A DNA stretch of 64,000 bases, taken from Bacteroidota bacterium (GTDB lineage: Bacteria > Bacteroidota > Bacteroidia > 2-12-FULL-35-15). Position numbers and translations under genes: made by a program. The notes beneath the pieces are model-generated. The model saw only the letters and a list, made by a program, of their open reading frames with translations. It was not told where the DNA came from and ran no database searches. The DNA lies in contig JAQZBR010000004.1 of assembly GCA_029237775.1 (NCBI GenBank), positions 496,001 through 560,000 on the forward strand, in the 5' to 3' direction. Each line of letters opens with the position of its first letter. Positions within the stretch are counted from its first letter, which is position 1. Positions 1 to 64,000 of the stretch are shown piece by piece.

Positions 1-1932
1 GTTCATGCACGCGGTTCGGCAGCACATGGCATCTTTGAACTATACGAATCCATGAGTAAATACACGAAAGCGGGGTTTTTAAATGACACATCCCGTGTAA
101 CGCCTGTATTTGTCAGGTTCTCTACAGTTGCCGGGTCACGCGGGTCCTCAGATCTGGCTAGGGATGTGCGCGGCTTCTCAGTTAAATTTTACACTGAGGA
201 GGGGAATTATGACCTTGTAGGTAATAATATGCCTGTCTTCTTTATCCAGGATGCGATGAAATTCCCGGACCTCGTACACGCGGTAAAACCGGAACCCCAT
301 AATGAGATACCGCAGGCGGCATCGGCACATGATACTTTTTGGGATTTCATTTCATTGATGCCGGAATCGATGCACATGATCATGTGGGTAATGAGCGACC
401 GCGCAATCCCCCGCAGCTTCAGGATGATGGAAGGCTTTGGTGTTCATACATTTCGTTTCATCAATGAACAGGGGAAATCGCATTTCGTTAAATTTCACTG
501 GAAGCCTGTATTAGGAGTTCATTCTGTTGCATGGGATGAAGCTCAGAATATTTCAGGAAAAGATCCTGATTTCCACAGAAGAGATCTTTGGGAGGCAATA
601 GAGAGCGGACAATTTCCTCAATGGGAGCTTGGCGTTCAGCTCATTGACGAGAAAGATGAGCATAAATTTCCATTTGATCTTCTTGATCCTACCAAGCTGA
701 TCCCCGAAGAGCTGGTTCCGGTCAGGATCATCGGCAGACTTACCTTAAATCGTAATCCTGATAATTTCTTCGCGGAAACAGAACAGGTTGCTTTTCATCC
801 CGGGCACCTGGTTCCGGGCATCGATTTTACCAACGACCCGCTGCTGCAGGGAAGACTTTTTTCTTATACTGACACCCAGCTAAGCCGTTTAGGGAGCCCT
901 AATTTCCACGAAATACCGATCAACCGTCCTGTGGTGGATATACATAACAACCAACGTGACGGACATATGCGGCAAACGATCAATAAAGGTCAAACCAGCT
1001 ATGAACCTAATACCCTTGGCGGAGGATGTCCTTTCCAGGCAATGGTTAAAAAATTCGGATTTACATCGTTCCTTGAAAGAATAGATGCTAAAAAAATCCG
1101 TAACCGCAGTAAAAGTTTTACAGATCATTTCGGACAAGCCACCATGTTCCTTAATAGTCAAAGCGAACCGGAGAGGAAACATCTTACAGATGCTTTACGT
1201 TTTGAATTAGCCAAGGTACAAACAGTTGCTATCCGCCAACGTATGGTAAACCTTCTTACTCAGGTAGATAAGAAGCTTGCAGATGATGTTGCTTCTGCTC
1301 TTGGGCTTATTGCCGGAAAACCGGAGATGCCAATGAATCATAGTTTTCCGGCTGATGCTAATCCTAAGGATTATCAACCCAAAAAAGTTCCTCCCACAAT
1401 TGAAAGCTCAGAGGCCCTGAGCATGGCAAACACAGCCAAGGATTCCATTGCCACGAGAAAGATTGCCATTTTAGCCGCTAATGGTGTAGATGATGAATCA
1501 CTTGCATCTATTAAAACTGCACTTGAAACTAAAGGAGCCATGGTTAAAGTGATTGCTCCCGGTATGGGCTCGATCAAAAGTAAGTCCGGTAAGATGATCT
1601 CCGTTGATGAAAGCTTTCTAATTTCTGCATCTGTACTTTATGACGCAGTGTTCGTTCCTGCAGGTGAAAAAAGTGCAGCTGCATTGATCGAAGAACCGGA
1701 TGCAATTCATTTCATAAATGAGGCATTCAAGCATTGTAAAGCAATCGGAGCAGAGGGCGAAGGGACCGACTTGATCGAAGCGTCAGAGATTGGCTTAAAT
1801 CCTAATGACGATATCGAGCAGGGAGTGATCACCAACGATGATAATAGAAGTAAGCTTGCAAAGGACTTTATAAATGCAGTTGCTAAACATAGATTCTGGG
1901 AAAGGGAGACCGCCCGAAAAGTACCAGCATAA
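1..1932 (+). CDS. katE: Large-subunit (HPII-type) catalase, 5' end outside the window
   Basis: Heme catalase converting H2O2 to water and O2. The reading frame is open from base 1, and the residues before the first ATG (base 52) read [10 protein letters not shown], which holds the catalytic distal His of clade-2 catalases. The ATG at 52 is therefore internal and the real start lies upstream of the window. Also visible are the distal Asn region (VGNNMPVFF) and the proximal heme ligand region RLFSY, with the Tyr codon at 874. From about base 1450 a C-terminal flavodoxin/DJ-1-like domain follows ([10 protein letters not shown] ... VFVPAG), the hallmark of the large HPII subunits as opposed to the ~480-residue small catalases. 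The gene ends in a bidirectional terminator shared with hsp20. Role (oxidative stress) is from family knowledge; identity is near certain. Confidence 0.96.
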
Positions 1933-1968
1933 AAAAAGATCCCGCTTCAATGAAGCGGGATCTTTTTT
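1932..1968. terminator. Bidirectional intrinsic terminator between catalase and hsp20
   Basis: GATCCCGCTTCA pairs with TGAAGCGGGATC around an A/T loop, flanked by an A-run on the left and a T-run on the right, so it can work on both strands for the two convergent genes. Confidence 0.9.
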
Positions 1969-1973
1969 ATTCA

Positions 1974-2435
1974 CTAAGAAATTCGGATTTCTTTAATCGG
2001 TTTCTTTTTGGCTTCCTCTCTTTTCGGAAGAGTAATTTTAAGAATACCATTCTCATATTTGGCATCGATCTGCTCATCATTTACCGACTCAGGCAATGAG
2101 AACGTTCTGCGGAAAGAACCGTAATTAAATTCCCTTCTGGTGTAATTTGTTTCTTTCTTTGCGTCCTCCATTTTGTGCTCTCCTGAAATCGTAAGAATAT
2201 TATTGTCGCACTCGACCTTAATATCCTCTTTGTTAAATCCGGGAGCGGATAGTTCTACCTTGAACCGGTCATCTTCTTCAGAGACGTTCACTGCTGGTAC
2301 CGCAGATGAAAATTCGCCTGAAAACAAATTGTCTTTAAAAAAGTTCTCCATTAAACTACCGAATGGAGTTGAATACGTTACCGGAGTTCCGGCTTCATGC
2401 CCATTAGAGGGCTTTTTCCATTTTACTACTGACAT
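1974..2435 (-). CDS. Hsp20 / small heat shock protein
   Basis: A 153-residue alpha-crystallin-family chaperone, an ATP-independent holdase for unfolding proteins in the cytoplasm. The alpha-crystallin domain spans about residues 45-145: it begins near AVNVSEEDD, has the typical ELSAPGFNKEDIKVE strand pair, and ends with the conserved NGILKITLPK motif followed by a basic tail. The start codon is supported by an unusually strong Shine-Dalgarno sequence, AAGGAGGAAAC, 5 nt upstream (bases 2444-2454 on the other strand), and a Bacteroidota-type promoter lies ~50 bp upstream. The gene converges on the catalase. Length and motifs are normal for the family. Confidence 0.95.
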   Translation of the reverse strand: MSVVKWKKPSNGHEAGTPVTYSTPFGSLMENFFKDNLFSGEFSSAVPAVNVSEEDDRFKVELSAPGFNKEDIKVECDNNILTISGEHKMEDAKKETNYTRREFNYGSFRRTFSLPESVNDEQIDAKYENGILKITLPKREEAKKKPIKEIRIS

Positions 2436-2443
2436 GGCTTGTT

Positions 2444-2454
2444 TCCTCCTTATT
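2444..2454 (-). promoter_or_regulatory. Strong Shine-Dalgarno of hsp20
   Basis: Read on the minus strand this is AAGGAGGAAAC, 5 nt before the hsp20 ATG. A near-perfect SD is uncommon in Bacteroidota, where most leaders lack one, and it fixes the start codon. Confidence 0.75.
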
Positions 2455-2483
2455 TTTTTAAATTAAACAATGAACTTAAATTA

Positions 2484-2513
2484 CAACCTATGTATTCCAA
2501 GTTCTTTGCCAAA
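2484..2513 (-). promoter_or_regulatory. Housekeeping promoter of hsp20
   Basis: On the minus strand TTTG (2513-2510), exactly 19 nt, then TAGGTTG (2490-2484). This fits the Bacteroidota sigma-A consensus TTTG-N19-TAnnTTTG with one shortened base in the -7 box. Predicted transcription start is near 2477, giving a leader of about 40 nt. Confidence 0.6.
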
Positions 2514-2638
2514 CGGCTGATACGGCCTGCACCCTGTCATTTTATGACAATTTTTCAAATAGAAAATGAAATTTTTTCAGATTCCCTCTTTTTGAGGATC
2601 CGGAATAAGGGCGATTATATTATTCTTAAAAATAATGC

Positions 2639-2646
2639 TACATTTG
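2639..2646 (+). promoter_or_regulatory. -7 element of the tRNA-Ser promoter
   Basis: TACATTTG matches the Bacteroidota -7 consensus TAnnTTTG and sits 16 nt before the mature tRNA 5' end. I see no clear TTTG at -33, so only the proximal element is supported. Confidence 0.5.
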
Positions 2647-2662
2647 CAGCCCAATAAATTCA

Positions 2663-2749
2663 GGAGAGGTGTCAGAGTGGCCGAACGAGCAAGCCTGGAA
2701 AGTTTGTATACTCGCAAGGGTATCGCGGGTTCGAATCCCGCCCTCTCCG
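2663..2749 (+). tRNA. tRNA-Ser (anticodon GGA)
   Basis: Acceptor stem GGAGAGG (2663-2669) pairs with CCTCTCC (2742-2748), discriminator G at 2749. The anticodon stem CAAGC/GTTTG encloses the loop CTGGAAA with anticodon GGA at 2697-2699, reading UCC/UCU. A long class II variable arm follows, then the T arm GCGGG-TTCGAAT-CCCGC. The 3' CCA is not encoded. A terminator hairpin follows 19 nt downstream. Confidence 0.97.
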
Positions 2750-2756
2750 CAGAATG

Positions 2757-2872
2757 CATCAAAAGATTCCCGCTATCTAGCGGGATTTTTGATTTTTAGG
2801 AAAGGCCTGAAAGCTTTTTAGCTTTTAAGGGCTTGGATAAAAATTAAAAAGAGCGAAGCGAATCTTTTGATG
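2757..2872. repeat. 12-bp inverted repeat downstream of tRNA-Ser
   Basis: CATCAAAAGATT (2757-2768) and its exact complement AATCTTTTGATG (2861-2872) bracket ~92 bp that also contains the tRNA terminator hairpin and a second small hairpin (AAAGCT/AGCTTT near 2811-2826). The function is unknown; the arrangement belongs with the duplicated tRNA tail at 2881-2921. Confidence 0.6.
2768..2790 (+). terminator. Terminator of tRNA-Ser
   Basis: Perfect 8-bp stem TCCCGCTA/TAGCGGGA with a 2-nt gap, followed by five T. It lies 19 nt after the tRNA 3' end. Confidence 0.8.
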
Positions 2873-2880
2873 TTGACGAT

Positions 2881-2921
2881 GGGAGACGAGGGGTCATGAA
2901 ATAATCCCACCCTCTCCGCAG
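2881..2921 (+). repeat. Duplicated tRNA-Ser 3' end with acceptor-like fold
   Basis: Bases 2903-2921 repeat the last 19 nt of the tRNA region (2734-2752) with one mismatch (A for G in the T stem), 169 nt downstream. The preceding bases are not tRNA sequence, yet they allow GGAGA (2882-2886) to pair with TCTCC (2913-2917) and GGGG (2890-2893) with TCCC (2905-2908), so the copy can imitate an acceptor/T-arm tip. It could be an attachment-site footprint of a lost element or a repeated tRNA tail. Confidence 0.6.
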
Positions 2922-2952
2922 CTTACCTTTACTCCCGAAAGAAAATTAAATC

Positions 2953-3549
2953 ATGAAAGATTCAGAAACTCCCAACAAAGAGCAAAACAACATTTTAGAA
3001 AGAATGAAAGCCGGTGAACCTATCAGGCCGACCGATCCGCAATATCATAAGATACATAAGATAGTTGCACGCACGATAAGCTTATCTGCTGAGCTTAACA
3101 ACTCCACGAATGTGGAGCAGACACGTAAACGCTTAAGTATAATTATTGGGAAAGAGCTTGACCGGAGCACGATCATCTTTCCACCATTCTATACAAATTT
3201 TGCACAGTTCATCTCCATAGGTAAAAACGTATTCATAAATCATGCATGTTCGTTTTTAGACATGGGTGGGATCACAATTGAAGATAATGTTCTGCTTGGG
3301 CCGAAAGTTAATCTCGTAACCGAGAATCACCCTACGGATCCGGCAGACAGAAAAGCACTTGTGTGTAAACCGATAGTTATCAAGCAAAATGCCTGGATAG
3401 GTGCTGCAGCGACAATTCTTCCTGGAGTTACAATCGGAGAAAACGCAATTGTTGCGGCAGGCGCTGTCGTTTCAAAAGATGTTCCAGCAAATACGATCGT
3501 AGGTGGTATTCCGGCAAAAATTATTAAACACATCAAAGCCGGATACTGA
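2953..3549 (+). CDS. Sugar O-acetyltransferase, LacA/Maa family
   Basis: A 198-residue acetyl-CoA-dependent acetyltransferase of the left-handed beta-helix (hexapeptide) class. The N-terminal part (MKAGEPIRPTDPQ ...) corresponds to the Maa/LacA capping domain. Hexapeptide repeats follow from about residue 90 (ISIGKNVFIN, ITIEDNVLLG, IVIKQNAWIG, VTIGENAIVA). The catalytic His of LacA/NodL is His126 in NHPTDP, and the C-terminal GIPAKIIK is typical. It probably acetylates a sugar or glycoside in the cytoplasm; the substrate cannot be told from sequence. The next gene starts 76 bp downstream on the same strand. Confidence 0.88.
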   Translation: MKDSETPNKEQNNILERMKAGEPIRPTDPQYHKIHKIVARTISLSAELNNSTNVEQTRKRLSIIIGKELDRSTIIFPPFYTNFAQFISIGKNVFINHACSFLDMGGITIEDNVLLGPKVNLVTENHPTDPADRKALVCKPIVIKQNAWIGAAATILPGVTIGENAIVAAGAVVSKDVPANTIVGGIPAKIIKHIKAGY

Positions 3550-3625
3550 TCAAGCTATTCAGTTATGCTTGATGCGCAAACATTTTCAGGCATCATATTT
3601 TAGCACTATCAATCAAAATCTTACT

Positions 3626-4699
3626 ATGGAAATAAAAAAAATCAAAGCATTCGGAACTGTTTCTCCAACTGCTTCTTTAACTGAAATGCAAATTGAGAGA
3701 AGAAGCATTCAGCCAAATGATATCGAAATTGAGATACTGTTTTGCGGAGTTTGCCACTCTGATCTTCACACAGCGCGAAACGACTGGGGCGGAACCATAT
3801 ATCCTGCCGTACCCGGGCATGAAATAGTTGGCGTTGTAAAAAATGTCGGCAACAAAGTAACAAAACTGAAAGCGGGAGATCTTGCTGCAGTAGGCTGTCT
3901 CGTTGATTCATGCCGGACTTGTAATAGCTGCAAACAAGATCTCGAACAGTATTGCTTAAATGGATTTACAGGTACCTACAACGGGAAAGATAAATATCTG
4001 GGATCACAAACCTTTGGCGGATACTCCGAAAAGATCATTGTTGATGAGCACTTTGTTTTGAAGGTTCCTTCTAACCTCGATCCGGCTGCTGCTGCACCCT
4101 TGCTCTGTGCCGGCATCACAACATGGTCGCCCCTGCGCCATTGGAAAGCTGGAAAAGGAACGAAGGTGGCAGTCGTAGGCTTAGGTGGCCTTGGCCACAT
4201 GGCTATCAAACTCGCGAAAGCATTAGGTGCAGAGGTAACATTGTTTTCAAGGTCACCTGAAAAGAAACAGGATGCGTTTGACCTCGGAGCTCACAACGTT
4301 ATTATTTCTAATGATGAGGGGCAGATGAAAGCTGCTAAAGGGAAGTTCGATCTGATAATTGATACTGTGCCTTACGTGCATGATGTTAACCCTTACATTT
4401 CCACTTTATCGATAAGCGGAACTTTGGTCCTTGTCGGGTATCTGGGTGGACTGGAGCCGATCTTAAACACTGTTCCGATGATACTTGGACGGAAAGCTTT
4501 AGCGGGATCTGTGATTGGAGGAATTGCTGAAACGCAGGAGATGCTGGACTTTTGTGGCAAGCATAATATTGTTTCGGAAATTGAAATAATCAATATGCAG
4601 GATATCAATACCGCTTATGAAAGGATGCTGAAGAGTGACGTAAAATATCGCTTTGTTATTGATATGGCTTCCTTAAAAAAACAGGAAACAAAAAGTTAA
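3626..4699 (+). CDS. Zinc-dependent NAD(P)-alcohol dehydrogenase (YahK/CAD type)
   Basis: A 357-residue medium-chain dehydrogenase/reductase that interconverts alcohols and aldehydes. The catalytic zinc ligands are Cys40 (CGVCHSD), His65-Glu66 (GHEIVG) and Cys161. The structural zinc uses Cys96, Cys99, Cys102 and Cys110. The Rossmann motif GLGGLGH lies near residue 180. I chose the ATG at 3626 (MEIKKIKAF) because family similarity begins there; the frame is open further upstream to 3503 but that would overlap the preceding gene. Closest to the YahK/cinnamyl-alcohol dehydrogenase group, usually broad-specificity aldehyde reductases; the physiological substrate is inferred only. Confidence 0.92.
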   Translation: MEIKKIKAFGTVSPTASLTEMQIERRSIQPNDIEIEILFCGVCHSDLHTARNDWGGTIYPAVPGHEIVGVVKNVGNKVTKLKAGDLAAVGCLVDSCRTCNSCKQDLEQYCLNGFTGTYNGKDKYLGSQTFGGYSEKIIVDEHFVLKVPSNLDPAAAAPLLCAGITTWSPLRHWKAGKGTKVAVVGLGGLGHMAIKLAKALGAEVTLFSRSPEKKQDAFDLGAHNVIISNDEGQMKAAKGKFDLIIDTVPYVHDVNPYISTLSISGTLVLVGYLGGLEPILNTVPMILGRKALAGSVIGGIAETQEMLDFCGKHNIVSEIEIINMQDINTAYERMLKSDVKYRFVIDMASLKKQETKS

Positions 4700-4734
4700 A
4701 TTATTCTTTATAGGTTTGTTAAAACTTACATCAC

Positions 4735-5181
4735 ATGGAAAATAAAGTAACATTGCACCGGGTATTAAAAGCCAGCCCGGAAAAAGTTTATCGGGCTTTT
4801 ACTGATCCGGTTGCGTATGCATCCTGGATTCCTCCATATGGCTTTTTATGTATTGTTGACAAGATGGAGGTTAAGGTAGGCGGAACTTATCATGCATCAT
4901 TCACAAACTTCTCGACAGGTAACAGCCATTCTTTCGGAGGGAAGATCCTCGAACTTAAACCGAACGAGTTCATAAAATATACAGATAATTTTGATGATCC
5001 GAAACTGCCGGGAGAAATGATCACCTCCGTATGGCTTACCAAGGTTTCGGTTGGTACAGAACTTAAGATCGTCCAGGAAAATATCCCAAGTGCTATACCT
5101 GCAGAAATGTGTTACCTCGGCTGGCAGGAATCCGTTGAAAAGCTTATTAAGCTGGTGGAGCCGAACATTCCTGATATGTAA
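4735..5181 (+). CDS. SRPBCC (AHSA1-type) family protein
   Basis: A 148-residue protein with the Bet v1-like helix-grip fold of the activator of Hsp90 ATPase 1 C-terminal family (START-like superfamily). The N-terminus KVTLHRVLKASPEKVYRAFT and the motif GGTYHASF are characteristic. Members bind small hydrophobic ligands or have no known function; nothing here reveals a ligand. It is followed only 9 bp later by the YdeI-like gene, so the two are likely cotranscribed. Confidence 0.85.
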   Translation: MENKVTLHRVLKASPEKVYRAFTDPVAYASWIPPYGFLCIVDKMEVKVGGTYHASFTNFSTGNSHSFGGKILELKPNEFIKYTDNFDDPKLPGEMITSVWLTKVSVGTELKIVQENIPSAIPAEMCYLGWQESVEKLIKLVEPNIPDM

Positions 5182-5190
5182 TATCTCTTT

Positions 5191-5814
5191 ATGAAGAGCG
5201 TACCATTCGATTTTAATACCATGACAAGAAGTAAAACAAATCCCAAAGTTGATTTCTACTTTTTAAAAGCAAAAAAATGGCAGGAAGAGCTCGAATTATT
5301 AAGGGATATTGCTTTAGAATGTGATCTTGAAGAAGAGCTGAAGTGGGGCTGTCCGTGCTACACACTTGAGGGCAATAACGTTGTACTTATTCATTCTTTT
5401 AAAGACTACTGTGCATTTTTATTTTTCAAGGGCGCTTTGATGAAAGACTCGAAAAACATTCTTATTCAGCAAACGGAGAATGTGCAATCTGCGCGACAAG
5501 CTCGTTTCACAAGTGTTAATGAAATAGCGAAGCGAAAAGCAACACTTAAAAAATATATTCAGGAAGCCATTAAAGTTGAAAAATCCGGACGCAAAATCGA
5601 ATTAAAGAAAACAAAGGAATACGGAATTCCAGAAGAATTCCAACATGCGCTTGACGAAATGTCCGGGCTGAAAAAGGCTTTTAAAGCACTAACCCCAGGC
5701 CGGCAGAGAGGTTATTTGCTTTATTTTTCCTCGGCTAAACAATCTAAAACCCGGCAGGCAAGAATCGAGAAAAATTTAGATAGAATACTTAACGGTAAAG
5801 GTTTAGACGATTAA
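5191..5814 (+). CDS. YdeI/OmpD-associated family protein with DUF1801 domain
   Basis: A 207-residue cytoplasmic protein with two parts. Residues ~15-125 form a DUF1801 domain (LKWGCPCYTLEGNNVVLIHSF), and residues ~150-207 match the C-terminal region of YdeI-like proteins (ALTPGRQRGYLLYFSSAKQS ... RIEKNLDRILNGKG). The biochemical function of the family is not established. The start at 5191 is plausible; an alternative ATG is at 5221. A second, separate DUF1801 gene lies at 51373. Confidence 0.85.
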   Translation: MKSVPFDFNTMTRSKTNPKVDFYFLKAKKWQEELELLRDIALECDLEEELKWGCPCYTLEGNNVVLIHSFKDYCAFLFFKGALMKDSKNILIQQTENVQSARQARFTSVNEIAKRKATLKKYIQEAIKVEKSGRKIELKKTKEYGIPEEFQHALDEMSGLKKAFKALTPGRQRGYLLYFSSAKQSKTRQARIEKNLDRILNGKGLDD

Positions 5815-5892
5815 TAAAAGATTTCTTTTCCGAGTTGGCACTCTTTTTAAAACAAAATTTCTAACTATTTAAGAAAGGTTAAATTAATTTGA

Positions 5893-6321
5893 ATGCGATT
5901 TATGAATTTAGAGGAGATAGAAATAATATTGGTCGAGGACAATCCAGATGACGCCTTTTTCACTAAAAGAGCCTTTATTGATGCGAATGTGAATAATAAT
6001 ATCATCATCCTTACGGATGGCGAGGAAGCGATCGATTTCTTTTTCAATGATCAGTCATTTTCCAATCAAACATTTCATGGCAAAACACGGCTTTTAATGC
6101 TGGACATGAACTTGCCCAAGGTAAGTGGAATGGAGATCCTGAAAAGAATGAAAACTCATCAAACTACAAAACACATCCCGATTATTGTTTTAACCGCCAG
6201 CGATAACGACCCTATGATGGAAGAAGCGCTTAGTCTTGGTGCGGAAAGTTATATTATCAAACCTGTGACTTATGAGGGATTTATCGAAGTTATAAATAAG
6301 ATCAGCAGAAACATACTGTGA
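5893..6321 (+). CDS. Single-domain response regulator (Rcp1-like receiver)
   Basis: A 142-residue CheY-like receiver with no output domain. Visible are the acidic pocket (LVEDNPDD), the phospho-acceptor Asp71 in LDMNLPKVSG, the conserved Thr of IVLTAS and Lys of IIKPVT. The long loop after the second helix (DFFFNDQSFSNQ) is typical of the Rcp1 group, which usually partners with phytochrome- or PAS-type hybrid kinases. No kinase is adjacent; the nearest is the hybrid kinase at 12531. An alternative start at 5902 would remove three residues. Confidence 0.93.
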   Translation: MRFMNLEEIEIILVEDNPDDAFFTKRAFIDANVNNNIIILTDGEEAIDFFFNDQSFSNQTFHGKTRLLMLDMNLPKVSGMEILKRMKTHQTTKHIPIIVLTASDNDPMMEEALSLGAESYIIKPVTYEGFIEVINKISRNIL

Positions 6322-6492
6322 AACGCGAATCACATTAACCTAGATTCCTACTTCTCCACTCATTACCACACTTCCGATAGCTGTTTCCGAAGATTTAAAT
6401 TATTACCCCAAAGGATTATGCAACATTTAAAATAGATAGTGTAACAACAATTTGGCTCATACGGGCCAACTTTGCAGTCTAGATTACTGCTA

Positions 6493-6759
6493 ATGCTAAA
6501 CGAAACTTTCTTCCGGGACAACTCCGCAATCCTGAGCCACATATATTGCGAGCTCCGAGATCACCAAACCCAACTTATAAAGGTTATTCAGAGAAAGGGC
6601 AATCTTCTCGAGGCCGGATTTACCAGAATCAAATCTGCTGAATATCAAGATTTAAGTCAGGAATACCAGAGGATTCAACTGAGGATAAATAATCTGAATG
6701 AAATAAAGGACCGCTTGAAAAAGGGTGAAAAGATATCAGACAGGGATCTATGGTATTAA
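6493..6759 (+). CDS. Small helical protein of unknown function
   Basis: An 88-residue protein beginning MLNETFFRDN, starting at the ATG at 6493; the frame extends to a TTG at 6472. It has no signal peptide or membrane segment. It is charged and predicted mostly helical, with heptad-like spacing in QDLSQEYQRIQLRINNLNEI. I do not recognise a family. It sits between a single-domain response regulator and an OmpA lipoprotein on the same strand, so it may be a small regulatory partner, but that is only context. Confidence 0.6.
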   Translation: MLNETFFRDNSAILSHIYCELRDHQTQLIKVIQRKGNLLEAGFTRIKSAEYQDLSQEYQRIQLRINNLNEIKDRLKKGEKISDRDLWY

Positions 6760-6819
6760 ATCCTCAGTTAGGGCTAGCACATTTTTTTACTATTCAATAC
6801 ACTAATTAATAACTAAAAT

Positions 6820-7683
6820 ATGAAACACCTAAAGCTTTCTTTTTTTATTGCAGGAATCGCTGCACTTTCCTTAACCAGCTGCAAGCCGCATGTAATGTGT
6901 GGCGACACCGCTTCTGAAAAACCTTCAGTAATTTCTAAACGGTATAGAAAAGCCTTAGCGGAACGCGACTCACTATGCAGCCTGTCAAAACAGCAAATAA
7001 CTGAGCTGGGAAGTTTGAATCAAAATATTGAAGGGCTGAAGAAAGAATATGAAAATCTGAAATCCAGCTCCGGAAATACTGTAGCGAACTTAAGCGGAGA
7101 TCTGAAAAACAAACAGAGCGAGCTTGAGAAAAAAGAGAGGGATCTGCAGGAAAAAGAAGCGAAACTTAAGGACCTTCAGGGAATCATCAACCGCCAGGAT
7201 TCCATTATGAATGCATTAACCAACACAGTAAAAAAAGCTTTACTTGGCTTCAATCCGGATGAATTAACTGTGACAATGCGAGATGGCAAAGTGTATGTTT
7301 CCATGTCAGATAAATTACTGTTTAAATCAGGTAGTCCGGATGTTGAATCAAAAGGGAAAGAAGCACTTAAAAAGCTGGCAGAAGTACTGAATAAAAACAC
7401 AGATGTGAGTATCGCAATTGAAGGCCACACAGATAATGTGCCTATTAAAACAGCACAATTCAAGGATAACTGGGATCTGAGTACTGCAAGGGCAACGAAT
7501 GTTGTGCGATTGCTGACTGATGAATATGGAATGGATGCGAAGAAATTAACAGCAGCCGGCAAAGGAGAATTTTCGCCAATAGCTGATAACAGTACAACCG
7601 AAGGAAAAGCGAAGAACAGAAGAACCGAAATTGTTCTTTCACCGAAACTGGATGAATTAATGAAAGCGATTTCGTTTAAGTAA
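6820..7683 (+). CDS. OmpA-family outer membrane lipoprotein
   Basis: A 287-residue lipoprotein: the signal peptide ends in the lipobox LTSC with lipid-modified Cys21. Residues ~45-135 form a long coiled coil rich in K/E/L heptads. Residues ~155-280 are an OmpA-like peptidoglycan-binding domain, with the IEGHTDNVPI motif, the NWDLSTARATNVVRLL helix and the closing NRRTEIVLSP containing the Arg that holds diaminopimelate. It probably tethers the outer membrane to peptidoglycan. A long hairpin just after the stop codon separates it from the convergent asparaginase gene. Confidence 0.93.
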   Translation: MKHLKLSFFIAGIAALSLTSCKPHVMCGDTASEKPSVISKRYRKALAERDSLCSLSKQQITELGSLNQNIEGLKKEYENLKSSSGNTVANLSGDLKNKQSELEKKERDLQEKEAKLKDLQGIINRQDSIMNALTNTVKKALLGFNPDELTVTMRDGKVYVSMSDKLLFKSGSPDVESKGKEALKKLAEVLNKNTDVSIAIEGHTDNVPIKTAQFKDNWDLSTARATNVVRLLTDEYGMDAKKLTAAGKGEFSPIADNSTTEGKAKNRRTEIVLSPKLDELMKAISFK

Positions 7684-7701
7684 GATTTTCGTTTAAATAG
7701 A

Positions 7702-7760
7702 GGGGCCGTCAAAAAATATTTTACATACACTAGTTGTATGCGAATATTCCTGACGGCCTT
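7702..7760. terminator. Long imperfect hairpin between ompA-like gene and ansA
   Basis: GGGCCGTCA (7703-7711) pairs with TGACGGCCT (7751-7759), continuing inward through AAATATT/GAATATT and CATACA/TTGTATG. It lies between two convergent genes and most likely serves as their common terminator, although the flanking T-runs are short. Confidence 0.65.
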
Positions 7761-7774
7761 TCAAATTGAACGAA

Positions 7775-8797
7775 TTAAACTGTCATCTCACCTCGTAGAT
7801 CAGACTTCAATAGTTTTGTAATATCTTTTTTGTTTGTCGCAGTACCGAGCACATACATTAATTTGGCCACCGCTGCTTCTGTAGTGATATCAGCTCCGCC
7901 AACTACTCCAATTTTATTAAATGATGCACTGGTTGCGTATTTCCCCTGCTCCACTTTCCCGGCATTGCATTGAGTGACATTGAGCACAACCAGGCCTTTG
8001 TCTATCCGGTATTTCAGAGCCGCAACAAACCAGTTTTGAGTTGTTGCATTACCGGCACCGAAAGTTTCAATGATCAGGCCCTTCAGATCTTTGGTGTTCA
8101 ATATTGCATTCACCACATTCTCGGTTATTCCCGGATACATTTTGAGAATTGCAATATCGGTGCTCAGCTTGGTTTGCACCTTAAGTTTTTTCGAAGAGCT
8201 TTTTTGAAGTGCTGATTGATTGTATTTTAAATGGACCCCTGCTTCTGCAAGTATCGGATAGTTTGGCGATTGAAAAGCCTGAAAATGTTCTGCATTGTAT
8301 TTGTGAGTGCGGTTGCCACGATACAACTGGTATTCAAAATAAATGCATACTTCCGATACAACAGGCTTCCCTTTTTCTTTTGTAGCAGCGATCTCAATGG
8401 CAGTGATCAGGTTCTCTTTTCCATCTGTGCGAATTGTGCCTATAGGAAGCTGCGAACCGGTTAAGATGACCGGCTTACTTAAATTCTCCAACATGAAACT
8501 TAGAGCAGAAGCGGTAAATGACATCGTATCACTTCCGTGAAGGATCACAAATCCATCGTGTTTATCGTAATTTTTTTGAATTGTTTCAGCTATCTCTACC
8601 CATATTTCAGGACTCATGTCACTTGAATCAATTGGTTTACTGAAAGACACAGCAGAAAGGGATACGTCAAATTTATTCAGCTCAGGAATCTGTTCGGTAA
8701 GGTGTTTGAAGTCAAAAGGCTTTAACTGGCCTGTCTTCGCATCCTGCATCATTCCGATGGTCCCGCCTGTGTATATGAGTAGTACTTTTGATCGCAT
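7775..8797 (-). CDS. ansA: L-asparaginase, type I cytoplasmic
   Basis: A 340-residue asparaginase hydrolysing L-asparagine to aspartate and ammonia. The nucleophile Thr lies in the N-terminal TGGTIGM. The second active-site motif reads HGSDTM where most members have HGTDT, a conservative Ser change. The conserved SQLPIGTIRTDG and FGAGNA motifs follow. There is no signal peptide, which fits the cytoplasmic type I enzyme. It is the promoter-distal gene after tatD, 107 bp apart with a large hairpin between, so cotranscription is possible. Confidence 0.94.
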   Translation of the reverse strand: MRSKVLLIYTGGTIGMMQDAKTGQLKPFDFKHLTEQIPELNKFDVSLSAVSFSKPIDSSDMSPEIWVEIAETIQKNYDKHDGFVILHGSDTMSFTASALSFMLENLSKPVILTGSQLPIGTIRTDGKENLITAIEIAATKEKGKPVVSEVCIYFEYQLYRGNRTHKYNAEHFQAFQSPNYPILAEAGVHLKYNQSALQKSSSKKLKVQTKLSTDIAILKMYPGITENVVNAILNTKDLKGLIIETFGAGNATTQNWFVAALKYRIDKGLVVLNVTQCNAGKVEQGKYATSASFNKIGVVGGADITTEAAVAKLMYVLGTATNKKDITKLLKSDLRGEMTV

Positions 8798-8821
8798 AGC
8801 GTACAGATAACAAATAAAAAA

Positions 8822-8885
8822 ACGAATTTACGAATCTGTGTGAACTATAAAGGATTTTTTTCCAATCACAGATTCGCAAATTCGT
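8822..8885. repeat. 19-bp inverted repeat (CGAAT-rich hairpin)
   Basis: ACGAATTTACGAATCTGTG (8822-8840) and CACAGATTCGCAAATTCGT (8867-8885) are complementary at 18 of 19 positions, with a 26-nt loop. ACAGATTCG occurs again at 8886-8894. A related CGAAT/ATTCG-rich segment lies between accC and accB at ~59070-59130, so this looks like a dispersed palindromic repeat. Confidence 0.75.
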
Positions 8886-8904
8886 ACAGATTCGCTATCT
8901 GTCC

Positions 8905-9675
8905 CTACCTTCCAAAAACTTCAATAGAATTCTGAGTCGTCACACTTGCCACTTCTTCAATGCTGATCTTTTTTATATCAGCTATCTTTTGAGCGATCAT
9001 AACGAGGTAGTCAGGTTCGTTGCGTTTGCCGCGATGAGGGACGGGAGCAAGGTATGGGGCATCTGTTTCAAGAACCAGGTGCTTTAGATCTATGGCTTCA
9101 ACGACTTTATCCAGGCCGCTGTTTTTAAATGTTACAACACCGCCAATGCCGAGCTTGAAGTTTCCGAGAGCAATCACCTGTTCAGCTTGTTCTACATTCC
9201 CGCTGAAACAATGAAAGATCGCCTTTATATTATCGTTCTTAAACTCCTTAACGATCTCCATCGTTTCATCAAAGGCATTCCGTGAATGGATCACATAAGG
9301 GATTCCGTATTTTTTTGCCCATGCGATCTGCGTTCTGAAAGCATCCTGCTGTTGGTCAAAAAAGGTTTTGTCCCAATACAGATCGATCCCGATTTCCCCG
9401 ACAGCTGTGAATTTTCTTTTCTGGAGCCAATACTCTACCACTTTTAATTCATGCTGATAGGTTTGATTAACGGAACACGGATGAAGTCCTATCATCGGGA
9501 AACAGTGATCGGGAAAGTCTTTTTCGACCTGGTACATTCCGGGAATTGACTCACTGTCAACATTTGGCATAAAGAACCTGGTTACACCTGCTGAAATCGC
9601 TTTATTTATCAAGTCATTTCTGTCGGCATCAAATTCCCTGGAATATAAATGTGTATGTGTGTCGGTTAGGATCAT
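8905..9675 (-). CDS. tatD: TatD-family metal-dependent DNase
   Basis: A 256-residue TIM-barrel metallohydrolase (YcfH/TatD branch). Metal ligands are visible in order: DTHTH at the N-terminus, Glu in GEIGIDLYW, His in HSRNAF, His in HCFSG and Asp in ETDAPYL. Full length for the family. TatD enzymes are 3'-5' exonucleases or D-aminoacyl-tRNA deacylase-like hydrolases; the exact role is not settled. It reads away from the homogentisate dioxygenase gene across a 336-bp regulatory gap. Confidence 0.93.
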   Translation of the reverse strand: MILTDTHTHLYSREFDADRNDLINKAISAGVTRFFMPNVDSESIPGMYQVEKDFPDHCFPMIGLHPCSVNQTYQHELKVVEYWLQKRKFTAVGEIGIDLYWDKTFFDQQQDAFRTQIAWAKKYGIPYVIHSRNAFDETMEIVKEFKNDNIKAIFHCFSGNVEQAEQVIALGNFKLGIGGVVTFKNSGLDKVVEAIDLKHLVLETDAPYLAPVPHRGKRNEPDYLVMIAQKIADIKKISIEEVASVTTQNSIEVFGR

Positions 9676-9729
9676 TTCGTAAAATTATCAATATTATTCT
9701 TTTTATACCACTCCGTTGCAGTCCTTTGG

Positions 9730-9752
9730 ACTAAGGCACTAAGGTCACTAAG
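9730..9752. repeat. ACTAAGG tandem short repeat
   Basis: Three near-tandem copies of ACTAAG(G) at 9730, 9738 and 9747. The same word on the other strand (CTTAGTG) occurs twice upstream of aspS at 24157-24163 and 24176-24182, so it is a dispersed intergenic repeat. Confidence 0.5.
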
Positions 9753-9804
9753 CTTAAGGATTCAACTATTTATTATAACATAGGGATTGATTTATTTTAT
9801 GCCC

Positions 9805-9816
9805 TGATATAAATCA
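9805..9816. promoter_or_regulatory. Candidate CRP/FNR-family operator upstream of hmgA
   Basis: TGAT-ATAA-ATCA is a perfect palindrome matching the inner eight bases of the FNR consensus TTGAT-N4-ATCAA. It lies ~200 bp before the two oxygen-dependent tyrosine-catabolism genes. Binding is inferred; no regulator of this family is encoded in the window. Confidence 0.35.
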
Positions 9817-9858
9817 TGTCAATATCCTGAATTTGTTTTTATTTTTGGGCAGATTTAC

Positions 9859-9966
9859 TTAGATTTGTTTATGATTTGTATCGGAAAATCCTTCATAATC
9901 GATATCAAGCAGGTTACCAAAAGGAACCCTGAGTAATTTCCCCTTCTTTCCCATTTCCGGGAACAT
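9859..9966 (-). CDS. Possible 35-residue microprotein or gene remnant
   Basis: On the minus strand a frame runs from ATG at 9966 to TAA at 9859, with an in-frame stop directly upstream of the ATG codon region. The product begins MFPEMGKKGK and contains VPFGNLLDIDYEGFSD, a composition that looks protein-like rather than random. There is no clear ribosome binding site and I recognise no family. It could equally be the C-terminal remnant of a decayed gene or chance. Confidence 0.22.
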   Translation of the reverse strand: MFPEMGKKGKLLRVPFGNLLDIDYEGFSDTNHKQI

Positions 9967-10011
9967 TTTTTATACATTTATAAGTGTAGTTTTACCCTTT
10001 AATTAAAAAAA

Positions 10012-11169
10012 ATGCCTATTTATCACAAGCTGGGGAAATTCCCTCAAAAACGTCACACACAATTTGAAAAACCACAGGGCGGATTGTATTACGAGCAACT
10101 CTTCGGAACAGAAGGCTTTCACGGACATTCATCCTTACTATATCAAGTTCACAGACCGACACAGGTAAAAGAAATACTGAAATCTTACGATGTTACTCCT
10201 AAGATCGCTATCGATAAGAACATCAAATCTCTTTTGCTAAAAGGATTTCAGGTTAAGCCGCAGGAAGATTTTCTTGACAGCCGTAAAGCGATGCTCGTTA
10301 ACTCAGATTGTACTATCGGGTTAGCCGCACCACAAAAATCATTGCGCAATTATTTCTATAAGAATGCTGATGCAGATGAAATGCTTTTCATTCACAAAGG
10401 CAAAGGAACGCTCCGTACATTCATGGGAAATATCCCTTTTGAATACGGGGATTATCTGATCATACCAAGAGGGATGATCTATCAGATTGATTTTGATTCA
10501 GCCGATAACCGTCTGTTTTATGTAGAGTCATTTGCACCGTTCTACACACCTAAACGTTATAAGAATGGATCAGGACAGCTTCTTGAACACTCACCTTTCT
10601 GCGAACGCGATTTTAAATTGCCAACCGAACTCGAGACCTTTGATGAGAAAGGTGATTTCGTTGTTAAAGTGAAAAAGCAAAATATGATCCATGAGATCGT
10701 ATACGCAACACATCCATTCGATGTGATCGGCTGGGATGGATATAACTTCCCTTACGGCTTCAGCATTCATAATTTCGAACCGATCACAGGCCGTGTTCAT
10801 CAACCGCCTCCTGTACACCAGACGTTTGAAACATCAACATTTGTAGTGTGTTCATTCTGTCCACGTTTATACGATTATCATCCGAAAGCAATACCAGCAC
10901 CTTATAACCACAGTAACATCGACAGTGATGAAGTGCTGTATTATGTTGATGGTGATTTCATGAGCCGTAATAATATCGAGCAGGGGCATATCACGCTACA
11001 TCCGAAAGGCATTCCGCACGGGCCTGCACCGGGAGCGATGGAACGCAGTATCGGTCAGACTGTAACTCAAGAACTCGCAGTGATGGTTGACACTTTCAAG
11101 CCGCTGATGGTTACCGAAGAAGCGATGGGAATAGATGACGGAAAGTATTATAAGAGCTGGACGGAATAG
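10012..11169 (+). CDS. hmgA: Homogentisate 1,2-dioxygenase
   Basis: A 385-residue non-heme Fe(II) dioxygenase opening the ring of homogentisate to maleylacetoacetate in tyrosine and phenylalanine catabolism. The cupin core carries the probable iron ligands: His and an acidic residue in NHSNIDSDEVLYYV, and His in GIPHGP. The segment PPPVHQTF is also conserved. The length matches the short bacterial form rather than the ~440-residue eukaryotic one. The downstream 4-hydroxyphenylpyruvate dioxygenase, 41 bp away, makes its substrate, so the pair forms a catabolic operon. The later enzymes (maleylacetoacetate isomerase, fumarylacetoacetase) are not in the window. Confidence 0.93.
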   Translation: MPIYHKLGKFPQKRHTQFEKPQGGLYYEQLFGTEGFHGHSSLLYQVHRPTQVKEILKSYDVTPKIAIDKNIKSLLLKGFQVKPQEDFLDSRKAMLVNSDCTIGLAAPQKSLRNYFYKNADADEMLFIHKGKGTLRTFMGNIPFEYGDYLIIPRGMIYQIDFDSADNRLFYVESFAPFYTPKRYKNGSGQLLEHSPFCERDFKLPTELETFDEKGDFVVKVKKQNMIHEIVYATHPFDVIGWDGYNFPYGFSIHNFEPITGRVHQPPPVHQTFETSTFVVCSFCPRLYDYHPKAIPAPYNHSNIDSDEVLYYVDGDFMSRNNIEQGHITLHPKGIPHGPAPGAMERSIGQTVTQELAVMVDTFKPLMVTEEAMGIDDGKYYKSWTE

Positions 11170-11170
11170 A

Positions 11171-11202
11171 AATTATAAATTATAAATGTTGAATTATAAA
11201 TT
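11171..11202. repeat. AATTATAAA short repeat between hmgA and hppD
   Basis: Three copies of AATTATAAA at 11171, 11178 and 11192 fill most of the 41-bp gap. It is an A/T-rich low-complexity repeat that may keep the leader of the second gene unstructured. Confidence 0.45.
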
Positions 11203-11210
11203 AAAAGAAA

Positions 11211-12371
11211 ATGTCAAAAGAAATTAAAAACGTAGAATACGGATTAGAAAAAATATTTGAAGGAGCACAAGATTTCCTTCCATTGCTAGGTACTGACTAT
11301 GTAGAATTTTATGTAGGTAACGCTAAGCAGGCAGCTCACTATTACAAAACGGCATTCGGTTACCAGTCGTATGCATATAAAGGCCTTGAAACAGGCAATA
11401 AAGATTACGCTTCTTATGTATTAAAACAAGATAAGATCCGGATTGTATTAACAACACCTTTAAACTCAAAATCACCGATCAATGAGCATATCGTAAAACA
11501 TGGTGATGGCGTAAAGGTGATTGCACTATGGGTTGAAGATGCGCGGAAATCATGGGAAGAGACTACCAAGCGTGGAGCGAGATCATTTATGGAACCAACT
11601 GTTGAAAAGGATGATGATGGTGAAGTGGTGAGAGCCGGAATTTACACTTACGGAGAAACAGTGCACATGTTCGTAGAACGCAAGAATTACAAAGGAGCTT
11701 TCCTTCCGGGATACCGTGAGTGGAAATCGGATTATAATCCTGCACCGGTTGGTTTGAAATTCATTGATCACATGGTTGGAAACGTTGGCTGGAATGAGAT
11801 GAATGCCACTGTTAAATGGTATGAAGAAGTGATGGGCTTTGTGAACTTCCTTTCTTTTGATGATAAGCAGATCACAACGGAATACTCTGCATTGATGAGC
11901 AAGGTAATGAGCAATGGAAACGGTAGAATCAAGTTCCCGATCAATGAGCCTGCTGAGGGAAAGAAAAAATCGCAGATCGAGGAATACATCGATTTTTATG
12001 AAGGAGCCGGAGTTCAGCATCTGGCACTTGCTACGGATGATATCATTAAAACAGTTACGGAGTTGAAAGCACGCGGAGTTGAATTCTTACCTCCTCCTCC
12101 ACAGGCATATTACGATGATATCCCTACACGCCTTGGCTCACACATGAGCATCATGAAAGAAGACATTAATAAGCTTCAGGAATTGTCAATCCTTGTAGAT
12201 GCTGATGAGGACGGATATTTATTGCAGATCTTCACAAAACCGGTTGAAGACCGACCGACTTTATTCTATGAGATCATTCAGCGTATGGGCGCAAAGGGCT
12301 TTGGTGCCGGCAACTTCAAGGCATTGTTTGAATCGATTGAAAGAGAGCAGGCAAAAAGAGGAACGTTGTAG
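11211..12371 (+). CDS. hppD: 4-hydroxyphenylpyruvate dioxygenase
   Basis: A 386-residue Fe(II) dioxygenase converting 4-hydroxyphenylpyruvate to homogentisate with loss of CO2. It has two vicinal-oxygen-chelate halves. The facial triad is His187 (FIDHMVGNV), His270 (VQHLALATDD) and Glu354 (FYEIIQRMG), with the characteristic C-terminus KGFGAGNFKALFESIE that closes the active site. All ligands are present and the length is typical. It is translated from the same transcript as hmgA and ends before a REP-like hairpin and a terminator. Confidence 0.95.
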   Translation: MSKEIKNVEYGLEKIFEGAQDFLPLLGTDYVEFYVGNAKQAAHYYKTAFGYQSYAYKGLETGNKDYASYVLKQDKIRIVLTTPLNSKSPINEHIVKHGDGVKVIALWVEDARKSWEETTKRGARSFMEPTVEKDDDGEVVRAGIYTYGETVHMFVERKNYKGAFLPGYREWKSDYNPAPVGLKFIDHMVGNVGWNEMNATVKWYEEVMGFVNFLSFDDKQITTEYSALMSKVMSNGNGRIKFPINEPAEGKKKSQIEEYIDFYEGAGVQHLALATDDIIKTVTELKARGVEFLPPPPQAYYDDIPTRLGSHMSIMKEDINKLQELSILVDADEDGYLLQIFTKPVEDRPTLFYEIIQRMGAKGFGAGNFKALFESIEREQAKRGTL

Positions 12372-12384
12372 TGCGCTGCTGTCA

Positions 12385-12403
12385 TCCTGAACTTGTTTCA
12401 GGA
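12385..12403. repeat. REP-like palindrome
   Basis: TCCTGA-ACTTGTT-TCAGGA forms a 6-bp stem. The surrounding string beginning TGTCATCCTGAAC is a repeat I recognise from many Bacteroidota intergenic regions. Confidence 0.55.
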
Positions 12404-12466
12404 ACTGCGTGAAGGCAATGTTTTCCCAGGGGGCAATAACGTCCAGCTAAAAAACGTTAAACTTGA

Positions 12467-12500
12467 ATCCCGCTTCGTTAATAACGGAGCGGGATTTTTT
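12467..12500 (+). terminator. Terminator after hmgA-hppD
   Basis: ATCCCGCT pairs with AGCGGGAT, with an inner CGTTA/TAACG extension, followed by six T. It closes the tyrosine-catabolism operon just before the hybrid kinase gene. Confidence 0.85.
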
Positions 12501-12530
12501 ACCTTATCTCCCGCCAAATGCGTACCTTAG

Positions 12531-15422
12531 ATGCTCTTTTACAGAATGCGGTACCGTTTCTATATATTCCTGGTTTTTTCCTGCTTGGTTTTGGCGTTTT
12601 CAGATGCGGCCGGGCAAAATACTGCTGCAACAGATTCTCTTTTACGACAGATCAGAAAAAATCCAATCGAAGATACTGTTCTGGTAGATGCCCTCAATCA
12701 ACTCTCTTTTAATTATCTAAATTTTGACACACGCAGATCAAATGAATATGCTATACGTGCTTTTTCTCTTTCCGATAAATTAAACTATCCGCACGGAAAA
12801 GTAATTTCATACATTGCTCAGTCTGCATTCGACAACACCCAAGGTCGTTATGCTGATGCTCTCGTAAAGCTTAAGAACGCCCTTCAACTTGCTGAAGCAA
12901 CCAATGATGATGCAGGACTGGCTAAATGCTACTATTACATTGCAGATGTTTATGCCACTTTGAAAGACAATGAAAAAGCAATCGTCAATTACGAAAAAGC
13001 TTTTCAGATCTTTTACAAGCTCCGTGATACAATCAACTGCATAAATACGTTGAACAGGATTGCCAACCGGACAATGGATATTGGCAATGCGACAAATGAT
13101 ACAGCATACTTCTTTAAAGCAATATCTATCTATAACAAAGCCTTTGAAATCGCGACAAAAGCAAAAGATGATAAGAAGATCATTAACTCTTATGTTAATA
13201 TAGCTGATGCCTATAATCTGGTGGGACGTGTCACCAATAACAAGAGTTATTATTTTCAATCACTAGACAATTCATTTAAAGGATTGCGTTTAGCACGCGA
13301 AAAAAAACTCGTTTCTTACGAAGCCCTCAATAATCTAAACATCGGGGAAACGTATGAAAAATTAGGTAAGCCTGCGCAAGCCATTCATTTTTATAACGAG
13401 GCGCTCCATCGTTATGAAATGCTTGGAGATAAAAATTGGCAGCAAAATACATACACTTATATCGCGAAGGCATATTTCCTTTTAAAGGATTATGACAATG
13501 CAATTAAAAGCGTTTTAAAGAGTAATGAATTTTCTGAAAAGCAAGGACATCCGTCCAACCTGCGCGATAATTATCAGTTATTATCAGAGATCTACGAAGC
13601 AAAGAATGATCATTCCAAAGCACTTGAATATCATAAGCTGTACACAAGATATAAGGATACGCTTATTAACGAAAACTCTGCCATTAATCTCTTAAGGCTT
13701 CAAACAGATCTTGAATTTGAAAGAAAGAACCAGGAAATTGAATTGCTTAAAAAGAATACTGAGATCCAAAATGAAAGGATCCATAACCAGGCAATTCTTA
13801 GAAACCTTTTGATCATAGGTATCCTCATTGCTTTTGCACTTTTGATCGTTATTTATATCCGTTACCGCGAAAAGAACAAAGTGCAGGATGCAATAATAAA
13901 AGCAAAAGACGCTGCAGAGCAGGCCAAAGAAACGCAGGAACAATTTCTCGCAAACACCAGCCATGAGATCCGTACACCTATGAATGGAATCATCGGCATG
14001 ACCAATCACTTAAAAGACACTGCACTTACTCTTGAGCAACGAGAGTATATCAGTGCCATAAATGAGTCCGCAAACAGCCTGCTTGTCCTAATCAATGACC
14101 TTCTTGACCTTTCAAAAATAAATGCGGGCAAAATGACCTTTGAAAAGAAAGCCTTTCGTCTCACTGATCTGTTTAAAAACCTTATCTATTCGCTTCAATA
14201 TCGTTCGACAGAAAAAAATATCAGACTGTTGTCGAGCATTGACGAAAAAATACCAGCTGCAGTTATAGGGGATCCTGTGCGACTGAATCAGATCTTACTT
14301 AATTTGACGGGAAACGCTATTAAGTTCACAGAAAAAGGAGAGGTGAAAATATTTGCAAAGCTACTTAAGGATGATGCAAAAAGCATTCATATTTTATTCA
14401 GTGTGCAAGACACCGGTATTGGAATCCATGAAAATAAACTGAACACCATATTTGAAAGTTTTACACAGGTAAATGCACGAACCACTCGAAAATATGGAGG
14501 TACCGGGTTAGGATTGACTATTGCAAAGCAATTAATAGAGCAACAGGGAGGAACAATATCTGTAAGCAGTAAAGTAAATGAAGGCTCGACTTTTTCATTC
14601 ACACTTGAGTTTAGAAAGCTTGCACGCAATGTAAAAGAACAAAAGGATCTTAACATTCAGGCTGCAGATTTTAATCGGCCTAACCTAAACTCGATCGAAG
14701 TATTAGTTATTGATGACAACAAAGTAAATCAACGTGTTGCAGCATTAACGCTTTTAAAATGGAATGCAAGGGTTGATGTAGCCGATAATGCTAAGGCAGC
14801 ATTTGAAAAATTACAGCATAAAAAATACGATCTTATTCTGATGGATGTTACAATGCCCGAAATTGATGGGTTTGAGGCCACCAAGTACATCAGGAAAAAA
14901 CTGGCTTCCCCTGCGAATAAAATTCCGATCATCGCTATGACAGCCTCTGCCCTGATTGGTGACAGGGAAAAATGTCTGGCAGCAGGGATGAATGAATATG
15001 TTTCCAAACCGTTTCACCCGGAAGACTTGTATGATAAGATCGTTAAGGCCATTCCGGTGAATTCTATCACTGATGCTCCTGTGATTAATTTAAGCACGCT
15101 TGACGAAAGAGCAGAGGGAGATACGGACTATCTAAGAGATATTATGCAGAGCTATGTTCAGGAAATGCCGGTGTATGTAAATGAGATGAAGGAATATATC
15201 AGAAATGGCAGCCTTGAAGGGATAAGTGCGCAGGCCCATAAAATGAAGAGTCCGGCAAAATTAATGGGTGCATTCGAGCTTAATCTTCAGCTTGAGGCTA
15301 TAGAAAAACAAATAGCTGCGAACGGACTTTCCGAAGCTATGGTTATAAAATTGGGCCAGATGAACGAGCTATGCCTGAAAACGGTGGATGCCATGAAAAA
15401 GGAACTTACAAAGCTCAATTAG
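12531..15422 (+). CDS. TPR-containing hybrid histidine kinase with receiver and HPt domains
   Basis: A 963-residue membrane phosphorelay protein. A signal peptide (FYIFLVFSCLVLAF) is followed by about seven tetratricopeptide repeats in the periplasm (~35-400), a coiled coil, and one membrane span (~425-446). The cytoplasmic part has a HisKA domain with His478 in NTSHEIRTP, a HATPase with N-box LLNLTGNAIKF and GTGLGL, a receiver with acceptor Asp772 (LILMDVTMPEIDG), and an HPt domain with His903 in AHKMKSP. The usual AHxLKG glycine of the HPt is Ser here. The full relay His-Asp-His is in one chain, but no DNA-binding output is present. An ATG at 12546 is an alternative start. Confidence 0.93.
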   Translation: MLFYRMRYRFYIFLVFSCLVLAFSDAAGQNTAATDSLLRQIRKNPIEDTVLVDALNQLSFNYLNFDTRRSNEYAIRAFSLSDKLNYPHGKVISYIAQSAFDNTQGRYADALVKLKNALQLAEATNDDAGLAKCYYYIADVYATLKDNEKAIVNYEKAFQIFYKLRDTINCINTLNRIANRTMDIGNATNDTAYFFKAISIYNKAFEIATKAKDDKKIINSYVNIADAYNLVGRVTNNKSYYFQSLDNSFKGLRLAREKKLVSYEALNNLNIGETYEKLGKPAQAIHFYNEALHRYEMLGDKNWQQNTYTYIAKAYFLLKDYDNAIKSVLKSNEFSEKQGHPSNLRDNYQLLSEIYEAKNDHSKALEYHKLYTRYKDTLINENSAINLLRLQTDLEFERKNQEIELLKKNTEIQNERIHNQAILRNLLIIGILIAFALLIVIYIRYREKNKVQDAIIKAKDAAEQAKETQEQFLANTSHEIRTPMNGIIGMTNHLKDTALTLEQREYISAINESANSLLVLINDLLDLSKINAGKMTFEKKAFRLTDLFKNLIYSLQYRSTEKNIRLLSSIDEKIPAAVIGDPVRLNQILLNLTGNAIKFTEKGEVKIFAKLLKDDAKSIHILFSVQDTGIGIHENKLNTIFESFTQVNARTTRKYGGTGLGLTIAKQLIEQQGGTISVSSKVNEGSTFSFTLEFRKLARNVKEQKDLNIQAADFNRPNLNSIEVLVIDDNKVNQRVAALTLLKWNARVDVADNAKAAFEKLQHKKYDLILMDVTMPEIDGFEATKYIRKKLASPANKIPIIAMTASALIGDREKCLAAGMNEYVSKPFHPEDLYDKIVKAIPVNSITDAPVINLSTLDERAEGDTDYLRDIMQSYVQEMPVYVNEMKEYIRNGSLEGISAQAHKMKSPAKLMGAFELNLQLEAIEKQIAANGLSEAMVIKLGQMNELCLKTVDAMKKELTKLN

Positions 15423-15551
15423 CTGAAATAAGCCCAAAAAAGGCTGAATTAAGGCTGTTTGCCCTTTATAATAGGGAGGTTTCGCATTTTAAGAACATAT
15501 TTTTTTATGCCAGATATTTTTAAGTACTTTGCTATAGCTAAATTTCAACCA

Positions 15552-16148
15552 ATGCTTAGAAAGATCTTGTTTTCATTCGCCTTACTGCTCCTTGTCGTGT
15601 CATGCAATAAGGAAACTTCTTTCAAGGAAGTGAAGGTTAATGAACGCTATGCTATTTCTATCCCTGAATATCTTCAACCTTGTGTTGATCTTCACAAAGA
15701 CGCTTCATTTCAATATCAGAACACTGATAAAGATATTTATGCCTTTGTGATTGATGAAAGAAAAAAGACAATGGCAAAATACGATCTTGATTATGATCTT
15801 GATGTGTATTTCAAGGTGGCATCACAGCCTTTTCTTGAAACAAAGAATGGCAAAGTAAGCACTCCCGGAAAAGAAAAAATTAATGGTTATGAAGCATTGA
15901 TCAGTGAGATCACAGGAAATGTTGATGGGATAGATGTTTATTACAAAATGGGAGTCGTTGAAACCCCTTATGCTTTTTATCAGATCTTAACCTGGACACG
16001 TGCCGATAAAAAAGACGAGTATGCTCCAGACATGAATCGTATGATTGAATCCTTCAAAGAATTACCTCAACCCGCAAGCGAGCTTCCACATCCTTCTTCC
16101 GGCTCCGGCAGTAATCACGATACAGCAAATACCGCTCCGGCAAAATAA
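15552..16148 (+). CDS. Lipoprotein of unknown function
   Basis: A 198-residue lipoprotein starting at MLRKILFSF, with signal peptide and lipobox VVSC giving lipidated Cys18; upstream in-frame ATGs at 15459 and 15507 would put extra residues before the signal and are less likely. The mature part has a compact alpha/beta region (residues ~30-170; KVNERYAISIPEYLQP, KINGYEALISEITG) resembling the PsbP/MOG1-like fold seen in secreted proteins of this phylum, then a Pro/Ser/His-rich tail. I cannot assign a function. A strong terminator follows. Confidence 0.75.
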   Translation: MLRKILFSFALLLLVVSCNKETSFKEVKVNERYAISIPEYLQPCVDLHKDASFQYQNTDKDIYAFVIDERKKTMAKYDLDYDLDVYFKVASQPFLETKNGKVSTPGKEKINGYEALISEITGNVDGIDVYYKMGVVETPYAFYQILTWTRADKKDEYAPDMNRMIESFKELPQPASELPHPSSGSGSNHDTANTAPAK

Positions 16149-16179
16149 AAAAGCTCTGATATTAGTCAGAGCTTTTTTA
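16147..16179. terminator. Bidirectional terminator
   Basis: AGCTCTGA/TCAGAGCT stem with a 6-nt loop, preceded by A-run and followed by T-run. It separates the lipoprotein gene from the convergent giant surface-protein gene. Confidence 0.88.
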
Positions 16180-16193
16180 TTTACTTCATGTCT

Positions 16194-19100
16194 TTACTTC
16201 GTTTCCACTACTCTCTTCATCGTTGTAAGCCCGTTAATCGTGATCTTGACGAAATAGATACCAGCACCTAAACCTAATGACTTTGCTGAAAAGCTATAAC
16301 TATGGTTACCTTGAGATTCATTTTGATTTGTAAGTGTTTGAATATTCTGGCCCAAAGAATTGGTAACAACGATACCGACTTGCGCTCTTTCCTTCAGGGT
16401 GTAGCTGATGGTAGTGTAGCCAGCATACGGGTTAGGGAAGATATTAATATTTGAATGACTAATATCTTCATTTATACTTGTTGCCATTGGGTCGATAACC
16501 ACTATATATGAAGAATCATTAAACAATAACTGATTACCCGCTGAATCATTGGCAGAACAAGAACTTATAGAAAAATTGATTGCACTCGCTGCGGTGATAG
16601 TTGCTTTAGCCTGAAAGCGGAAAGTCGCGATCTTTCCGTATCCATCCCTTGAGGTATGGTCTATTCTCGTTTCCGCACCGGAAGCAGAGTTCATCGAAGG
16701 TTCAATATGTGAGAATTTTATCGCATCCGTTCCCGGCAAGCCAAACCAACTCATTGGATAAAATAAATTTTCTGTGCCGGCCTGCACAAGTGATGCATCA
16801 TAATTCAAAGTAAATGCGATTCCATACAAGTTTGAAACTGAAGTGAAATTATTACCTGCTATAATATCTATATCAATCCAGTCACCCGGAAGATATGTCT
16901 GAGAGCTGCTGGTAAAATAAAGCATGGGATCACCTACACGATCGGGATCATTGTGACCAACGAACGCATGCACAGAAGAAAAATTGAGATTTACTGCAAG
17001 TGTATCATTTTCATTGATCACACCATCACCGTTGCAATCTGCGTGTTTGATGTCGGCATTATTTGATTGTGCAGTGCCCCAATCGGAGTTGAACCAAGCC
17101 TGCCACGAATTACTGATGGTTGCGCGAGCAAGCCCTACCTGGGAATAGTGAATCCCTATAGGTAAAAGGTCAGCATTAGTTACAAGGGAATCATTGTTGG
17201 CATCACCGGGCCAGACGCTGCTGGCTAAAATAATAACAGAAGATGTATCTGAGAGACATCCGTTTATTGCAGCCACGACACTGTAAGTTCCGTTTTGATT
17301 TAAGAAATGACTTTGCGAAGTGTCTGATAAAGTACCATCTAAATACCATTCATTGCCATAAATATAATTTGAGCTTAATGAATTGCCTGACTGTGTAATT
17401 ACCGGAGGTGAAGGGCTTGGAATAATCGAGATGTTAATACTGGTGGTGTCCGACCCGCAACTGTTGGTTGACGTCAGAGAATAGGTTCCTGCATTGTTAA
17501 CAACAATTGAAGATCCAGTATCGCCAGTGAGCCAAAGCACATTGCCTGTGCCTGTTGAAAGAAGAACAAGCGAATCACCTGCGCATAAACTTGTAGGTCC
17601 ATTAGAAACAATGTTTGCCACTGGACTCTGAGTTACACTTACGCAATTTGAAATGATAAGCGTGTCTGCACCCGAGCTGTTCGATGCTATAAGTTTAACG
17701 TCATATATTCCTGCTGAAGAATAAACGTGGTTTGGACTAGTGGACGTAGATGTGGTGCCGTCTCCAAAGTCCCACAAATACGTACTCGCATGACTGGATG
17801 TATTGGAAAAATGAACCGAACTTCCCGCACACACATTATTGACACCCGGGGTGAAACCAGCTACCGCTGGCAAAGGGGGCCCGATAAAAACGGTATAATC
17901 ATAATACCTGCCATGAATACTTGACGTGCATCCGTCCGTAATAAGACCATCATACGAATTGTCGTAAGTCATTACCCGCATGCGCAAGGCCGTATTTCTT
18001 ACTGCAATTGGTGGTACAGTGTAAATTAATGTCGGGCCGAAAGCATAATAACCCGAATAGCAGATTGAATAAATCGGATAAGCTGGCGGTGAACTGTTTA
18101 AGTACTCCTCATCACTGAAGGTTCCATTATTGTTATAATCAATCCACAAGGCCACCTTACCACATGAACTGCCAGATACATAGAGGAAAAAATAATATGT
18201 GGATGATTCATTAAGATGAAGCTGATTGACACACGTCTGATTTCCAACAGACGGGCCATTGGAAATCCAAATGTTACCGGATAAACTATTCGCTGTGTCA
18301 ATGCGGAATTGAGATAATGGGGAAATGTAGTTTTGAAAATAAACCGGGTTACATATGGCAGGCACTGGTGGAGTGTTAACTATTACAGTTTTGGCGGCAA
18401 TATTTGTGCAGCCATTACTGTTAGTTCCAATAACACTATAAACCTGAGTCGCGGAGGGGTTGAATGCAACCCCGTTGCTTACCCCGTTATTCCAGACGTA
18501 ACTTATAGCTCCCCCACCATTAAGCGTAACACTCCCTCCACTGCATATTTCATTGGCAGATGAATTAGCAGTGACTACAGGTAATGGATTAACTGTGACG
18601 GTTTGGACCGCAGTTTTCTGACATCCTGTAGAAGTTATTGTGGCCGTTACTGTATAAGTAGATGAATTTGAAGGGACAAATGCAATGTTATTGATTATCC
18701 CTCCTGTCCATGAATAACTATCGGCTCCTGAAGCCGTCAGCTTTACACTGTCTCCATAACAAACTACCGAAGCGGTGGCACTGATACTCACTGACGGCAG
18801 CGGATTGACAATGATGGTTTTCGTATTTGTATTCTGACAACCTGAGCTTGTAATTGTTCCGGTGACAGTATACGTGAGACTAGCACCCGGTATAAACGAA
18901 ACATTATTGCTGACTCCTCCAGACCACGTATAAGTATTTGCTCCAGAACCGCTAAGGATAACACTTTCTCCTGCACATACAACAGAATCTGTTGCATTGG
19001 CAGAGACTAAAGGACGAGGGTTAACTACAATGGTTTTTGTGGCGGCACCTTGACATCCTGTTATTGTGTCCGTTCCTGTAACGGTAAAAGTAGTGGTGGA

Positions 19101-22100
19101 ACTGGCATTAAAAGGAACTGCATTTGTTATTCCTCCGCTCCATGCATACAAATGTGCCCCGCTGCCGCTAAGCGTAAGTGAACTTCCTTCACATATTATA
19201 GTGGAAGTTGCAAAAGCAGAAACCACGGGCAAAGGAAGTACATTGATAGTTGCTGAAGCTGAGTTCTGACAACCGGTTGAATTATCAACACCGGTAACAA
19301 AATAAGTAGTTGTAGCGGAAGGAACAAAAGAAACACCGTCTGTTATTCCACCAGACCATGTGAACAGAGTAGCGCCTCCGCCAGTGAGAGTTACATTATT
19401 ACCCGCACAAACAGCCGAGATATTTGCATTTGCGGTGACTGCCGGAGCGAAAACCGGATTTACGGAAACTATAATAGCATTTGAAGTGGCCGGATTATTT
19501 AACACTCCTGAAAGACTTGAAGTCAAAACACAAGATACAGTGTCTCCATTACTTAAAGTAGAAGTACTAAAAACCGGACTATTCACACCCGTATTAACAC
19601 CATTTACTTTCCATTGATAGGCAGGAGCAGAACCACCAGAAACGGGTGTTGCAGTAAAGGTTACAAGTGTTCCGGCACATACCGCACCAGCACTTGCCGA
19701 TTGTGCTATTGACACCCCAACCGTACTATAGACAACTCTCACATTTACATTATCAACATATAAAGCCTGACCATATCCTGATTTATTCTCAAAGGAGAAC
19801 ATAACATTAGGTTGTCCTGAATAAGCAGACACGTTAATCGAATCGGTCCTCCATTGGACAGCAGTCGGAACAAATAAACTTGATGCATTGTCGGGAGCTG
19901 TGGCTAATGATGTACTCCCTTTTCCATAGATCTTTGTCCATGTAACACCACAATTGACAGAGACATAAACATTGAGTGAGTCTATGAAACTTGCACTGTA
20001 ACGAGCATACGCGACATCAAATTTTAAAGTTGCGGCTGAGCATCCGGTAAAATCAAATTTAGGAGTTCGGATAGCATCCCTTGCCCCGTTCAATGCGTTT
20101 GTAAAATTATCGAAAAGAGCAGAACCTCCGCTTGTGCCATAAGCACCAACTGCTGAACTTCGTACCCATGCATAATCGGCATTGGGGTTGTAGAGAGTCC
20201 ATCCGGAAGGGACGAAAGGTGCAGACTGAAAACCTTCTGAAAATGGAAATGTTCCAAGTCCGCTCGTAGATACAGTAACGGGATTAATTCTGGGACTACC
20301 TGGCCCACATGTATTATTTGCATTTACCTGGATATTACCTCCTGCAGTTCCGGCAACCACGGAAATGGAAGTTGTTGATGACGAACCAGACCACCCGGCT
20401 GGCAAAGACCATGTATAACCCGTTGCACCGGTGACTGCGGAAATTGAATAGGACACAGTTGAACCGGGACAAACATCTGTTATACCACTAACAATACCGG
20501 GAGTTGCAGGAACAGTTGTAATAGATACAGCTAAAGTCCGGGGAATGCTTGAACAACATCCACTGTTTGCAACAACCGATAATGTGCCCGCTCCGCTTCC
20601 CGTGAGAACTGTAATTGTGTTTGTGATACTGGAACCAGTCCAGCCGCTGGGGAGTGTCCATGCATATGAAGTTACACCAGCAACGGGTGATACAGTATAA
20701 GTACAATAAACTCCCGCACAAGAGGTCGCAGGACCTGTTATAGCAGAAGGCTGCACCGGCTGTGTGCATATCTTGCTTAAAAACATATTGTTCGAGCCCG
20801 AGATATAATTGGTGATAGATGGGGGACCGAAAATAAGAGAAGGTCCTAAGTATTTTCCGGTGAGATAAACAACATCAGCCCCAATGCAAATATCAAAGGG
20901 AGTATCATTGTTTGTTCCACCCGCCTTTTTTACCCATTTTACCGTACCGGTCGAATCATATCTTGCAATGAATATATCGTTTGTTCCACTGCCTGATCCA
21001 GCCGTCATTGTAAGGCCTGTAGTTCCTATCGTTAAAGCGGAACTATAAGTACCAACCATCGTAACAAAACCATACTTATCGGATTTTATTTTCCTGATTT
21101 CTTCCGTGCCAGTCGCTCCCACTTTTTTTGCCCACTGCACTACTCCGCTTGAATTTAATTTGACGAAAAAAGCATCATAACTCCCGCTTAAAGCTAGGGT
21201 CGTGGATCCAAATGTGATCGGTGCGCTGTAATAGCCCCCGATGTAACAATTTCCATTCTGATCGGCAGAGATAGTACATGAAACTATACCATTTGTAGAG
21301 TTGAACCCCTTTGCCCAAATCACTGTTCCCGATGAATTGTATTTTGTAACATAAATATTGTAACCTCCACCACTAGGAGTGCCTGTGAGTGTTACCGGGC
21401 TAAATGTTGTGGTGCAACTATAATTCCCTGTAATATAAATGTTGCCGGAAGGATCCGAAGTAACATCGTAAGAACCATTAGTGCAGATATATCCGGAGAC
21501 ATAATCATTTCCCATTTTAGCCCAAAGGGGATTACCGGAAGAATCCATTTTAACAACAAAAGAATCATCACTGGGAGAAGAACCAGAAGAATTTGTTAGC
21601 GTAGTTGATCCGAATACCAGCGTAGGACTCGCAAATATACCCGACATTATAATGTTCCCGGTAACGTCAATCCCTATCGCGTTTGGTACATCCTGATTAA
21701 CCCCTCCATACCTTCTCGCCCATATCATAGTACCTGAATTATTATATTTCACTAGGTATATATCCCTCGAATAATTTACACCCCCTGCATTTGTAAGAGT
21801 AGTACTTCCAAAAGTGATGGACGCATTCTGATAGGTACCGGTTGCATATATATTTCCCGAAGAGTCAGTGGTAATCGCCATACCCTCGTTAGTTCCGGTT
21901 CCCGATCCGAGATTCACCCATACTGCATTGCCCAGGGAATCATATTTTGTCGTGTATACAACTGAAGTTACACCTGCAGGCCTCAAACAGCGGATCATTC
22001 CAAAGTAGACAGTATCACTTGAGAAAGTACCAGTTACATAAACATTACCGTAAATGTCTTTACAGACACCAGTACCGACCTCGCTCCCCGCTCTACCTGC

Positions 22101-22187
22101 ATCTACAGCCCATGAAAAGTTCGGGGTCTGTCCTATCAGCAATAATGTGCAAATACTTAATAAAAAAGTAACAGCTGTTTTTTTCAT
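16194..22187 (-). CDS. Giant T9SS surface protein: SBBP propeller, Ig-like repeats, GEVED, PKD, dockerin- and cohesin-like domains
   Basis: A 1997-residue secreted protein. A signal peptide (TFLLSICTLLLIG) precedes about eight SBBP beta-propeller repeats (~25-470: DSSGNIYATGTY, WARRYGG). Two PKD-like domains follow (~475-640), then a MAM-like jelly-roll (~645-830). A run of seven-odd ~75-residue Ig-like repeats comes next (LTGGGA..FTWSGG), then a GEVED domain (~1280-1436, WIDYNNNGTFSDEEY) and a PKD domain (WDFGDGTTS). Near the end are two dockerin-type calcium loops (DANNDSLVTNAD and DCNGDGVINEND, ~1658-1735) and a cohesin-like beta-sandwich (~1751-1900). The T9SS sorting domain (~1906-1997, INIFPNPYAG) ends the protein. 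It is likely an adhesin or matrix protein; no catalytic domain is visible. It lacks the RATVNTTRSNIK module of its neighbours. Confidence 0.92.
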   Translation of the reverse strand: MKKTAVTFLLSICTLLLIGQTPNFSWAVDAGRAGSEVGTGVCKDIYGNVYVTGTFSSDTVYFGMIRCLRPAGVTSVVYTTKYDSLGNAVWVNLGSGTGTNEGMAITTDSSGNIYATGTYQNASITFGSTTLTNAGGVNYSRDIYLVKYNNSGTMIWARRYGGVNQDVPNAIGIDVTGNIIMSGIFASPTLVFGSTTLTNSSGSSPSDDSFVVKMDSSGNPLWAKMGNDYVSGYICTNGSYDVTSDPSGNIYITGNYSCTTTFSPVTLTGTPSGGGYNIYVTKYNSSGTVIWAKGFNSTNGIVSCTISADQNGNCYIGGYYSAPITFGSTTLALSGSYDAFFVKLNSSGVVQWAKKVGATGTEEIRKIKSDKYGFVTMVGTYSSALTIGTTGLTMTAGSGSGTNDIFIARYDSTGTVKWVKKAGGTNNDTPFDICIGADVVYLTGKYLGPSLIFGPPSITNYISGSNNMFLSKICTQPVQPSAITGPATSCAGVYCTYTVSPVAGVTSYAWTLPSGWTGSSITNTITVLTGSGAGTLSVVANSGCCSSIPRTLAVSITTVPATPGIVSGITDVCPGSTVSYSISAVTGATGYTWSLPAGWSGSSSTTSISVVAGTAGGNIQVNANNTCGPGSPRINPVTVSTSGLGTFPFSEGFQSAPFVPSGWTLYNPNADYAWVRSSAVGAYGTSGGSALFDNFTNALNGARDAIRTPKFDFTGCSAATLKFDVAYARYSASFIDSLNVYVSVNCGVTWTKIYGKGSTSLATAPDNASSLFVPTAVQWRTDSINVSAYSGQPNVMFSFENKSGYGQALYVDNVNVRVVYSTVGVSIAQSASAGAVCAGTLVTFTATPVSGGSAPAYQWKVNGVNTGVNSPVFSTSTLSNGDTVSCVLTSSLSGVLNNPATSNAIIVSVNPVFAPAVTANANISAVCAGNNVTLTGGGATLFTWSGGITDGVSFVPSATTTYFVTGVDNSTGCQNSASATINVLPLPVVSAFATSTIICEGSSLTLSGSGAHLYAWSGGITNAVPFNASSTTTFTVTGTDTITGCQGAATKTIVVNPRPLVSANATDSVVCAGESVILSGSGANTYTWSGGVSNNVSFIPGASLTYTVTGTITSSGCQNTNTKTIIVNPLPSVSISATASVVCYGDSVKLTASGADSYSWTGGIINNIAFVPSNSSTYTVTATITSTGCQKTAVQTVTVNPLPVVTANSSANEICSGGSVTLNGGGAISYVWNNGVSNGVAFNPSATQVYSVIGTNSNGCTNIAAKTVIVNTPPVPAICNPVYFQNYISPLSQFRIDTANSLSGNIWISNGPSVGNQTCVNQLHLNESSTYYFFLYVSGSSCGKVALWIDYNNNGTFSDEEYLNSSPPAYPIYSICYSGYYAFGPTLIYTVPPIAVRNTALRMRVMTYDNSYDGLITDGCTSSIHGRYYDYTVFIGPPLPAVAGFTPGVNNVCAGSSVHFSNTSSHASTYLWDFGDGTTSTSTSPNHVYSSAGIYDVKLIASNSSGADTLIISNCVSVTQSPVANIVSNGPTSLCAGDSLVLLSTGTGNVLWLTGDTGSSIVVNNAGTYSLTSTNSCGSDTTSINISIIPSPSPPVITQSGNSLSSNYIYGNEWYLDGTLSDTSQSHFLNQNGTYSVVAAINGCLSDTSSVIILASSVWPGDANNDSLVTNADLLPIGIHYSQVGLARATISNSWQAWFNSDWGTAQSNNADIKHADCNGDGVINENDTLAVNLNFSSVHAFVGHNDPDRVGDPMLYFTSSSQTYLPGDWIDIDIIAGNNFTSVSNLYGIAFTLNYDASLVQAGTENLFYPMSWFGLPGTDAIKFSHIEPSMNSASGAETRIDHTSRDGYGKIATFRFQAKATITAASAINFSISSCSANDSAGNQLLFNDSSYIVVIDPMATSINEDISHSNINIFPNPYAGYTTISYTLKERAQVGIVVTNSLGQNIQTLTNQNESQGNHSYSFSAKSLGLGAGIYFVKITINGLTTMKRVVETK

Positions 22188-22278
22188 ATCGGGTTAGTTT
22201 ATCATCTGAGACACTTATAAAAATACAAAATCCCTGCATATTTGCAAGGATTTCGTTTACAGAATATAGGAGTAATAC

Positions 22279-24030
22279 TTATTTTACGTTAACAGTTACC
22301 CCCAGCTCATCCAATTGCTCTTTTGCAATCGGAGACGGAGAGTCGATCATCACATCCCTTCCGGAGTTATTTTTCGGGAAGGCAATGAAATCACGGATCA
22401 CCTCAGCACCTCCAAATAATGAACAAAGACGGTCGAAGCCGAATGCAATCCCTCCGTGAGGAGGCGCACCGAATTCAAAAGCATTCATTAAGAAGCCAAA
22501 CTGCGCCTGTGCGTCCTCTTTTGAGAACCCGAGAAGCCCGAACATTTTTGCTTGCAAGTCTTTGTTGAAGATACGGATCGAGCCTCCGCCAACTTCCACT
22601 CCATTAATGACCATGTCGTACGCGTTTGCTCTCACTTTGCCGGGATCAGTTTCAAGGAATGAGATATCCTCAGGTTTAGGTGACGTGAACGGATGATGCA
22701 TCGCGTGCCAACGGTTCGCCTCATCGTTATATTCCAATAATGGAAAGTCGATCACCCAGTGACAAGCAAACTTATTTTTATCACGCAAGCCTAAGCGTGT
22801 TCCCATTTCAAGACGTAATTCCGATAAGGCTTTGCGCGTTTTATTCTCATCGCCTGCAAGGATCAGCATCAGATCTCCGGGTTGTGCATTGAAAGCAGCA
22901 GCCCATTTCTTCAACTGCTCTTCATTGTAAAATTTATCTACTGAAGATTTAATTGTTCCATCTGCATTGTAACGTGCATAAACCAAACCTGTAGCACCAA
23001 TCTGGGGACGCTTAACAAACTCTGTTAATTCATCGAGCTGCTTACGTGTATATTCAGCAGCACCTTTCGCACAAATACCAACAACCAATCCAGCATCATT
23101 AAACACTTTGAAATCTTTTCCTTTCACAACATCATTCAGCTCAACGAATTTCATTTCAAAGCGAATATCAGGCTTATCATTCCCGTAATACTTCATCGCA
23201 TCGGCATAAGTCATACGGCTAAGCTCAGGGATATCAACATTCTTCACCGATTTGAATAAATGTTTTACTAATCCCTCGAACGTATTGAGAATATCTTCCT
23301 GCTCTACAAAAGCCATTTCACAATCTATCTGGGTGAACTCCGGCTGACGATCGGCACGAAGATCCTCATCCCTGAAACATTTTACTATCTGGTAATAACG
23401 ATCGAAACCACCAACCATCAATAACTGTTTAAACGTTTGAGGTGATTGAGGCAATGCATAAAACTCTCCCTGATTCATTCTTGAAGGAACAACGAAATCA
23501 CGTGCGCCTTCCGGAGTTGATTTGATCAAAACAGGAGTTTCAACTTCAAGAAAATTTAATTTGTCAAGGTAGTTCCGCGTTTCAATCGCCATGCGATGAC
23601 GAAGCTCAAGATTCTTACGAACAGAATTTCTTCTCAGATCCAGATAACGATATTTCATGCGGATATCATCACCGCCATCTGTATCATCTTCAATTGTGAA
23701 AGGAGGAGTGATCGCTGAATTAAGGATGCTGATCTTATCAGGAGTAATTTCTATATCACCCGTTGCAATCTTATCCGATTTCGAATAGCGCGCTGCCACT
23801 TTTCCTGTCACGCTTACAACAAACTCTCGCCCGAGTGAACGTGCAATATCAATAATTTCTTTTGGTGCATTTTCAGTTTCAATCGTCACCTGAGTAATGC
23901 CATACCTGTCACGCAAATCGATCCAAAGCAAAGAACCTTTGTCACGCATTCCCTGCACCCATCCGCTGATAGTAACTGTTTGTCCGACATGTGTAATTCT
24001 TAATTCCCCGCAGGTATGTGTTCTTAACAT
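22279..24030 (-). CDS. aspS: Aspartyl-tRNA synthetase
   Basis: A 583-residue class II aminoacyl-tRNA synthetase charging tRNA-Asp. An N-terminal OB-fold anticodon-binding domain ([18 protein letters not shown]) is followed by the catalytic core, with motif 2 ([14 protein letters not shown]) and motif 3 ([15 protein letters not shown]). The insertion between motifs 2 and 3 is the large GAD domain of the bacterial-type enzyme (~290-420). Full length, no anomalies. It sits between two large surface/regulatory genes on the same strand but is a housekeeping gene unrelated to them. Confidence 0.97.
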
Positions 24031-24216
24031 AAAAATAGATTTAAAGACATTAGATTTGAGATATCAGATTTCGAAATACCCCAAACATCGCGAAATTACT
24101 AAAAATTATGATTATAAGGGGTTTGATAAACAGCTTGCACCGCTTTACATAACCTTCTTAGTGTTTCTCCTAATTCTTAGTGACTTATTGGTAAAAATAC
24201 GATTGGTAATTATCAC

Positions 24217-27200
24217 TTAAAAGCGAAGCCCGATCACAAGAATATCATCGATCTGTTCGATTCCTGATTTCCATGTTTCGATCTCATTATCGAGTTTAAC
24301 TTTTTGCTCCGTCATGGTCAGCTGCTGAATCGAAGCAAGTGTTTCCTTAAACCTTTTTGTGGAATATTTTTTTTCTCTTTCACCACCAAATTGATCAACA
24401 TAACCATCCGTAAACAAATAGAAAGTATCACCTTTCTGGATAGGAAAATTATGATTGTTGAAAATGTAATTATCTTCCATTTCCAGTCCACCAATCGACT
24501 GCTTATCAGCTTTGATCTCTTGAGCCATTCCGTTGTTGTAATGTAGCAAAGGCCTCTTTGCTCCGCTGTACTGCAACGTATTTGTAATTGTATCAATAAC
24601 CGCCAGAGCAAGATCCATCCCATCTTTTGACTCATAGCTGTCTCTGTCCTGCTTCAATGATTTCCTTACTCCCTGATGAAGTTTTTTAAGAACACTTGCT
24701 GCATCGTGAGAACCCTTTTTACTGATGATCTCATTTAAAAGTGAGCTGCCGATCATACTCATGAAAGCACCGGGAACACCATGCCCCGTGCAATCCACCG
24801 CTGCGATATAAATTTTATCATCCTTTTTATTGAACCAGTAAAAATCACCACTTACAACATCCCTTGGTTTAAACAAAACAAATGATTGCGGTAAAGCTTT
24901 CCGGATCTCCTCATCCAATGGAAGGATTGCATCCTGGATTTTCTTCGCATAGTTGATACTGTCCTTGATATCCTGAAACGCTACAGAAAGCTGATCATTC
25001 GCCTGCTTTAACTCTACCGTTCTTTCTGTCACCTTCTCTTCAAGCACCTTTTTTTCTTTCGCAAGCTGTGCAGTTCTGTAATTGATGAAGCTGTAAATAC
25101 TCAGTACGGCCAAAGCTATCACAAGCGTATAGAACCACCATGTTTTCCACCATGGAGGGGCAATAGAGAAAGAGAAAGAAATAGTCTCTTTGTTCCACAC
25201 ACCATTTGAATTCACTGCACGTACCCTGAACGTATAATTTTTACCCGGATCAATATTAGTGAAGACTGCTTCGGGCTTGTCTGTTAATGGCGACCATTCA
25301 TCATCCTGCCCTTCAAGTATAAAAGTATATTTTACATTATTGGTTGTAAAGGCCTGGAAATCGAAGGTCAGATTGTTATTTTTATGCGAAAGACGAAGGT
25401 TGATTGGAAGCCTATTCTTGTCAACTGAATCAGCATACATTTTCCAGTCAACATTCTGATATGCTAGGCGAATTCCCGTCAGGTGCAGTTTTGGGGGAGT
25501 GATATTCGGAAAATCGTACTTGCGGTCGTAACGGATCAATCCGGTGTTCGAGCCAAACCAGATCAATCCTGACTTGTCCATTAAAATTGCATTCTGATTT
25601 ATGTCAAGCCCTTTGAACCCCTCCTGCTCTCCATAGTATCTTACGTTTGCTAGACTCATATCACTCAGGAATGTCAATCTGTTAGCTCCTTTATCAGTTC
25701 CTACCCAAAGGCACTTATCAATGTTATCCCACTGCAGAACAGGAATGTAATCCGAACATAGGCCATCCTTTACACTATAATTTTTAAATTTTTTCCCATC
25801 AAATATGCAGATGCCTTTTTCACCTGTTCCGAAATAAAGGTTGCCTTTATCATCTTCACTGATAGACCAGACCGACTTATCTGCAAGACCTTCTTTGTTG
25901 TTATAGTTAACGAAACTTTTACCATCAAACTTAACAACTCCTTCATCTTTTGTACCGATCCATAAATTAGATTTTGAATCCTGAAAAATTGTAAGAATGT
26001 TATCCGAAATAAATCCGTTTTTTTTATTGTAAACAATGAGGTTGTCGTCTTTTATCCTGAACACACCTGAACCATAAGAGGCCACCCACTTAGTGCCGTT
26101 ATTGTCTTCAATTATCTTCAGTGCGGCAACCAGCTCAACCTTATCCTTTTTTTTGTAAGAGGTGATCAGGTGAAACTTTCCATTATCCTTGCCAAGCACA
26201 AATACTCCCTCCTGTGCACCAATCCACAACTGTCCATTCCGGGCTTCCGTTACTGAAAACACATTGATCTCACCGATTTCCGGAATCCCTGAGATTTCCC
26301 TGAAAGTATTCGTACGCTTTTCCAGCACAAAAATTCCCGCTCCCGGTGTTCCCACCACATAGTTTCCGTCAGCGGTGGAACATATTGTGCTTATATTGTT
26401 GCTTGGAAGTCCGTCCTTATCGGTGTAATTGACAAGTGATTCATTATTGAACATATTAACGCCACCGTTCTGCGTTCCTATCCATATATTTCCTTCATAA
26501 TCTTTATTCACGGACAGGACACCGTTTGTAGACAATCCCTGCTTTTCAGTAAAAAGGTGAAACTGCTTGTTCTCATATTTAAGAACACCATGTTCTGTTG
26601 CAAACCAAAGATTTCCTTTGTTATCTTCTGTTATACTTCCTATAAAATCGTTCTTTACGGTTTCAGGAAGCATGATATCTTCAAACCGTTTGTTCTTGTA
26701 TCTAAGCAAACCGTTTCCGCTTGTACCCCCGAACCAGATCACTCCCTTTGAATCTACATACGCAGAAAAGAAGGTTTTTTTATTTATGACATCTATCTTT
26801 TCATAACTGGTGACGCGTGAACCGTCATATTTCGCAATGCCATTCGATGCACCTAACCATAGATCATTCTTCGCATCTTCCACAATACAAAAAACATTGT
26901 TCGAAGGGAGTCCATCTTTTTTGGTGAACGCAGTAAAGGACTTTCCATCGTATTTGTTGATGCCGCCATCCTGAATAGCAAACCAGATGTTATTTTGCTT
27001 ATCTGCATAGATCCAGAAAACCACTCCTTCTGACAGGCCTTCTTTCTTGCTGAAATTTTTAAAGACCTGCCCGTCATACATGGAAACACCTTCTGACGTG
27101 GCGATCCATATATTACCATTTCTGTCTTCACTGATAAAGGTGACATCGTTAGCTATAAGTCCGTCCGTGCTTGTAAAGTTCCTGAATGTTTTACCGTTGA

Positions 27201-27396
27201 AACGACTCACTCCGCCACCTTGCGTTCCAAACCACATGTAACCGCGGCTGTCCTGAAAAATATTGTTAACGATGGAATTAGCGAGCCCGTTTTTTGCAGT
27301 ATAATTTTTGAAATTATATTGTTGCCCAAGTGTATTTATTACAGAGAGTAATAAGAATATGAGTAAAGAAAGATATTTACGGATACGTCTATTCAT
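24217..27396 (-). CDS. Two-component-regulator propeller protein with SpoIIE-type PP2C phosphatase
   Basis: A 1059-residue inner-membrane sensor phosphatase. After a signal peptide come about 14 short propeller blades (~25-655; repeats such as GNIWIATSEGV and DSRGYMWFGTQGGG) folding into two seven-bladed propellers. A Y_Y_Y Ig-like domain (~670-740) leads to a membrane span (~750-772, WWFYTLVIALAVLSI) and a coiled coil (~780-815). The SpoIIE domain (~818-1059) has metal-binding Asp in VVSGDFYWF and VDCTGHGVPGAF. Such proteins couple a periplasmic signal to dephosphorylation of a cytoplasmic partner, often an anti-sigma-factor antagonist. In the HTCS family the same sensor is joined to a kinase; here it is joined to a phosphatase. 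No partner lies nearby. Confidence 0.93.
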   Translation of the reverse strand: MNRRIRKYLSLLIFLLLSVINTLGQQYNFKNYTAKNGLANSIVNNIFQDSRGYMWFGTQGGGVSRFNGKTFRNFTSTDGLIANDVTFISEDRNGNIWIATSEGVSMYDGQVFKNFSKKEGLSEGVVFWIYADKQNNIWFAIQDGGINKYDGKSFTAFTKKDGLPSNNVFCIVEDAKNDLWLGASNGIAKYDGSRVTSYEKIDVINKKTFFSAYVDSKGVIWFGGTSGNGLLRYKNKRFEDIMLPETVKNDFIGSITEDNKGNLWFATEHGVLKYENKQFHLFTEKQGLSTNGVLSVNKDYEGNIWIGTQNGGVNMFNNESLVNYTDKDGLPSNNISTICSTADGNYVVGTPGAGIFVLEKRTNTFREISGIPEIGEINVFSVTEARNGQLWIGAQEGVFVLGKDNGKFHLITSYKKKDKVELVAALKIIEDNNGTKWVASYGSGVFRIKDDNLIVYNKKNGFISDNILTIFQDSKSNLWIGTKDEGVVKFDGKSFVNYNNKEGLADKSVWSISEDDKGNLYFGTGEKGICIFDGKKFKNYSVKDGLCSDYIPVLQWDNIDKCLWVGTDKGANRLTFLSDMSLANVRYYGEQEGFKGLDINQNAILMDKSGLIWFGSNTGLIRYDRKYDFPNITPPKLHLTGIRLAYQNVDWKMYADSVDKNRLPINLRLSHKNNNLTFDFQAFTTNNVKYTFILEGQDDEWSPLTDKPEAVFTNIDPGKNYTFRVRAVNSNGVWNKETISFSFSIAPPWWKTWWFYTLVIALAVLSIYSFINYRTAQLAKEKKVLEEKVTERTVELKQANDQLSVAFQDIKDSINYAKKIQDAILPLDEEIRKALPQSFVLFKPRDVVSGDFYWFNKKDDKIYIAAVDCTGHGVPGAFMSMIGSSLLNEIISKKGSHDAASVLKKLHQGVRKSLKQDRDSYESKDGMDLALAVIDTITNTLQYSGAKRPLLHYNNGMAQEIKADKQSIGGLEMEDNYIFNNHNFPIQKGDTFYLFTDGYVDQFGGEREKKYSTKRFKETLASIQQLTMTEQKVKLDNEIETWKSGIEQIDDILVIGLRF

Positions 27397-27461
27397 TGAA
27401 AAAAAATTGCCTGAGCATCTTATACTCAGGCAAATTTAGCTTAATAACTTAAATTATCTTT

Positions 27462-29699
27462 TTAATTGACCACTAATTTGCGGTGAATCTTTTGGTTGCC
27501 GCTTTCAATGATAATTGTGTAGACACCCTTTGTATAACCTTGTGTGCTGAACTCCACGTTGATTTTTTTTGCTGCAGATATTTCGAAACTATTTACATCG
27601 ATCACCTGGCCTAATACATTCACAATGCTCACTGAAACATCTCCCTTTAACCCTGTGAGCTCAAGGCGGAAAGCAGTTGTTGCAGGATTAGGATAAACAG
27701 AAACCTGTGGCATGACTTGGTTATTATCAATACCTATTGACAAAGCACTGTTTTTAATGTTTGATCGGGTTGTATTCACGGTTGCACGTGTAGGATCGCA
27801 GGAGATGGTCCAGTCTGTTTCCACCCTCCATCTAGCATTTGGAAATAATGAATAATTCGGATCATTCATTGGTGAGCTCGTATTAGCGCTTAGTATATTC
27901 CACATTCCTGTTCCCAAGTCATCACGAAGCAATAAATATTGTACCAGCTGCGGCACAGGGGTAGGCTGGCTTTCAACCGAATAGTCATTGAAAGTGAAAA
28001 CACCACCCGTTTGATTTACGAAGATTGATTTATGCCATGGACTCATCAAACTAGAATCACCTAAAACAGATTTTATCTGCAGCTTATATTTGTACGTTCC
28101 CTGATTAGGATTTCCTGTGTTTGGAAAGTAAGCCGTTCTTACAGTATCAACCAGCATGCTTAATGAATCGCGATGTACAGCGCCTATCTTTTTATACGTA
28201 TTAATAGTTGTTTCACGATAAACGATAAATGAATCTACACCCATGTAAGGAGTTTTATCCCAATAGATCTGATTATAATTGGAAAGACTGTCTACAGTAA
28301 CCATACAAATGTCCGGACGAACAAGGGAAGACATTTTTGCAACATATGCATCATAAGAAGCAACAGGTACGATTACGTGACTATCGAAGGACAATGATGA
28401 ACTACCTGTAGATCCGGCAATGATAACACTTCCTGCAGCGTCAATATCCATCGCGAAGCTGTAATCCTGAAAACTGCCACCCACCGATGTTGCCCATTCT
28501 GCAGTTCCCAGTTCATTATATTTTGCAAGGAAAATATCTCGGCCGGTGCCTGTTGTATTTAAAACGGCATTTCCGAAGTTCACCCCTGAGCTGCCAATAT
28601 CACCGCTTATGTAAACATTATTATTTCCATCGGTTGCAACGCCATAAGCTACGTCTGTTCCGCTCCCGCCAATGCATTTACCCCAAATCTCGGCTCCTGC
28701 AGGACTGTATTTTCCAAGAAAAATATCTGTTGTTCCTGTAGAGTTTAATGCAGTTCCGCCAAAATTAAATGATGCGCTGATATATCCGCAGATGTATACA
28801 TTGGAAGCAGTATCCGTAGTAACATTATATGTCACATCAGTTGTGGTGCTACCACAGGATTGAGCCCATAATACATTTCCTGCTGAACTGTATTTGGCAG
28901 TAAAGATCTGATAATTGGAGGCCGCAACATTATTGATAACTGTAGTACCAAAGGTCATGGCAGTACTGTAATATCCACCGGTAACAATAGCATTTCCTGC
29001 ACGATCTACAGTTATACCACCAGGATTATCACCACTCGGGCCTCCGGCAGTTTTCATCCATTGAACTGTTCCTGCAAGTGAGAGCTTCAACACAAACACA
29101 TCATTACCTCCGGCACTTGAAACCATTGCCGAACCTAAAGAAATTGAATTATTATAACTCCCTGTTATGTATACTGCACCTGAACCATCTGTGGCAATAC
29201 CAAATCCCTGATCAGATCCTGTATTTCCTAAACGATACTCATATTGAATCACACCGGCAGCATTGAATTTAGCAATGAATACATCTTCAGCACCTGCATT
29301 CACTAAAGTTGTCGATCCAAATGAAATGGACGGACTCTGGAAATTACCAGCGATGTAAACATTACCCGCATCATCAGTGGCTACTGCTTTTCCTAGATCG
29401 TAACCGGTTCCGCCTGCGCTTCTTGCCCAGAGAACATTTCCGCTTTTATCGTATTTAACGAGAAAGACGTCATTTTGCCCTACGTTGCTCAAAGTGAAAG
29501 AACCAAAGGTGATTGTGGAACTATAAAAATTTCCGGTCACAAATATGTTACCGTCCTTATCTGTTGCGACTGCTTTAGTATCTTCTGCAAGTGAACCTCC
29601 ACCACTTTTAACCCAGGTCCAACCAGGAACCTGTGCGTGCAAATCTGAGGCTGCAGAAATAATATACAATGCCAGTATTAAAAGTATGTTCTTTTTCAT
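27462..29699 (-). CDS. T9SS SBBP-repeat protein with conserved pre-CTD module
   Basis: A 745-residue secreted protein. I start it at the ATG at 29699 (MKKNILLILAL), because the frame further upstream offers only a GTG at 29714. Signal peptide, then about eight SBBP repeats (~25-455; DAAGSVIIAGS, GNIFVTGNFYSS) predicted to form a beta-propeller. Residues ~460-650 are the two-part fibronectin-like module shared with three neighbours (ICMVTVD ... YRETTINTYKKIGAV ... RATVNTTRSNIK). The T9SS sorting domain ends the chain (VSVYPNPATTAF ... KGVYTIIIESG). The propeller is of the same type as in the 1997-residue protein. Likely a cell-surface or matrix protein; no enzymatic motif. Confidence 0.9.
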   Translation of the reverse strand: MKKNILLILALYIISAASDLHAQVPGWTWVKSGGGSLAEDTKAVATDKDGNIFVTGNFYSSTITFGSFTLSNVGQNDVFLVKYDKSGNVLWARSAGGTGYDLGKAVATDDAGNVYIAGNFQSPSISFGSTTLVNAGAEDVFIAKFNAAGVIQYEYRLGNTGSDQGFGIATDGSGAVYITGSYNNSISLGSAMVSSAGGNDVFVLKLSLAGTVQWMKTAGGPSGDNPGGITVDRAGNAIVTGGYYSTAMTFGTTVINNVAASNYQIFTAKYSSAGNVLWAQSCGSTTTDVTYNVTTDTASNVYICGYISASFNFGGTALNSTGTTDIFLGKYSPAGAEIWGKCIGGSGTDVAYGVATDGNNNVYISGDIGSSGVNFGNAVLNTTGTGRDIFLAKYNELGTAEWATSVGGSFQDYSFAMDIDAAGSVIIAGSTGSSSLSFDSHVIVPVASYDAYVAKMSSLVRPDICMVTVDSLSNYNQIYWDKTPYMGVDSFIVYRETTINTYKKIGAVHRDSLSMLVDTVRTAYFPNTGNPNQGTYKYKLQIKSVLGDSSLMSPWHKSIFVNQTGGVFTFNDYSVESQPTPVPQLVQYLLLRDDLGTGMWNILSANTSSPMNDPNYSLFPNARWRVETDWTISCDPTRATVNTTRSNIKNSALSIGIDNNQVMPQVSVYPNPATTAFRLELTGLKGDVSVSIVNVLGQVIDVNSFEISAAKKINVEFSTQGYTKGVYTIIIESGNQKIHRKLVVN

Positions 29700-29721
29700 T
29701 TTCAGATTTTTCACAAAATTA

Positions 29722-29755
29722 TAAAAAAAAAGCCCGTTCTCGACAGAACGGGCTC
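29722..29755 (-). terminator. Terminator of the SprB-repeat gene at 29772
   Basis: Ten-bp stem AGCCCGTTCT/AGAACGGGCT with a 4-nt loop. On the minus strand it is followed by nine T, so it stops transcription before the next SBBP gene. Confidence 0.9.
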
Positions 29756-29771
29756 CATTTTCTTGCTTTTC

Positions 29772-30938
29772 TTACTTGATTACCAGCTTTTTATAGAATA
29801 TCTGACTTCCACTTTCAACGCTGATTATATATATACCCTTTCGATAAGATGAAATATTTAATTCTTTGGATATCACTGCACCCTGAACCTTTTCAACCAG
29901 CATAACCTGTCCGAGGATACTTTCTATTCTCAACTGAGCCGAAGTAATTTCCGGTGAAAGGCCAATAGTTACTGTTTCTTCAGCAGGATTCGGATACACC
30001 ACCATTGAGCCACTTTCATGCATATCAGACAAACCGGTAGTTAAGGCAGAGCCGCGTTTAATGTTTGAACGGGTCGTGTTTACGGTTGCACGTGTTGAAG
30101 TACAGGTAATGTTCCATGCAGTTTTCACACGCCAGTTTGCAATACTGCTGTGGTTTGCGAAACCGGGATCGATTGCGCTGAATGAAGTGGCTGCAACTGT
30201 TTGAACGGGCCCCCATACATCGACATTGGCTGTGTCACACAATAAGATATAGTTGTTGACCGGGTTAGGAAGGCCTTCAATTGTATATGGCAATGCCCAG
30301 GAAAACATCCCGAGTCCATCTTCAGTAATGTATATGGTGCTATGGTATGCACTGAGAGCTCCATAATTACCGCATGTGTCAAGGATCTGCAGCTTATATT
30401 TATATGAAGCTATGTTAGGATCCCCATTTGCGGGGCCAATGCTTCGAGCCGTATCTTTAAATTCACTTAATGAATCTGAGGATACAGCACCAATACGTGC
30501 ATATGTAAGAGGAGAAACTTCACGGTAAACAATGAAAGAATCAACATTGGTATAAAGCGTTTGATCCCAATACACGAAGTTATTTACAGAACCGCCATCG
30601 CATGTCACCATACAAATTGAAGGTGTAGGAACGGGAATTGCGGAGACAGTTACAGTTTCTGTATCGACACATCCGATCGCGTCCACAACAACTACAGAAT
30701 ATACACCGGGAAGTAAATTACTTGCTGTATTACCCAATTGATTCCCTGCCGTTGAAGACCATAAATATGTATAAGGTTGCACTCCACCATTGCCTGTTAC
30801 TGTTGCAGCGCCATTATTCGCGTTTGGACAGGAAGCATTTATAGTTGTTGATGAGAATGTAAATCCCGAGCATTGGGCTTTTAGGCTGTATCCGAAAAGG
30901 GTAAAAGAAAAAGTAAAAAGAAGTACGAGTTTTTTCAT
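29772..30938 (-). CDS. Small T9SS surface protein with one SprB repeat and the pre-CTD module
   Basis: A 388-residue secreted protein that works as a minimal version of its neighbours. It has a signal peptide, a single SprB repeat (~30-100; NGAATVTGNGGVQPYTYLW, GVYSVVVVDAIGC), the two-part module (~110-300; ICMVTCD, DSFIVYRE, RIGAVSSDSLSEF, CTSTRATVNTTRSNIK) and a T9SS sorting domain (VVYPNPAEETVTIGL ... GIYIISVES). SprB repeats occur in the Flavobacterium gliding adhesin SprB. Because it carries little else, it is the best protein here in which to study the module. Confidence 0.9.
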   Translation of the reverse strand: MKKLVLLFTFSFTLFGYSLKAQCSGFTFSSTTINASCPNANNGAATVTGNGGVQPYTYLWSSTAGNQLGNTASNLLPGVYSVVVVDAIGCVDTETVTVSAIPVPTPSICMVTCDGGSVNNFVYWDQTLYTNVDSFIVYREVSPLTYARIGAVSSDSLSEFKDTARSIGPANGDPNIASYKYKLQILDTCGNYGALSAYHSTIYITEDGLGMFSWALPYTIEGLPNPVNNYILLCDTANVDVWGPVQTVAATSFSAIDPGFANHSSIANWRVKTAWNITCTSTRATVNTTRSNIKRGSALTTGLSDMHESGSMVVYPNPAEETVTIGLSPEITSAQLRIESILGQVMLVEKVQGAVISKELNISSYRKGIYIISVESGSQIFYKKLVIK

Positions 30939-31225
30939 GATATAAGTTTATCCTTGCTAAGTTAATGAATTTAGTGGAATTAAAAAAGCGCGCCATACAG
31001 TTTGAACAGCTGAATCCCTCAAATAACAATGAGATCGAAGGAACAAAAACCTGCAAACGTGCCGACAGAAGAATACAAATTAAAGACGTTTATTGTTCTA
31101 TGGCCGATAAAAAAAATTCGGATATATTCCGGCAGCTTTTCATTCTGTCGCGTCACAAACTGAGAATTATTACCGCAGCCAGTGCTTACTATATTAAGTG
31201 CGTCCTTTGAACATGAGTACAAATT
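30939..31225. other. Gap before the 29772 gene; contains one doubtful 81-codon frame
   Basis: This is the promoter region of the minus-strand gene that ends at 30938. I find no well-formed TTTG/TAnnTTTG pair. A plus-strand frame (30965-31210, beginning MNLVELKKRA) has a fairly protein-like composition but no RBS, no recognised family and runs into the opposing terminator, so I do not call it a gene. Confidence 0.4.
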
Positions 31226-31253
31226 AAAAAGCCCGAGGACATTCCCCGGGCTT
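31226..31253 (-). terminator. Terminator of the PKD/SprB giant gene
   Basis: AGCCCG/CGGGCT with inner GG/CC pairing, followed on the minus strand by TTTTTAATTTG. It lies 19 bp after the stop codon at 31272. Confidence 0.85.
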
Positions 31254-31271
31254 CTGAATCTAAATAAGTGA

Positions 31272-34200
31272 TTAGTTAATTATCAGCTTTTTAAATGCCT
31301 GCCCCTGCTTGTTCTTTATAACAACAGTATAAATTCCTTTTGCAAAGGAGGAGGTATTGACGTTATTTATGGCATCGGAGGACGAGGAAACAATAACCTT
31401 GTTATATACAACCTGTCCTACCGAATTCATGATCTGTAAGTGAATGTCACTGCCAGAGACTGGAAACTTGATCATTACATTGTCACTTGCAGGATTCGGG
31501 TAAACAGCCGCTGTTGAAAGATCCACAGCAGGGATACCTATTGCCAGTGACTGTTTGATATTTGAGCGCGTGGTATTCACTGTTGCGCGTGTCGACTCAC
31601 AGGTGATTCCCCAAAGAGTTTCAACATACCAGCTTCCATTCGGATAACTTCCATAGTTCGGATCCACAAGCGTATTCTGTGTACCTGCAGTGATACCTAC
31701 CTGATTCCATGAACCACTGTTGTTATCATCCCGCATAAGACGGTAATTATTAACCGGATTAGCGTTATTCTCGATAGTATATAAAGGATTCCAGGTGAAT
31801 TGACCGGAACCGTTATCAACTATATAAAGCGTGTTATGGTAATTGCTTTTAACACTTTCATTACCGCAATTATCCAACACACTGATCTTGTAGCGTTTTG
31901 TGGTCATGTTCGGATTTGCACCCAAATCATGATATTCACTGAGGCTATCATAAGAAACAGCACCAATCCGTGTGTAAACATTGGTAACATCTTCCCTGTA
32001 AATAAAGAAGCTGTCGATGTTGCTTACAGCAGGCTTTTCCCAATAAATAATATTGTGCGTTGAAAGAGGATCAACAGTGACCATACAGATCTCCTGCGGA
32101 TTTGTTGTAGATGAGATTGTAGTTGATGCAGTTGCGGTACAACCTTTATTATCTGTAACTGTTACCGTATAAGAACCGGTGTTAAGTGCGGTGGCTGTTT
32201 GGGTCGTTTGTCCGCCCGGGGTCCACATGTATGTAAAGCTCGTGTTCCCACCTGTAGAAGTTGCAATTGCTGTCCCATCAACATTACCGCAGGTAACCCC
32301 TGAACTCATTACTGAAGCAGTCAGAAGTTCCGGTTGAGAAATGGTGTAGCTTCTGAAACTCATACAACCGTGGGCATCATTTACAAATACCAGATAATTT
32401 CCCGGTGTAAGGTTGTTCACATCCTGATGATTTGTTTGAGGAGGGGGAACATTCCATGTATACAAATACGGAGATGTCCCACCTGTAACTGTAATATTTA
32501 CTGCACCGTTAGATCCGCCATAACAGCTTACATTGCTCGTAACAGCAGTAATGTTAGGTGCATTTGAGTTACTCAGATCAACTATACCTTCACTTGTACA
32601 ACCATTTACATCTGTTACTACGACAGAATACGTTCCTGCAGGTAAACCAGAGGCAGTCTGTGTAGTCTGGTCTGCAGCGTTACTATCCCAAAGATAAGTG
32701 TATGGCCCGTTTCCACCGTTTGCAGTAACAGTTGCTTGTCCGTCAAAATTTCCGCAAGTTGGTGAAACCATAACCGAAGTAGTAACATTGATGGCAGAAG
32801 ACTGAGTAACATTAACACTTAATGCAGCGTGACAACCACTGTTATCGGTTACGGTTACCGAATATGTTCCTGCAGCAAGATCTGAGAGATTCTGAGTAGT
32901 TGCTGCATTCGACCAAAGATAAGTGTAAGGTGCCGTGCCTCCGGTAACATTAATATTTATAGCACCTGTAGAGCCACCATAACAATTTACATTCGTAACA
33001 GTATTCAATGAAAGCGTTGCTCCGCCATTCTCACTTATTGCTGCAGTGGCTGTTGAAGAGCAACCAGTAGCAACATCCGTAACAGTAACCGAATAGGTTC
33101 CGCTGGAAAGGCCCGTAGCTGTTGCATTTGTTATACCTGTTGACCACAAATAATTGTAGGTTCCGGAACCTCCACTGCTTATACTCACCGTTGCTGATCC
33201 TGTTGCAGCTCCACATGCAGTTGTTGTTGTATTTACAGAAGTAATCATTGCTGAAGGATCATTAATAGAAACCGCCAGAGTGGATGAGCAACCAACGGCA
33301 TCGGTTACGGTGGCATAATAAAGTCCTGCTGACAATCCCGTAGCGTTTGCTGTGGCCTGGCCTGAAGGGTCATTCCAGGCATAGATGTAAGGTGCTTGTC
33401 CGCTGGAAACAGAAATTGTTGCCGATCCGTTCGATCCTCCAACACAGGTTGGAGATGTTGAAGAGGAAAGTGAAACTGCTGGTCCACCCGTTCCATTCAC
33501 ACTCAGCGAACGTGAAAAGATTGCCGTATTTCCGCAGCCGTTTGTCACCTCCACACTCACCACATAAACTCCTGCAGAAGCAAAAGTGTGTGATACGGTT
33601 GAAGAGCTTGTAGTCAAAGTACTTCCATCCCCAAAATTCCAGTCGTATGTTTCTCCTCCGAATGCAAGAAAATCGATGGAAGCACATGTGGTAAACGGAG
33701 GTGGAGAAGTGGTCATATCTCCGCTCACAGGAATACCCCCACCAATATGGATCGTCATTGTATCTGTTACAGTGTTACCGCAACTGTTTGTAAGGTTAAG
33801 AGTTATAAGGTAATTACCGGCCGCAGAAAATGCATGACGAATGATCGTTACCGGGAAGGCACCATCATTTCCGTAAACCACAAGCTGATCCACTGCTGTC
33901 CCGCTATTACCGTCACCAAAGTTAAATGAGTTGGATGTTGCTGACCCTTCAAAATAGAAAACGATCGCATCGCCCGCGCAACCGGCAGTATTGACACCAC
34001 CGCTGCTGTTATGATCCCCGCCTGCAAAACCCCATATCCTGTCGCCTTCAGTGTTGTAAAGAGAAGGGATTGCGCTATTGGAAATCACAACCGTTGAAGA
34101 TATTGTAAGCGTTGACCCGCAACCATTCACCGCGTTAACGGTTACGTTATAAGTGCCTGTTGCTGTATACGAATGACTTGTTCCCGAGCCATTTGTTGTT

Positions 34201-36203
34201 GTGGCAGGCGAACCATCCCCGAAATTCCAGGTATAACCGTAGGTTGACTGTCCGCCATGCAGTACAAAGAAAACCTCATCTCCCTGACATGATGGATTCT
34301 GAATCCCTTCAACTGTTAATTCAGGATTAACAGGGGAAGAATTAGTCACCTGCACCAGTCCTGTGACTGTTGTCGTTAATCCACAGCCATTTGTTATCAC
34401 GCATGTTACAACATACGATCCGGTAGCAGAATATGCATGCTGAATTCCTTCGCCTGTGGAAGTTGTAGAGCTTCCATCACCGAAATTCCATGCATAGGAC
34501 GCATAGCCGCCCTGGTTAACACGCATTTCCACAAGATCATTCGGACATGTAGTTACCGGATCTATCTGAAGTTGCAGCCAGTTAGGGAAAGAGCCTGTGT
34601 TATTAACCACAATAGTTCCGCTGAGAGTTGTATCATTACCGCAATTATTCACAATAGTAAGAGAAACGTTATAAGTTCCGGTAGCGGTATAAGTATGCGA
34701 GGTATGTGGACTGGTAAGTGCTGAGCTGTTACCATCTCCGAATGTCCAGGTATAGCTTGCGTATCCCGAAGGAGCATTGAAGCCAACAGCATCCCCCTGG
34801 CAAGCCGGATTAGGTCCGACATTGATCTGGTTCCCGTCAAAATTAGGAAAACCAACATTATTCAATATCTGAATTGTTTTTGTGAGAGTAGTATCATTTC
34901 CGCAGCCGTTGGTAATAACAACAAAAGCATTATAATTTCCCACCGGTCCGTACTGATGGTACTGATAATGATTCGAAGTGGTAACAACAGGTGAACCATC
35001 TCCGAAATGCCACTCATAAGAAACGTTCCCATCCGGTGCATCAAATGAGACAAAGGAGTTAGGACAAGCCGGAGTTGTTGCATTCAACTGAAAATTCTGA
35101 GCCGGAAAAGGGGCTGTGTTACTGATAACAATATTTTTTGTAAGAGTTGTATCGTTTCCGCATGCGCTGGTAATTGTGACTGAAGCGTTGTATGAACCCG
35201 CTGTAGTATATAAGTGAGAATTGTAACTGGTTGTTGTATTCAGAACAGGCGTTCCGTCACCAAAATTCCATGTATAGGAATTGTAACCCTGAGGAGAATT
35301 AAAATTCAATGTAGAGTTTGGACAAGCAGGGGAATTTGCCTGCAGGCTAAAACCCGGATAATTTGGAAAAGCAGGAGAGCTTACGATATTAACGGTCGCC
35401 ACCGCAGAACCGGTTTTACCACAACCGTTGGTAACTGTAACTGTTGGTGTAAATACTCCAAGGCCTGAAAATGTATGTGACGGGTTTTGAAGAGTTGAAC
35501 TATTCGATCCGGAAGCAGGATCATTAAAATTCCATACATAAGATGAATAACCACCAACGCCCAGCATTACAGGCATTGCAGGACAAGAAGGATTTGGATT
35601 TGCATACGCGCTCGGCTGGGGATAAACATTTGTACCAATAACTATTGTTTTAGTAACTGTTTGCATTCCGCAGGACTGGGTATTCGCAGTCATCGTAACC
35701 GTATAGATACCGTTCGATGAAAACGCATGCTGTGTACAGAATTCATTTGTAGTATTATTAGCTCCCGAAGCGGGATCACCAAAGTTCCAGGAAACTGAAT
35801 TGAAATTTCCATTCGGACAAACGTTCACCATATCCCCAATACATGCGGAATCCGCCATATTGATATTTGCACCCATAATCGCGATAGTACCATTGGAATT
35901 GCCTACAGAACCCTGATACACTCCTCCACTGCTGTAAATATCAACCATGATATTGTAAAATCCTGAATAGGTATACACATGACTTACGCTGGAAGGCATC
36001 GTATCAACAAGCACAGGAGATCCATCATTGAAATTCCAATGGAATTCATATGCGGTAGGACTGCCGGATGTAACGTTAAACGTAATCGTTGCGGGAGCAC
36101 ACGCATTATTAGTGTTTGAGCTAATATTTACCTGAGCGTAAATAGGTAAACTCGTTATAGCGCTCAGCAGAAAGAACGCCTTCAGAAGTAATTTCTTTTT
36201 CAT
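31272..36203 (-). CDS. Giant T9SS adhesin-like protein: ten PKD and six SprB repeats plus pre-CTD module
   Basis: A 1643-residue secreted protein with a signal peptide ending near PIYAQ. Ten PKD domains (~25-910) are each marked by a W/N-FGDG-like motif (WNFNDGSPV, WNFGDPASG, WTFGDGNSS, WNFGDGSTL); two carry the variant FGDPASG or FNDPASG. Six SprB repeats (~916-1360) follow, each starting near a Cys and ending with a TYSVTVTD-like strand. The shared two-part module (~1370-1551) ends in CESTRATVNTTRSNIK, and the T9SS sorting domain (~1560-1643, AAVYPNPASDNV) closes the protein. SprB-type repeats and the size suggest a surface adhesin, possibly for gliding or attachment. No catalytic domain. 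Confidence 0.92.
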   Translation of the reverse strand: MKKKLLLKAFFLLSAITSLPIYAQVNISSNTNNACAPATITFNVTSGSPTAYEFHWNFNDGSPVLVDTMPSSVSHVYTYSGFYNIMVDIYSSGGVYQGSVGNSNGTIAIMGANINMADSACIGDMVNVCPNGNFNSVSWNFGDPASGANNTTNEFCTQHAFSSNGIYTVTMTANTQSCGMQTVTKTIVIGTNVYPQPSAYANPNPSCPAMPVMLGVGGYSSYVWNFNDPASGSNSSTLQNPSHTFSGLGVFTPTVTVTNGCGKTGSAVATVNIVSSPAFPNYPGFSLQANSPACPNSTLNFNSPQGYNSYTWNFGDGTPVLNTTTSYNSHLYTTAGSYNASVTITSACGNDTTLTKNIVISNTAPFPAQNFQLNATTPACPNSFVSFDAPDGNVSYEWHFGDGSPVVTTSNHYQYHQYGPVGNYNAFVVITNGCGNDTTLTKTIQILNNVGFPNFDGNQINVGPNPACQGDAVGFNAPSGYASYTWTFGDGNSSALTSPHTSHTYTATGTYNVSLTIVNNCGNDTTLSGTIVVNNTGSFPNWLQLQIDPVTTCPNDLVEMRVNQGGYASYAWNFGDGSSTTSTGEGIQHAYSATGSYVVTCVITNGCGLTTTVTGLVQVTNSSPVNPELTVEGIQNPSCQGDEVFFVLHGGQSTYGYTWNFGDGSPATTTNGSGTSHSYTATGTYNVTVNAVNGCGSTLTISSTVVISNSAIPSLYNTEGDRIWGFAGGDHNSSGGVNTAGCAGDAIVFYFEGSATSNSFNFGDGNSGTAVDQLVVYGNDGAFPVTIIRHAFSAAGNYLITLNLTNSCGNTVTDTMTIHIGGGIPVSGDMTTSPPPFTTCASIDFLAFGGETYDWNFGDGSTLTTSSSTVSHTFASAGVYVVSVEVTNGCGNTAIFSRSLSVNGTGGPAVSLSSSTSPTCVGGSNGSATISVSSGQAPYIYAWNDPSGQATANATGLSAGLYYATVTDAVGCSSTLAVSINDPSAMITSVNTTTTACGAATGSATVSISSGGSGTYNYLWSTGITNATATGLSSGTYSVTVTDVATGCSSTATAAISENGGATLSLNTVTNVNCYGGSTGAININVTGGTAPYTYLWSNAATTQNLSDLAAGTYSVTVTDNSGCHAALSVNVTQSSAINVTTSVMVSPTCGNFDGQATVTANGGNGPYTYLWDSNAADQTTQTASGLPAGTYSVVVTDVNGCTSEGIVDLSNSNAPNITAVTSNVSCYGGSNGAVNITVTGGTSPYLYTWNVPPPQTNHQDVNNLTPGNYLVFVNDAHGCMSFRSYTISQPELLTASVMSSGVTCGNVDGTAIATSTGGNTSFTYMWTPGGQTTQTATALNTGSYTVTVTDNKGCTATASTTISSTTNPQEICMVTVDPLSTHNIIYWEKPAVSNIDSFFIYREDVTNVYTRIGAVSYDSLSEYHDLGANPNMTTKRYKISVLDNCGNESVKSNYHNTLYIVDNGSGQFTWNPLYTIENNANPVNNYRLMRDDNNSGSWNQVGITAGTQNTLVDPNYGSYPNGSWYVETLWGITCESTRATVNTTRSNIKQSLAIGIPAVDLSTAAVYPNPASDNVMIKFPVSGSDIHLQIMNSVGQVVYNKVIVSSSSDAINNVNTSSFAKGIYTVVIKNKQGQAFKKLIIN

Positions 36204-36333
36204 TTATGTGTTTTTTATTTAATAGCTAAAATATAAAAAAAGTCGAATTGGCTTCGTTCATGTTGATAATTTAAAGGGTCAATGCACCGCTATTTCAGAA
36301 AGACAATAAATCATTTTTAATTACCTTTAAAAA

Positions 36334-36780
36334 ATGGAACTTACTATCTTTTCTGATGAGCACTTTATGCGTGAAGCTCTTAAAGAGGCAAAGAGAGCAT
36401 TTGATGCGGATGAAGTTCCCGTTGGTGCAGTTGTCGTTGTCAACAATACTGTAATTGCGAGGGCACACAATCTCACGGAAAGGCTGAATGACGTGACTGC
36501 TCATGCTGAAATGCAGGCTATCACATCTGCCTGTAATTTCCTGAATGGCAAATATCTTAACGAATGTACTTTGTATGTTACGCTTGAACCATGCGTAATG
36601 TGTGCCGGAGCGCTTGCATGGGCACAGACTGCCAGAATCGTTTATGGTGCAAGCGACACCAAACGAGGGTATAACTTAATTGGCAACAAGATCCTTCATC
36701 CCAGAACATCCGTAAAACACGGAGTATTAGCCGAAGAATGTGCGCAGCTTGTTAAAACATTCTTTCAGCAAAAACGCTGA
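36334..36780 (+). CDS. tadA: tRNA adenosine(34) deaminase
   Basis: A 148-residue zinc deaminase that converts A34 to inosine in the anticodon of tRNA-Arg(ACG). Zinc is bound by His57 and the PCVMC cysteines Cys87 and Cys90; Glu59 of the HAE motif is the proton shuttle. The remaining length and the GGxxNL-like RGYNLIGN segment fit TadA rather than cytidine deaminases. It is an isolated plus-strand gene between two large minus-strand genes. The hairpin overlapping its stop codon has its T-run on the other strand. Confidence 0.93.
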   Translation: MELTIFSDEHFMREALKEAKRAFDADEVPVGAVVVVNNTVIARAHNLTERLNDVTAHAEMQAITSACNFLNGKYLNECTLYVTLEPCVMCAGALAWAQTARIVYGASDTKRGYNLIGNKILHPRTSVKHGVLAEECAQLVKTFFQQKR

Positions 36781-36797
36781 TCATTTCTGATCAGCGT
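36769..36797 (-). terminator. Terminator of the M16 peptidase gene, overlapping the tadA stop
   Basis: Perfect 10-bp stem ACGCTGATCA/TGATCAGCGT with a 4-nt loop. On the minus strand it is followed by TTTTTGC; on the plus strand there is no T-run. The stem includes the last codons of tadA. Confidence 0.75.
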
Positions 36798-36821
36798 CTG
36801 CTTGAATTTCTATCTTCAAAA

Positions 36822-39764
36822 TTATTTTTCAGGTCTCTCCTCCGTCTTTTTTCCGCGAACCCTTTCCATTGATTTGGATGGCACTTCTTTCTTTTCTTCC
36901 GCGTTCAGTAATTTAGGAGTAACAGGAGCTAAAGCAACCGGATTTCCATCTGTATCCAGCTCCACCACTTCATATCCCAATTTCACGAGGCCATCATAGA
37001 TCTTTGCCTTATCACCAACAACCAATATAATCATATTGTTATATGCAAGACGATTCTTTGCGATGGCATTGATCTCCTCAGCAGTAATATTTTTCAGGAT
37101 CGTATTTTGCTTTTCAACAAAGTCTTTCGGAAGATTGTAATCAAGGATCCTTCCCATAAAACCTGCCTTTTGCTGAGGCGTTTCATATTTCAATGCTTCG
37201 CCTTGCCCGATCGAATTCTTAGTGAACATCAACTCTTCATTTGTGATCCCGTTATCAGCAAATTTCTTTATCTCTTTTAAAAACTCCACAACAGAGCTGT
37301 CTGTTGCGTTTCCTCTCACGCCCGCGCTTGCAGTATAAGGACCTGCAAACTTGGTTCCCGAGTAACCTGAACGTGCACCGTAAGTGTAACCATGCTGCTC
37401 ACGAAGATTAAGATTGATACGGCTGTTAAACGCACCACCAAGCGTATAATTCGCGAGTGTAGCTTTGTAATAATCTCCGGTTGCATCATATGGAAGGCTC
37501 ATGTATCCCATTCTTATCTCAGACTGAGGAGCTTTCTCTTTATTAACAAGATAAATACGCGTTTTGTCAATCCCCGGCAATGCAGGTTCGCGTTTCCTCA
37601 AAATTTTATTTCCCTCCCACTTTTTCAGGAAAGATAGTTTCGCAAGCGCTGCATCCTTCTCAATATCTCCAACAACCACTGCAGAAGCAACGTGAGGTGT
37701 AATGTTCTCAGCGTAAAACTTCTTTACATCATCTAACGTGATTCCTTCAACAGTCTCTTTTGTGCCCAGTGAAGAAATTCCCATGTTATGATCGGCACCA
37801 TAAAGCAAATGTGAGAACACATTATTGGCAATAGTAGTCGCCTGTGTTGATTGATTTGCTATTGATTCAAGACGCTGCTTCTTTACTCTTTCAAAATCGC
37901 CCTGATCAAACCGAGGATGCAATAATATTTCCTGCGCAATTGCAAGTGTTGAATCAAGGTTCTTGGTAAGTGACGAAACACTCATCACGATATTCTCAGA
38001 ACCGCTGTAAACATTTACCGAACTCCCAAGCCTGTCAAGCTTCTGTGCAATCTCTTCAGCAGTATATTTAGCTGTCCCTTCATTCATCAGTGCTGCAGTA
38101 ACACCCGAAATACCTGCCTTTTTTATGTCCTCAAAGCGGTGACCCGACTCGATGCTCAACTGAATAGTTACACTTGGGATCTCTGTCGTTTTTGCACCAA
38201 TAATCTTAAGGTCATTGTCAAACTTTTCAGTCCAGTAATCAGGTGGAACAATAACAGGATTACCTGAAGCAAGCGGACGCTTTGTGCGGTCAAAATTATC
38301 CTTCGCTTTATTGTAAACAAGGCTCTTGTATTCCTCACCTTCAACAGCGGTAGTATTTCTTACAGGAGGAGTATAATTGTCTGCTTTGGCAACAAGTGTA
38401 GATTTTCCTTTTGGATAAACACTTAGCTTAACAGCATATTTATTCTTGATGTAAGTGTTGTACACACGCAACACATCTTCTTTCGTTACGTTCTGGTAAC
38501 GTTCAACTTCCTTTACGATATAATTTGGATTTCCGGTGAATGTCTGATAAGAAGCGAGTGTTGCTCCTTTTCCCTGAACACTTGCCAGAGAATTTATCAG
38601 CTGCGCCTCAACACTTGCCTTAAATTTCTTTATATCATCTTCAGTAACACCATTTTTTTCAAAATCTTTGAAAGACACATTCGCAAGTGAATCCATCTGC
38701 GCAAGTGTCTTATCCTGAGTTGTGCGGATCTGAATATTGAATGTACCCGCAAGTTCTTGCGTACCATGGTAGATACCGGCAGACTGTGCCATCTGTGACT
38801 TCACAAAATTTTTGTAGAACACAGAAGACTTGCTCCCGCCAAGAATGTCAGCAAGAACATCAAGAGCAGCTTCATCCTTGTGATATGAAGGCACTGTTGG
38901 AAATACAATTGACAATTGCGGCAAGCGAATGTTATCCTCGTAAGAGATGTAACGGTCTTTGTCAAGAATAACAGGCTTAACAGTCTGCGCTTTTACTTCA
39001 GCGCCCTTTGGGATAGAACCGAAATACTTTTCAGCATATTTTAAAACATCTGCAACCTTTACATCCCCGGCTACAGTTAATGTTGCATTGTTGGGTCCGT
39101 ACCAGCGAAGAAAGAATTTCTTCAGGTCATTCACATCAACTCTGTTAAGATCTTCTATGTAGCCGATGGTCAACCAGGAATATGGATGACTTGGAGGATA
39201 TAAAGCAGCATTTATGCGCTCCCCCGCAATACCGTATGGACGATTATCATAATTCTGCCCGCGTTCATTTTTAACAGTTTCGCGTTGCACCTCAAATTTC
39301 CTTTGAGTTACAGAATCAAGCAGGAATCCCATCCTGTCGCTTTCAAGCCATAAAGCAGTCTCCAACTGATTAGATGGCATCACCTCAAAATAATTTGTTC
39401 TGTCGGTATTTGTAGTTCCGTTCAACGTTCCACCCGCTTCAGTTACAATTTTAAAATGTTGTTCGTCACCAACATGCTCCGACCCCTGAAACATCATGTG
39501 CTCAAAGAAATGTGCAAAACCTGAACGTCCTTCCTGCTCACGGGCAGAACCAACATGATAGGTAACATCTGTATAAACTACCGGGTCGGAATGATCTTCA
39601 TGAATGATCACTGTAAGCCCGTTAGGCAGCTGATATTTTTCATAAGGTATGACTAGCTCGGAACCTTTACGGGTAACCTTTTCAATTAGCTTTGGCTGTG
39701 CATAAGCCGAAGCTGTACATACAGCAACAAGCAATGTGGATTTTAAGATCGATCTGATTTGCAT
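36822..39764 (-). CDS. M16 family zinc peptidase, two-domain
   Basis: A 980-residue secreted or periplasmic pitrilysin-type metallopeptidase. A signal peptide (LLVAVCTASAYAQ) precedes the first M16 module with the inverted zinc motif HFFEH (His85, Glu88, His89). A catalytically silent first-half partner follows, then a second M16 unit (~500-940) that lacks HxxEH, as is usual for the non-catalytic half that closes the chamber. A Pro/Lys/Glu-rich tail ends the protein. It probably degrades peptides in the periplasm. It is preceded, 5 bp upstream, by a small membrane protein gene, so the two are cotranscribed. Confidence 0.93.
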   Translation of the reverse strand: MQIRSILKSTLLVAVCTASAYAQPKLIEKVTRKGSELVIPYEKYQLPNGLTVIIHEDHSDPVVYTDVTYHVGSAREQEGRSGFAHFFEHMMFQGSEHVGDEQHFKIVTEAGGTLNGTTNTDRTNYFEVMPSNQLETALWLESDRMGFLLDSVTQRKFEVQRETVKNERGQNYDNRPYGIAGERINAALYPPSHPYSWLTIGYIEDLNRVDVNDLKKFFLRWYGPNNATLTVAGDVKVADVLKYAEKYFGSIPKGAEVKAQTVKPVILDKDRYISYEDNIRLPQLSIVFPTVPSYHKDEAALDVLADILGGSKSSVFYKNFVKSQMAQSAGIYHGTQELAGTFNIQIRTTQDKTLAQMDSLANVSFKDFEKNGVTEDDIKKFKASVEAQLINSLASVQGKGATLASYQTFTGNPNYIVKEVERYQNVTKEDVLRVYNTYIKNKYAVKLSVYPKGKSTLVAKADNYTPPVRNTTAVEGEEYKSLVYNKAKDNFDRTKRPLASGNPVIVPPDYWTEKFDNDLKIIGAKTTEIPSVTIQLSIESGHRFEDIKKAGISGVTAALMNEGTAKYTAEEIAQKLDRLGSSVNVYSGSENIVMSVSSLTKNLDSTLAIAQEILLHPRFDQGDFERVKKQRLESIANQSTQATTIANNVFSHLLYGADHNMGISSLGTKETVEGITLDDVKKFYAENITPHVASAVVVGDIEKDAALAKLSFLKKWEGNKILRKREPALPGIDKTRIYLVNKEKAPQSEIRMGYMSLPYDATGDYYKATLANYTLGGAFNSRINLNLREQHGYTYGARSGYSGTKFAGPYTASAGVRGNATDSSVVEFLKEIKKFADNGITNEELMFTKNSIGQGEALKYETPQQKAGFMGRILDYNLPKDFVEKQNTILKNITAEEINAIAKNRLAYNNMIILVVGDKAKIYDGLVKLGYEVVELDTDGNPVALAPVTPKLLNAEEKKEVPSKSMERVRGKKTEERPEK

Positions 39765-39769
39765 TTTAT

Positions 39770-39994
39770 TCAGTTTAAATTATTTTTGGTAATAAGCACT
39801 TTTTCTTTTGATGTTTTTGATTGTCGAAAATATTCAATAAAAATCGCGTAAGCTAAAGAAGCACCAAGGAGCGTAAAGGCATAAGAACCTGTTCGTTTCG
39901 GCCCAAGATCTTCATTGAAAAATGAAATCCAGTAGCTCAATGCAATAACAGAAAAAAGGAATTTTATCCAGGTTGCCAGAATGCGTCTCAGCAT
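39770..39994 (-). CDS. Small two-span membrane protein
   Basis: A 74-residue protein with two hydrophobic segments (about 8-24, ATWIKFLFSVIALSYWI, and 36-54, GSYAFTLLGASLAYAIFI) and a basic C-terminal tail. I recognise no family. It lies 5 bp before the M16 peptidase ATG on the same strand, so translation coupling is likely and it may help anchor or regulate the peptidase, but that is inference. Hydrophobicity profile and tight spacing support it as a real gene. Confidence 0.65.
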   Translation of the reverse strand: MLRRILATWIKFLFSVIALSYWISFFNEDLGPKRTGSYAFTLLGASLAYAIFIEYFRQSKTSKEKVLITKNNLN

Positions 39995-40053
39995 GATATT
40001 CTAATTAAAACAAATATAATCAATTGCAACGCTTTAAACAAAGCATTATTGAT

Positions 40054-40084
40054 CAAAAAAAGAGCGGTCTTAAACCGCTCTTTC
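40054..40084 (-). terminator. Terminator of the 2261-residue surface protein gene
   Basis: AGAGCGGT/ACCGCTCT stem with a 5-nt loop, followed by seven T on the minus strand. The stop codon is at 40087. Confidence 0.9.
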
Positions 40085-40086
40085 TA

Positions 40087-43000
40087 TTATTGAATTACCA
40101 ATCGCTTGAATGTGCTTCCTGATTCAGTAGTTATATTAACTATGTACACTCCTTTGTTCAGTGCGGAGACATTCAATCGGTGCGACAAGGTTACATTTCC
40201 GCTATTTTCTTCAGACAGCTCTTCATTAACAACTAACTGCCCCAGTGCATCAAACAGCTGCAATGTGTATCGTTTGAATCCTGAAGGGTATTCTATTGTA
40301 ACAAACTCATCAGCAGGATTCGGATAAACATTGATCTGAGTATTCAAGATCGCTTGTTCAGCAACATCTAAAGCAACCATTGCTACGTTTTTGATGTTCG
40401 AACGCGTTGTATTCACTGTGGCCCTTGTTGGTGTACAGCTGACAGACCAGTTCGATTCAAGGAGATACCGAACATTCGATGATATCGGAGGTGTAAGATC
40501 CGTGTAAACGGTATTAGAACCCGGAACTGAGTCAATTGCAACGAAAGTTCCGTTACCAAGCGTATCTCGCAGAACACGGTAAAAGTCAACTGTTGCTCCT
40601 TCGTAAGGAACCCAGTTAAGATTTACAACACCACCAACTCCCTGATTTGCCTGAAGGAAGATCGTACGGTGATGATTACTTAAAACACTTTCATTTCCAC
40701 ATGTATCGATCACAGAGATCTTGTAACGGAAATTAGTTGTATTCGGATTAGCGACAGGCAGGTAAACAGAGTCTACGTATGAACTAAGAGAATCATAATG
40801 CACTGCACCGATCTGAACAAATGAGCTCAGCACCTCACGATAAATTCGGAAGCTGTCAATATCAGAAGCAACAGGCTTTTCCCAGGTTACAGTATTGAAA
40901 GAAGATGCATTATTTACCGAGACCATACATAATTCCTGTGCTGAAACTGCTGTAACATTCACACCAAAAGCAGATGAACTGCCTGTACCGCAAGCATTCT
41001 CTCCATATACGCTGATATTACCTGACACAGCCGCATTGCTGAAGCTTACAGTAATTGTATTTGTACTATCACCTGCTACGATACTTGCGCCTGAAGGTAA
41101 AGACCAAACATAATATGAAGCGTTGAACACCGGAGCAACACTATACATCACAGAGTTCGAAACTGGACAAACAGAAACTGTGTTGCTTCCTGAAATGTTT
41201 CCGGCCATGTCGGGAAGTGTATTTACATTAACAGCAAGCGTTGATGAGCTTCCGGCACCACAGCTGTTTACGGGAACTACGGTAACATTCCCCGAAAGCG
41301 CTCCTGAAGAATAATCAACTGTGATGCTGTTTGTTCCTGCACCAGAAACTATAGATGCACCCGATGGTACACTCCAATTATAAGATGTCGCATTGTTAAC
41401 CAATGGAATAGAATACGTAACACCTGAAGTAGAAGGACAAGTTGTGATCGCAGATTGTCCGATGATAGCATCGGCTGCATCCGGATAAGGATTAACAGTA
41501 AAATTTAAATTTGACGTTGTGCCCAATCCGCATATATTCACTCCTGCAACACTGATCACACCGCCTGTTAACCCCGGAGTGAAATTGACCGTTATTGAGT
41601 TTGTGTTAGTTGCTCCGATGATATTCACACCTCCAGGAACAGACCATAAATACGAAGTGGCATTATTTATTGAAGGAACCGAATATGTTACACCTGTAGC
41701 ACCATCACAAACTGAAGCTGCGCCTAAGATACTTCCCGCAGCAGCAGGTAGCGGACTTATAGTTACCGGATAATTTGCTGATACCGTTCCGGAACCACAT
41801 GAATTATTTCCGCTTACACTGATGTTACCGGAGATTGCAGTATTGTTGTAATCAACAGTAATGTTATTCGTGTTCACTCCTGAGATGAGTGAAGCACCGG
41901 TTGGCAAGCTCCATGAATATCCTGTTGCACCGGTTATTACGGGAACTGTATATGCAACAGCAGTTTGTCCCTGACAAACACTTGTAGATCCGGAAACGTT
42001 TCCGGCAGGATTAGGAACATCGGAGATCGTAACAAAACCTGCTTTGATCTCGAAATCTGTAGCGGCAAGGTTATCTGTTACCTGCAATGAAATTGTTTTC
42101 GCTCCGGCAGTGGAGTAAGTCACGGTATGAGGCCCCTGTCCGGTTGCTGATGGTGGAAACGCACCTGCACCAAAATTCCAGCTCCACCCTGTAATAGTTG
42201 CTCCGGCAGCAATGGAGGCATCTGTAAATGTTACTACAGGTGTTCCGTTCAGACACTGAGATGTTGTATTAGCTGTAAAGTCAGCGGTGGTAGGACAATT
42301 GTTCCTCTTTACACGAACGTTGTTCCCAGAGCTTGCACATGCACCATTACTGATCGTCCAGCGGAAAGTTGCTGAATCGCCAATTGCAAAACCTGTAACG
42401 GTGCTTGTTGGATTTGAAGGAGAAGTAATGATCAATGAAGGGTTTGTTGTTGTGATCATTGTCCACAAACCTGTTCCGTAAACAGGGGTATTTCCGGCAA
42501 GAGTGGCGACACCCGGACAAATCACCTGATTAGTTCCGGCAACAGAAGTGCTTGGTGTACGATCAACGGTTACAACGAAATTTCTCACGATCGTATTATT
42601 GTTGGCTGCACCATCATTAATAGTAACGGTAATTGTTGAAGTACCGGAAACACCTGCAACAGGTGTGTAAGAAAGACTACCGGTTGCATTAGGACTTAAA
42701 TAAGTGATCGAAGGTGTTGGGATAAGCCCGGTGTTACTTGAACTTACAGAGATCGTAAGTGTCTGCGATTCATTAGCAGCACCAGTTCCGATTCCTGTAA
42801 GATTTATTATCTGCAATCCTGTATTCTGGCAAATAGAAGAAGGATTTGAAATGGCAGTAAGTGTAGGTGCATTGTTCAGCGTTGAAACAGAAAGACTGTT
42901 TCCTGTTGATGCAGGCATGTAGTTGTATTGACAGTTTTGAACACCGTTGTATTCATACACACTGAAAATATAGTTAGTGTTTGATAGAAGTCCTGTAACG

Positions 43001-46000
43001 GTTACACCGCTTCCATTTCCATCAAACACACAATAGTTTCCTGATCCCAGATCGGTTCCGTTTCCGAAAATCGTGTTCGGTACATAACCAACTCCATCTG
43101 TAGGTGTAAATGCCGGAGATGTGGCAGCACGAACAAAGACAACTTTATTGGCTCCGTTACCGGGCGTAAAATTAAAAGTGATCTGAGTTGTTGTTACTCC
43201 GGTTGAAGTAAGATTTGTCGCGGCAACTGTTGGTTCAGCTGCCAGCGGGTTAATAGCGTTCTGGAAATAAGTATATGAAGCTGAATTGTTGGTCGAAAGA
43301 ATATCCGCTTTGTTATCATTATTTAAATCCGCTATAACCATTGAAAGAGGAGCTGTAGCAGAAGAAGCGAGTGTAAAATCGAACTTGGTATTTAAGTTAA
43401 TTGAAGCAGTGCTGATGTTCTTGAAAATGGAGATCTGTGATCCTGAAGAATATCCAACAGCAACATCAGCAAGGCCATCACCATCCAGATCACCAAGCTC
43501 AATATCAACTGGTGTATTTGCAAGTGTGGTGAGATAAACCGGTGAAGCTGAAATATTAATACTACCTGAAGTGGAATTATTTTTTAAGATGCCGATATTG
43601 CTTGTCCCTGTTCCAAATAAAATTTCAGCCTTGGTATCTGTGTCGATATGTCCGACAGTTATTCCCGTAATAGTTCCTGACAGAGCAGTTGAAGTATACG
43701 CGGCAAATCCGATAGCACCTGCAGTACTGGTATTTCTAAGGTAGTGTATCTGTGAGCTGCTTCCTCCTGCAACAGCTATATCGGCTTTTCCATCACCATC
43801 AATATCGCCTGTCGCTATAGAATTAATTACAGATGCCGCAGATACAGAAAGATCGATGCGCGAGCCGAAACTAATATTACCAACAGAACTTGTATTTCTG
43901 AAAACCGAAAGGATATAGTTTGTGTAACTGATGACCACATCGGGCTTCCCGTCCTTATCGAAATCCTCAACAGCAATATCGCTTACATCATATCCCGATA
44001 TTCCCGGAAATTCCACATTGCTTGCCATAGAAACACTTCCTGCAGTGCTTGTGTTTCTGTTAACAATAAAACTTGGAATTGAGTTATATGAATTTGAAAC
44101 AACAATGTCAGTCTTCCCATCGCCATCGAAATCAGCTATTCCAAGATCATTTGAAGTAGCGTTTCCATTATACTGATAATAAACATTGTTTAAGTTAATC
44201 GTATTTCCGCTTGTTGTATTTCTGGTTATTGATGTATAACCACCGGAATACAGACCGATGGCATCAGGAAGTCCATCCTGGTCGATATCAGCAACACGGG
44301 TTTCAACGGGATAATAGGAGATCGCGTTTGTGCCTGCACTGAGAGTTGAAGCAGAAAATGCGACACTTCCGCAAGGTGAAGTCACCACGAAAGGTTTGGA
44401 AGAATAAGCTGTTAGTGTATTATTGGTAACCGAGATCGGACTGTATGTTGATCCCGAAGGCACCTTCACAGTAAGCTGCGTTCCTCCCGCATTTGCAGTA
44501 AGTACAACAGCTCTCGCACCTCCGAAATAAACTGTATTGTTTGCAGCAGTATTGTTAAAGCCCGTTCCGTTAATTGTAACGACTGATCCTACATATCCGA
44601 AAGCAGGAGTAAAAGAAGTGATGACCGGGGCAGCAACGGGTGAAGTTTGCACCTCTCCTATTGCGTATGAATCTGTGAGGTAATTATTGTTGCCAATAAC
44701 TCCGTTATAATCAAAGACACCGAACGTATAATAAGTGGCCGGTGAAAGATTCGTCACATTTACCGTTGTGCTATCGGGACCACGGTATACCGAGAAATAC
44801 AAATTACCATAATAATAATTTGAATTGCTTGTTGACATAAAAGACGAATTATCCAGGTAATAAGTGTAGTCGATAGGCACGTTAACAACAGCACCGGAAT
44901 GAACCCAACCACTTGTGGAAGTAAAATTCGAGGCTGCACCTGCACCAAAGTTTGTGAGTGTTGCATTTAATCCGGTGATAAATGAAGAATTCAGCGCTGT
45001 AGTGGTTGATGCAAAACCATCATCTAATTTCCAGTAACCGACTAATCCATATTCATTTCCAACCAGAGTTTTATTATAACCAGCAATGATCTCGTAATCC
45101 ATCTTTGTTACATTCCAAAGGCGGACTTCGTCTATCTGCCCGTTAAAATTTTGACCCGGAACTTCAGCATTTGCACCGATCTGCACGTTGTAAGAATTAT
45201 TCGTAAGGGTGGAATTAAAGCTTGCAGAAGCATCATAAGTTCCATCAATGTACAGAATCATTTTAGAGCCATTATAGGTGGCTGCAACATGGTGCCATTT
45301 CCCATCATTCACATTACGCGTTCCATAAACGCTAGTTTGAAAAGGGGTTCCGAACAGCGTGTACGTGGCTGAAAAAGACAATGCATTTGTACTTCCATTC
45401 CGTGTAATTTTCCATGCATCACCTTTGCTGATTATCGTTTGATCAACAACAGTGAATGCCCCGACTTTGATCCATGCTTCGACAGTCATTGCTGAAGTAA
45501 AATCAAAAGTAGATTCACTAGGTACATTCACATAGTCATTGGAACCATCAAATGAAAGAGCCGTTTGCTTTCTTCCGGCAGCAACTCCCACTACACGTCT
45601 TGCACCGTTACCATTCGCCCAGGTAGCACGAACTGAATTCGAGGTAATGTTGCTGAATGTAAGCGCGGATGCAGGAACTGTAGGTTCAGGCGCAAGCGTT
45701 TGTTTTGAGCCGGAAAGATATCCGCCAGTGTAATAGTTGTATGTATTGTTGTATGTGTTGGTTGCTACATTGTATTCATAAACTGAGAAGCAGTATGTGG
45801 TAGTGTTGGTTAAACCGGTAACCTTAACCGAATTTCCGGAACCGTTATATATACAATATGCTCCGCTGGCACCGCCAAGTTGTGCGCCTGTTCCATAAAC
45901 AGAACCAGGTATGTAATATGTTGCATCAGAAGGAAGATCTGTATTGGAAGTTCCCGGCTTGCAGGTTACGAGATGATAAGTTCCGCCACCGCTGGAAGGG

Positions 46001-46872
46001 GGAGTCCAGCTAACCACCATTGAATTATCCGTTATTTCGCTGAACCCTAAAGGATATGAATATGCCGTGGGTTCAGCAGCAAGTGTTGTAAATGTTACCG
46101 AAGGATATGATCCTGTTTTATAGTTATTAGAACCGTTATTCCCGCTGTATGCAAACACAGCACCTGTATAGGTGGTTCCGGCAGCTAAGGAACTGGTATT
46201 TATAAATGTGGTCGCTCCGTCAGCCAGCACATACGAATAAGGAATTGTTCCTGCAATACTTGAACCCGAACCGTAAGCATTGTTCGCGCTGTAGTTAGTC
46301 CCGTCAGCAGGAACATTTGTATACGAAGTTGCAGCTCTTAAAGCCAGAAGATCATAAGTCCCGGAACCTGAAGTGAAGCTAAAAGAAGCAGTCGTAGTCT
46401 GAATATTAGAAACCGTTAACCCGCTTGCTGCAGTTGCCGGCTCTGTTTCAAGAGTGATCTCAGAATAGATCGGATAACCGCTTGTCTGATAATACTCAAC
46501 TGTGGATACGGTGTTATATTCATAGATTCTGAATTTATACGTTGTATTCGGAGTAAGACCGAAAGCATTACATCCGTAGGATGTTCCGTTATAGATACAA
46601 TAGTTTCCATTGCCGAGGTTTGAACCGGAACCAAAGGTTGAATTCTGTGTATAGGTGCTGCCGGTAGTTGGCAAAGAGACCGAACTTGAGGACAAGGCGC
46701 ATGTCACAATTCTTTTTGTTCCGTTACCTGAAGTCCAGTTCAGGGAAATACTTGTTGTACCTTTTCCTACCGTGATAACATTTGAAGCCGCAGTTGTAGG
46801 CGCCTGCGAGAAGCCAGCGTTAAAAGTAAAGACGAAAACTACCGGTAAGAAGATCTGTAAAAAACTTTTCAT
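40087..46872 (-). CDS. Giant T9SS surface protein: fibronectin-like repeats, LamG, IPT, FG-GAP, PKD-like repeats, pre-CTD module
   Basis: A 2261-residue secreted protein, started at the ATG at 46872 (MKSFLQIFLPVV); the frame extends only to a TTG. Four fibronectin-like repeats open it (~25-440; YKFRIYEYN, TYCFSVYEYN), the fourth interrupted by a complete LamG/concanavalin domain (bases ~45575-44885, WIKVG, WHHVAATYNG). Next come an IPT/TIG domain, seven FG-GAP/VCBS calcium repeats (DIDQDGLPD, DFDGDGKTD), another fibronectin repeat, Ig-like and PKD domains, and five ~75-residue PKD-like repeats. The shared two-part module ends in CTPTRATVNTTRSNIK, followed by the T9SS sorting domain (INVYPNPADEFV). 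Carbohydrate or cell binding through LamG is plausible; no catalytic domain is seen. Confidence 0.91.
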   Translation of the reverse strand: MKSFLQIFLPVVFVFTFNAGFSQAPTTAASNVITVGKGTTSISLNWTSGNGTKRIVTCALSSSSVSLPTTGSTYTQNSTFGSGSNLGNGNYCIYNGTSYGCNAFGLTPNTTYKFRIYEYNTVSTVEYYQTSGYPIYSEITLETEPATAASGLTVSNIQTTTASFSFTSGSGTYDLLALRAATSYTNVPADGTNYSANNAYGSGSSIAGTIPYSYVLADGATTFINTSSLAAGTTYTGAVFAYSGNNGSNNYKTGSYPSVTFTTLAAEPTAYSYPLGFSEITDNSMVVSWTPPSSGGGTYHLVTCKPGTSNTDLPSDATYYIPGSVYGTGAQLGGASGAYCIYNGSGNSVKVTGLTNTTTYCFSVYEYNVATNTYNNTYNYYTGGYLSGSKQTLAPEPTVPASALTFSNITSNSVRATWANGNGARRVVGVAAGRKQTALSFDGSNDYVNVPSESTFDFTSAMTVEAWIKVGAFTVVDQTIISKGDAWKITRNGSTNALSFSATYTLFGTPFQTSVYGTRNVNDGKWHHVAATYNGSKMILYIDGTYDASASFNSTLTNNSYNVQIGANAEVPGQNFNGQIDEVRLWNVTKMDYEIIAGYNKTLVGNEYGLVGYWKLDDGFASTTTALNSSFITGLNATLTNFGAGAASNFTSTSGWVHSGAVVNVPIDYTYYLDNSSFMSTSNSNYYYGNLYFSVYRGPDSTTVNVTNLSPATYYTFGVFDYNGVIGNNNYLTDSYAIGEVQTSPVAAPVITSFTPAFGYVGSVVTINGTGFNNTAANNTVYFGGARAVVLTANAGGTQLTVKVPSGSTYSPISVTNNTLTAYSSKPFVVTSPCGSVAFSASTLSAGTNAISYYPVETRVADIDQDGLPDAIGLYSGGYTSITRNTTSGNTINLNNVYYQYNGNATSNDLGIADFDGDGKTDIVVSNSYNSIPSFIVNRNTSTAGSVSMASNVEFPGISGYDVSDIAVEDFDKDGKPDVVISYTNYILSVFRNTSSVGNISFGSRIDLSVSAASVINSIATGDIDGDGKADIAVAGGSSSQIHYLRNTSTAGAIGFAAYTSTALSGTITGITVGHIDTDTKAEILFGTGTSNIGILKNNSTSGSINISASPVYLTTLANTPVDIELGDLDGDGLADVAVGYSSGSQISIFKNISTASINLNTKFDFTLASSATAPLSMVIADLNNDNKADILSTNNSASYTYFQNAINPLAAEPTVAATNLTSTGVTTTQITFNFTPGNGANKVVFVRAATSPAFTPTDGVGYVPNTIFGNGTDLGSGNYCVFDGNGSGVTVTGLLSNTNYIFSVYEYNGVQNCQYNYMPASTGNSLSVSTLNNAPTLTAISNPSSICQNTGLQIINLTGIGTGAANESQTLTISVSSSNTGLIPTPSITYLSPNATGSLSYTPVAGVSGTSTITVTINDGAANNNTIVRNFVVTVDRTPSTSVAGTNQVICPGVATLAGNTPVYGTGLWTMITTTNPSLIITSPSNPTSTVTGFAIGDSATFRWTISNGACASSGNNVRVKRNNCPTTADFTANTTSQCLNGTPVVTFTDASIAAGATITGWSWNFGAGAFPPSATGQGPHTVTYSTAGAKTISLQVTDNLAATDFEIKAGFVTISDVPNPAGNVSGSTSVCQGQTAVAYTVPVITGATGYSWSLPTGASLISGVNTNNITVDYNNTAISGNISVSGNNSCGSGTVSANYPVTISPLPAAAGSILGAASVCDGATGVTYSVPSINNATSYLWSVPGGVNIIGATNTNSITVNFTPGLTGGVISVAGVNICGLGTTSNLNFTVNPYPDAADAIIGQSAITTCPSTSGVTYSIPLVNNATSYNWSVPSGASIVSGAGTNSITVDYSSGALSGNVTVVPVNSCGAGSSSTLAVNVNTLPDMAGNISGSNTVSVCPVSNSVMYSVAPVFNASYYVWSLPSGASIVAGDSTNTITVSFSNAAVSGNISVYGENACGTGSSSAFGVNVTAVSAQELCMVSVNNASSFNTVTWEKPVASDIDSFRIYREVLSSFVQIGAVHYDSLSSYVDSVYLPVANPNTTNFRYKISVIDTCGNESVLSNHHRTIFLQANQGVGGVVNLNWVPYEGATVDFYRVLRDTLGNGTFVAIDSVPGSNTVYTDLTPPISSNVRYLLESNWSVSCTPTRATVNTTRSNIKNVAMVALDVAEQAILNTQINVYPNPADEFVTIEYPSGFKRYTLQLFDALGQLVVNEELSEENSGNVTLSHRLNVSALNKGVYIVNITTESGSTFKRLVIQ

Positions 46873-47034
46873 TGAATTAAACAATTTAAGAGGTTGACTG
46901 TTTTTAATACTAACGGAATATGCTTTAGACCAAATGGTGTTATTCAGGCACTAATCCTAAAAAAGGAATGCTAAATTAAAAAAAATTGGCAGACCTGCAA
47001 GCATTTTTTTATCCACAAAACCAAGCATTTTCCG

Positions 47035-47042
47035 TACCTTTG
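47035..47042 (+). promoter_or_regulatory. -7 element upstream of the bacilliredoxin gene
   Basis: TACCTTTG is a full match to TAnnTTTG, 45 bp before the ATG. A T-run lies upstream but no TTTG at the ideal 19-nt spacing. Confidence 0.5.
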
Positions 47043-47087
47043 CAGACGATATTTCACAGAGTAAACAATTAAAAAATATAGTTCAAT

Positions 47088-47498
47088 ATGTATCCAGAAA
47101 GTATAGTAATGCCAATGAAACAGGAGCTTGTAACGGCAGGCTTCGAAGATCTTACAACACCTGAAGCAGTAAATACTGCCATCAACAGCAAAGGAACTGT
47201 TCTTGTTGTTGTAAATTCTGTATGCGGATGTGCTGCAGGAGCTGCTCGTCCGGGAGTGAAATTAGCAGTTTCAGGTGATAAGCGTCCCGACCGTATTACA
47301 ACGGTATTTGCAGGTTTTGATACCGAAGCTGTAGCTGAGGCACGCAAACATTTTGCACCTTATCCTCCTTCTTCACCTGCAATCGCCTTATTTAAAGACG
47401 GCAAGCTTGTTCATTTTGTAGAGCGCCATCATATTGAAGGCCGCAGCGCGCAAATGATCGCTGACAATCTTAAAATGGCTTTTGATGAACTTTGTTAA
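47088..47498 (+). CDS. BrxA/BrxB family bacilliredoxin
   Basis: A 136-residue thioredoxin-fold protein of the YphP/YqiW family. The active-site motif is CGC (Cys46-Gly47-Cys48) in SVCGCAAGAARPG, and the family signature HFAPYPPSSPAIALF lies downstream. In Bacillus these proteins remove bacillithiol from modified cysteines; Bacteroidota members presumably act in thiol-disulfide repair. Full length. It stands alone between a -7 promoter box and a strong terminator. Confidence 0.92.
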   Translation: MYPESIVMPMKQELVTAGFEDLTTPEAVNTAINSKGTVLVVVNSVCGCAAGAARPGVKLAVSGDKRPDRITTVFAGFDTEAVAEARKHFAPYPPSSPAIALFKDGKLVHFVERHHIEGRSAQMIADNLKMAFDELC

Positions 47499-47516
47499 GT
47501 TATTTTTGTAAAAATG

Positions 47517-47543
47517 AGAACCCGCTTTCAGGCGGGTTTTTTT
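47517..47543 (+). terminator. Terminator of the bacilliredoxin gene
   Basis: AACCCGC/GCGGGTT stem with a short loop followed by seven T, 20 bp after the stop codon. Confidence 0.9.
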
Positions 47544-47663
47544 ATGACTTATGTTTTGTCTTTTCCATTCATCAGTACCATCCGCCACTTAAAAAAAAAG
47601 TAATCCATATCACTACATTTCACGTAAATTTAATATCATTATATATTATTTAAAATTCAGCAG

Positions 47664-49232
47664 ATGAAAAGAGTATTCCTTATTTTAAGTTTATTTATCG
47701 GAACCTATAGCTTTGCTCAAAAGAAGGCCCCTGAAAATTGGCAAATAATGGACCCGAAAACCGATAAGGTATACGGAACAGGTGTTGAACAGGCTTACAA
47801 GACACTGGGTACCAAAACTTCAGGTACAGTGATTGTTGCAGTTATTGATGGCGGCACGGATACAGAGCACGACGACCTTAAAAATATCATCTGGACCAAT
47901 CCGGGAGAGATCGCAGATAACGGAATTGATGATGACAAAAACGGATACATTGATGATGTGCATGGCTGGAGTTTCTTAGGTGGTGCTAATGGCGATATCG
48001 GTTACGAAGCAACGGAGCTCGCGCGAATGTATCAACGACTTAACAAAAAATATAAAGATGCTGATCCCGCAAAACTTTCTAATGAGGAAAAGACAGAGTA
48101 TCTGACTTACGAAAAAATAAAACCTGAATTCTTAAAAGCGCAGGCAGAACAGGATCAGCAGGCAGCACAGTTCAGCATGCTTTCTGATTTTATCACAAAA
48201 GTCAAAACACAACAAAAATCGGAGTTTACAAAAACTGCAGTGAAAGCTTTTATACCTGACAATCCTCAGGATGAAATGATCAAAAAAAGAATGAAGCTAA
48301 TCCTCACTCTTGTTAATCCTAAGGAGCTTGATGAGCAAGTTTCTCAAGGTGCCGGAATGATCATCAACATGGCGAAATACAACAGGATGAATGCTGACTC
48401 CATCCGCAGATACATTGTAGGAGATAACCCGGATGATGCGAACGAACGCTATTATGGAAATAACCATGTGAAAGGACCTGATGCGTTGCACGGCTCACAT
48501 GTAGCCGGGATCATTTCTGCTGTCCGCAATAATGGTCTAGGAATTCAGGGGATTGCAAACAATGTAAAGATCATGGTTGTACGTGCAGTTCCGAACGGGG
48601 ATGAACGCGATAAAGATGTTGCGAATGCTATCCGTTACGCTGTTGATAATGGTGCAAAGGTGATCAATATGAGTTTTGGAAAATACTATTCACCGGATAA
48701 AAAAGTTGTAGATGAGGCTGTGGAATATGCTTTATCCAAGGATGTTCTCTTGATCCATGCTGCAGGAAATGAGTCAAAAAACAGGGATATTGAACAATCG
48801 TATCCAAGCAGGGAAATGGCTTCAGGCAAAGTAGCACCGAATTGGCTCGAGGTTGGTGCAAGCGGATATAAAAAAGGAAAAAACATTATCGGAAGCTTTT
48901 CAAATTATGGCAAGACGAAAGTGGATCTTTTCGCTCCCGGAGTTGACATCTACAGTACTGCTCCCGAAAACAAATACATCAATGAATCCGGAACCAGTAT
49001 GGCTGCGCCTTCAACCGCGGGCGTTGCTGCGGTAATACGCGGATATTTTCCGGAACTGAAAGCAACGGAAGTGCGCGATGTTTTAATGAAGACCGTTGTT
49101 CCATATAAGAGAAAAGTGAAGATTCCCGGAACAAAAAAGAAAAAAACGAGAGTCAGTGAGCTTTGTATTTCAGGTGGTTTTGTAAATACAGATAATGCTG
49201 TAAAGGAGTTAATGGGGATAAAGGCGAAGTAA
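47664..49232 (+). CDS. Secreted subtilisin-family serine peptidase (S8)
   Basis: A 522-residue subtilase. The signal peptide (VFLILSLFIGTYSFAQ) is followed almost directly by the catalytic domain. The triad is Asp62 (VIDGGTDTEHDD), His276 (LHGSHVAG) and Ser445 (SGTSMAAPS), all present. About 210 residues separate Asp and His, instead of ~30 in subtilisin; the insertion is charged and helical (KIKPEFLKAQAEQDQQAAQF) and typical of a Bacteroidota subgroup. No T9SS sorting domain is present, so it is probably periplasmic or outer-membrane associated. A REP-like element follows the stop codon. Confidence 0.93.
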   Translation: MKRVFLILSLFIGTYSFAQKKAPENWQIMDPKTDKVYGTGVEQAYKTLGTKTSGTVIVAVIDGGTDTEHDDLKNIIWTNPGEIADNGIDDDKNGYIDDVHGWSFLGGANGDIGYEATELARMYQRLNKKYKDADPAKLSNEEKTEYLTYEKIKPEFLKAQAEQDQQAAQFSMLSDFITKVKTQQKSEFTKTAVKAFIPDNPQDEMIKKRMKLILTLVNPKELDEQVSQGAGMIINMAKYNRMNADSIRRYIVGDNPDDANERYYGNNHVKGPDALHGSHVAGIISAVRNNGLGIQGIANNVKIMVVRAVPNGDERDKDVANAIRYAVDNGAKVINMSFGKYYSPDKKVVDEAVEYALSKDVLLIHAAGNESKNRDIEQSYPSREMASGKVAPNWLEVGASGYKKGKNIIGSFSNYGKTKVDLFAPGVDIYSTAPENKYINESGTSMAAPSTAGVAAVIRGYFPELKATEVRDVLMKTVVPYKRKVKIPGTKKKKTRVSELCISGGFVNTDNAVKELMGIKAK

Positions 49233-49341
49233 TTTGTCATCTCGAGGTTGCCCAGAGATCTGAGTCGACTTAACAATTATAATAAAACCAAAGCTATATC
49301 CGCTTCGAATTAGATTCCTCCGCTGCGGTCGGAATGACAAA
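49233..49341. repeat. REP/MITE-like palindromic element
   Basis: About 109 bp bounded by TTTGTCAT (49233-49240) and its complement ATGACAAA (49334-49341). The right half contains the self-complementary CCGCTGCGG; the left half contains GAGATCTGAGTCGA. The right-end string around CCTCCGCTGCGGTCGGAATG is one I recognise as a widespread intergenic repeat in Bacteroidota. It directly abuts the subtilase stop codon. Confidence 0.65.
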
Positions 49342-49342
49342 C

Positions 49343-49372
49343 AAAAAAAGCCCCGACAATAATGCCGGGGCT
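49343..49372 (-). terminator. Terminator of ssb
   Basis: AGCCCCG/CGGGGCT stem with a 10-nt loop, followed on the minus strand by seven T. Confidence 0.85.
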
Positions 49373-49391
49373 TGCTATCCATTTTCAAGTA

Positions 49392-49742
49392 TTATAGATT
49401 AGCTGCTTTGCCTGAACCGATCAGTAAAAGCTCGTTTACCTGAATCTCAGTTATGTAACGTTTTACTCCTTCTTTATCTGTATAGTTTCTGTTGATAAGC
49501 TTACCCTCAATAGCAACTTCACTTCCTTTAGAAAGATATTTTTCTATTACCGCTACGGTCTTTCCCCATGCGATCAGATTGTGCCATTGTGTTTCAGTGA
49601 TCTTTTCACCTTTTGCGTTTTTATAAGTTTCGTTTGTAGCGATACTCATCTTTGCAAGTTTTTTACCTCCGTCAAGAACTTTGATCTCAGGGTTCATTCC
49701 TAAATTTCCAATTAATTGTACTTTGTTACGTAATGCGTTCAT
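49392..49742 (-). CDS. ssb: Single-stranded DNA-binding protein, short form without acidic tail
   Basis: A 116-residue OB-fold SSB. The fold runs the full length (NKVQLIGNLGMNPEIKVLDGG, TQWHNLIAWGKTVAVIEKYL, KGSEVAIEGKLINRNY, TEIQVNELLLIG). The protein stops right after the last strand with GSGKAANL and lacks both the flexible linker and the acidic DDDIPF-type tip through which SSB recruits repair and replication partners. It is therefore probably an accessory SSB and not the only one of the genome. Flanked by its own -7 box and terminator. Confidence 0.92.
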   Translation of the reverse strand: MNALRNKVQLIGNLGMNPEIKVLDGGKKLAKMSIATNETYKNAKGEKITETQWHNLIAWGKTVAVIEKYLSKGSEVAIEGKLINRNYTDKEGVKRYITEIQVNELLLIGSGKAANL

Positions 49743-49815
49743 TTTTTTCCTAGATTTTTTTTAGTTAAATAATTTGTTACTGCCTGACAATGAGCGCTCC
49801 ATCGTTTTGGCGGTG

Positions 49816-49823
49816 CAAAAGTG
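49816..49823 (-). promoter_or_regulatory. Candidate -7 element of ssb
   Basis: On the minus strand CACTTTTG, one mismatch from TAnnTTTG, followed by CACCG; it lies 74 bp before the ATG. Confidence 0.35.
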
Positions 49824-49981
49824 ATTCGGGAAAAACTAAGTATTCGGTTGTTAAACGATTATATCCGTTTTTAAACGGTTATAAATAAGTAAAAGAAGTT
49901 AATGTTATATTTTAGCCTCAGTAAAAGTAGATACTCCGCAATGCTTTTATTACTAGGAACTATATAATTGCAATTACATTT

Positions 49982-50341
49982 ATGGACAGATTATGTCTTG
50001 AATGCGGAGACATCCTTAAGGGAAGGGTGGATAAAAAATACTGTTCAGATCTCTGCAGAAACAGTTACAACAACAAACTTAACAGTCGCGCCAGCGTTTA
50101 TGTAAGAAGTGTTAACAGCATTTTGCGTAAGAACCGGAAAATCCTGCAACAGCTTACACCTTCACGAACCGTTAAAGCACCGCGAATAAAGCTTCAGCAG
50201 CACGGATTTAACTTTGGCTTTCACACTCACGTCTACACCAACAAAAAAGGAGTCAACTACTTTTTTTGCTATGATTATGGCTACCTGCCTGTGGAAAACG
50301 ACCATATTATCTTGGTGAAGAAAAACGCACGGGATAATTAA
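49982..50341 (+). CDS. Zinc-ribbon protein (DUF2116-like)
   Basis: A 119-residue protein. The N-terminus is a zinc ribbon with Cys5, Cys8, Cys21 and Cys25 (CLECGD ... KKYCSDLCRNSYNN). A basic helical stretch (SILRKNRKILQQL) follows, then a C-terminal region with aromatic residues (YFFCYDYGYLP). Proteins of this type are common in Bacteroidota, and the basic region suggests nucleic-acid binding, but no function is known to me. Stands alone, downstream of the divergent ssb gene. Confidence 0.75.
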   Translation: MDRLCLECGDILKGRVDKKYCSDLCRNSYNNKLNSRASVYVRSVNSILRKNRKILQQLTPSRTVKAPRIKLQQHGFNFGFHTHVYTNKKGVNYFFCYDYGYLPVENDHIILVKKNARDN

Positions 50342-50558
50342 AATCTGTCGAAAACTATCTAGTGTATCTTATGTAAAGTAGGACTGAAAATGTCTTGCCC
50401 TAGCTACGGCATTCCCAAAATGCCCTTCATTCTGTACTGCAATATATTGTTAAAGCATGAAATTTCCTTCCCGGTATGTGTAACAAATCCTTTCCTTTTG
50501 TACTTTTAACTTGTTACTTGAGTGCGACAACGTTTATTGATACTAACTTAAAAGATCT

Positions 50559-50939
50559 ATGATAGAAGAACAAAAACCATTACCGAAATGGATATTGATA
50601 GTATCAGCGCTATTCGCGATAATGGAAATCATGGTAAGCGTTTTACTATACGTTTCACCTCAGTCTGTATTGGAAACAGTAGATATCAGCGGCAAAGGCG
50701 TGAATTATGTAATCAACATGTGGGCAGTGCGACAGTTTGCACTGGGATTTATTTTCGCTTTCGCTACCTTTAAAAGATCGGTTCCCATGCTGACGATTGC
50801 ATACATTTTCTTTTTGGTAATGTTTGTCGGTGACCTGTTGATCGGGATCTCACAGAAAGAAAACAGCCTTATCACAAGCGCTTTGATCATGTGCGCGATC
50901 TCTTCTTTTATGATTTTTATCCTCAATAGAAAAAAATAG
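50559..50939 (+). CDS. Four-span integral membrane protein
   Basis: A 126-residue protein with four hydrophobic segments (about 11-32, 50-68, 74-94 and 103-122) and little outside the membrane. I do not recognise a named family with confidence; it resembles small DoxX/DUF4345-like membrane proteins. It is the first gene of a tight plus-strand run ending at 54318 (38 bp to the VOC gene). Confidence 0.7.
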   Translation: MIEEQKPLPKWILIVSALFAIMEIMVSVLLYVSPQSVLETVDISGKGVNYVINMWAVRQFALGFIFAFATFKRSVPMLTIAYIFFLVMFVGDLLIGISQKENSLITSALIMCAISSFMIFILNRKK

Positions 50940-50977
50940 ATCTAAACTCTGTTTTAAAAATTCAAATAACAACCAAC

Positions 50978-51355
50978 ATGAAAAAAGTAACTGGTATAGG
51001 AGGAATCTTTTTTAAATGTAAAGACTCTAAAAAAATGGCGGAATGGTATAAAACCCATCTCGGCCTGGACACGAACGACTACGGTGCCACCTTCGAATGG
51101 AGAGAAGATTCCGATCCCACAAAAAAAGGTGCGACACAATGGAGCCCTTTCTCGGAAACAACAAAATATTTTGAACCTTCTACTAAAGAATTCATGATCA
51201 ATTACAGAGTGGCCGACCTGGAAGCACTCGTAGAAGAACTCAAAAAAGAAGGTGTAACCATTGTCGACAAAATTGAAACTTACGATTACGGAAAGTTCGT
51301 CCATATAATTGACATGGAAGGGAACAAAGTCCAATTATGGGAACCTAAGGATTAA
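50978..51355 (+). CDS. VOC-family (glyoxalase/bleomycin-resistance-like) protein
   Basis: A 125-residue vicinal-oxygen-chelate fold protein with paired beta-alpha-beta-beta-beta halves (TGIGGIFFKCKDSKKMAEWYKTHLGL and YDYGKFVHIIDMEGNKVQLWEP). The Glu of the last strand, a usual metal ligand, is present; the N-terminal position usually held by His is a hydrophobic residue, so a metal-dependent activity is uncertain. It is probably a binding or isomerase-type protein. Lies 17 bp before the DUF1801 gene. Confidence 0.85.
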   Translation: MKKVTGIGGIFFKCKDSKKMAEWYKTHLGLDTNDYGATFEWREDSDPTKKGATQWSPFSETTKYFEPSTKEFMINYRVADLEALVEELKKEGVTIVDKIETYDYGKFVHIIDMEGNKVQLWEPKD

Positions 51356-51372
51356 AACATAAAAACACATCT

Positions 51373-51771
51373 ATGGCATTGCATGCTGCATTAAATAATG
51401 AAGTAAGTTTATTCTTAGCGGATCTTGCTCATCCGTTTATAAAAGAGATTGAAGTTCTCCGATCTGTAATTCTGAATGCTGACAGCAGGCTTGATGAAAA
51501 TATTAAATGGAACGGCCCGAATTATTCTTTTAAAGATGAAGATCGGATCACGATGAGGATCCTGCCACCGAAACAACAGATCCAGCTGATTTTTCATCGC
51601 GGGTCAAAAAAACAAGCGCAGCCGGAAAACAAACTGATAAAAAGCGGATCAACTATTCTAACCTGGAAAGAGAATGACAGAGCTATTGCAACATTCAGAA
51701 GCATGCAAGATATTCAAAACTCAAAAACAGAATTGTCGGAAGTGATCAAAGACTGGATTAGTGTTAAGTAA
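51373..51771 (+). CDS. DUF1801 family protein
   Basis: A 132-residue protein matching the DUF1801 (YdhG-like) fold: FIKEIEVLRSVILNADSRLDENIKWNGPNYSFKD and the later LIFHRGSKKQ are typical. The function is unknown. It is the second DUF1801 domain of the window; the other is the N-terminal half of the YdeI-like protein at 5191. Part of the tight gene run with VOC and DUF4256 genes. Confidence 0.85.
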   Translation: MALHAALNNEVSLFLADLAHPFIKEIEVLRSVILNADSRLDENIKWNGPNYSFKDEDRITMRILPPKQQIQLIFHRGSKKQAQPENKLIKSGSTILTWKENDRAIATFRSMQDIQNSKTELSEVIKDWISVK

Positions 51772-51798
51772 ACCACCATCGCAAATAAAAATACTCTT

Positions 51799-52365
51799 AT
51801 GGCAAAAAATAGCAAGTCCCTATCATCCAAACAGCAGCAAGAGCTCTTGTCAATATTAAAAGATCGTTTTGAAAAAAACATGAAACGTCATAAAGACATT
51901 GAATGGAAAAAAGTTCAGGGCAAGCTTGAGTCTGAAACCAATAAGCTCTGGTCTTTGGCTGAAATGGAAAATACGGGTGGCGAACCGGATGTTGTCGGAT
52001 ACGATAAGAAAACAAATGAATTTCTATTCGTTGACTGTTCTCCTGAAAGTCCCAAGGGACGCAGAAGTATCTGTTACGACCGTCAAGCTCTTAACTCACG
52101 AAAAGAACACAAGCCTAAAAACAGCGCATTGGATATGGCTGATGAAATCGGTATAGAAATACTGAACGAAGAAGAATACAGAGATCTTCAGAAAGTTGGA
52201 ACATTCGATTCAAAGACATCCAGCTGGATAAAAACACCTGCCGATATCAGAAAGCTTGGCGGTGCGCTCTTCGCAGATTTCCGCTATGGAAATGTTTTCG
52301 TTTATCACAACGGTGCAGAATCTTATTATGCAGCAAGAGGTTTCAGAGGTTCTCTAAAAGTCTAG
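51799..52365 (+). CDS. DUF4256 family protein
   Basis: A 188-residue cytoplasmic protein. The segments LWSLAEMENTGGEPDVVGYD, DCSPESPKGRRSICYDRQAL and AARGFRGSLKV identify the DUF4256 family. The function is unknown; the family is often found as a single-copy accessory gene among VOC, DUF1801 and SRPBCC genes, as here. 27 bp after the DUF1801 gene. Confidence 0.85.
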   Translation: MAKNSKSLSSKQQQELLSILKDRFEKNMKRHKDIEWKKVQGKLESETNKLWSLAEMENTGGEPDVVGYDKKTNEFLFVDCSPESPKGRRSICYDRQALNSRKEHKPKNSALDMADEIGIEILNEEEYRDLQKVGTFDSKTSSWIKTPADIRKLGGALFADFRYGNVFVYHNGAESYYAARGFRGSLKV

Positions 52366-52409
52366 CTGGCGATAAAAAAACAATAAGCAACAAAGAATTC
52401 TTAATCTGA

Positions 52410-53039
52410 ATGGACAAATCAGAGCTCGCAGCCGGTATTTTCAGCAAGCTTGCCGAACATTACCAGAACAGGTTCATGGACGTGAGCCTATATGAAAAAT
52501 CATTTGATCATTTTTGTGATTATCTTATTGGTCAACGACCAGCGATTCTTGAGCTTGCATGCGGCCCCGGAAATATTTCAAAATATTTATTAAAAAAGCT
52601 GCCCCATATCCAGCTAAAGGGAATGGATCTTGCGCCCGAAATGATTCGTCTCGCAAAGACGAATAACCCTCAGGCTGAATTCCATGTAATGGATTGCAGG
52701 AATATCGATCAGTTGAATCATACATATAATGGCATCATGTGTGGCTTTCTTCTCCCCTATCTTTCGAAAGAAGAGGTAGAAAAACTGATCAGCAATGCGT
52801 ACGCTTTATTAAATGAAAGTGGCGTACTCTACATAAGCACAATGGAAGATGATCATAACAAGTCAGGCTGGAAAAGTGGCAGCACAGGAGAGAAGATGTT
52901 TATGCATTACTATGATGAAGAGTTTCTTGCGAATACACTCAAAAAGAATCATTTTAAAATTTTAAATACGGAACGCGTAGTTTCGACTATGACCGATAAC
53001 ACAATAGTAACAGACCTCATCCTCATTGCAGGAAAATAA
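52410..53039 (+). CDS. Class I SAM-dependent methyltransferase
   Basis: A 209-residue Rossmann-fold methyltransferase. Motif I reads ILELACGPGNISKYLL (SAM binding), the acidic end of strand 2 is the Asp of KGMDLAPEMI, and the post-I DCRNID and GFLLPYL segments are in place. The substrate cannot be predicted. Only 2 bp separate it from the DUF2490 gene. Confidence 0.9.
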   Translation: MDKSELAAGIFSKLAEHYQNRFMDVSLYEKSFDHFCDYLIGQRPAILELACGPGNISKYLLKKLPHIQLKGMDLAPEMIRLAKTNNPQAEFHVMDCRNIDQLNHTYNGIMCGFLLPYLSKEEVEKLISNAYALLNESGVLYISTMEDDHNKSGWKSGSTGEKMFMHYYDEEFLANTLKKNHFKILNTERVVSTMTDNTIVTDLILIAGK

Positions 53040-53041
53040 TT

Positions 53042-53746
53042 ATGAAACCATCCAGTAAAAATTTTCTTTCAAGCCTGCTGTTTTTTCTCTTCTTTAGCCC
53101 GCTTACTTTTTCTCAAATTAAATATAACACCGGCTCGTGGCTTGTTTTTAATAGCCAGATCAGATTACATGAAAAATTCAGCATTCACGCTGAAGCTCAA
53201 TACCGCGATCACGGCTTGTTGAATGAAGCAGACCAGATCTTACTCAGGGGTGGAATAAATTATCATAACAGTGCACAATCAACAATTACTGCAGGTTATG
53301 CGAGAGTGTTAAATTATCCCGCTGATGGTGAATTTATCCAAACTCCCACTATTAATGAAAACAGAGTTTGGGAACAACTTCTTTTGAAGAGTACCTTAAA
53401 GCGAATCATTTTTGAGCATCGTTACCGGTTGGAACAAAGATGGCTTAATGCAATAAACTCTTACAGATACATGAATAGGATGAGGTATTCATTTCGTTTT
53501 ACTATTCCGATCAATAAAATGACGCTCGAGAAAAAAACCTTTTTTCTAACCCTTTATGATGAGATCTTTATTAATCTCACCTCATCACCTTTTGATCGTA
53601 ACCGTGCTTATGGCGGAATCGGTTATCAACTTACCCCTTTGATAAATATACAGGCGGGTTATTTAACACAAACTGTTGGCTTGTATACAAAACAAATAGC
53701 GCAGATCACATTCACTTATAATGTTGACCTCAGAAAAAAGGATTGA
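53042..53746 (+). CDS. DUF2490 outer membrane beta-barrel protein
   Basis: A 234-residue protein with a signal peptide (FLSSLLFFLFFSPLTFSQ) and alternating amphipathic strands throughout (GSWLVFNSQIRLHEKFSIHAEAQYR, FEHRYRLEQRW, AYGGIGYQL), the pattern of the DUF2490 barrel family. It ends in a strand (QITFTYNVDL) and three charged residues. The function is unknown. It overlaps the GNAT gene by one base. Confidence 0.85.
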   Translation: MKPSSKNFLSSLLFFLFFSPLTFSQIKYNTGSWLVFNSQIRLHEKFSIHAEAQYRDHGLLNEADQILLRGGINYHNSAQSTITAGYARVLNYPADGEFIQTPTINENRVWEQLLLKSTLKRIIFEHRYRLEQRWLNAINSYRYMNRMRYSFRFTIPINKMTLEKKTFFLTLYDEIFINLTSSPFDRNRAYGGIGYQLTPLINIQAGYLTQTVGLYTKQIAQITFTYNVDLRKKD

Positions 53747-54318
53747 TGCAAAACTTGGATCGCATGAAAAAAACCGATGATGAACTTTCCGTTAGGGAGC
53801 TTACCGAAACTGATATCTCGCTTATTGCCGACTATTGGCTTACAGCAGACAGTTCTTTCCTGGAAGGAATGGGAGTAGATCTGAATAAACTGCCATCGCG
53901 TGGCGAGCTGAGCAACATGCTGCTTATGCAATTACAAACGCCACTCGTTCATAAGCGCTCATTCTGTATGATATGGGAACTGAATGGAAATCCTGTAGGG
54001 CATTCAAATGTAAACCCAATGCAGTTCGGTGAAGAAGCAACAATGCATCTCCATCTCTGGAAAAACGCTGAAAGAAAAAGGGGGATGGGGTCAGAGCTCG
54101 TACGTTTGACATTGCCTCATTTTTTTGAAAAGCTGCAGCTGAAAAAACTGATCTCTGAGCCATATGCTTTAAATCCGGCTCCAAACAAAACGCTTGAAAA
54201 AGTAGGGTTCGAATTCGTCAAGGAATACATTACAATTCCCGGTTCGCTGAATTTTGAGCAGCCGGTGAAAAGATGGGAGATGACACTGGAACATTTAAAA
54301 AAAAGTAAACAGAATTAA
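53746..54318 (+). CDS. GNAT-family N-acetyltransferase
   Basis: A 190-residue acetyltransferase of the RimJ/RimL-like GNAT group. The acetyl-CoA site lies in RKRGMGSELVRL (consensus Q/RxxGxG/A), and the later EPYALNPAPNKTLEKVGFEFV is the conserved C-terminal motif B. The start ATG at 53746 shares one base with the TGA of the DUF2490 gene, so translation is coupled; an alternative start is at 53764. Its last 4 bp overlap the convergent gene that follows. Substrate unknown. Confidence 0.9.
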   Translation: MQNLDRMKKTDDELSVRELTETDISLIADYWLTADSSFLEGMGVDLNKLPSRGELSNMLLMQLQTPLVHKRSFCMIWELNGNPVGHSNVNPMQFGEEATMHLHLWKNAERKRGMGSELVRLTLPHFFEKLQLKKLISEPYALNPAPNKTLEKVGFEFVKEYITIPGSLNFEQPVKRWEMTLEHLKKSKQN

Positions 54319-54953
54319 TTCTTTCTGCTCTCCCATGTATCCATTTTAATTTTTATGATGAGTAAATGATTTTTAAACTCATGGATCATTTTCGCCATCT
54401 CTTCTTCCCGTTCAAGAAGTTCTTTATGATCGAGGTCAGAAGCTTCAATCACGGGCTTTAACTTCTGAAGGTTCCCTTCCATTTGCGCGATGGTATCAAT
54501 CGCCTGTTGTTTCTCATTCTCCGGAATTTCCTGCTTCTCTACTTTCTGATGAAGATCAGCAACAAAATTTTCAACATACGGTATCATATCCCAGGGATTG
54601 TTCGGCCTTGCCCAAACAAATTCAATGTTGCACTTTCTGCACTTGTATTTATTGGATTTCCAGCCTTGGGGACTTTTATCTGTCCCGACAAATTTAAGAT
54701 TGGCTGATTTATTACATTTAGGACATACTGCATTATCTTTTACGAGACCTTTCAGCTGCTCTCTTTGCTGCAAAACTTCTTCCCTTCGTGTTGCATGTAG
54801 ATTCAGCTGCTCAGAAAATTTCTCACATGTTTCAATTAACTGCTGAAACTCAGCATCCACTTTATTCTCTCCCATCAATTTTTCTGCATGCTTACGGAAA
54901 AAATTAATCAGCTTTATGAGTTCGCGCTCGTTTTCTTTAAGGTTATGGCTCAT
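54315..54953 (-). CDS. Coiled-coil protein with central zinc ribbon
   Basis: A 212-residue cytoplasmic protein. Long helices (~1-75 and ~130-205) flank a zinc ribbon formed by Cys77-Cys80 and Cys105-Cys108 (CPKCNKS and CRKCNIEF). The shape, two coiled coils around a zinc knuckle, suggests a dimeric scaffold. I recognise no named family. It converges on the GNAT gene with a 4-bp overlap and has no terminator of its own. Confidence 0.75.
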   Translation of the reverse strand: MSHNLKENERELIKLINFFRKHAEKLMGENKVDAEFQQLIETCEKFSEQLNLHATRREEVLQQREQLKGLVKDNAVCPKCNKSANLKFVGTDKSPQGWKSNKYKCRKCNIEFVWARPNNPWDMIPYVENFVADLHQKVEKQEIPENEKQQAIDTIAQMEGNLQKLKPVIEASDLDHKELLEREEEMAKMIHEFKNHLLIIKIKMDTWESRKN

Positions 54954-55093
54954 TTAAAAAAGTATTTTATCAAAGATAACAATTGCGTTTTATTTTCATT
55001 TACGGCCTTAGAAAAAAGCAGTGGGCATGACATCCTTAAGTCTTGATTAATCCTCTTTTTTTGCATATATTTGAAATAACAAAAAGACAACGA

Positions 55094-56671
55094 ATGAAAA
55101 AACTCCTACTATCGCTGGTTTTATTGATTAATATATCTCAGCTCTCAGCTCAGGCAACTTACAGCACTGTTGCTCCTATTTTTTACAGCCGATGCACAAG
55201 TTGTCACCATGAGGATCAGCACGCGCCTTCATTTATGACCTACAGCGCGATATTGCCTCATATTTACACCATTGACGCTCATCTTACTTCAGGCTTTATG
55301 CCGCCCTGGAGCCCGGATACAACCTACACGAGGTTCGCACACGAGAGATTAATTGCACCCGGAGAAAAAGCTGCTATTCTTAACTGGATAGCCAATGGTG
55401 CCCCGGCAGGAGATACAACCCTTGCTCCACCTGCTCCGGTGTATCCTGAATATCAGCTGAACGGAACTCCTGATCTGGAGCTTCAGATTCCGACATTTGC
55501 GAGTAATGCATTAACTAACGACAGTTATGTTTGCTTCTCTTTACCGACAGGACTTACACAGAACCGTATTGTGCGTGCGTATGAAATCATTCCCGGCAAT
55601 CATGAAATTGTACATCACGTTGTTGTGAATGTCGACTCAATGGGTACTACTACCAATGACCTTTCCGGTGGCTGTTACACGATCACAGGGGATTTCAGTC
55701 TGGGAGCTTACGCTCACGGAGCTCCACCGACAGTGTTTCCAAGCAGCGGTCCTTTAAAGATGGGTATCACGCTTAAAGCGGGATCAAAAATAGTCTTGCA
55801 AATACATTACCCGGAGGGAACTGCAGGATCGCTGGATAGCACAAAGATCAGATTGTTCTTTTATCCTCCGGGGACAACGGGTGTAAGGCCGGTTTATGTC
55901 ACCACTCCGCTCCAAAACTGGGTGCTCAACATTCCTGCAAATACAGTAAGAACATTCAGTGCGGTCTATCCCTCTTCGGGCGGATTGCCATATCCTCTCT
56001 CAGTCTTTGCTGTGTTTCCTCACTCACATAAAATTGCTAAAAGCATTGTGAATTATGCATTCATGGCAACAGACACTATTCCTATCATCAGGATCCCGAA
56101 CTGGGATTTCGACTGGCAGGGCTTTTATACGATGCGCAACATTATTCAGGTGCCTGCAGGGTATAAGCTAAAAGGAACACATGTGTACGACAATACAGTC
56201 AACAACCCAAATAATCCAAACAGTCCGCCAGTAAACGTTTATGCAGGGACAAACTCAGGCGATGAAATGCTCTTTGACGGATTTCAATTCTTATTGTACC
56301 AGCCGGGTGATGAGAACTACAACATCGATTCTATCCTCGCCCTCGATCCCTTACTGGCCACAGGAATTTCAGAACCATTAAAACCTAACAACAGACTGAA
56401 TTCTTTTGCTTATCCTAACCCGTTTGATAATAAGGTGAATATCTCATATACGCTTGATGGTCCGTCTCAGGTAAGTGTCGATATCTATTCAGTTTACGGC
56501 ACTTGTGTCCGGAGTCTAAGAGGAACGAATGAAGACGCAGGTATCCATGAAAGTGTATGGGACGGTAAGAACAACGAAGGAAGAAGATTAGCTGCAGGAT
56601 CATACATATATGTTGTGAGGGCCGGTGAAAAGCAAAGCCATGGAAAGCTGACACTGCTTTCAGGAAAATAG
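55094..56671 (+). CDS. T9SS-secreted heme-c / copper type II monooxygenase fusion (PHM/DBM-like)
   Basis: A 525-residue secreted protein, started at the ATG at 55094 (MKKLLLSLVLL). After the signal peptide a short heme-c domain has the motif CTSCH (Cys34, Cys37, His38). The middle matches copper type II ascorbate-dependent monooxygenases: His174-His175 (IVHHVV) and His238 (QIHYPEG) for one copper, His310, His312 (FPHSHK) and Met392 (GDEML) for the other. The His175-His238 spacing (63) is close to that of PHM (64). A T9SS/FlgD-like C-terminal domain (~425-525; FAYPNPFDN, AAGSYIYVVRAG) exports it. It probably hydroxylates a small molecule or peptide outside the cell, with the heme as electron relay; substrate unknown. 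Confidence 0.82.
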   Translation: MKKLLLSLVLLINISQLSAQATYSTVAPIFYSRCTSCHHEDQHAPSFMTYSAILPHIYTIDAHLTSGFMPPWSPDTTYTRFAHERLIAPGEKAAILNWIANGAPAGDTTLAPPAPVYPEYQLNGTPDLELQIPTFASNALTNDSYVCFSLPTGLTQNRIVRAYEIIPGNHEIVHHVVVNVDSMGTTTNDLSGGCYTITGDFSLGAYAHGAPPTVFPSSGPLKMGITLKAGSKIVLQIHYPEGTAGSLDSTKIRLFFYPPGTTGVRPVYVTTPLQNWVLNIPANTVRTFSAVYPSSGGLPYPLSVFAVFPHSHKIAKSIVNYAFMATDTIPIIRIPNWDFDWQGFYTMRNIIQVPAGYKLKGTHVYDNTVNNPNNPNSPPVNVYAGTNSGDEMLFDGFQFLLYQPGDENYNIDSILALDPLLATGISEPLKPNNRLNSFAYPNPFDNKVNISYTLDGPSQVSVDIYSVYGTCVRSLRGTNEDAGIHESVWDGKNNEGRRLAAGSYIYVVRAGEKQSHGKLTLLSGK

Positions 56672-56696
56672 AACGGAACGACCACATTGAAATCAA

Positions 56697-56727
56697 ACGC
56701 CTTCAGACCTGAAGGCGTTTTTTTATT
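56697..56727 (+). terminator. Terminator of the heme/copper monooxygenase gene
   Basis: Ten-bp perfect stem AACGCCTTCA/TGAAGGCGTT with a 4-nt loop and a run of T. Confidence 0.92.
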
Positions 56728-56762
56728 AATCCGGCAGGCATAAATTTTTATTTTTATACGTT

Positions 56763-57620
56763 ATGAAGATCATCAGAAATTATTTCCTGGTTTTATTATC
56801 TGCTCTATTCCTGACAGGATCAAGCTCCTGCAGAATTACAAAACACAAAAACATAACATATCTTCCTGAAGATAGAAGTGCAAAAATTGATGAGAAGAAG
56901 CTTGATGTTTTTGCACCTAAAGATGTGTCGTCAAAGAAAGACGTTTTGATTTTTCTCCATGGAGGCGGATGGAGTCATGGAAAAAAATCTCTTTACAGTT
57001 TTTTTGGAAAACGGCTCGCCCGAAAGGATGTTGTAGGTGTAATTGTAAGTTATCCCTTGAGTCCGGATGTTGATTGGAATGGCATGGCTGAAGCTTCCGC
57101 AAAAGCTGTAAAGTGGGTGAAAGAAAATATTGATCAGTATGGAGGTGATCCTTCCCGCGTGTTCATTTCCGGTCACTCTGCAGGCGGACATCTTTCAGCT
57201 TTGATCACTGTAAAGGAAGAATACTTTAATAAAGTCGGATTGAAAGATCCGGTGAAAGGTGTAATTCTTATTGACGCTGCCGGACTTGATATGTTTAATT
57301 ACCTAAAGAAACAGGATGCAAATGGCGATAAACATTATCAGGGAGCGTTTTCGAGCGATCCCGCAAATTGGAAAAAAGCTTCTCCTATTTATTTCCTTCA
57401 TAAAGGCATTCCACCAATGTTGATCCTAACCGGTGAGAAAACATATCCAAATATTAAAGAAAGCAATCAACGGTTTATTAAAGAGTTCAGTCAATACAGA
57501 TCTGACGTAAAATATATAGAAGTTAAGCGGAAGAGGCACATCCCAATGATCTTTCAATTTTACAACTCGCACAATAAGTTATACAACGAGATGCTCTCAT
57601 TCATGAAAGAGCAGAAATAG
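56763..57620 (+). CDS. Alpha/beta-hydrolase lipoprotein (BD-FAE/carboxylesterase type)
   Basis: A 285-residue lipoprotein: signal peptide with lipobox SSSC, lipidated Cys23. The alpha/beta-hydrolase core has the oxyanion motif HGGGW (66-70) and nucleophile Ser139 in GHSAGGH. The catalytic acid is probably the Asp/Glu before the last helix, and the His lies in KRKRHIPMIF. The HGGGW signature places it in the hormone-sensitive-lipase/feruloyl-esterase-like group, acting on esters in the periplasm or outer membrane. Substrate not predictable. Confidence 0.88.
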   Translation: MKIIRNYFLVLLSALFLTGSSSCRITKHKNITYLPEDRSAKIDEKKLDVFAPKDVSSKKDVLIFLHGGGWSHGKKSLYSFFGKRLARKDVVGVIVSYPLSPDVDWNGMAEASAKAVKWVKENIDQYGGDPSRVFISGHSAGGHLSALITVKEEYFNKVGLKDPVKGVILIDAAGLDMFNYLKKQDANGDKHYQGAFSSDPANWKKASPIYFLHKGIPPMLILTGEKTYPNIKESNQRFIKEFSQYRSDVKYIEVKRKRHIPMIFQFYNSHNKLYNEMLSFMKEQK

Positions 57621-57649
57621 ATTAAGCTTTTTCAGATCCTTACTAAACA

Positions 57650-57690
57650 AAAAAGCGAAACTTTTCGATTTCGCTTTTTGTGTTTTTGTC
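57650..57690. terminator. Bidirectional terminator between the esterase and accC
   Basis: AAAAGCGAAA/TTTCGCTTTT stem with an A-run before and T-run after; serves both convergent transcription units. Confidence 0.8.
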
Positions 57691-57707
57691 CTTAATGGTA
57701 AAAATAC

Positions 57708-59048
57708 TTATTCTGTCAGATCGAAATTCTCAAGGAACTTAGTCGTGTAATCTCCTTTGATAAAATTCTCATCCTTCATTAATTTCAAATGGAATGGAAT
57801 GGTTGTCTTAACGCCTTCGATCACATATTCGCTCAAGGCACGGTGCATCTTCGCGATAGCTTCTTCACGTGTTTGCGCAACAGTGATCAGCTTTGCAACC
57901 ATACTGTCATAATTCGGAGGAATCGTATAACCTGCATAGATATGGGAATCAACGCGGATACCATGTCCGCCCGGGGTGTGAAGAACCGTGATCTTACCCG
58001 GTGAAGGGCGGAAATTGTTGAACGGATCCTCAGCATTGATACGGCATTCGATCGCATGAAGCTGCGGATAATAATTTTTTCCGGAAATCGGAACTCCTGC
58101 AGCAACGAGTATTTGTTCACGGATCAGGTCATAATCAATCACCTCTTCAGTGATAGGATGCTCCACCTGGATACGCGTATTCATTTCCATGAAATAAAAA
58201 TTTCTGTGTTTATCTACAAGAAACTCAACCGTTCCAACACCTTCATATTTTACTGCCATTGCAGCTTTGATGGCCGCTTCACCCATGCGCTCACGAAGTT
58301 CATCTGTCATGAAGGGAGAAGGAGTCTCTTCAGCCAACTTCTGGTGACGTCTTTGAATAGAACAATCCCTTTCAGATAAATGACAAGCTTTTCCATATTG
58401 ATCACCAACAACCTGGATCTCAATATGTCTCGGCTCTTCAATGTATTTTTCCATGTACATTGCGCCATTTCCAAATGCAGCTTCAGCTTCTTTGCTTGCT
58501 GATTCAAAATTAGAAGCCATATCTTCTTCTTTCCAGATAATGCGCATTCCGCGTCCGCCACCACCGGCTGTTGCTTTGATGATAACAGGATAACCAACTT
58601 TTGGTGCAAGCTCTATTGCCTGCTCAGCGCTTTCGAGTAACCCCTCTGAACCAGGAACACAAGGTACACCGGCAGCGATCATGGTTGCTTTCGCAGAGGA
58701 CTTATCTCCCATAGAGTTGATCATCTCAGGTGAAGCACCAATGAATTTAATATTATGCTCCTGACAGATCTTTGAAAATTTTGCATTCTCTGAAAGAAAA
58801 CCATAACCCGGATGGATCGCATCAGCATTAGTGATCTCAGCAGCTGAAATGATATTCGGAATATTTAAATATGAATCTTTGCTTGGGGGCGGGCCGATAC
58901 AAACAGCTTCATCGGCAAATTTCACGTGAAGGGATTCTCTGTCGGCAGTTGAATAAACAGCAACTGTTTTAATTCCCATTTCCTTACAGGTACGTATGAT
59001 TCGCAATGCGATCTCGCCCCTGTTTGCAATAAGTATTTTTTTGAACAT
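57708..59048 (-). CDS. accC: Biotin carboxylase subunit of acetyl-CoA carboxylase
   Basis: A 446-residue ATP-grasp enzyme that carboxylates biotin on AccB, the first half-reaction of malonyl-CoA synthesis. The N-terminal biotin-carboxylase fold starts [15 protein letters not shown]. The ATP-binding glycine-rich loop reads [13 protein letters not shown], and the catalytic [14 protein letters not shown] motif is intact. Full length. The last gene of the pdxA-yceD-rpmF-plsX-fabH-accB-accC cluster and terminated by a bidirectional hairpin. Confidence 0.97.
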
Positions 59049-59069
59049 TTTTTTCTTTTTTAGTTTCAG

Positions 59070-59135
59070 CGAATAACGAATGAAAAACGAATAGCGAATT
59101 CAGATTCGATATTCGGAGAGATTCGATGTTCGTTG
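59070..59135. repeat. CGAAT-rich palindromic repeat between accB and accC
   Basis: Four CGAAT units on the left (59079-59099) face ATTCG units on the right (59105-59134), so the gap can fold back on itself. Same words as the 19-bp inverted repeat at 8822-8885. Confidence 0.6.
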
Positions 59136-59136
59136 A

Positions 59137-59634
59137 TTAAGAAGGGTCTACTAAAAATAATGGCTGATCGTACTCAACAGGAGTTGCATCATTCACCAAT
59201 ACTTTCACGATCTTTCCTTTGATATCAGATTCGATCTCATTAAAAAGCTTCATTGCTTCAATGATACATACAGGTTTTCCTGCAGCGATCTCATCACCAA
59301 CATTTACGAATGGCGGTTTATCAGGGGATGATGAACGATAGAATGTTCCGATCATGGGAGATTTGATGGTCACATATTTCGACTCGTCAGCACCACCATT
59401 TGATTTTGTTTCCGGAGCTTTTGTCTCAGGAGCAGGCGCACTTTGCTGCATCATTGGAGCGGCATTTTGAACCGGCTGTGACATAACCGGTGCAGAAGTC
59501 TGAACATATACCTGTTCTTTTTTCCCTGCAGGAGTTTTGATAACGATCTTAACATCTTTTGTTTCGAGTTCAACCTCGCTAACTCCGGATTTTGCTACAA
59601 ACTTGATCAGGTCTTGAATTTCGTTCAGTTTCAT
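59137..59634 (-). CDS. accB: Biotin carboxyl carrier protein
   Basis: A 165-residue carrier subunit of acetyl-CoA carboxylase. The N-terminal ~40 residues (MKLNEIQDLIKFVAKSGVSE) form the dimerisation region, a Pro/Ala/Gln-rich linker spans ~45-85, and the C-terminal biotinyl domain carries the biotinylated Lys129 in EAMKLF with the characteristic thumb (SSSPDKPPFVNVGD). Lies upstream of accC with an 88-bp gap holding a palindromic repeat. Confidence 0.97.
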   Translation of the reverse strand: MKLNEIQDLIKFVAKSGVSEVELETKDVKIVIKTPAGKKEQVYVQTSAPVMSQPVQNAAPMMQQSAPAPETKAPETKSNGGADESKYVTIKSPMIGTFYRSSSPDKPPFVNVGDEIAAGKPVCIIEAMKLFNEIESDIKGKIVKVLVNDATPVEYDQPLFLVDPS

Positions 59635-59646
59635 ATTTTCAATTAT

Positions 59647-59773
59647 TAGTTAATAGTTTGTTGTTTGTAGTTCGTAGACGGTTAAACTCTAACGATCACT
59701 TATAAACAACATTTTCAATTTTATAATGACTCTATTTGCAATTGGAACTGTAAATAACGGATGAACCGTCTAC
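59647..59773. repeat. Inverted repeat and TTATTAGTTAATAGTT word between fabH and accB
   Basis: GTAGACGGTT (59674-59683) and its complement AACCGTCTAC (59764-59773) flank ~80 bp. The word TTATTAGTTAATAGTT before it recurs between rpmF and plsX near 61753. Confidence 0.55.
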
Positions 59774-59797
59774 AGACTCCGTTCTTCCGACTCCCAA

Positions 59798-60796
59798 TTA
59801 TTTCGAGTCGTATGCCCATTTTAAATAAACACTGCCCCATGTAAACCCTGCGCCAAAAGTAGAAATGATAATATTATCCCCTTTCTTCAATTGTTTTTCA
59901 TAATCCCACAAACACAATGGAATTGTTCCTGCAGTAGTATTACCATAACGCTGAATATTCAGCATTACCTTTTCAGATGATAGTCCCATGCGTTCAGCTG
60001 TAGCATCAATGATACGCTTATTTGCCTGGTGAGGCACAAGCCATGCAACATCTTCTGATTTTAAATTATTACGTTCCATGATCTGTGCTGATACATCAGC
60101 CATTCCAACAACTGCGCGCTTAAATACGGGCTGCCCGTCCTGATAAACGAAATGCTCACGCGCATCAACACTTTCGTGTGATGGCGGTTTCACCGACCCC
60201 CCAGCTTTCTGATGCAAGTATTGACGGCCGGAACCATCTGCTTTTAAAATAGAATCCTGGATTCCCAATCCTTCTGTATTCGGCTCTAATAATACTGCTC
60301 CTGCTCCATCACCGAAAATGATGCAAGTAGAACGGTCAGTATAGTCAAGAATTGCAGACATTTTATCTGCACCGACTACAACAACTTTTTTATATTTTCC
60401 TGTCTCGATGAACTGAGCTCCGGTTGATAATCCGAATACAAATCCTGAACATGCAGCTGAAAGGTCGAAGCCCCATGCATTGGTAGCACCGATCTTATCC
60501 GACAATACATTTGATGTTGATGGGAAAACAAAATCAGGAGTAACTGTCCCGACAATGATCAGATCAATGTCAAGTGCAGTGATCCCGCGTTTCTTTAATA
60601 AAAGCTCGACCGCCTTCACACACATATCCGAAGTTCCAAGACCTTCACCTTTCAGGATCCTGCGCTCTTTTATTCCTGTGCGTGTTTCGATCCAGTCTGA
60701 AGTGGTAGGCACCAGTTTTTCCAGCTCTTTATTATCAAGAACGTAGTCGGGAACATATCCAGCGACAGCTGTAATTGCGGCAGTAACTTTTGTCAT
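59798..60796 (-). CDS. fabH: 3-oxoacyl-ACP synthase III
   Basis: A 332-residue condensing enzyme that joins acetyl-CoA (or a branched primer) with malonyl-ACP to start fatty-acid synthesis. The catalytic triad is Cys116 (AACSGF), His in VPHQANKR and Asn in YGNTTAGT. Full length. The ATG abuts the plsX stop codon without a gap (plsX ends at 60797), so the two are translationally coupled. Confidence 0.97.
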   Translation of the reverse strand: MTKVTAAITAVAGYVPDYVLDNKELEKLVPTTSDWIETRTGIKERRILKGEGLGTSDMCVKAVELLLKKRGITALDIDLIIVGTVTPDFVFPSTSNVLSDKIGATNAWGFDLSAACSGFVFGLSTGAQFIETGKYKKVVVVGADKMSAILDYTDRSTCIIFGDGAGAVLLEPNTEGLGIQDSILKADGSGRQYLHQKAGGSVKPPSHESVDAREHFVYQDGQPVFKRAVVGMADVSAQIMERNNLKSEDVAWLVPHQANKRIIDATAERMGLSSEKVMLNIQRYGNTTAGTIPLCLWDYEKQLKKGDNIIISTFGAGFTWGSVYLKWAYDSK

Positions 60797-61735
60797 TTAT
60801 TGAAATGCTTGTTTTATTTTTTCCGATAAACCTGCTTCCACTACATCTTTTGTAAGTAGGATCATGTTCTTAACGGCTATATCATTGGAGATACCATGCC
60901 CGATCATAACTGTTGAATTAATACCGAGTACAGGTGTTCCACCATAATTCTCATAATTGAAACGATCAAAATACTCATCGCTTAAACCGCGCTTTTTGAT
61001 CAATGTGTAAAATGCTTCTGCCTGCTTCAATACCACATTCCCGGTGAATCCATCACATACGATCACATCGCAGTGGTCACCGAAAATATCACGTCCTTCA
61101 ACATTACCGACAAAATTAAAATCTTTGGAGTCTTTCATCAACTGATGTGCAGCCTGTGTTACAAGATTACCTTTTTCAGGCTCTTCACCGATATTCAATA
61201 AAGCTACACGGGGATTTTTAATATTATAAACGTGTTCAGCGCAAAGGGAACCCAGTACACCAAACTGATATAATACATCCGGTTTGCAATCGGCATTGGT
61301 TCCTACATCGAGGATCAGGCCGACACCACCGTTTTCTTTTGGAAGAATGGTTGTTATACAGGGACGTATAACTCCCGGAATAGATTTAACGGTAAACATG
61401 GAGCCAACTAACATGGCACCGGTATTTCCATTGCTGGCAAAGCCATCAAGCTTGCCTTCTTTAAGCATAAAAAAACCCAAAGCAATACTTGAATTGGGTT
61501 TTTGAGAAAATGCTTTCGTAGGATGTTCACTCATTGAAATCACATCAGTAGAATGAACAATATCGAAATTGTTCACATCCGCCTTATGCTTTGCAAGTTC
61601 CGAATTGATCAGGTCTTTATCACCGATCAATACCAGACGAACATCTTTTGGTAATTCATTATAAGCTAAAATGGCACCGGAAACAGTAGCTTCTGGTGCA
61701 AAATCACCGCCCATAATATCTATACCTATCTTCAT
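60797..61735 (-). CDS. plsX: Phosphate acyltransferase PlsX
   Basis: A 312-residue enzyme making acyl-phosphate from acyl-ACP for phospholipid synthesis. The N-terminal KIGIDIMGGDFAPEA and the internal GFTGNVVLK and NTGAMLVGS motifs are characteristic. Links fatty-acid initiation (fabH) with membrane lipid assembly, hence the conserved rpmF-plsX-fabH order. Confidence 0.96.
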   Translation of the reverse strand: MKIGIDIMGGDFAPEATVSGAILAYNELPKDVRLVLIGDKDLINSELAKHKADVNNFDIVHSTDVISMSEHPTKAFSQKPNSSIALGFFMLKEGKLDGFASNGNTGAMLVGSMFTVKSIPGVIRPCITTILPKENGGVGLILDVGTNADCKPDVLYQFGVLGSLCAEHVYNIKNPRVALLNIGEEPEKGNLVTQAAHQLMKDSKDFNFVGNVEGRDIFGDHCDVIVCDGFTGNVVLKQAEAFYTLIKKRGLSDEYFDRFNYENYGGTPVLGINSTVMIGHGISNDIAVKNMILLTKDVVEAGLSEKIKQAFQ

Positions 61736-61752
61736 AAATTAAGTTAATCGGG

Positions 61753-61823
61753 TTATTAGTTAATAGTTAAACCGGCTTGAGCGTAATGCCCAATTCCCAG
61801 TCAACCATTGACTATTAAACTAA
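61753..61823. repeat. TTAATAG-type inverted repeat between rpmF and plsX
   Basis: TTATTAGTTAATAGTTAAAC faces TTGACTATTAAAC; the left word is shared with the fabH/accB gap. Confidence 0.5.
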
Positions 61824-61826
61824 AAC

Positions 61827-62012
61827 TTAAGCAGAAACTTTCTTCTCTACTGCTAATTTACCTTTGTAGTATCCGCACTCGTTACAAACACGGTGATACA
61901 AGTTAGGAGCTCCGCAGTTAGAGCAGTTACAGATTGTAGAAGCTACAGCTTTATCATGACCTCTACGGCTATCTCTTCTTGATCTCGATAATTTTCGCTT
62001 TGGATGTGGCAT
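61827..62012 (-). CDS. rpmF: 50S ribosomal protein L32
   Basis: A 61-residue zinc-containing L32. The N-terminus MPHPKRKLSRSRRDSRRGHD is characteristic, and the zinc ribbon uses Cys30, Cys33 (CSNCGA), Cys43 and Cys46 (CNECGY). A zinc-binding paralogue, so zinc-dependent in contrast to C-minus forms. Placed in the usual context after yceD. Confidence 0.98.
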   Translation of the reverse strand: MPHPKRKLSRSRRDSRRGHDKAVASTICNCSNCGAPNLYHRVCNECGYYKGKLAVEKKVSA

Positions 62013-62054
62013 TGTGTTATTTATTTAATTGTTATTACTCTGTTTTAATTGTTG

Positions 62055-62219
62055 ATCTGGAGAAATGGAGAATTAGAGAATTTCTGATTCGTTCCTCCTA
62101 ATATTTTTTACTTCGTATTAATTCATTTTATCTCTTTTCCCCTCTCCATCTCTCCACTTCACCCCTTCACTAATTCTTTCTTCCTTCTCCAACTCTCTAT
62201 CTCACCGTATCTCTAATTC
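62055..62219. repeat. Purine/pyrimidine mirror tracts between yceD and rpmF
   Basis: A purine tract with GGAGAAATGGAGA (62059-62071) on the left faces an ~80-bp pyrimidine tract with CTCTCCATCTCTCC (near 62143-62157), complementary at 12 of 13 positions. The tracts can pair into a long hairpin in the operon transcript. Confidence 0.55.
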
Positions 62220-62761
62220 AGCTTGATCCCCTTCAATCCATCCCATCTCGGATCATTTCCACCCTCTTCGTCATCATCTTCACCCGGATCATCAGTCAGG
62301 TAGCTTTCCACCTTTTTCACCATTTCAGGATCACAGGTGCTTTTTCCTTTTTCATCCGGAGGATGAACCCTTTTGATCGGCAATGAAAGTGTGATGTACT
62401 CATAAATATACTGCGCCAGATCCAGCTGGTGCTCGTTCGCAGCAATTGTAATTATATCATCGTCTTCCTCCTGATCATCATTCCCGCCTACCTTTACTAT
62501 CAGCTTATAATCCCCTTCAATCGGAAGATCAAATTCTTCAGTGCAGATATCACATGGCACTTTAACTGTTCCACTGATATTAAACTCAAGCGACATCATT
62601 GATGACTGCTTTAATAGTTCAAGATCGATATGAACATTCCCATGTTTTATTTCAGAGAATTCGAGGCCATCAAAGAACTTATCCTTAACCTCAAACTCAA
62701 ATTTGTGCTTTCCAAATGCAAGCCCAACAAATTGAATAATATATTCTTTTCCGCCCGCCAT
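62213..62761 (-). CDS. yceD: DUF177 / YceD family protein
   Basis: A 182-residue protein of the YceD family, which is genetically tied to rpmF and affects 23S rRNA maturation in other bacteria. The conserved core CDICTEEFDLPIEGDY with the Cys pair is visible at ~70-85. The C-terminus is strikingly acidic (DDPGEDDDEEGG). It sits in its conserved position just before rpmF; function follows from family knowledge. Confidence 0.9.
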   Translation of the reverse strand: MAGGKEYIIQFVGLAFGKHKFEFEVKDKFFDGLEFSEIKHGNVHIDLELLKQSSMMSLEFNISGTVKVPCDICTEEFDLPIEGDYKLIVKVGGNDDQEEDDDIITIAANEHQLDLAQYIYEYITLSLPIKRVHPPDEKGKSTCDPEMVKKVESYLTDDPGEDDDEEGGNDPRWDGLKGIKLN

Positions 62762-62865
62762 TTTACTTAAATTTTGAGAAAGACGGCAAAGGTAGAACTT
62801 TTTAGCTTATTTCAAAGCCTAAATCGAATTAATTTCTGACCTGTTTTTATGCAAAAAAAGCAAAA

Positions 62866-62926
62866 ATCCGATAAAAACAGCTCTTTTTTATCGAATTCCT
62901 GCTATAAATTAAGTTTTTTATCGGAT
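62866..62926 (-). repeat. Three-armed CGATAAAAA/TTTTTATCG repeat after pdxA
   Basis: CGATAAAAA (62869-62877) can pair either with TTTTTTATCG at 62884-62893 (short loop) or with TTTTTTATCGG at 62914-62924. In the pdxA transcript the short hairpin is followed by a T-rich stretch, so it could act as a weak terminator that the longer pairing prevents. Confidence 0.5.
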
Positions 62927-62931
62927 GAATA

Positions 62932-63987
62932 TTATCGCTCTCTTCTTTGTATGCTGATTTTTAATGGATTAGAGGTGATCTCCTTATGCATGTTTCGCGT
63001 TTTGAAGATGTCAATGGCCATATAGACTGCCTTGCGGAAGGATTCCTCCGAGGCCAGATTCTTTCCGGCAATATCATATGCAGTTCCATGATCCGGTGAA
63101 GTCCTTACTACCGGGAGACCGGCAGTAAAATTAACCCCGTTATTGAACGCGATCGTCTTAAAAGGTATCAAACCTTGATCGTGATACATTGCTAATACCG
63201 CATCAAATTGCTTGTACGTTCCATTTCCAAAAAAGCCATCTGCCGGATATGGTCCGTACACCAGCATCCCCTCCTCTTTGGCTTTGTTGATTGCAGGAAT
63301 AATAATACTTTGCTCCTCATTCCCGATCACACCATTGTCGCCAGCATGCGGATTCAAGCCCAACACCGCGATCTTCGGTTTTCTAACCTGAAAATCCTGG
63401 ATCAGCGACTTATTCAATACCTGGATCTTTTTCAGGATCTTTTCCGGAGATAACGCGGATGCTACCTGGGTTACAGGAATATGTCCTGTTGCCACAGCTA
63501 CCCGTAAATCATCACTCACCAAAAACATTAAGCTGTTTCCGTCTCCGAATTTATCATCCAGATATTCGGTATGCCCGGGGAATTTGAAATCCTCTGACTG
63601 AATATTTTCCTTATTAATAGGAGCAGTTACTAAAACGTCAATTTTATTTTGAGCAAGTGCATAAGCAGCCGCTTCGAGAGATTTGAATGCTGAAGAACCT
63701 CCCACAGCTGTTTGCTTGCCTAACTCTACCAGGGGCTCATCGTCATATACGTTGATGATGTTTGCCCGCTTATGGTTAACCTCAGATATATCCTTGATCT
63801 GGTTAAAGCTAAAATCTTCAATATTTAAGGCCTTACGGTGAAATGAGGCTGTTTTATTTGAACCGAAAAGAACGGGTGTGCAAATTTCCATCATTTGCGG
63901 ATCAAGAAAAGTTTTAATGATCACTTCCAGTCCTATCCCATTAATATCCCCTTGAGAGATCCCTACTATGATTTTTTCGTCAGACAT
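62932..63987 (-). CDS. pdxA: 4-hydroxythreonine-4-phosphate dehydrogenase
   Basis: A 351-residue NAD-dependent metal-requiring dehydrogenase of pyridoxal-5'-phosphate synthesis (DXP-dependent pathway). Metal-binding motifs GHTEYL and AMYHDQGLIPFK, the NGVNFTAGLPVVRTSPDHGTA signature and the N-terminal GISQGDINGIGLE are all present; full length. It starts 13 bp from the window edge and leads the yceD-rpmF-plsX-fabH-accBC cluster on the same strand. Confidence 0.96.
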   Translation of the reverse strand: MSDEKIIVGISQGDINGIGLEVIIKTFLDPQMMEICTPVLFGSNKTASFHRKALNIEDFSFNQIKDISEVNHKRANIINVYDDEPLVELGKQTAVGGSSAFKSLEAAAYALAQNKIDVLVTAPINKENIQSEDFKFPGHTEYLDDKFGDGNSLMFLVSDDLRVAVATGHIPVTQVASALSPEKILKKIQVLNKSLIQDFQVRKPKIAVLGLNPHAGDNGVIGNEEQSIIIPAINKAKEEGMLVYGPYPADGFFGNGTYKQFDAVLAMYHDQGLIPFKTIAFNNGVNFTAGLPVVRTSPDHGTAYDIAGKNLASEESFRKAVYMAIDIFKTRNMHKEITSNPLKISIQRRER

Positions 63988-64000
63988 AACGCTTTGTTAA

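Follow-up and report, generated by a model that had tools for sequence, protein, structure and literature searches.

In the type IX secretion system (T9SS), the type A sorting domain (PF18962 and TIGR04183) is itself the export signal. In the gingipain RgpB, an IgSF beta-sandwich is found directly before this domain, followed by a short disordered linker at which the tail is cut, and a role as spacer or insulator was suggested for it by its authors (PMC4804311). For Prevotella intermedia, PT/GI is given as the T9SS cleavage consensus (PMC11969387). We analyzed a window of 64,000 nucleotides from a Bacteroidota genome (contig JAQZBR010000004.1) in which four proteins (at 27462, 29772, 31272 and 40087) share a block of 179-187 residues directly N-terminal to a type A T9SS sorting domain. 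All features lie on the minus strand. In the SBBP protein the block (186 aa) spans 27753..28310, with the linker and sorting domain at 27465..27752 (PF18962 45.4 bits; TIGR04183 41.4 bits); the corresponding positions are 30057..30617 (187 aa) and 29775..30056 (PF18962 50.2 bits) in the 388-aa single-SprB protein (29772), 31554..32090 (179 aa) and 31275..31553 (PF18962 58.1 bits) in the PKD+SprB protein, and 40390..40932 (181 aa) and 40090..40389 (PF18962 54.8 bits) in the FN3/LamG/FG-GAP protein (40087). The block of the PKD+SprB protein supplies the reference numbering used below (C2, C164, S176-N177). At the C-termini of the four proteins, PF18962 scores 45.4-58.1 bits against a cut-off of 27 and TIGR04183 scores 39.8-49.4 bits against a cut-off of 23. 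According to Pfam, the N-terminal parts are unrelated (SBBP; SprB; PKD and SprB; fn3, Laminin_G, FG-GAP and PKD-like), and a preliminary description of this DNA, which had noted a common block of about 180-190 residues under four unrelated architectures, was correct in this. Of the landmarks that it proposed, DSFxxYRE and IGAVxxDSLS are present in all four proteins; YxLxRD is not general, the translations reading YILLCD in the protein at 29772 and YRVLRD in that at 40087. Judged from the translations, the N-termini of the window proteins resemble signal peptides.

Each block ends in the same 13 residues, TRATVNTTRSNIK, encoded at 27753..27791 (SBBP protein), 30057..30095 (388-aa protein), 31554..31592 (PKD+SprB protein) and 40390..40428 (FN3/LamG/FG-GAP protein). 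The identity had previously been put at 12 residues, with codons placed within a few bases of these positions. A six-frame pattern scan found only these four occurrences in the window and none in the 1997-residue protein, which, as had been said, lacks the block as judged by this segment. Two further blocks of the genome also carry TRATVNTTRSNIK, despite an overall block identity of 37-55%. Among the full blocks of this genome, six contain the segment, and in their alignment its 13 columns are invariant without interruption; no other invariant stretch exceeds 4 columns, and elsewhere the invariant fraction is 0.16, so the identity of the segment is not due to chance. Third positions differ at 11 of its 13 codons among the four window copies, and conservation at the DNA level, as of a recombination site, was set aside on this ground, although the nucleotide identity (0.81) slightly exceeds the 0.737 (sd 0.025) expected if synonymous codons were drawn at random; the observed value was reached in 0.75% of simulations, and a degree of shared codon bias or ancestry therefore remains. 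In a tree, the seven copies of the genome require seven separate label changes and each window copy groups with other species of the genus, a pattern that shows them, on the sequences compared, as old paralogues. The earlier proposal that the identity reflects selection and not recent copying is thus borne out as regards selection on the protein and the age of the paralogues, and is tempered by the codon identity. Across the family most of the segment varies, its invariant part being Ser-Asn (176-177), and the full identity over 12-13 residues is limited to close relatives.

Related copies of the block are present in many Bacteroidia. Among 232 distinct full-length copies for which the stop codon was seen, 230 have a type A sorting domain downstream, in 212 cases no more than 40 residues from the block and in 18 at a greater distance. 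The two exceptions (L193 and L206) end abruptly and are truncated genes. The pieces upstream are often repeats (SprB in 37, SBBP in 14 and PKD_4 in 11 of 100). No family in Pfam or NCBIfam reached its cut-off over the block when seven copies were scanned alone, in agreement with the view that it belongs to no named family. In the literature, we found no title or abstract opening describing such a block and no experiment on these proteins, and a search with a sequence fragment returned unrelated papers. A scan of viral contigs with one block yielded one pattern match and no relative.

AF2 folds the block of the SBBP protein alone into two beta-sandwiches (pLDDT 95.2, pTM 0.89), and that of the PKD+SprB protein together with its sorting domain at pLDDT 93.5 and pTM 0.69. 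The block is thus predicted with high confidence to consist of two rigidly packed FN3-like domains and to represent no new fold; the two halves of the module originally described do exist, and the fold predicted for each is already known. In the VIA comparison of the first domain nearly all rows are FN3 chains, among them 3mpc (Z 9.5, 88 residues, rmsd 2.8) and 1cfb (Z 9.5, 80 residues, rmsd 2.2), and the top row is the pectate lyase 4u49 (Z 9.8, 82 residues, rmsd 2.0). Foldseek ranks mainly proteins with tandem FN3 domains and cytokine receptors at the top, and the likeness to cytokine receptors is one of shared fold only. The packed pair as a whole does not resemble the PDB tandems listed, the whole-block TM-score being at most 0.36 among the 50 matches shown; on viral structures the matches are mostly phage and viral proteins, several annotated as FN3, with a best whole-block TM of 0.42. 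Covariation over 259 sequences recovered the FN3 strand pairs and, in addition, interdomain contacts of N86, T63 and T64 with Q138 and T140.

At the level of sequence any relationship to fn3 is faint. PF00041 gave no match at E up to 1 on the seven blocks scanned alone, fn3_4 matched one of them at E 0.097, and fn3_2 matched 3 of 105 sequences of block plus tail at E up to 0.1. In hhalign comparisons with seven local fn3 domains, domain 1 gave P 0.14 and domain 2 P 0.035, which were called not significant, and the two domains of the block show a weak likeness to each other (P 0.0039, hhalign probability 3.5). A PDB sequence search with the block-plus-tail profile gave 13 matches, whose best stretches all fall in the sorting-domain portion of the profile and none of which begins before position 171; the best stretches of gingipain entries fall there as well. 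We judge the block to be an unnamed variant within a known kind of domain, the FN3 pair.

The residues that follow the block bear on its fate. Of 105 copies, 68 have a [TSINV]G[IV] linker, which in 64 cases lies 6-10 residues beyond N177; the other 37 lack the strict xG[IV] form. In the window the strict linker is present in the proteins at 27462 and 31272, that at 29772 has TGL and that at 40087 has neither. Among 29 other cargo proteins of the genome, 16 have the strict pattern in the 24 residues that precede the PNP of the sorting domain and 20 have a relaxed one; widening the interval to 45 residues with the relaxed pattern gives 24 of 29, and the 24-residue counts are preferred. Since a sortase-type linker lies C-terminal to the block in about two thirds of copies, the block should remain on the mature protein as a membrane-proximal foot.

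These observations provide the basis for the model that we favor, with a probability of roughly 60%, in which the block is a rigid FN3-pair foot near the anchor of large, T9SS-exported, repeat-rich surface proteins. We predict that the two FN3-like beta-sandwich domains pack into one rigid unit and that the C-terminal sorting domain carries the protein through the outer membrane via the type IX secretion system. The sortase PorU would then cleave within the short linker; in many copies the cut would fall at an xG[IV]-type site some 6-10 residues past Ser-Asn. The new C-terminus would be joined to a lipopolysaccharide anchor, leaving the FN3 pair on the mature protein as a spacer between the anchor and the passenger repeats. 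Within the pair, Ser-Asn (176-177) probably begins the last FN3 strand, as its occurrence in ordinary fn3 domains and that of SxSNI before type B tails (see below) suggest. A role as a stalk was among those first suggested for the block, and we consider it the most likely one.

Another reading, possible though in our view improbable, is that the block is a mere folding unit, a lineage of FN3 pairs that only fills space, owes its invariant residues to the needs of the fold and is copied together with the sorting domain as a C-terminal cassette. W17 (256 of 259 copies) and Y67 (259 of 259) stand at the positions usual for the core Trp and Tyr of FN3 domains. Ser-Asn was found by pattern in 10 of 36 ordinary fn3 domains, and SxSNI ends the last FN3 pair in three proteins with a type B T9SS tail. 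The latter observation slightly raises the probability of a folding unit. Distances between blocks and between sorting domains are also correlated (Mantel r 0.48, against a maximum of 0.10 in 999 permutations), for which shared species history could suffice. However, C2, C164 and S176-N177 are invariant over 257-259 copies, which exceeds what is seen in ordinary fn3 domains of the same genomes, and the 13-residue identity between otherwise divergent blocks of one genome also argues against it. Placement of the Ser-Asn segment by residue coupling was set aside. A first run (171 sequences) paired 165-175 with strand 41-51, and a second (259 sequences) retained S51-T167 and its neighbors weakly; as these rest on near-invariant columns, the result is not used as proof. 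The hairpin 167-173/176-182 from the same analysis may be an indel artefact.

A role of the block in adhesion or ligand binding, with the conserved loop contacting a partner on its own or a neighboring cell, is unlikely. Binding modules are often built as FN3 pairs, and such pairs resemble modules of cytokine receptors and adhesins; the location of the block at the anchor end, away from the tip, argues against such a function. Least probable is the earlier suggestion of docking to the export machinery, in which the block would be an extended sorting signal recognized by the translocon, a PorV-like shuttle or the sortase: its near-constant place before a type A domain and the larger regions required by type B cargo (review PMC10202324) would fit, but only 7 of 150 scored sorting-domain matches of the genome have the block, [ST]xSN occurs in just 2 of 29 other sorting-domain proteins examined, the spacing exceeds 40 residues in the 18 copies noted above, and the finding of SxSNI before type B tails, which use another route (PMC10202324), lowers the likelihood further.

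Returning to the rigid foot, its cysteines suggest how the two domains might be secured. C164 is present in 259 of 259 copies and C2 in all 258 without a gap at that position. The 34 copies lacking Cys75 all retain C2 and C164, and among the 33 that lack both Cys75 and Cys120, 26 have no further cysteine. If SNI starts the last strand of the second domain, the preceding C-x-P-T-R-x-x-x-N-T-T would form an enlarged loop, and a candidate Cys2-Cys164 disulfide would fasten it to the beginning of domain 1. We tentatively speculate that the copies constitute a 'stapled foot' family, in which the enlarged loop of domain 2 reaches back along domain 1 and is locked by this bond, a proposal that we hold to be doubtful. 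The usual FN3 topology would put Cys2 and Cys164 at different ends of domain 1, and the S51-T167 coupling, which would place the loop on domain 1, is weak and rests on near-invariant columns. In addition, a C2-C75 pair is possible, as the majority of copies have three cysteines (C2, C75 and C164). An isopeptide crosslink was also considered; none of the positions with at least 95% conservation is a Lys. If the staple were real, a protein pulled from its lipopolysaccharide anchor would be unable to unravel from the C-terminus, and the block would be a Bacteroidota counterpart of the crosslinks that bear load in surface proteins of Gram-positive bacteria, employed again and again beneath different passengers.

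The block deserves a name as a domain of many surface proteins of environmental Bacteroidia, for which standard family libraries list only the repeats and the sorting tail. The region that it identifies is predicted to lie beside the cell surface, and it gives a simple means of testing whether proteins anchored by T9SS stand on a special load-bearing foot. The case also cautions that a long identical peptide adjoining a sorting domain may not belong to the sorting signal. The block is located on the N-terminal side of the predicted cleavage site. Among described families, it is like fibronectin type III (PF00041) in predicted fold, strand pairing and tandem arrangement, and differs from it in that no Pfam match reaches the cut-off, Cys2 and Cys164 are invariant and a long loop precedes the last strand. 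FN3 pairs before type B (CHU_C) tails, such as those of the 1111-aa protein of this genome (G000:C1), are weakly related to block positions 5-162, 21-177 and 16-167; a Pfam fn3 match in that protein (30.3 bits, above the cut-off) overlaps a stretch that the block profile matches weakly. In three such proteins SxSNI closes the last pair, a short way ahead of the tail, as in the block; unlike the block, each has three pairs, the last without Cys in the equivalent of the Cys164 loop. A parallel in arrangement is the IgSF domain of RgpB, likewise a beta-sandwich directly before a type A sorting domain; RgpB has one Ig-like domain (PMC4804311), whereas the block is a predicted FN3 pair that serves many unrelated repeat proteins.

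The proteins at 27462 (SBBP), 29772 (single SprB), 31272 (PKD and SprB) and 40087 (fn3, Laminin_G and FG-GAP) differ in their N-terminal Pfam domains, as the preliminary description had stated, and all four end in a type A T9SS sorting domain (PF18962; 45.4-58.1 bits, cut-off 27 bits). The shared block proposed to stand before this domain was found in each of them, directly preceding it and spanning 179-187 residues. Its end, described as 12 identical residues, proved in the window to be a run of 13, TRATVNTTRSNIK, that is the same in all four blocks; a six-frame pattern scan found the run nowhere else in the window. Elsewhere in the source genome, two additional full copies carry the same 13 residues, and a seventh copy (contig C3, 242132-242656) is divergent and ends differently. 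Pairwise identity among the six blocks with the 13 residues is 37-55%, and these 13 columns form the longest invariant run, the second longest being 4. The cluster adjoins a minus-strand gene (24217-27396) whose product combines regulator-propeller repeats with a Y_Y_Y domain and a SpoIIE phosphatase. A plus-strand gene (55043-56671) encodes a 542-aa protein that matches FlgD_ig and scores 26.7 bits for the sorting domain, slightly under the Pfam cut-off of 27; it lacks the 13-residue segment and is likely a further T9SS cargo of the window.

The four window codings differ at third codon positions in 11 of the 13 sites; their nucleotide identity of 0.81 slightly exceeds the 0.737 (sd 0.025) given by random synonymous choice, so that a small excess remains. 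In a maximum-likelihood tree of 105 blocks, the seven copies of the source genome fall in seven separate places, and the neighbours of all four window copies are copies from other species of the same genus. Two of these species also have proteins of similar length close together (G028, contig C4 at 7367, 15989, 17324 and 19646; G032, contig C16 at 339187, 340876 and 350156), which indicates that the cluster is old. Given varied third positions, scattered tree positions and an old cluster, the identity of the 13 residues is best explained by selection on the protein sequence, as first proposed.

We then consider the position of the block across the family, using 259 distinct full-length copies drawn from all fetched loci. 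A sorting domain lies downstream in 230 of the 232 copies for which a stop codon was seen, at a distance of at most 40 residues in 212 of the 230 and of more than 40 in 18. The two copies without a full sorting domain (L193 and L206), whose genes stop 24 and 5 residues past the profile match, are truncated genes or assembly errors. In a smaller, earlier set, seven copies (L032, L088, L093, L096, L100, L102 and L104, in Bacteroidia families f8, f23 and f24) have a stretch inserted between block and tail that by eye looks like SprB repeats in several of them. The block has no single upstream partner: 100 of 160 upstream pieces were scanned, giving SprB (37), SBBP (14), PKD_4 (11) and FG-GAP (6). 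A single-sequence search matched 42 of 59 genomes, including the source, and a profile search (E ≤1e-5) matched 207 of 295 Bacteroidia genomes, a count that takes in more weakly matching FN3-pair proteins, type B cargo among them; by eye count from the listing, the best match reaches 1e-25 or better in about 80 of the 295. A non-exhaustive scan of bacterial and archaeal genomes with two peptide patterns (best 80 of 155 kept) yielded 77 loci, 76 titled Bacteroidota and one 'uncultured bacterium'.

No named family covers the block at cut-off: when seven blocks were scanned alone, NCBIfam gave nothing at E ≤1 and no Pfam hit came close to a cut-off, the nearest relevant one being fn3_4 (E 0.097) in one of the seven. 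Among 105 block-plus-tail sequences, the tail family was found in all 105 and fn3_2 in 3. The suggestion of a two-part module is supported by AlphaFold2 on the family alignment, which predicts two FN3-like beta-sandwiches (block plus tail, pLDDT 93.5; block alone, pLDDT 95.2 and pTM 0.89), the high pTM indicating a fixed arrangement of the two domains in the model. Structure comparison of the model retrieved mostly FN3 domains, and among the 50 matches listed no PDB tandem matched the whole pair (TM by query length ≤0.36). Direct coupling analysis of the 259 sequences recovered FN3 strand pairs and inter-domain contacts of N86, T63 and T64 with Q138 and T140. At the sequence level, evidence for FN3 membership is weak, profile comparison giving P values of 0.0039 for domain 1 against domain 2 and of 0.14 and 0.035 for the two domains against seven local fn3 domains.

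Cys164, Asp55 and Tyr67 are present in 259 of 259 copies, Cys2 in 258 (one gap), and Ser176 and Asn177 in 257 (two gaps). Other segment positions vary (of the 105 copies in alignment A1, 65 have Asn at N172 and 76 have Arg at R175), so the family signature is shorter than the 12-mer first described, which is its local form. Ser-Asn occurs near the last strand in 10 of 36 ordinary fn3 domains of these genomes by pattern, some probably being loop matches, and also in the SxSNI ends of the last FN3 pairs of three type B cargo proteins; we therefore read it as the probable start of the second domain's last strand, and C-x-P-T-R-x-x-x-N-T-T as a putative long loop ahead of it. Where Cys75 is missing (34 copies), Cys2 and Cys164 are always kept; 33 of these copies also lack Cys120, and 26 of the 33 have no other cysteine. 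This suggests that Cys2 and Cys164 may pair, and since the normal FN3 topology places their sites apart, we infer rather than assert the bond. The conserved DSL at positions 48-51 (DSLS) resembles the Bacteroidota O-glycosylation motif, D-S/T-hydrophobic.

Passages of PMC11969387 describe T9SS cargo as being cut by the PorU sortase in a flexible linker before the tail and joined to a lipopolysaccharide anchor, and give PT/GI as the preferred cleavage site in Prevotella intermedia. Of 105 copies, 68 show [TSINV]G[IV] in the linker, 64 of these at 6-10 residues past N177; two of the four window linkers contain it, that of 29772 reads TGL instead, and that of 40087 shows neither form. The 4.1-Mb source genome has a large cargo set: its matches to the type A sorting domain number at least 150 (150 of 312 candidates scored). 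Of 29 further cargo proteins encoded there, 16 have [TSINV]G[IV] just ahead of the tail and 20 a relaxed form of it, whereas 2 have [ST]xSN; the linker signature is thus a general type A cargo trait and Ser-Asn an FN3-pair trait. PorU would cleave within the linker, after the block, which should stay on the mature protein beside the anchor. A docking site for the export machinery, as had been suggested, is not borne out, since the block accompanies 7 of the 150 sorting-domain matches scored (of 312 candidates) and is therefore not generally needed for export.

The block defines an FN3-pair family that is real, under selection, without a name and tied to type A T9SS tails. Our literature searches turned up no account of this family, of its invariant cysteines or of its strict position. 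Its modelled fold appears ordinary, and its putative role is most likely that of a membrane-proximal foot. A 1111-aa type B (CHU_C) cargo protein of the source genome has three FN3 pairs (contig C1, 302920-304560; L250-L252) that weakly match block positions 5-162, 21-177 and 16-167, one of them overlapped by a Pfam fn3 match above cut-off; by sequence, this protein would be a bridge between the block and fn3. Many genomes of the genus have a matching protein of about this length. In three type B cargo proteins, from the source genome, G031 and G010, the final FN3 pair closes with NSTSNI, NSISNI and NSLSNI, respectively, roughly 10 residues ahead of the tail. The stretch of these pairs that corresponds to the Cys164 region lacks a cysteine, which makes Cys164 seem a feature specific to the block. 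Of the counterparts described, the one closest to the block is the IgSF domain that precedes the tail of RgpB, for which the authors, in the passages of PMC4804311 on this domain, propose a possible role as spacer or insulator.
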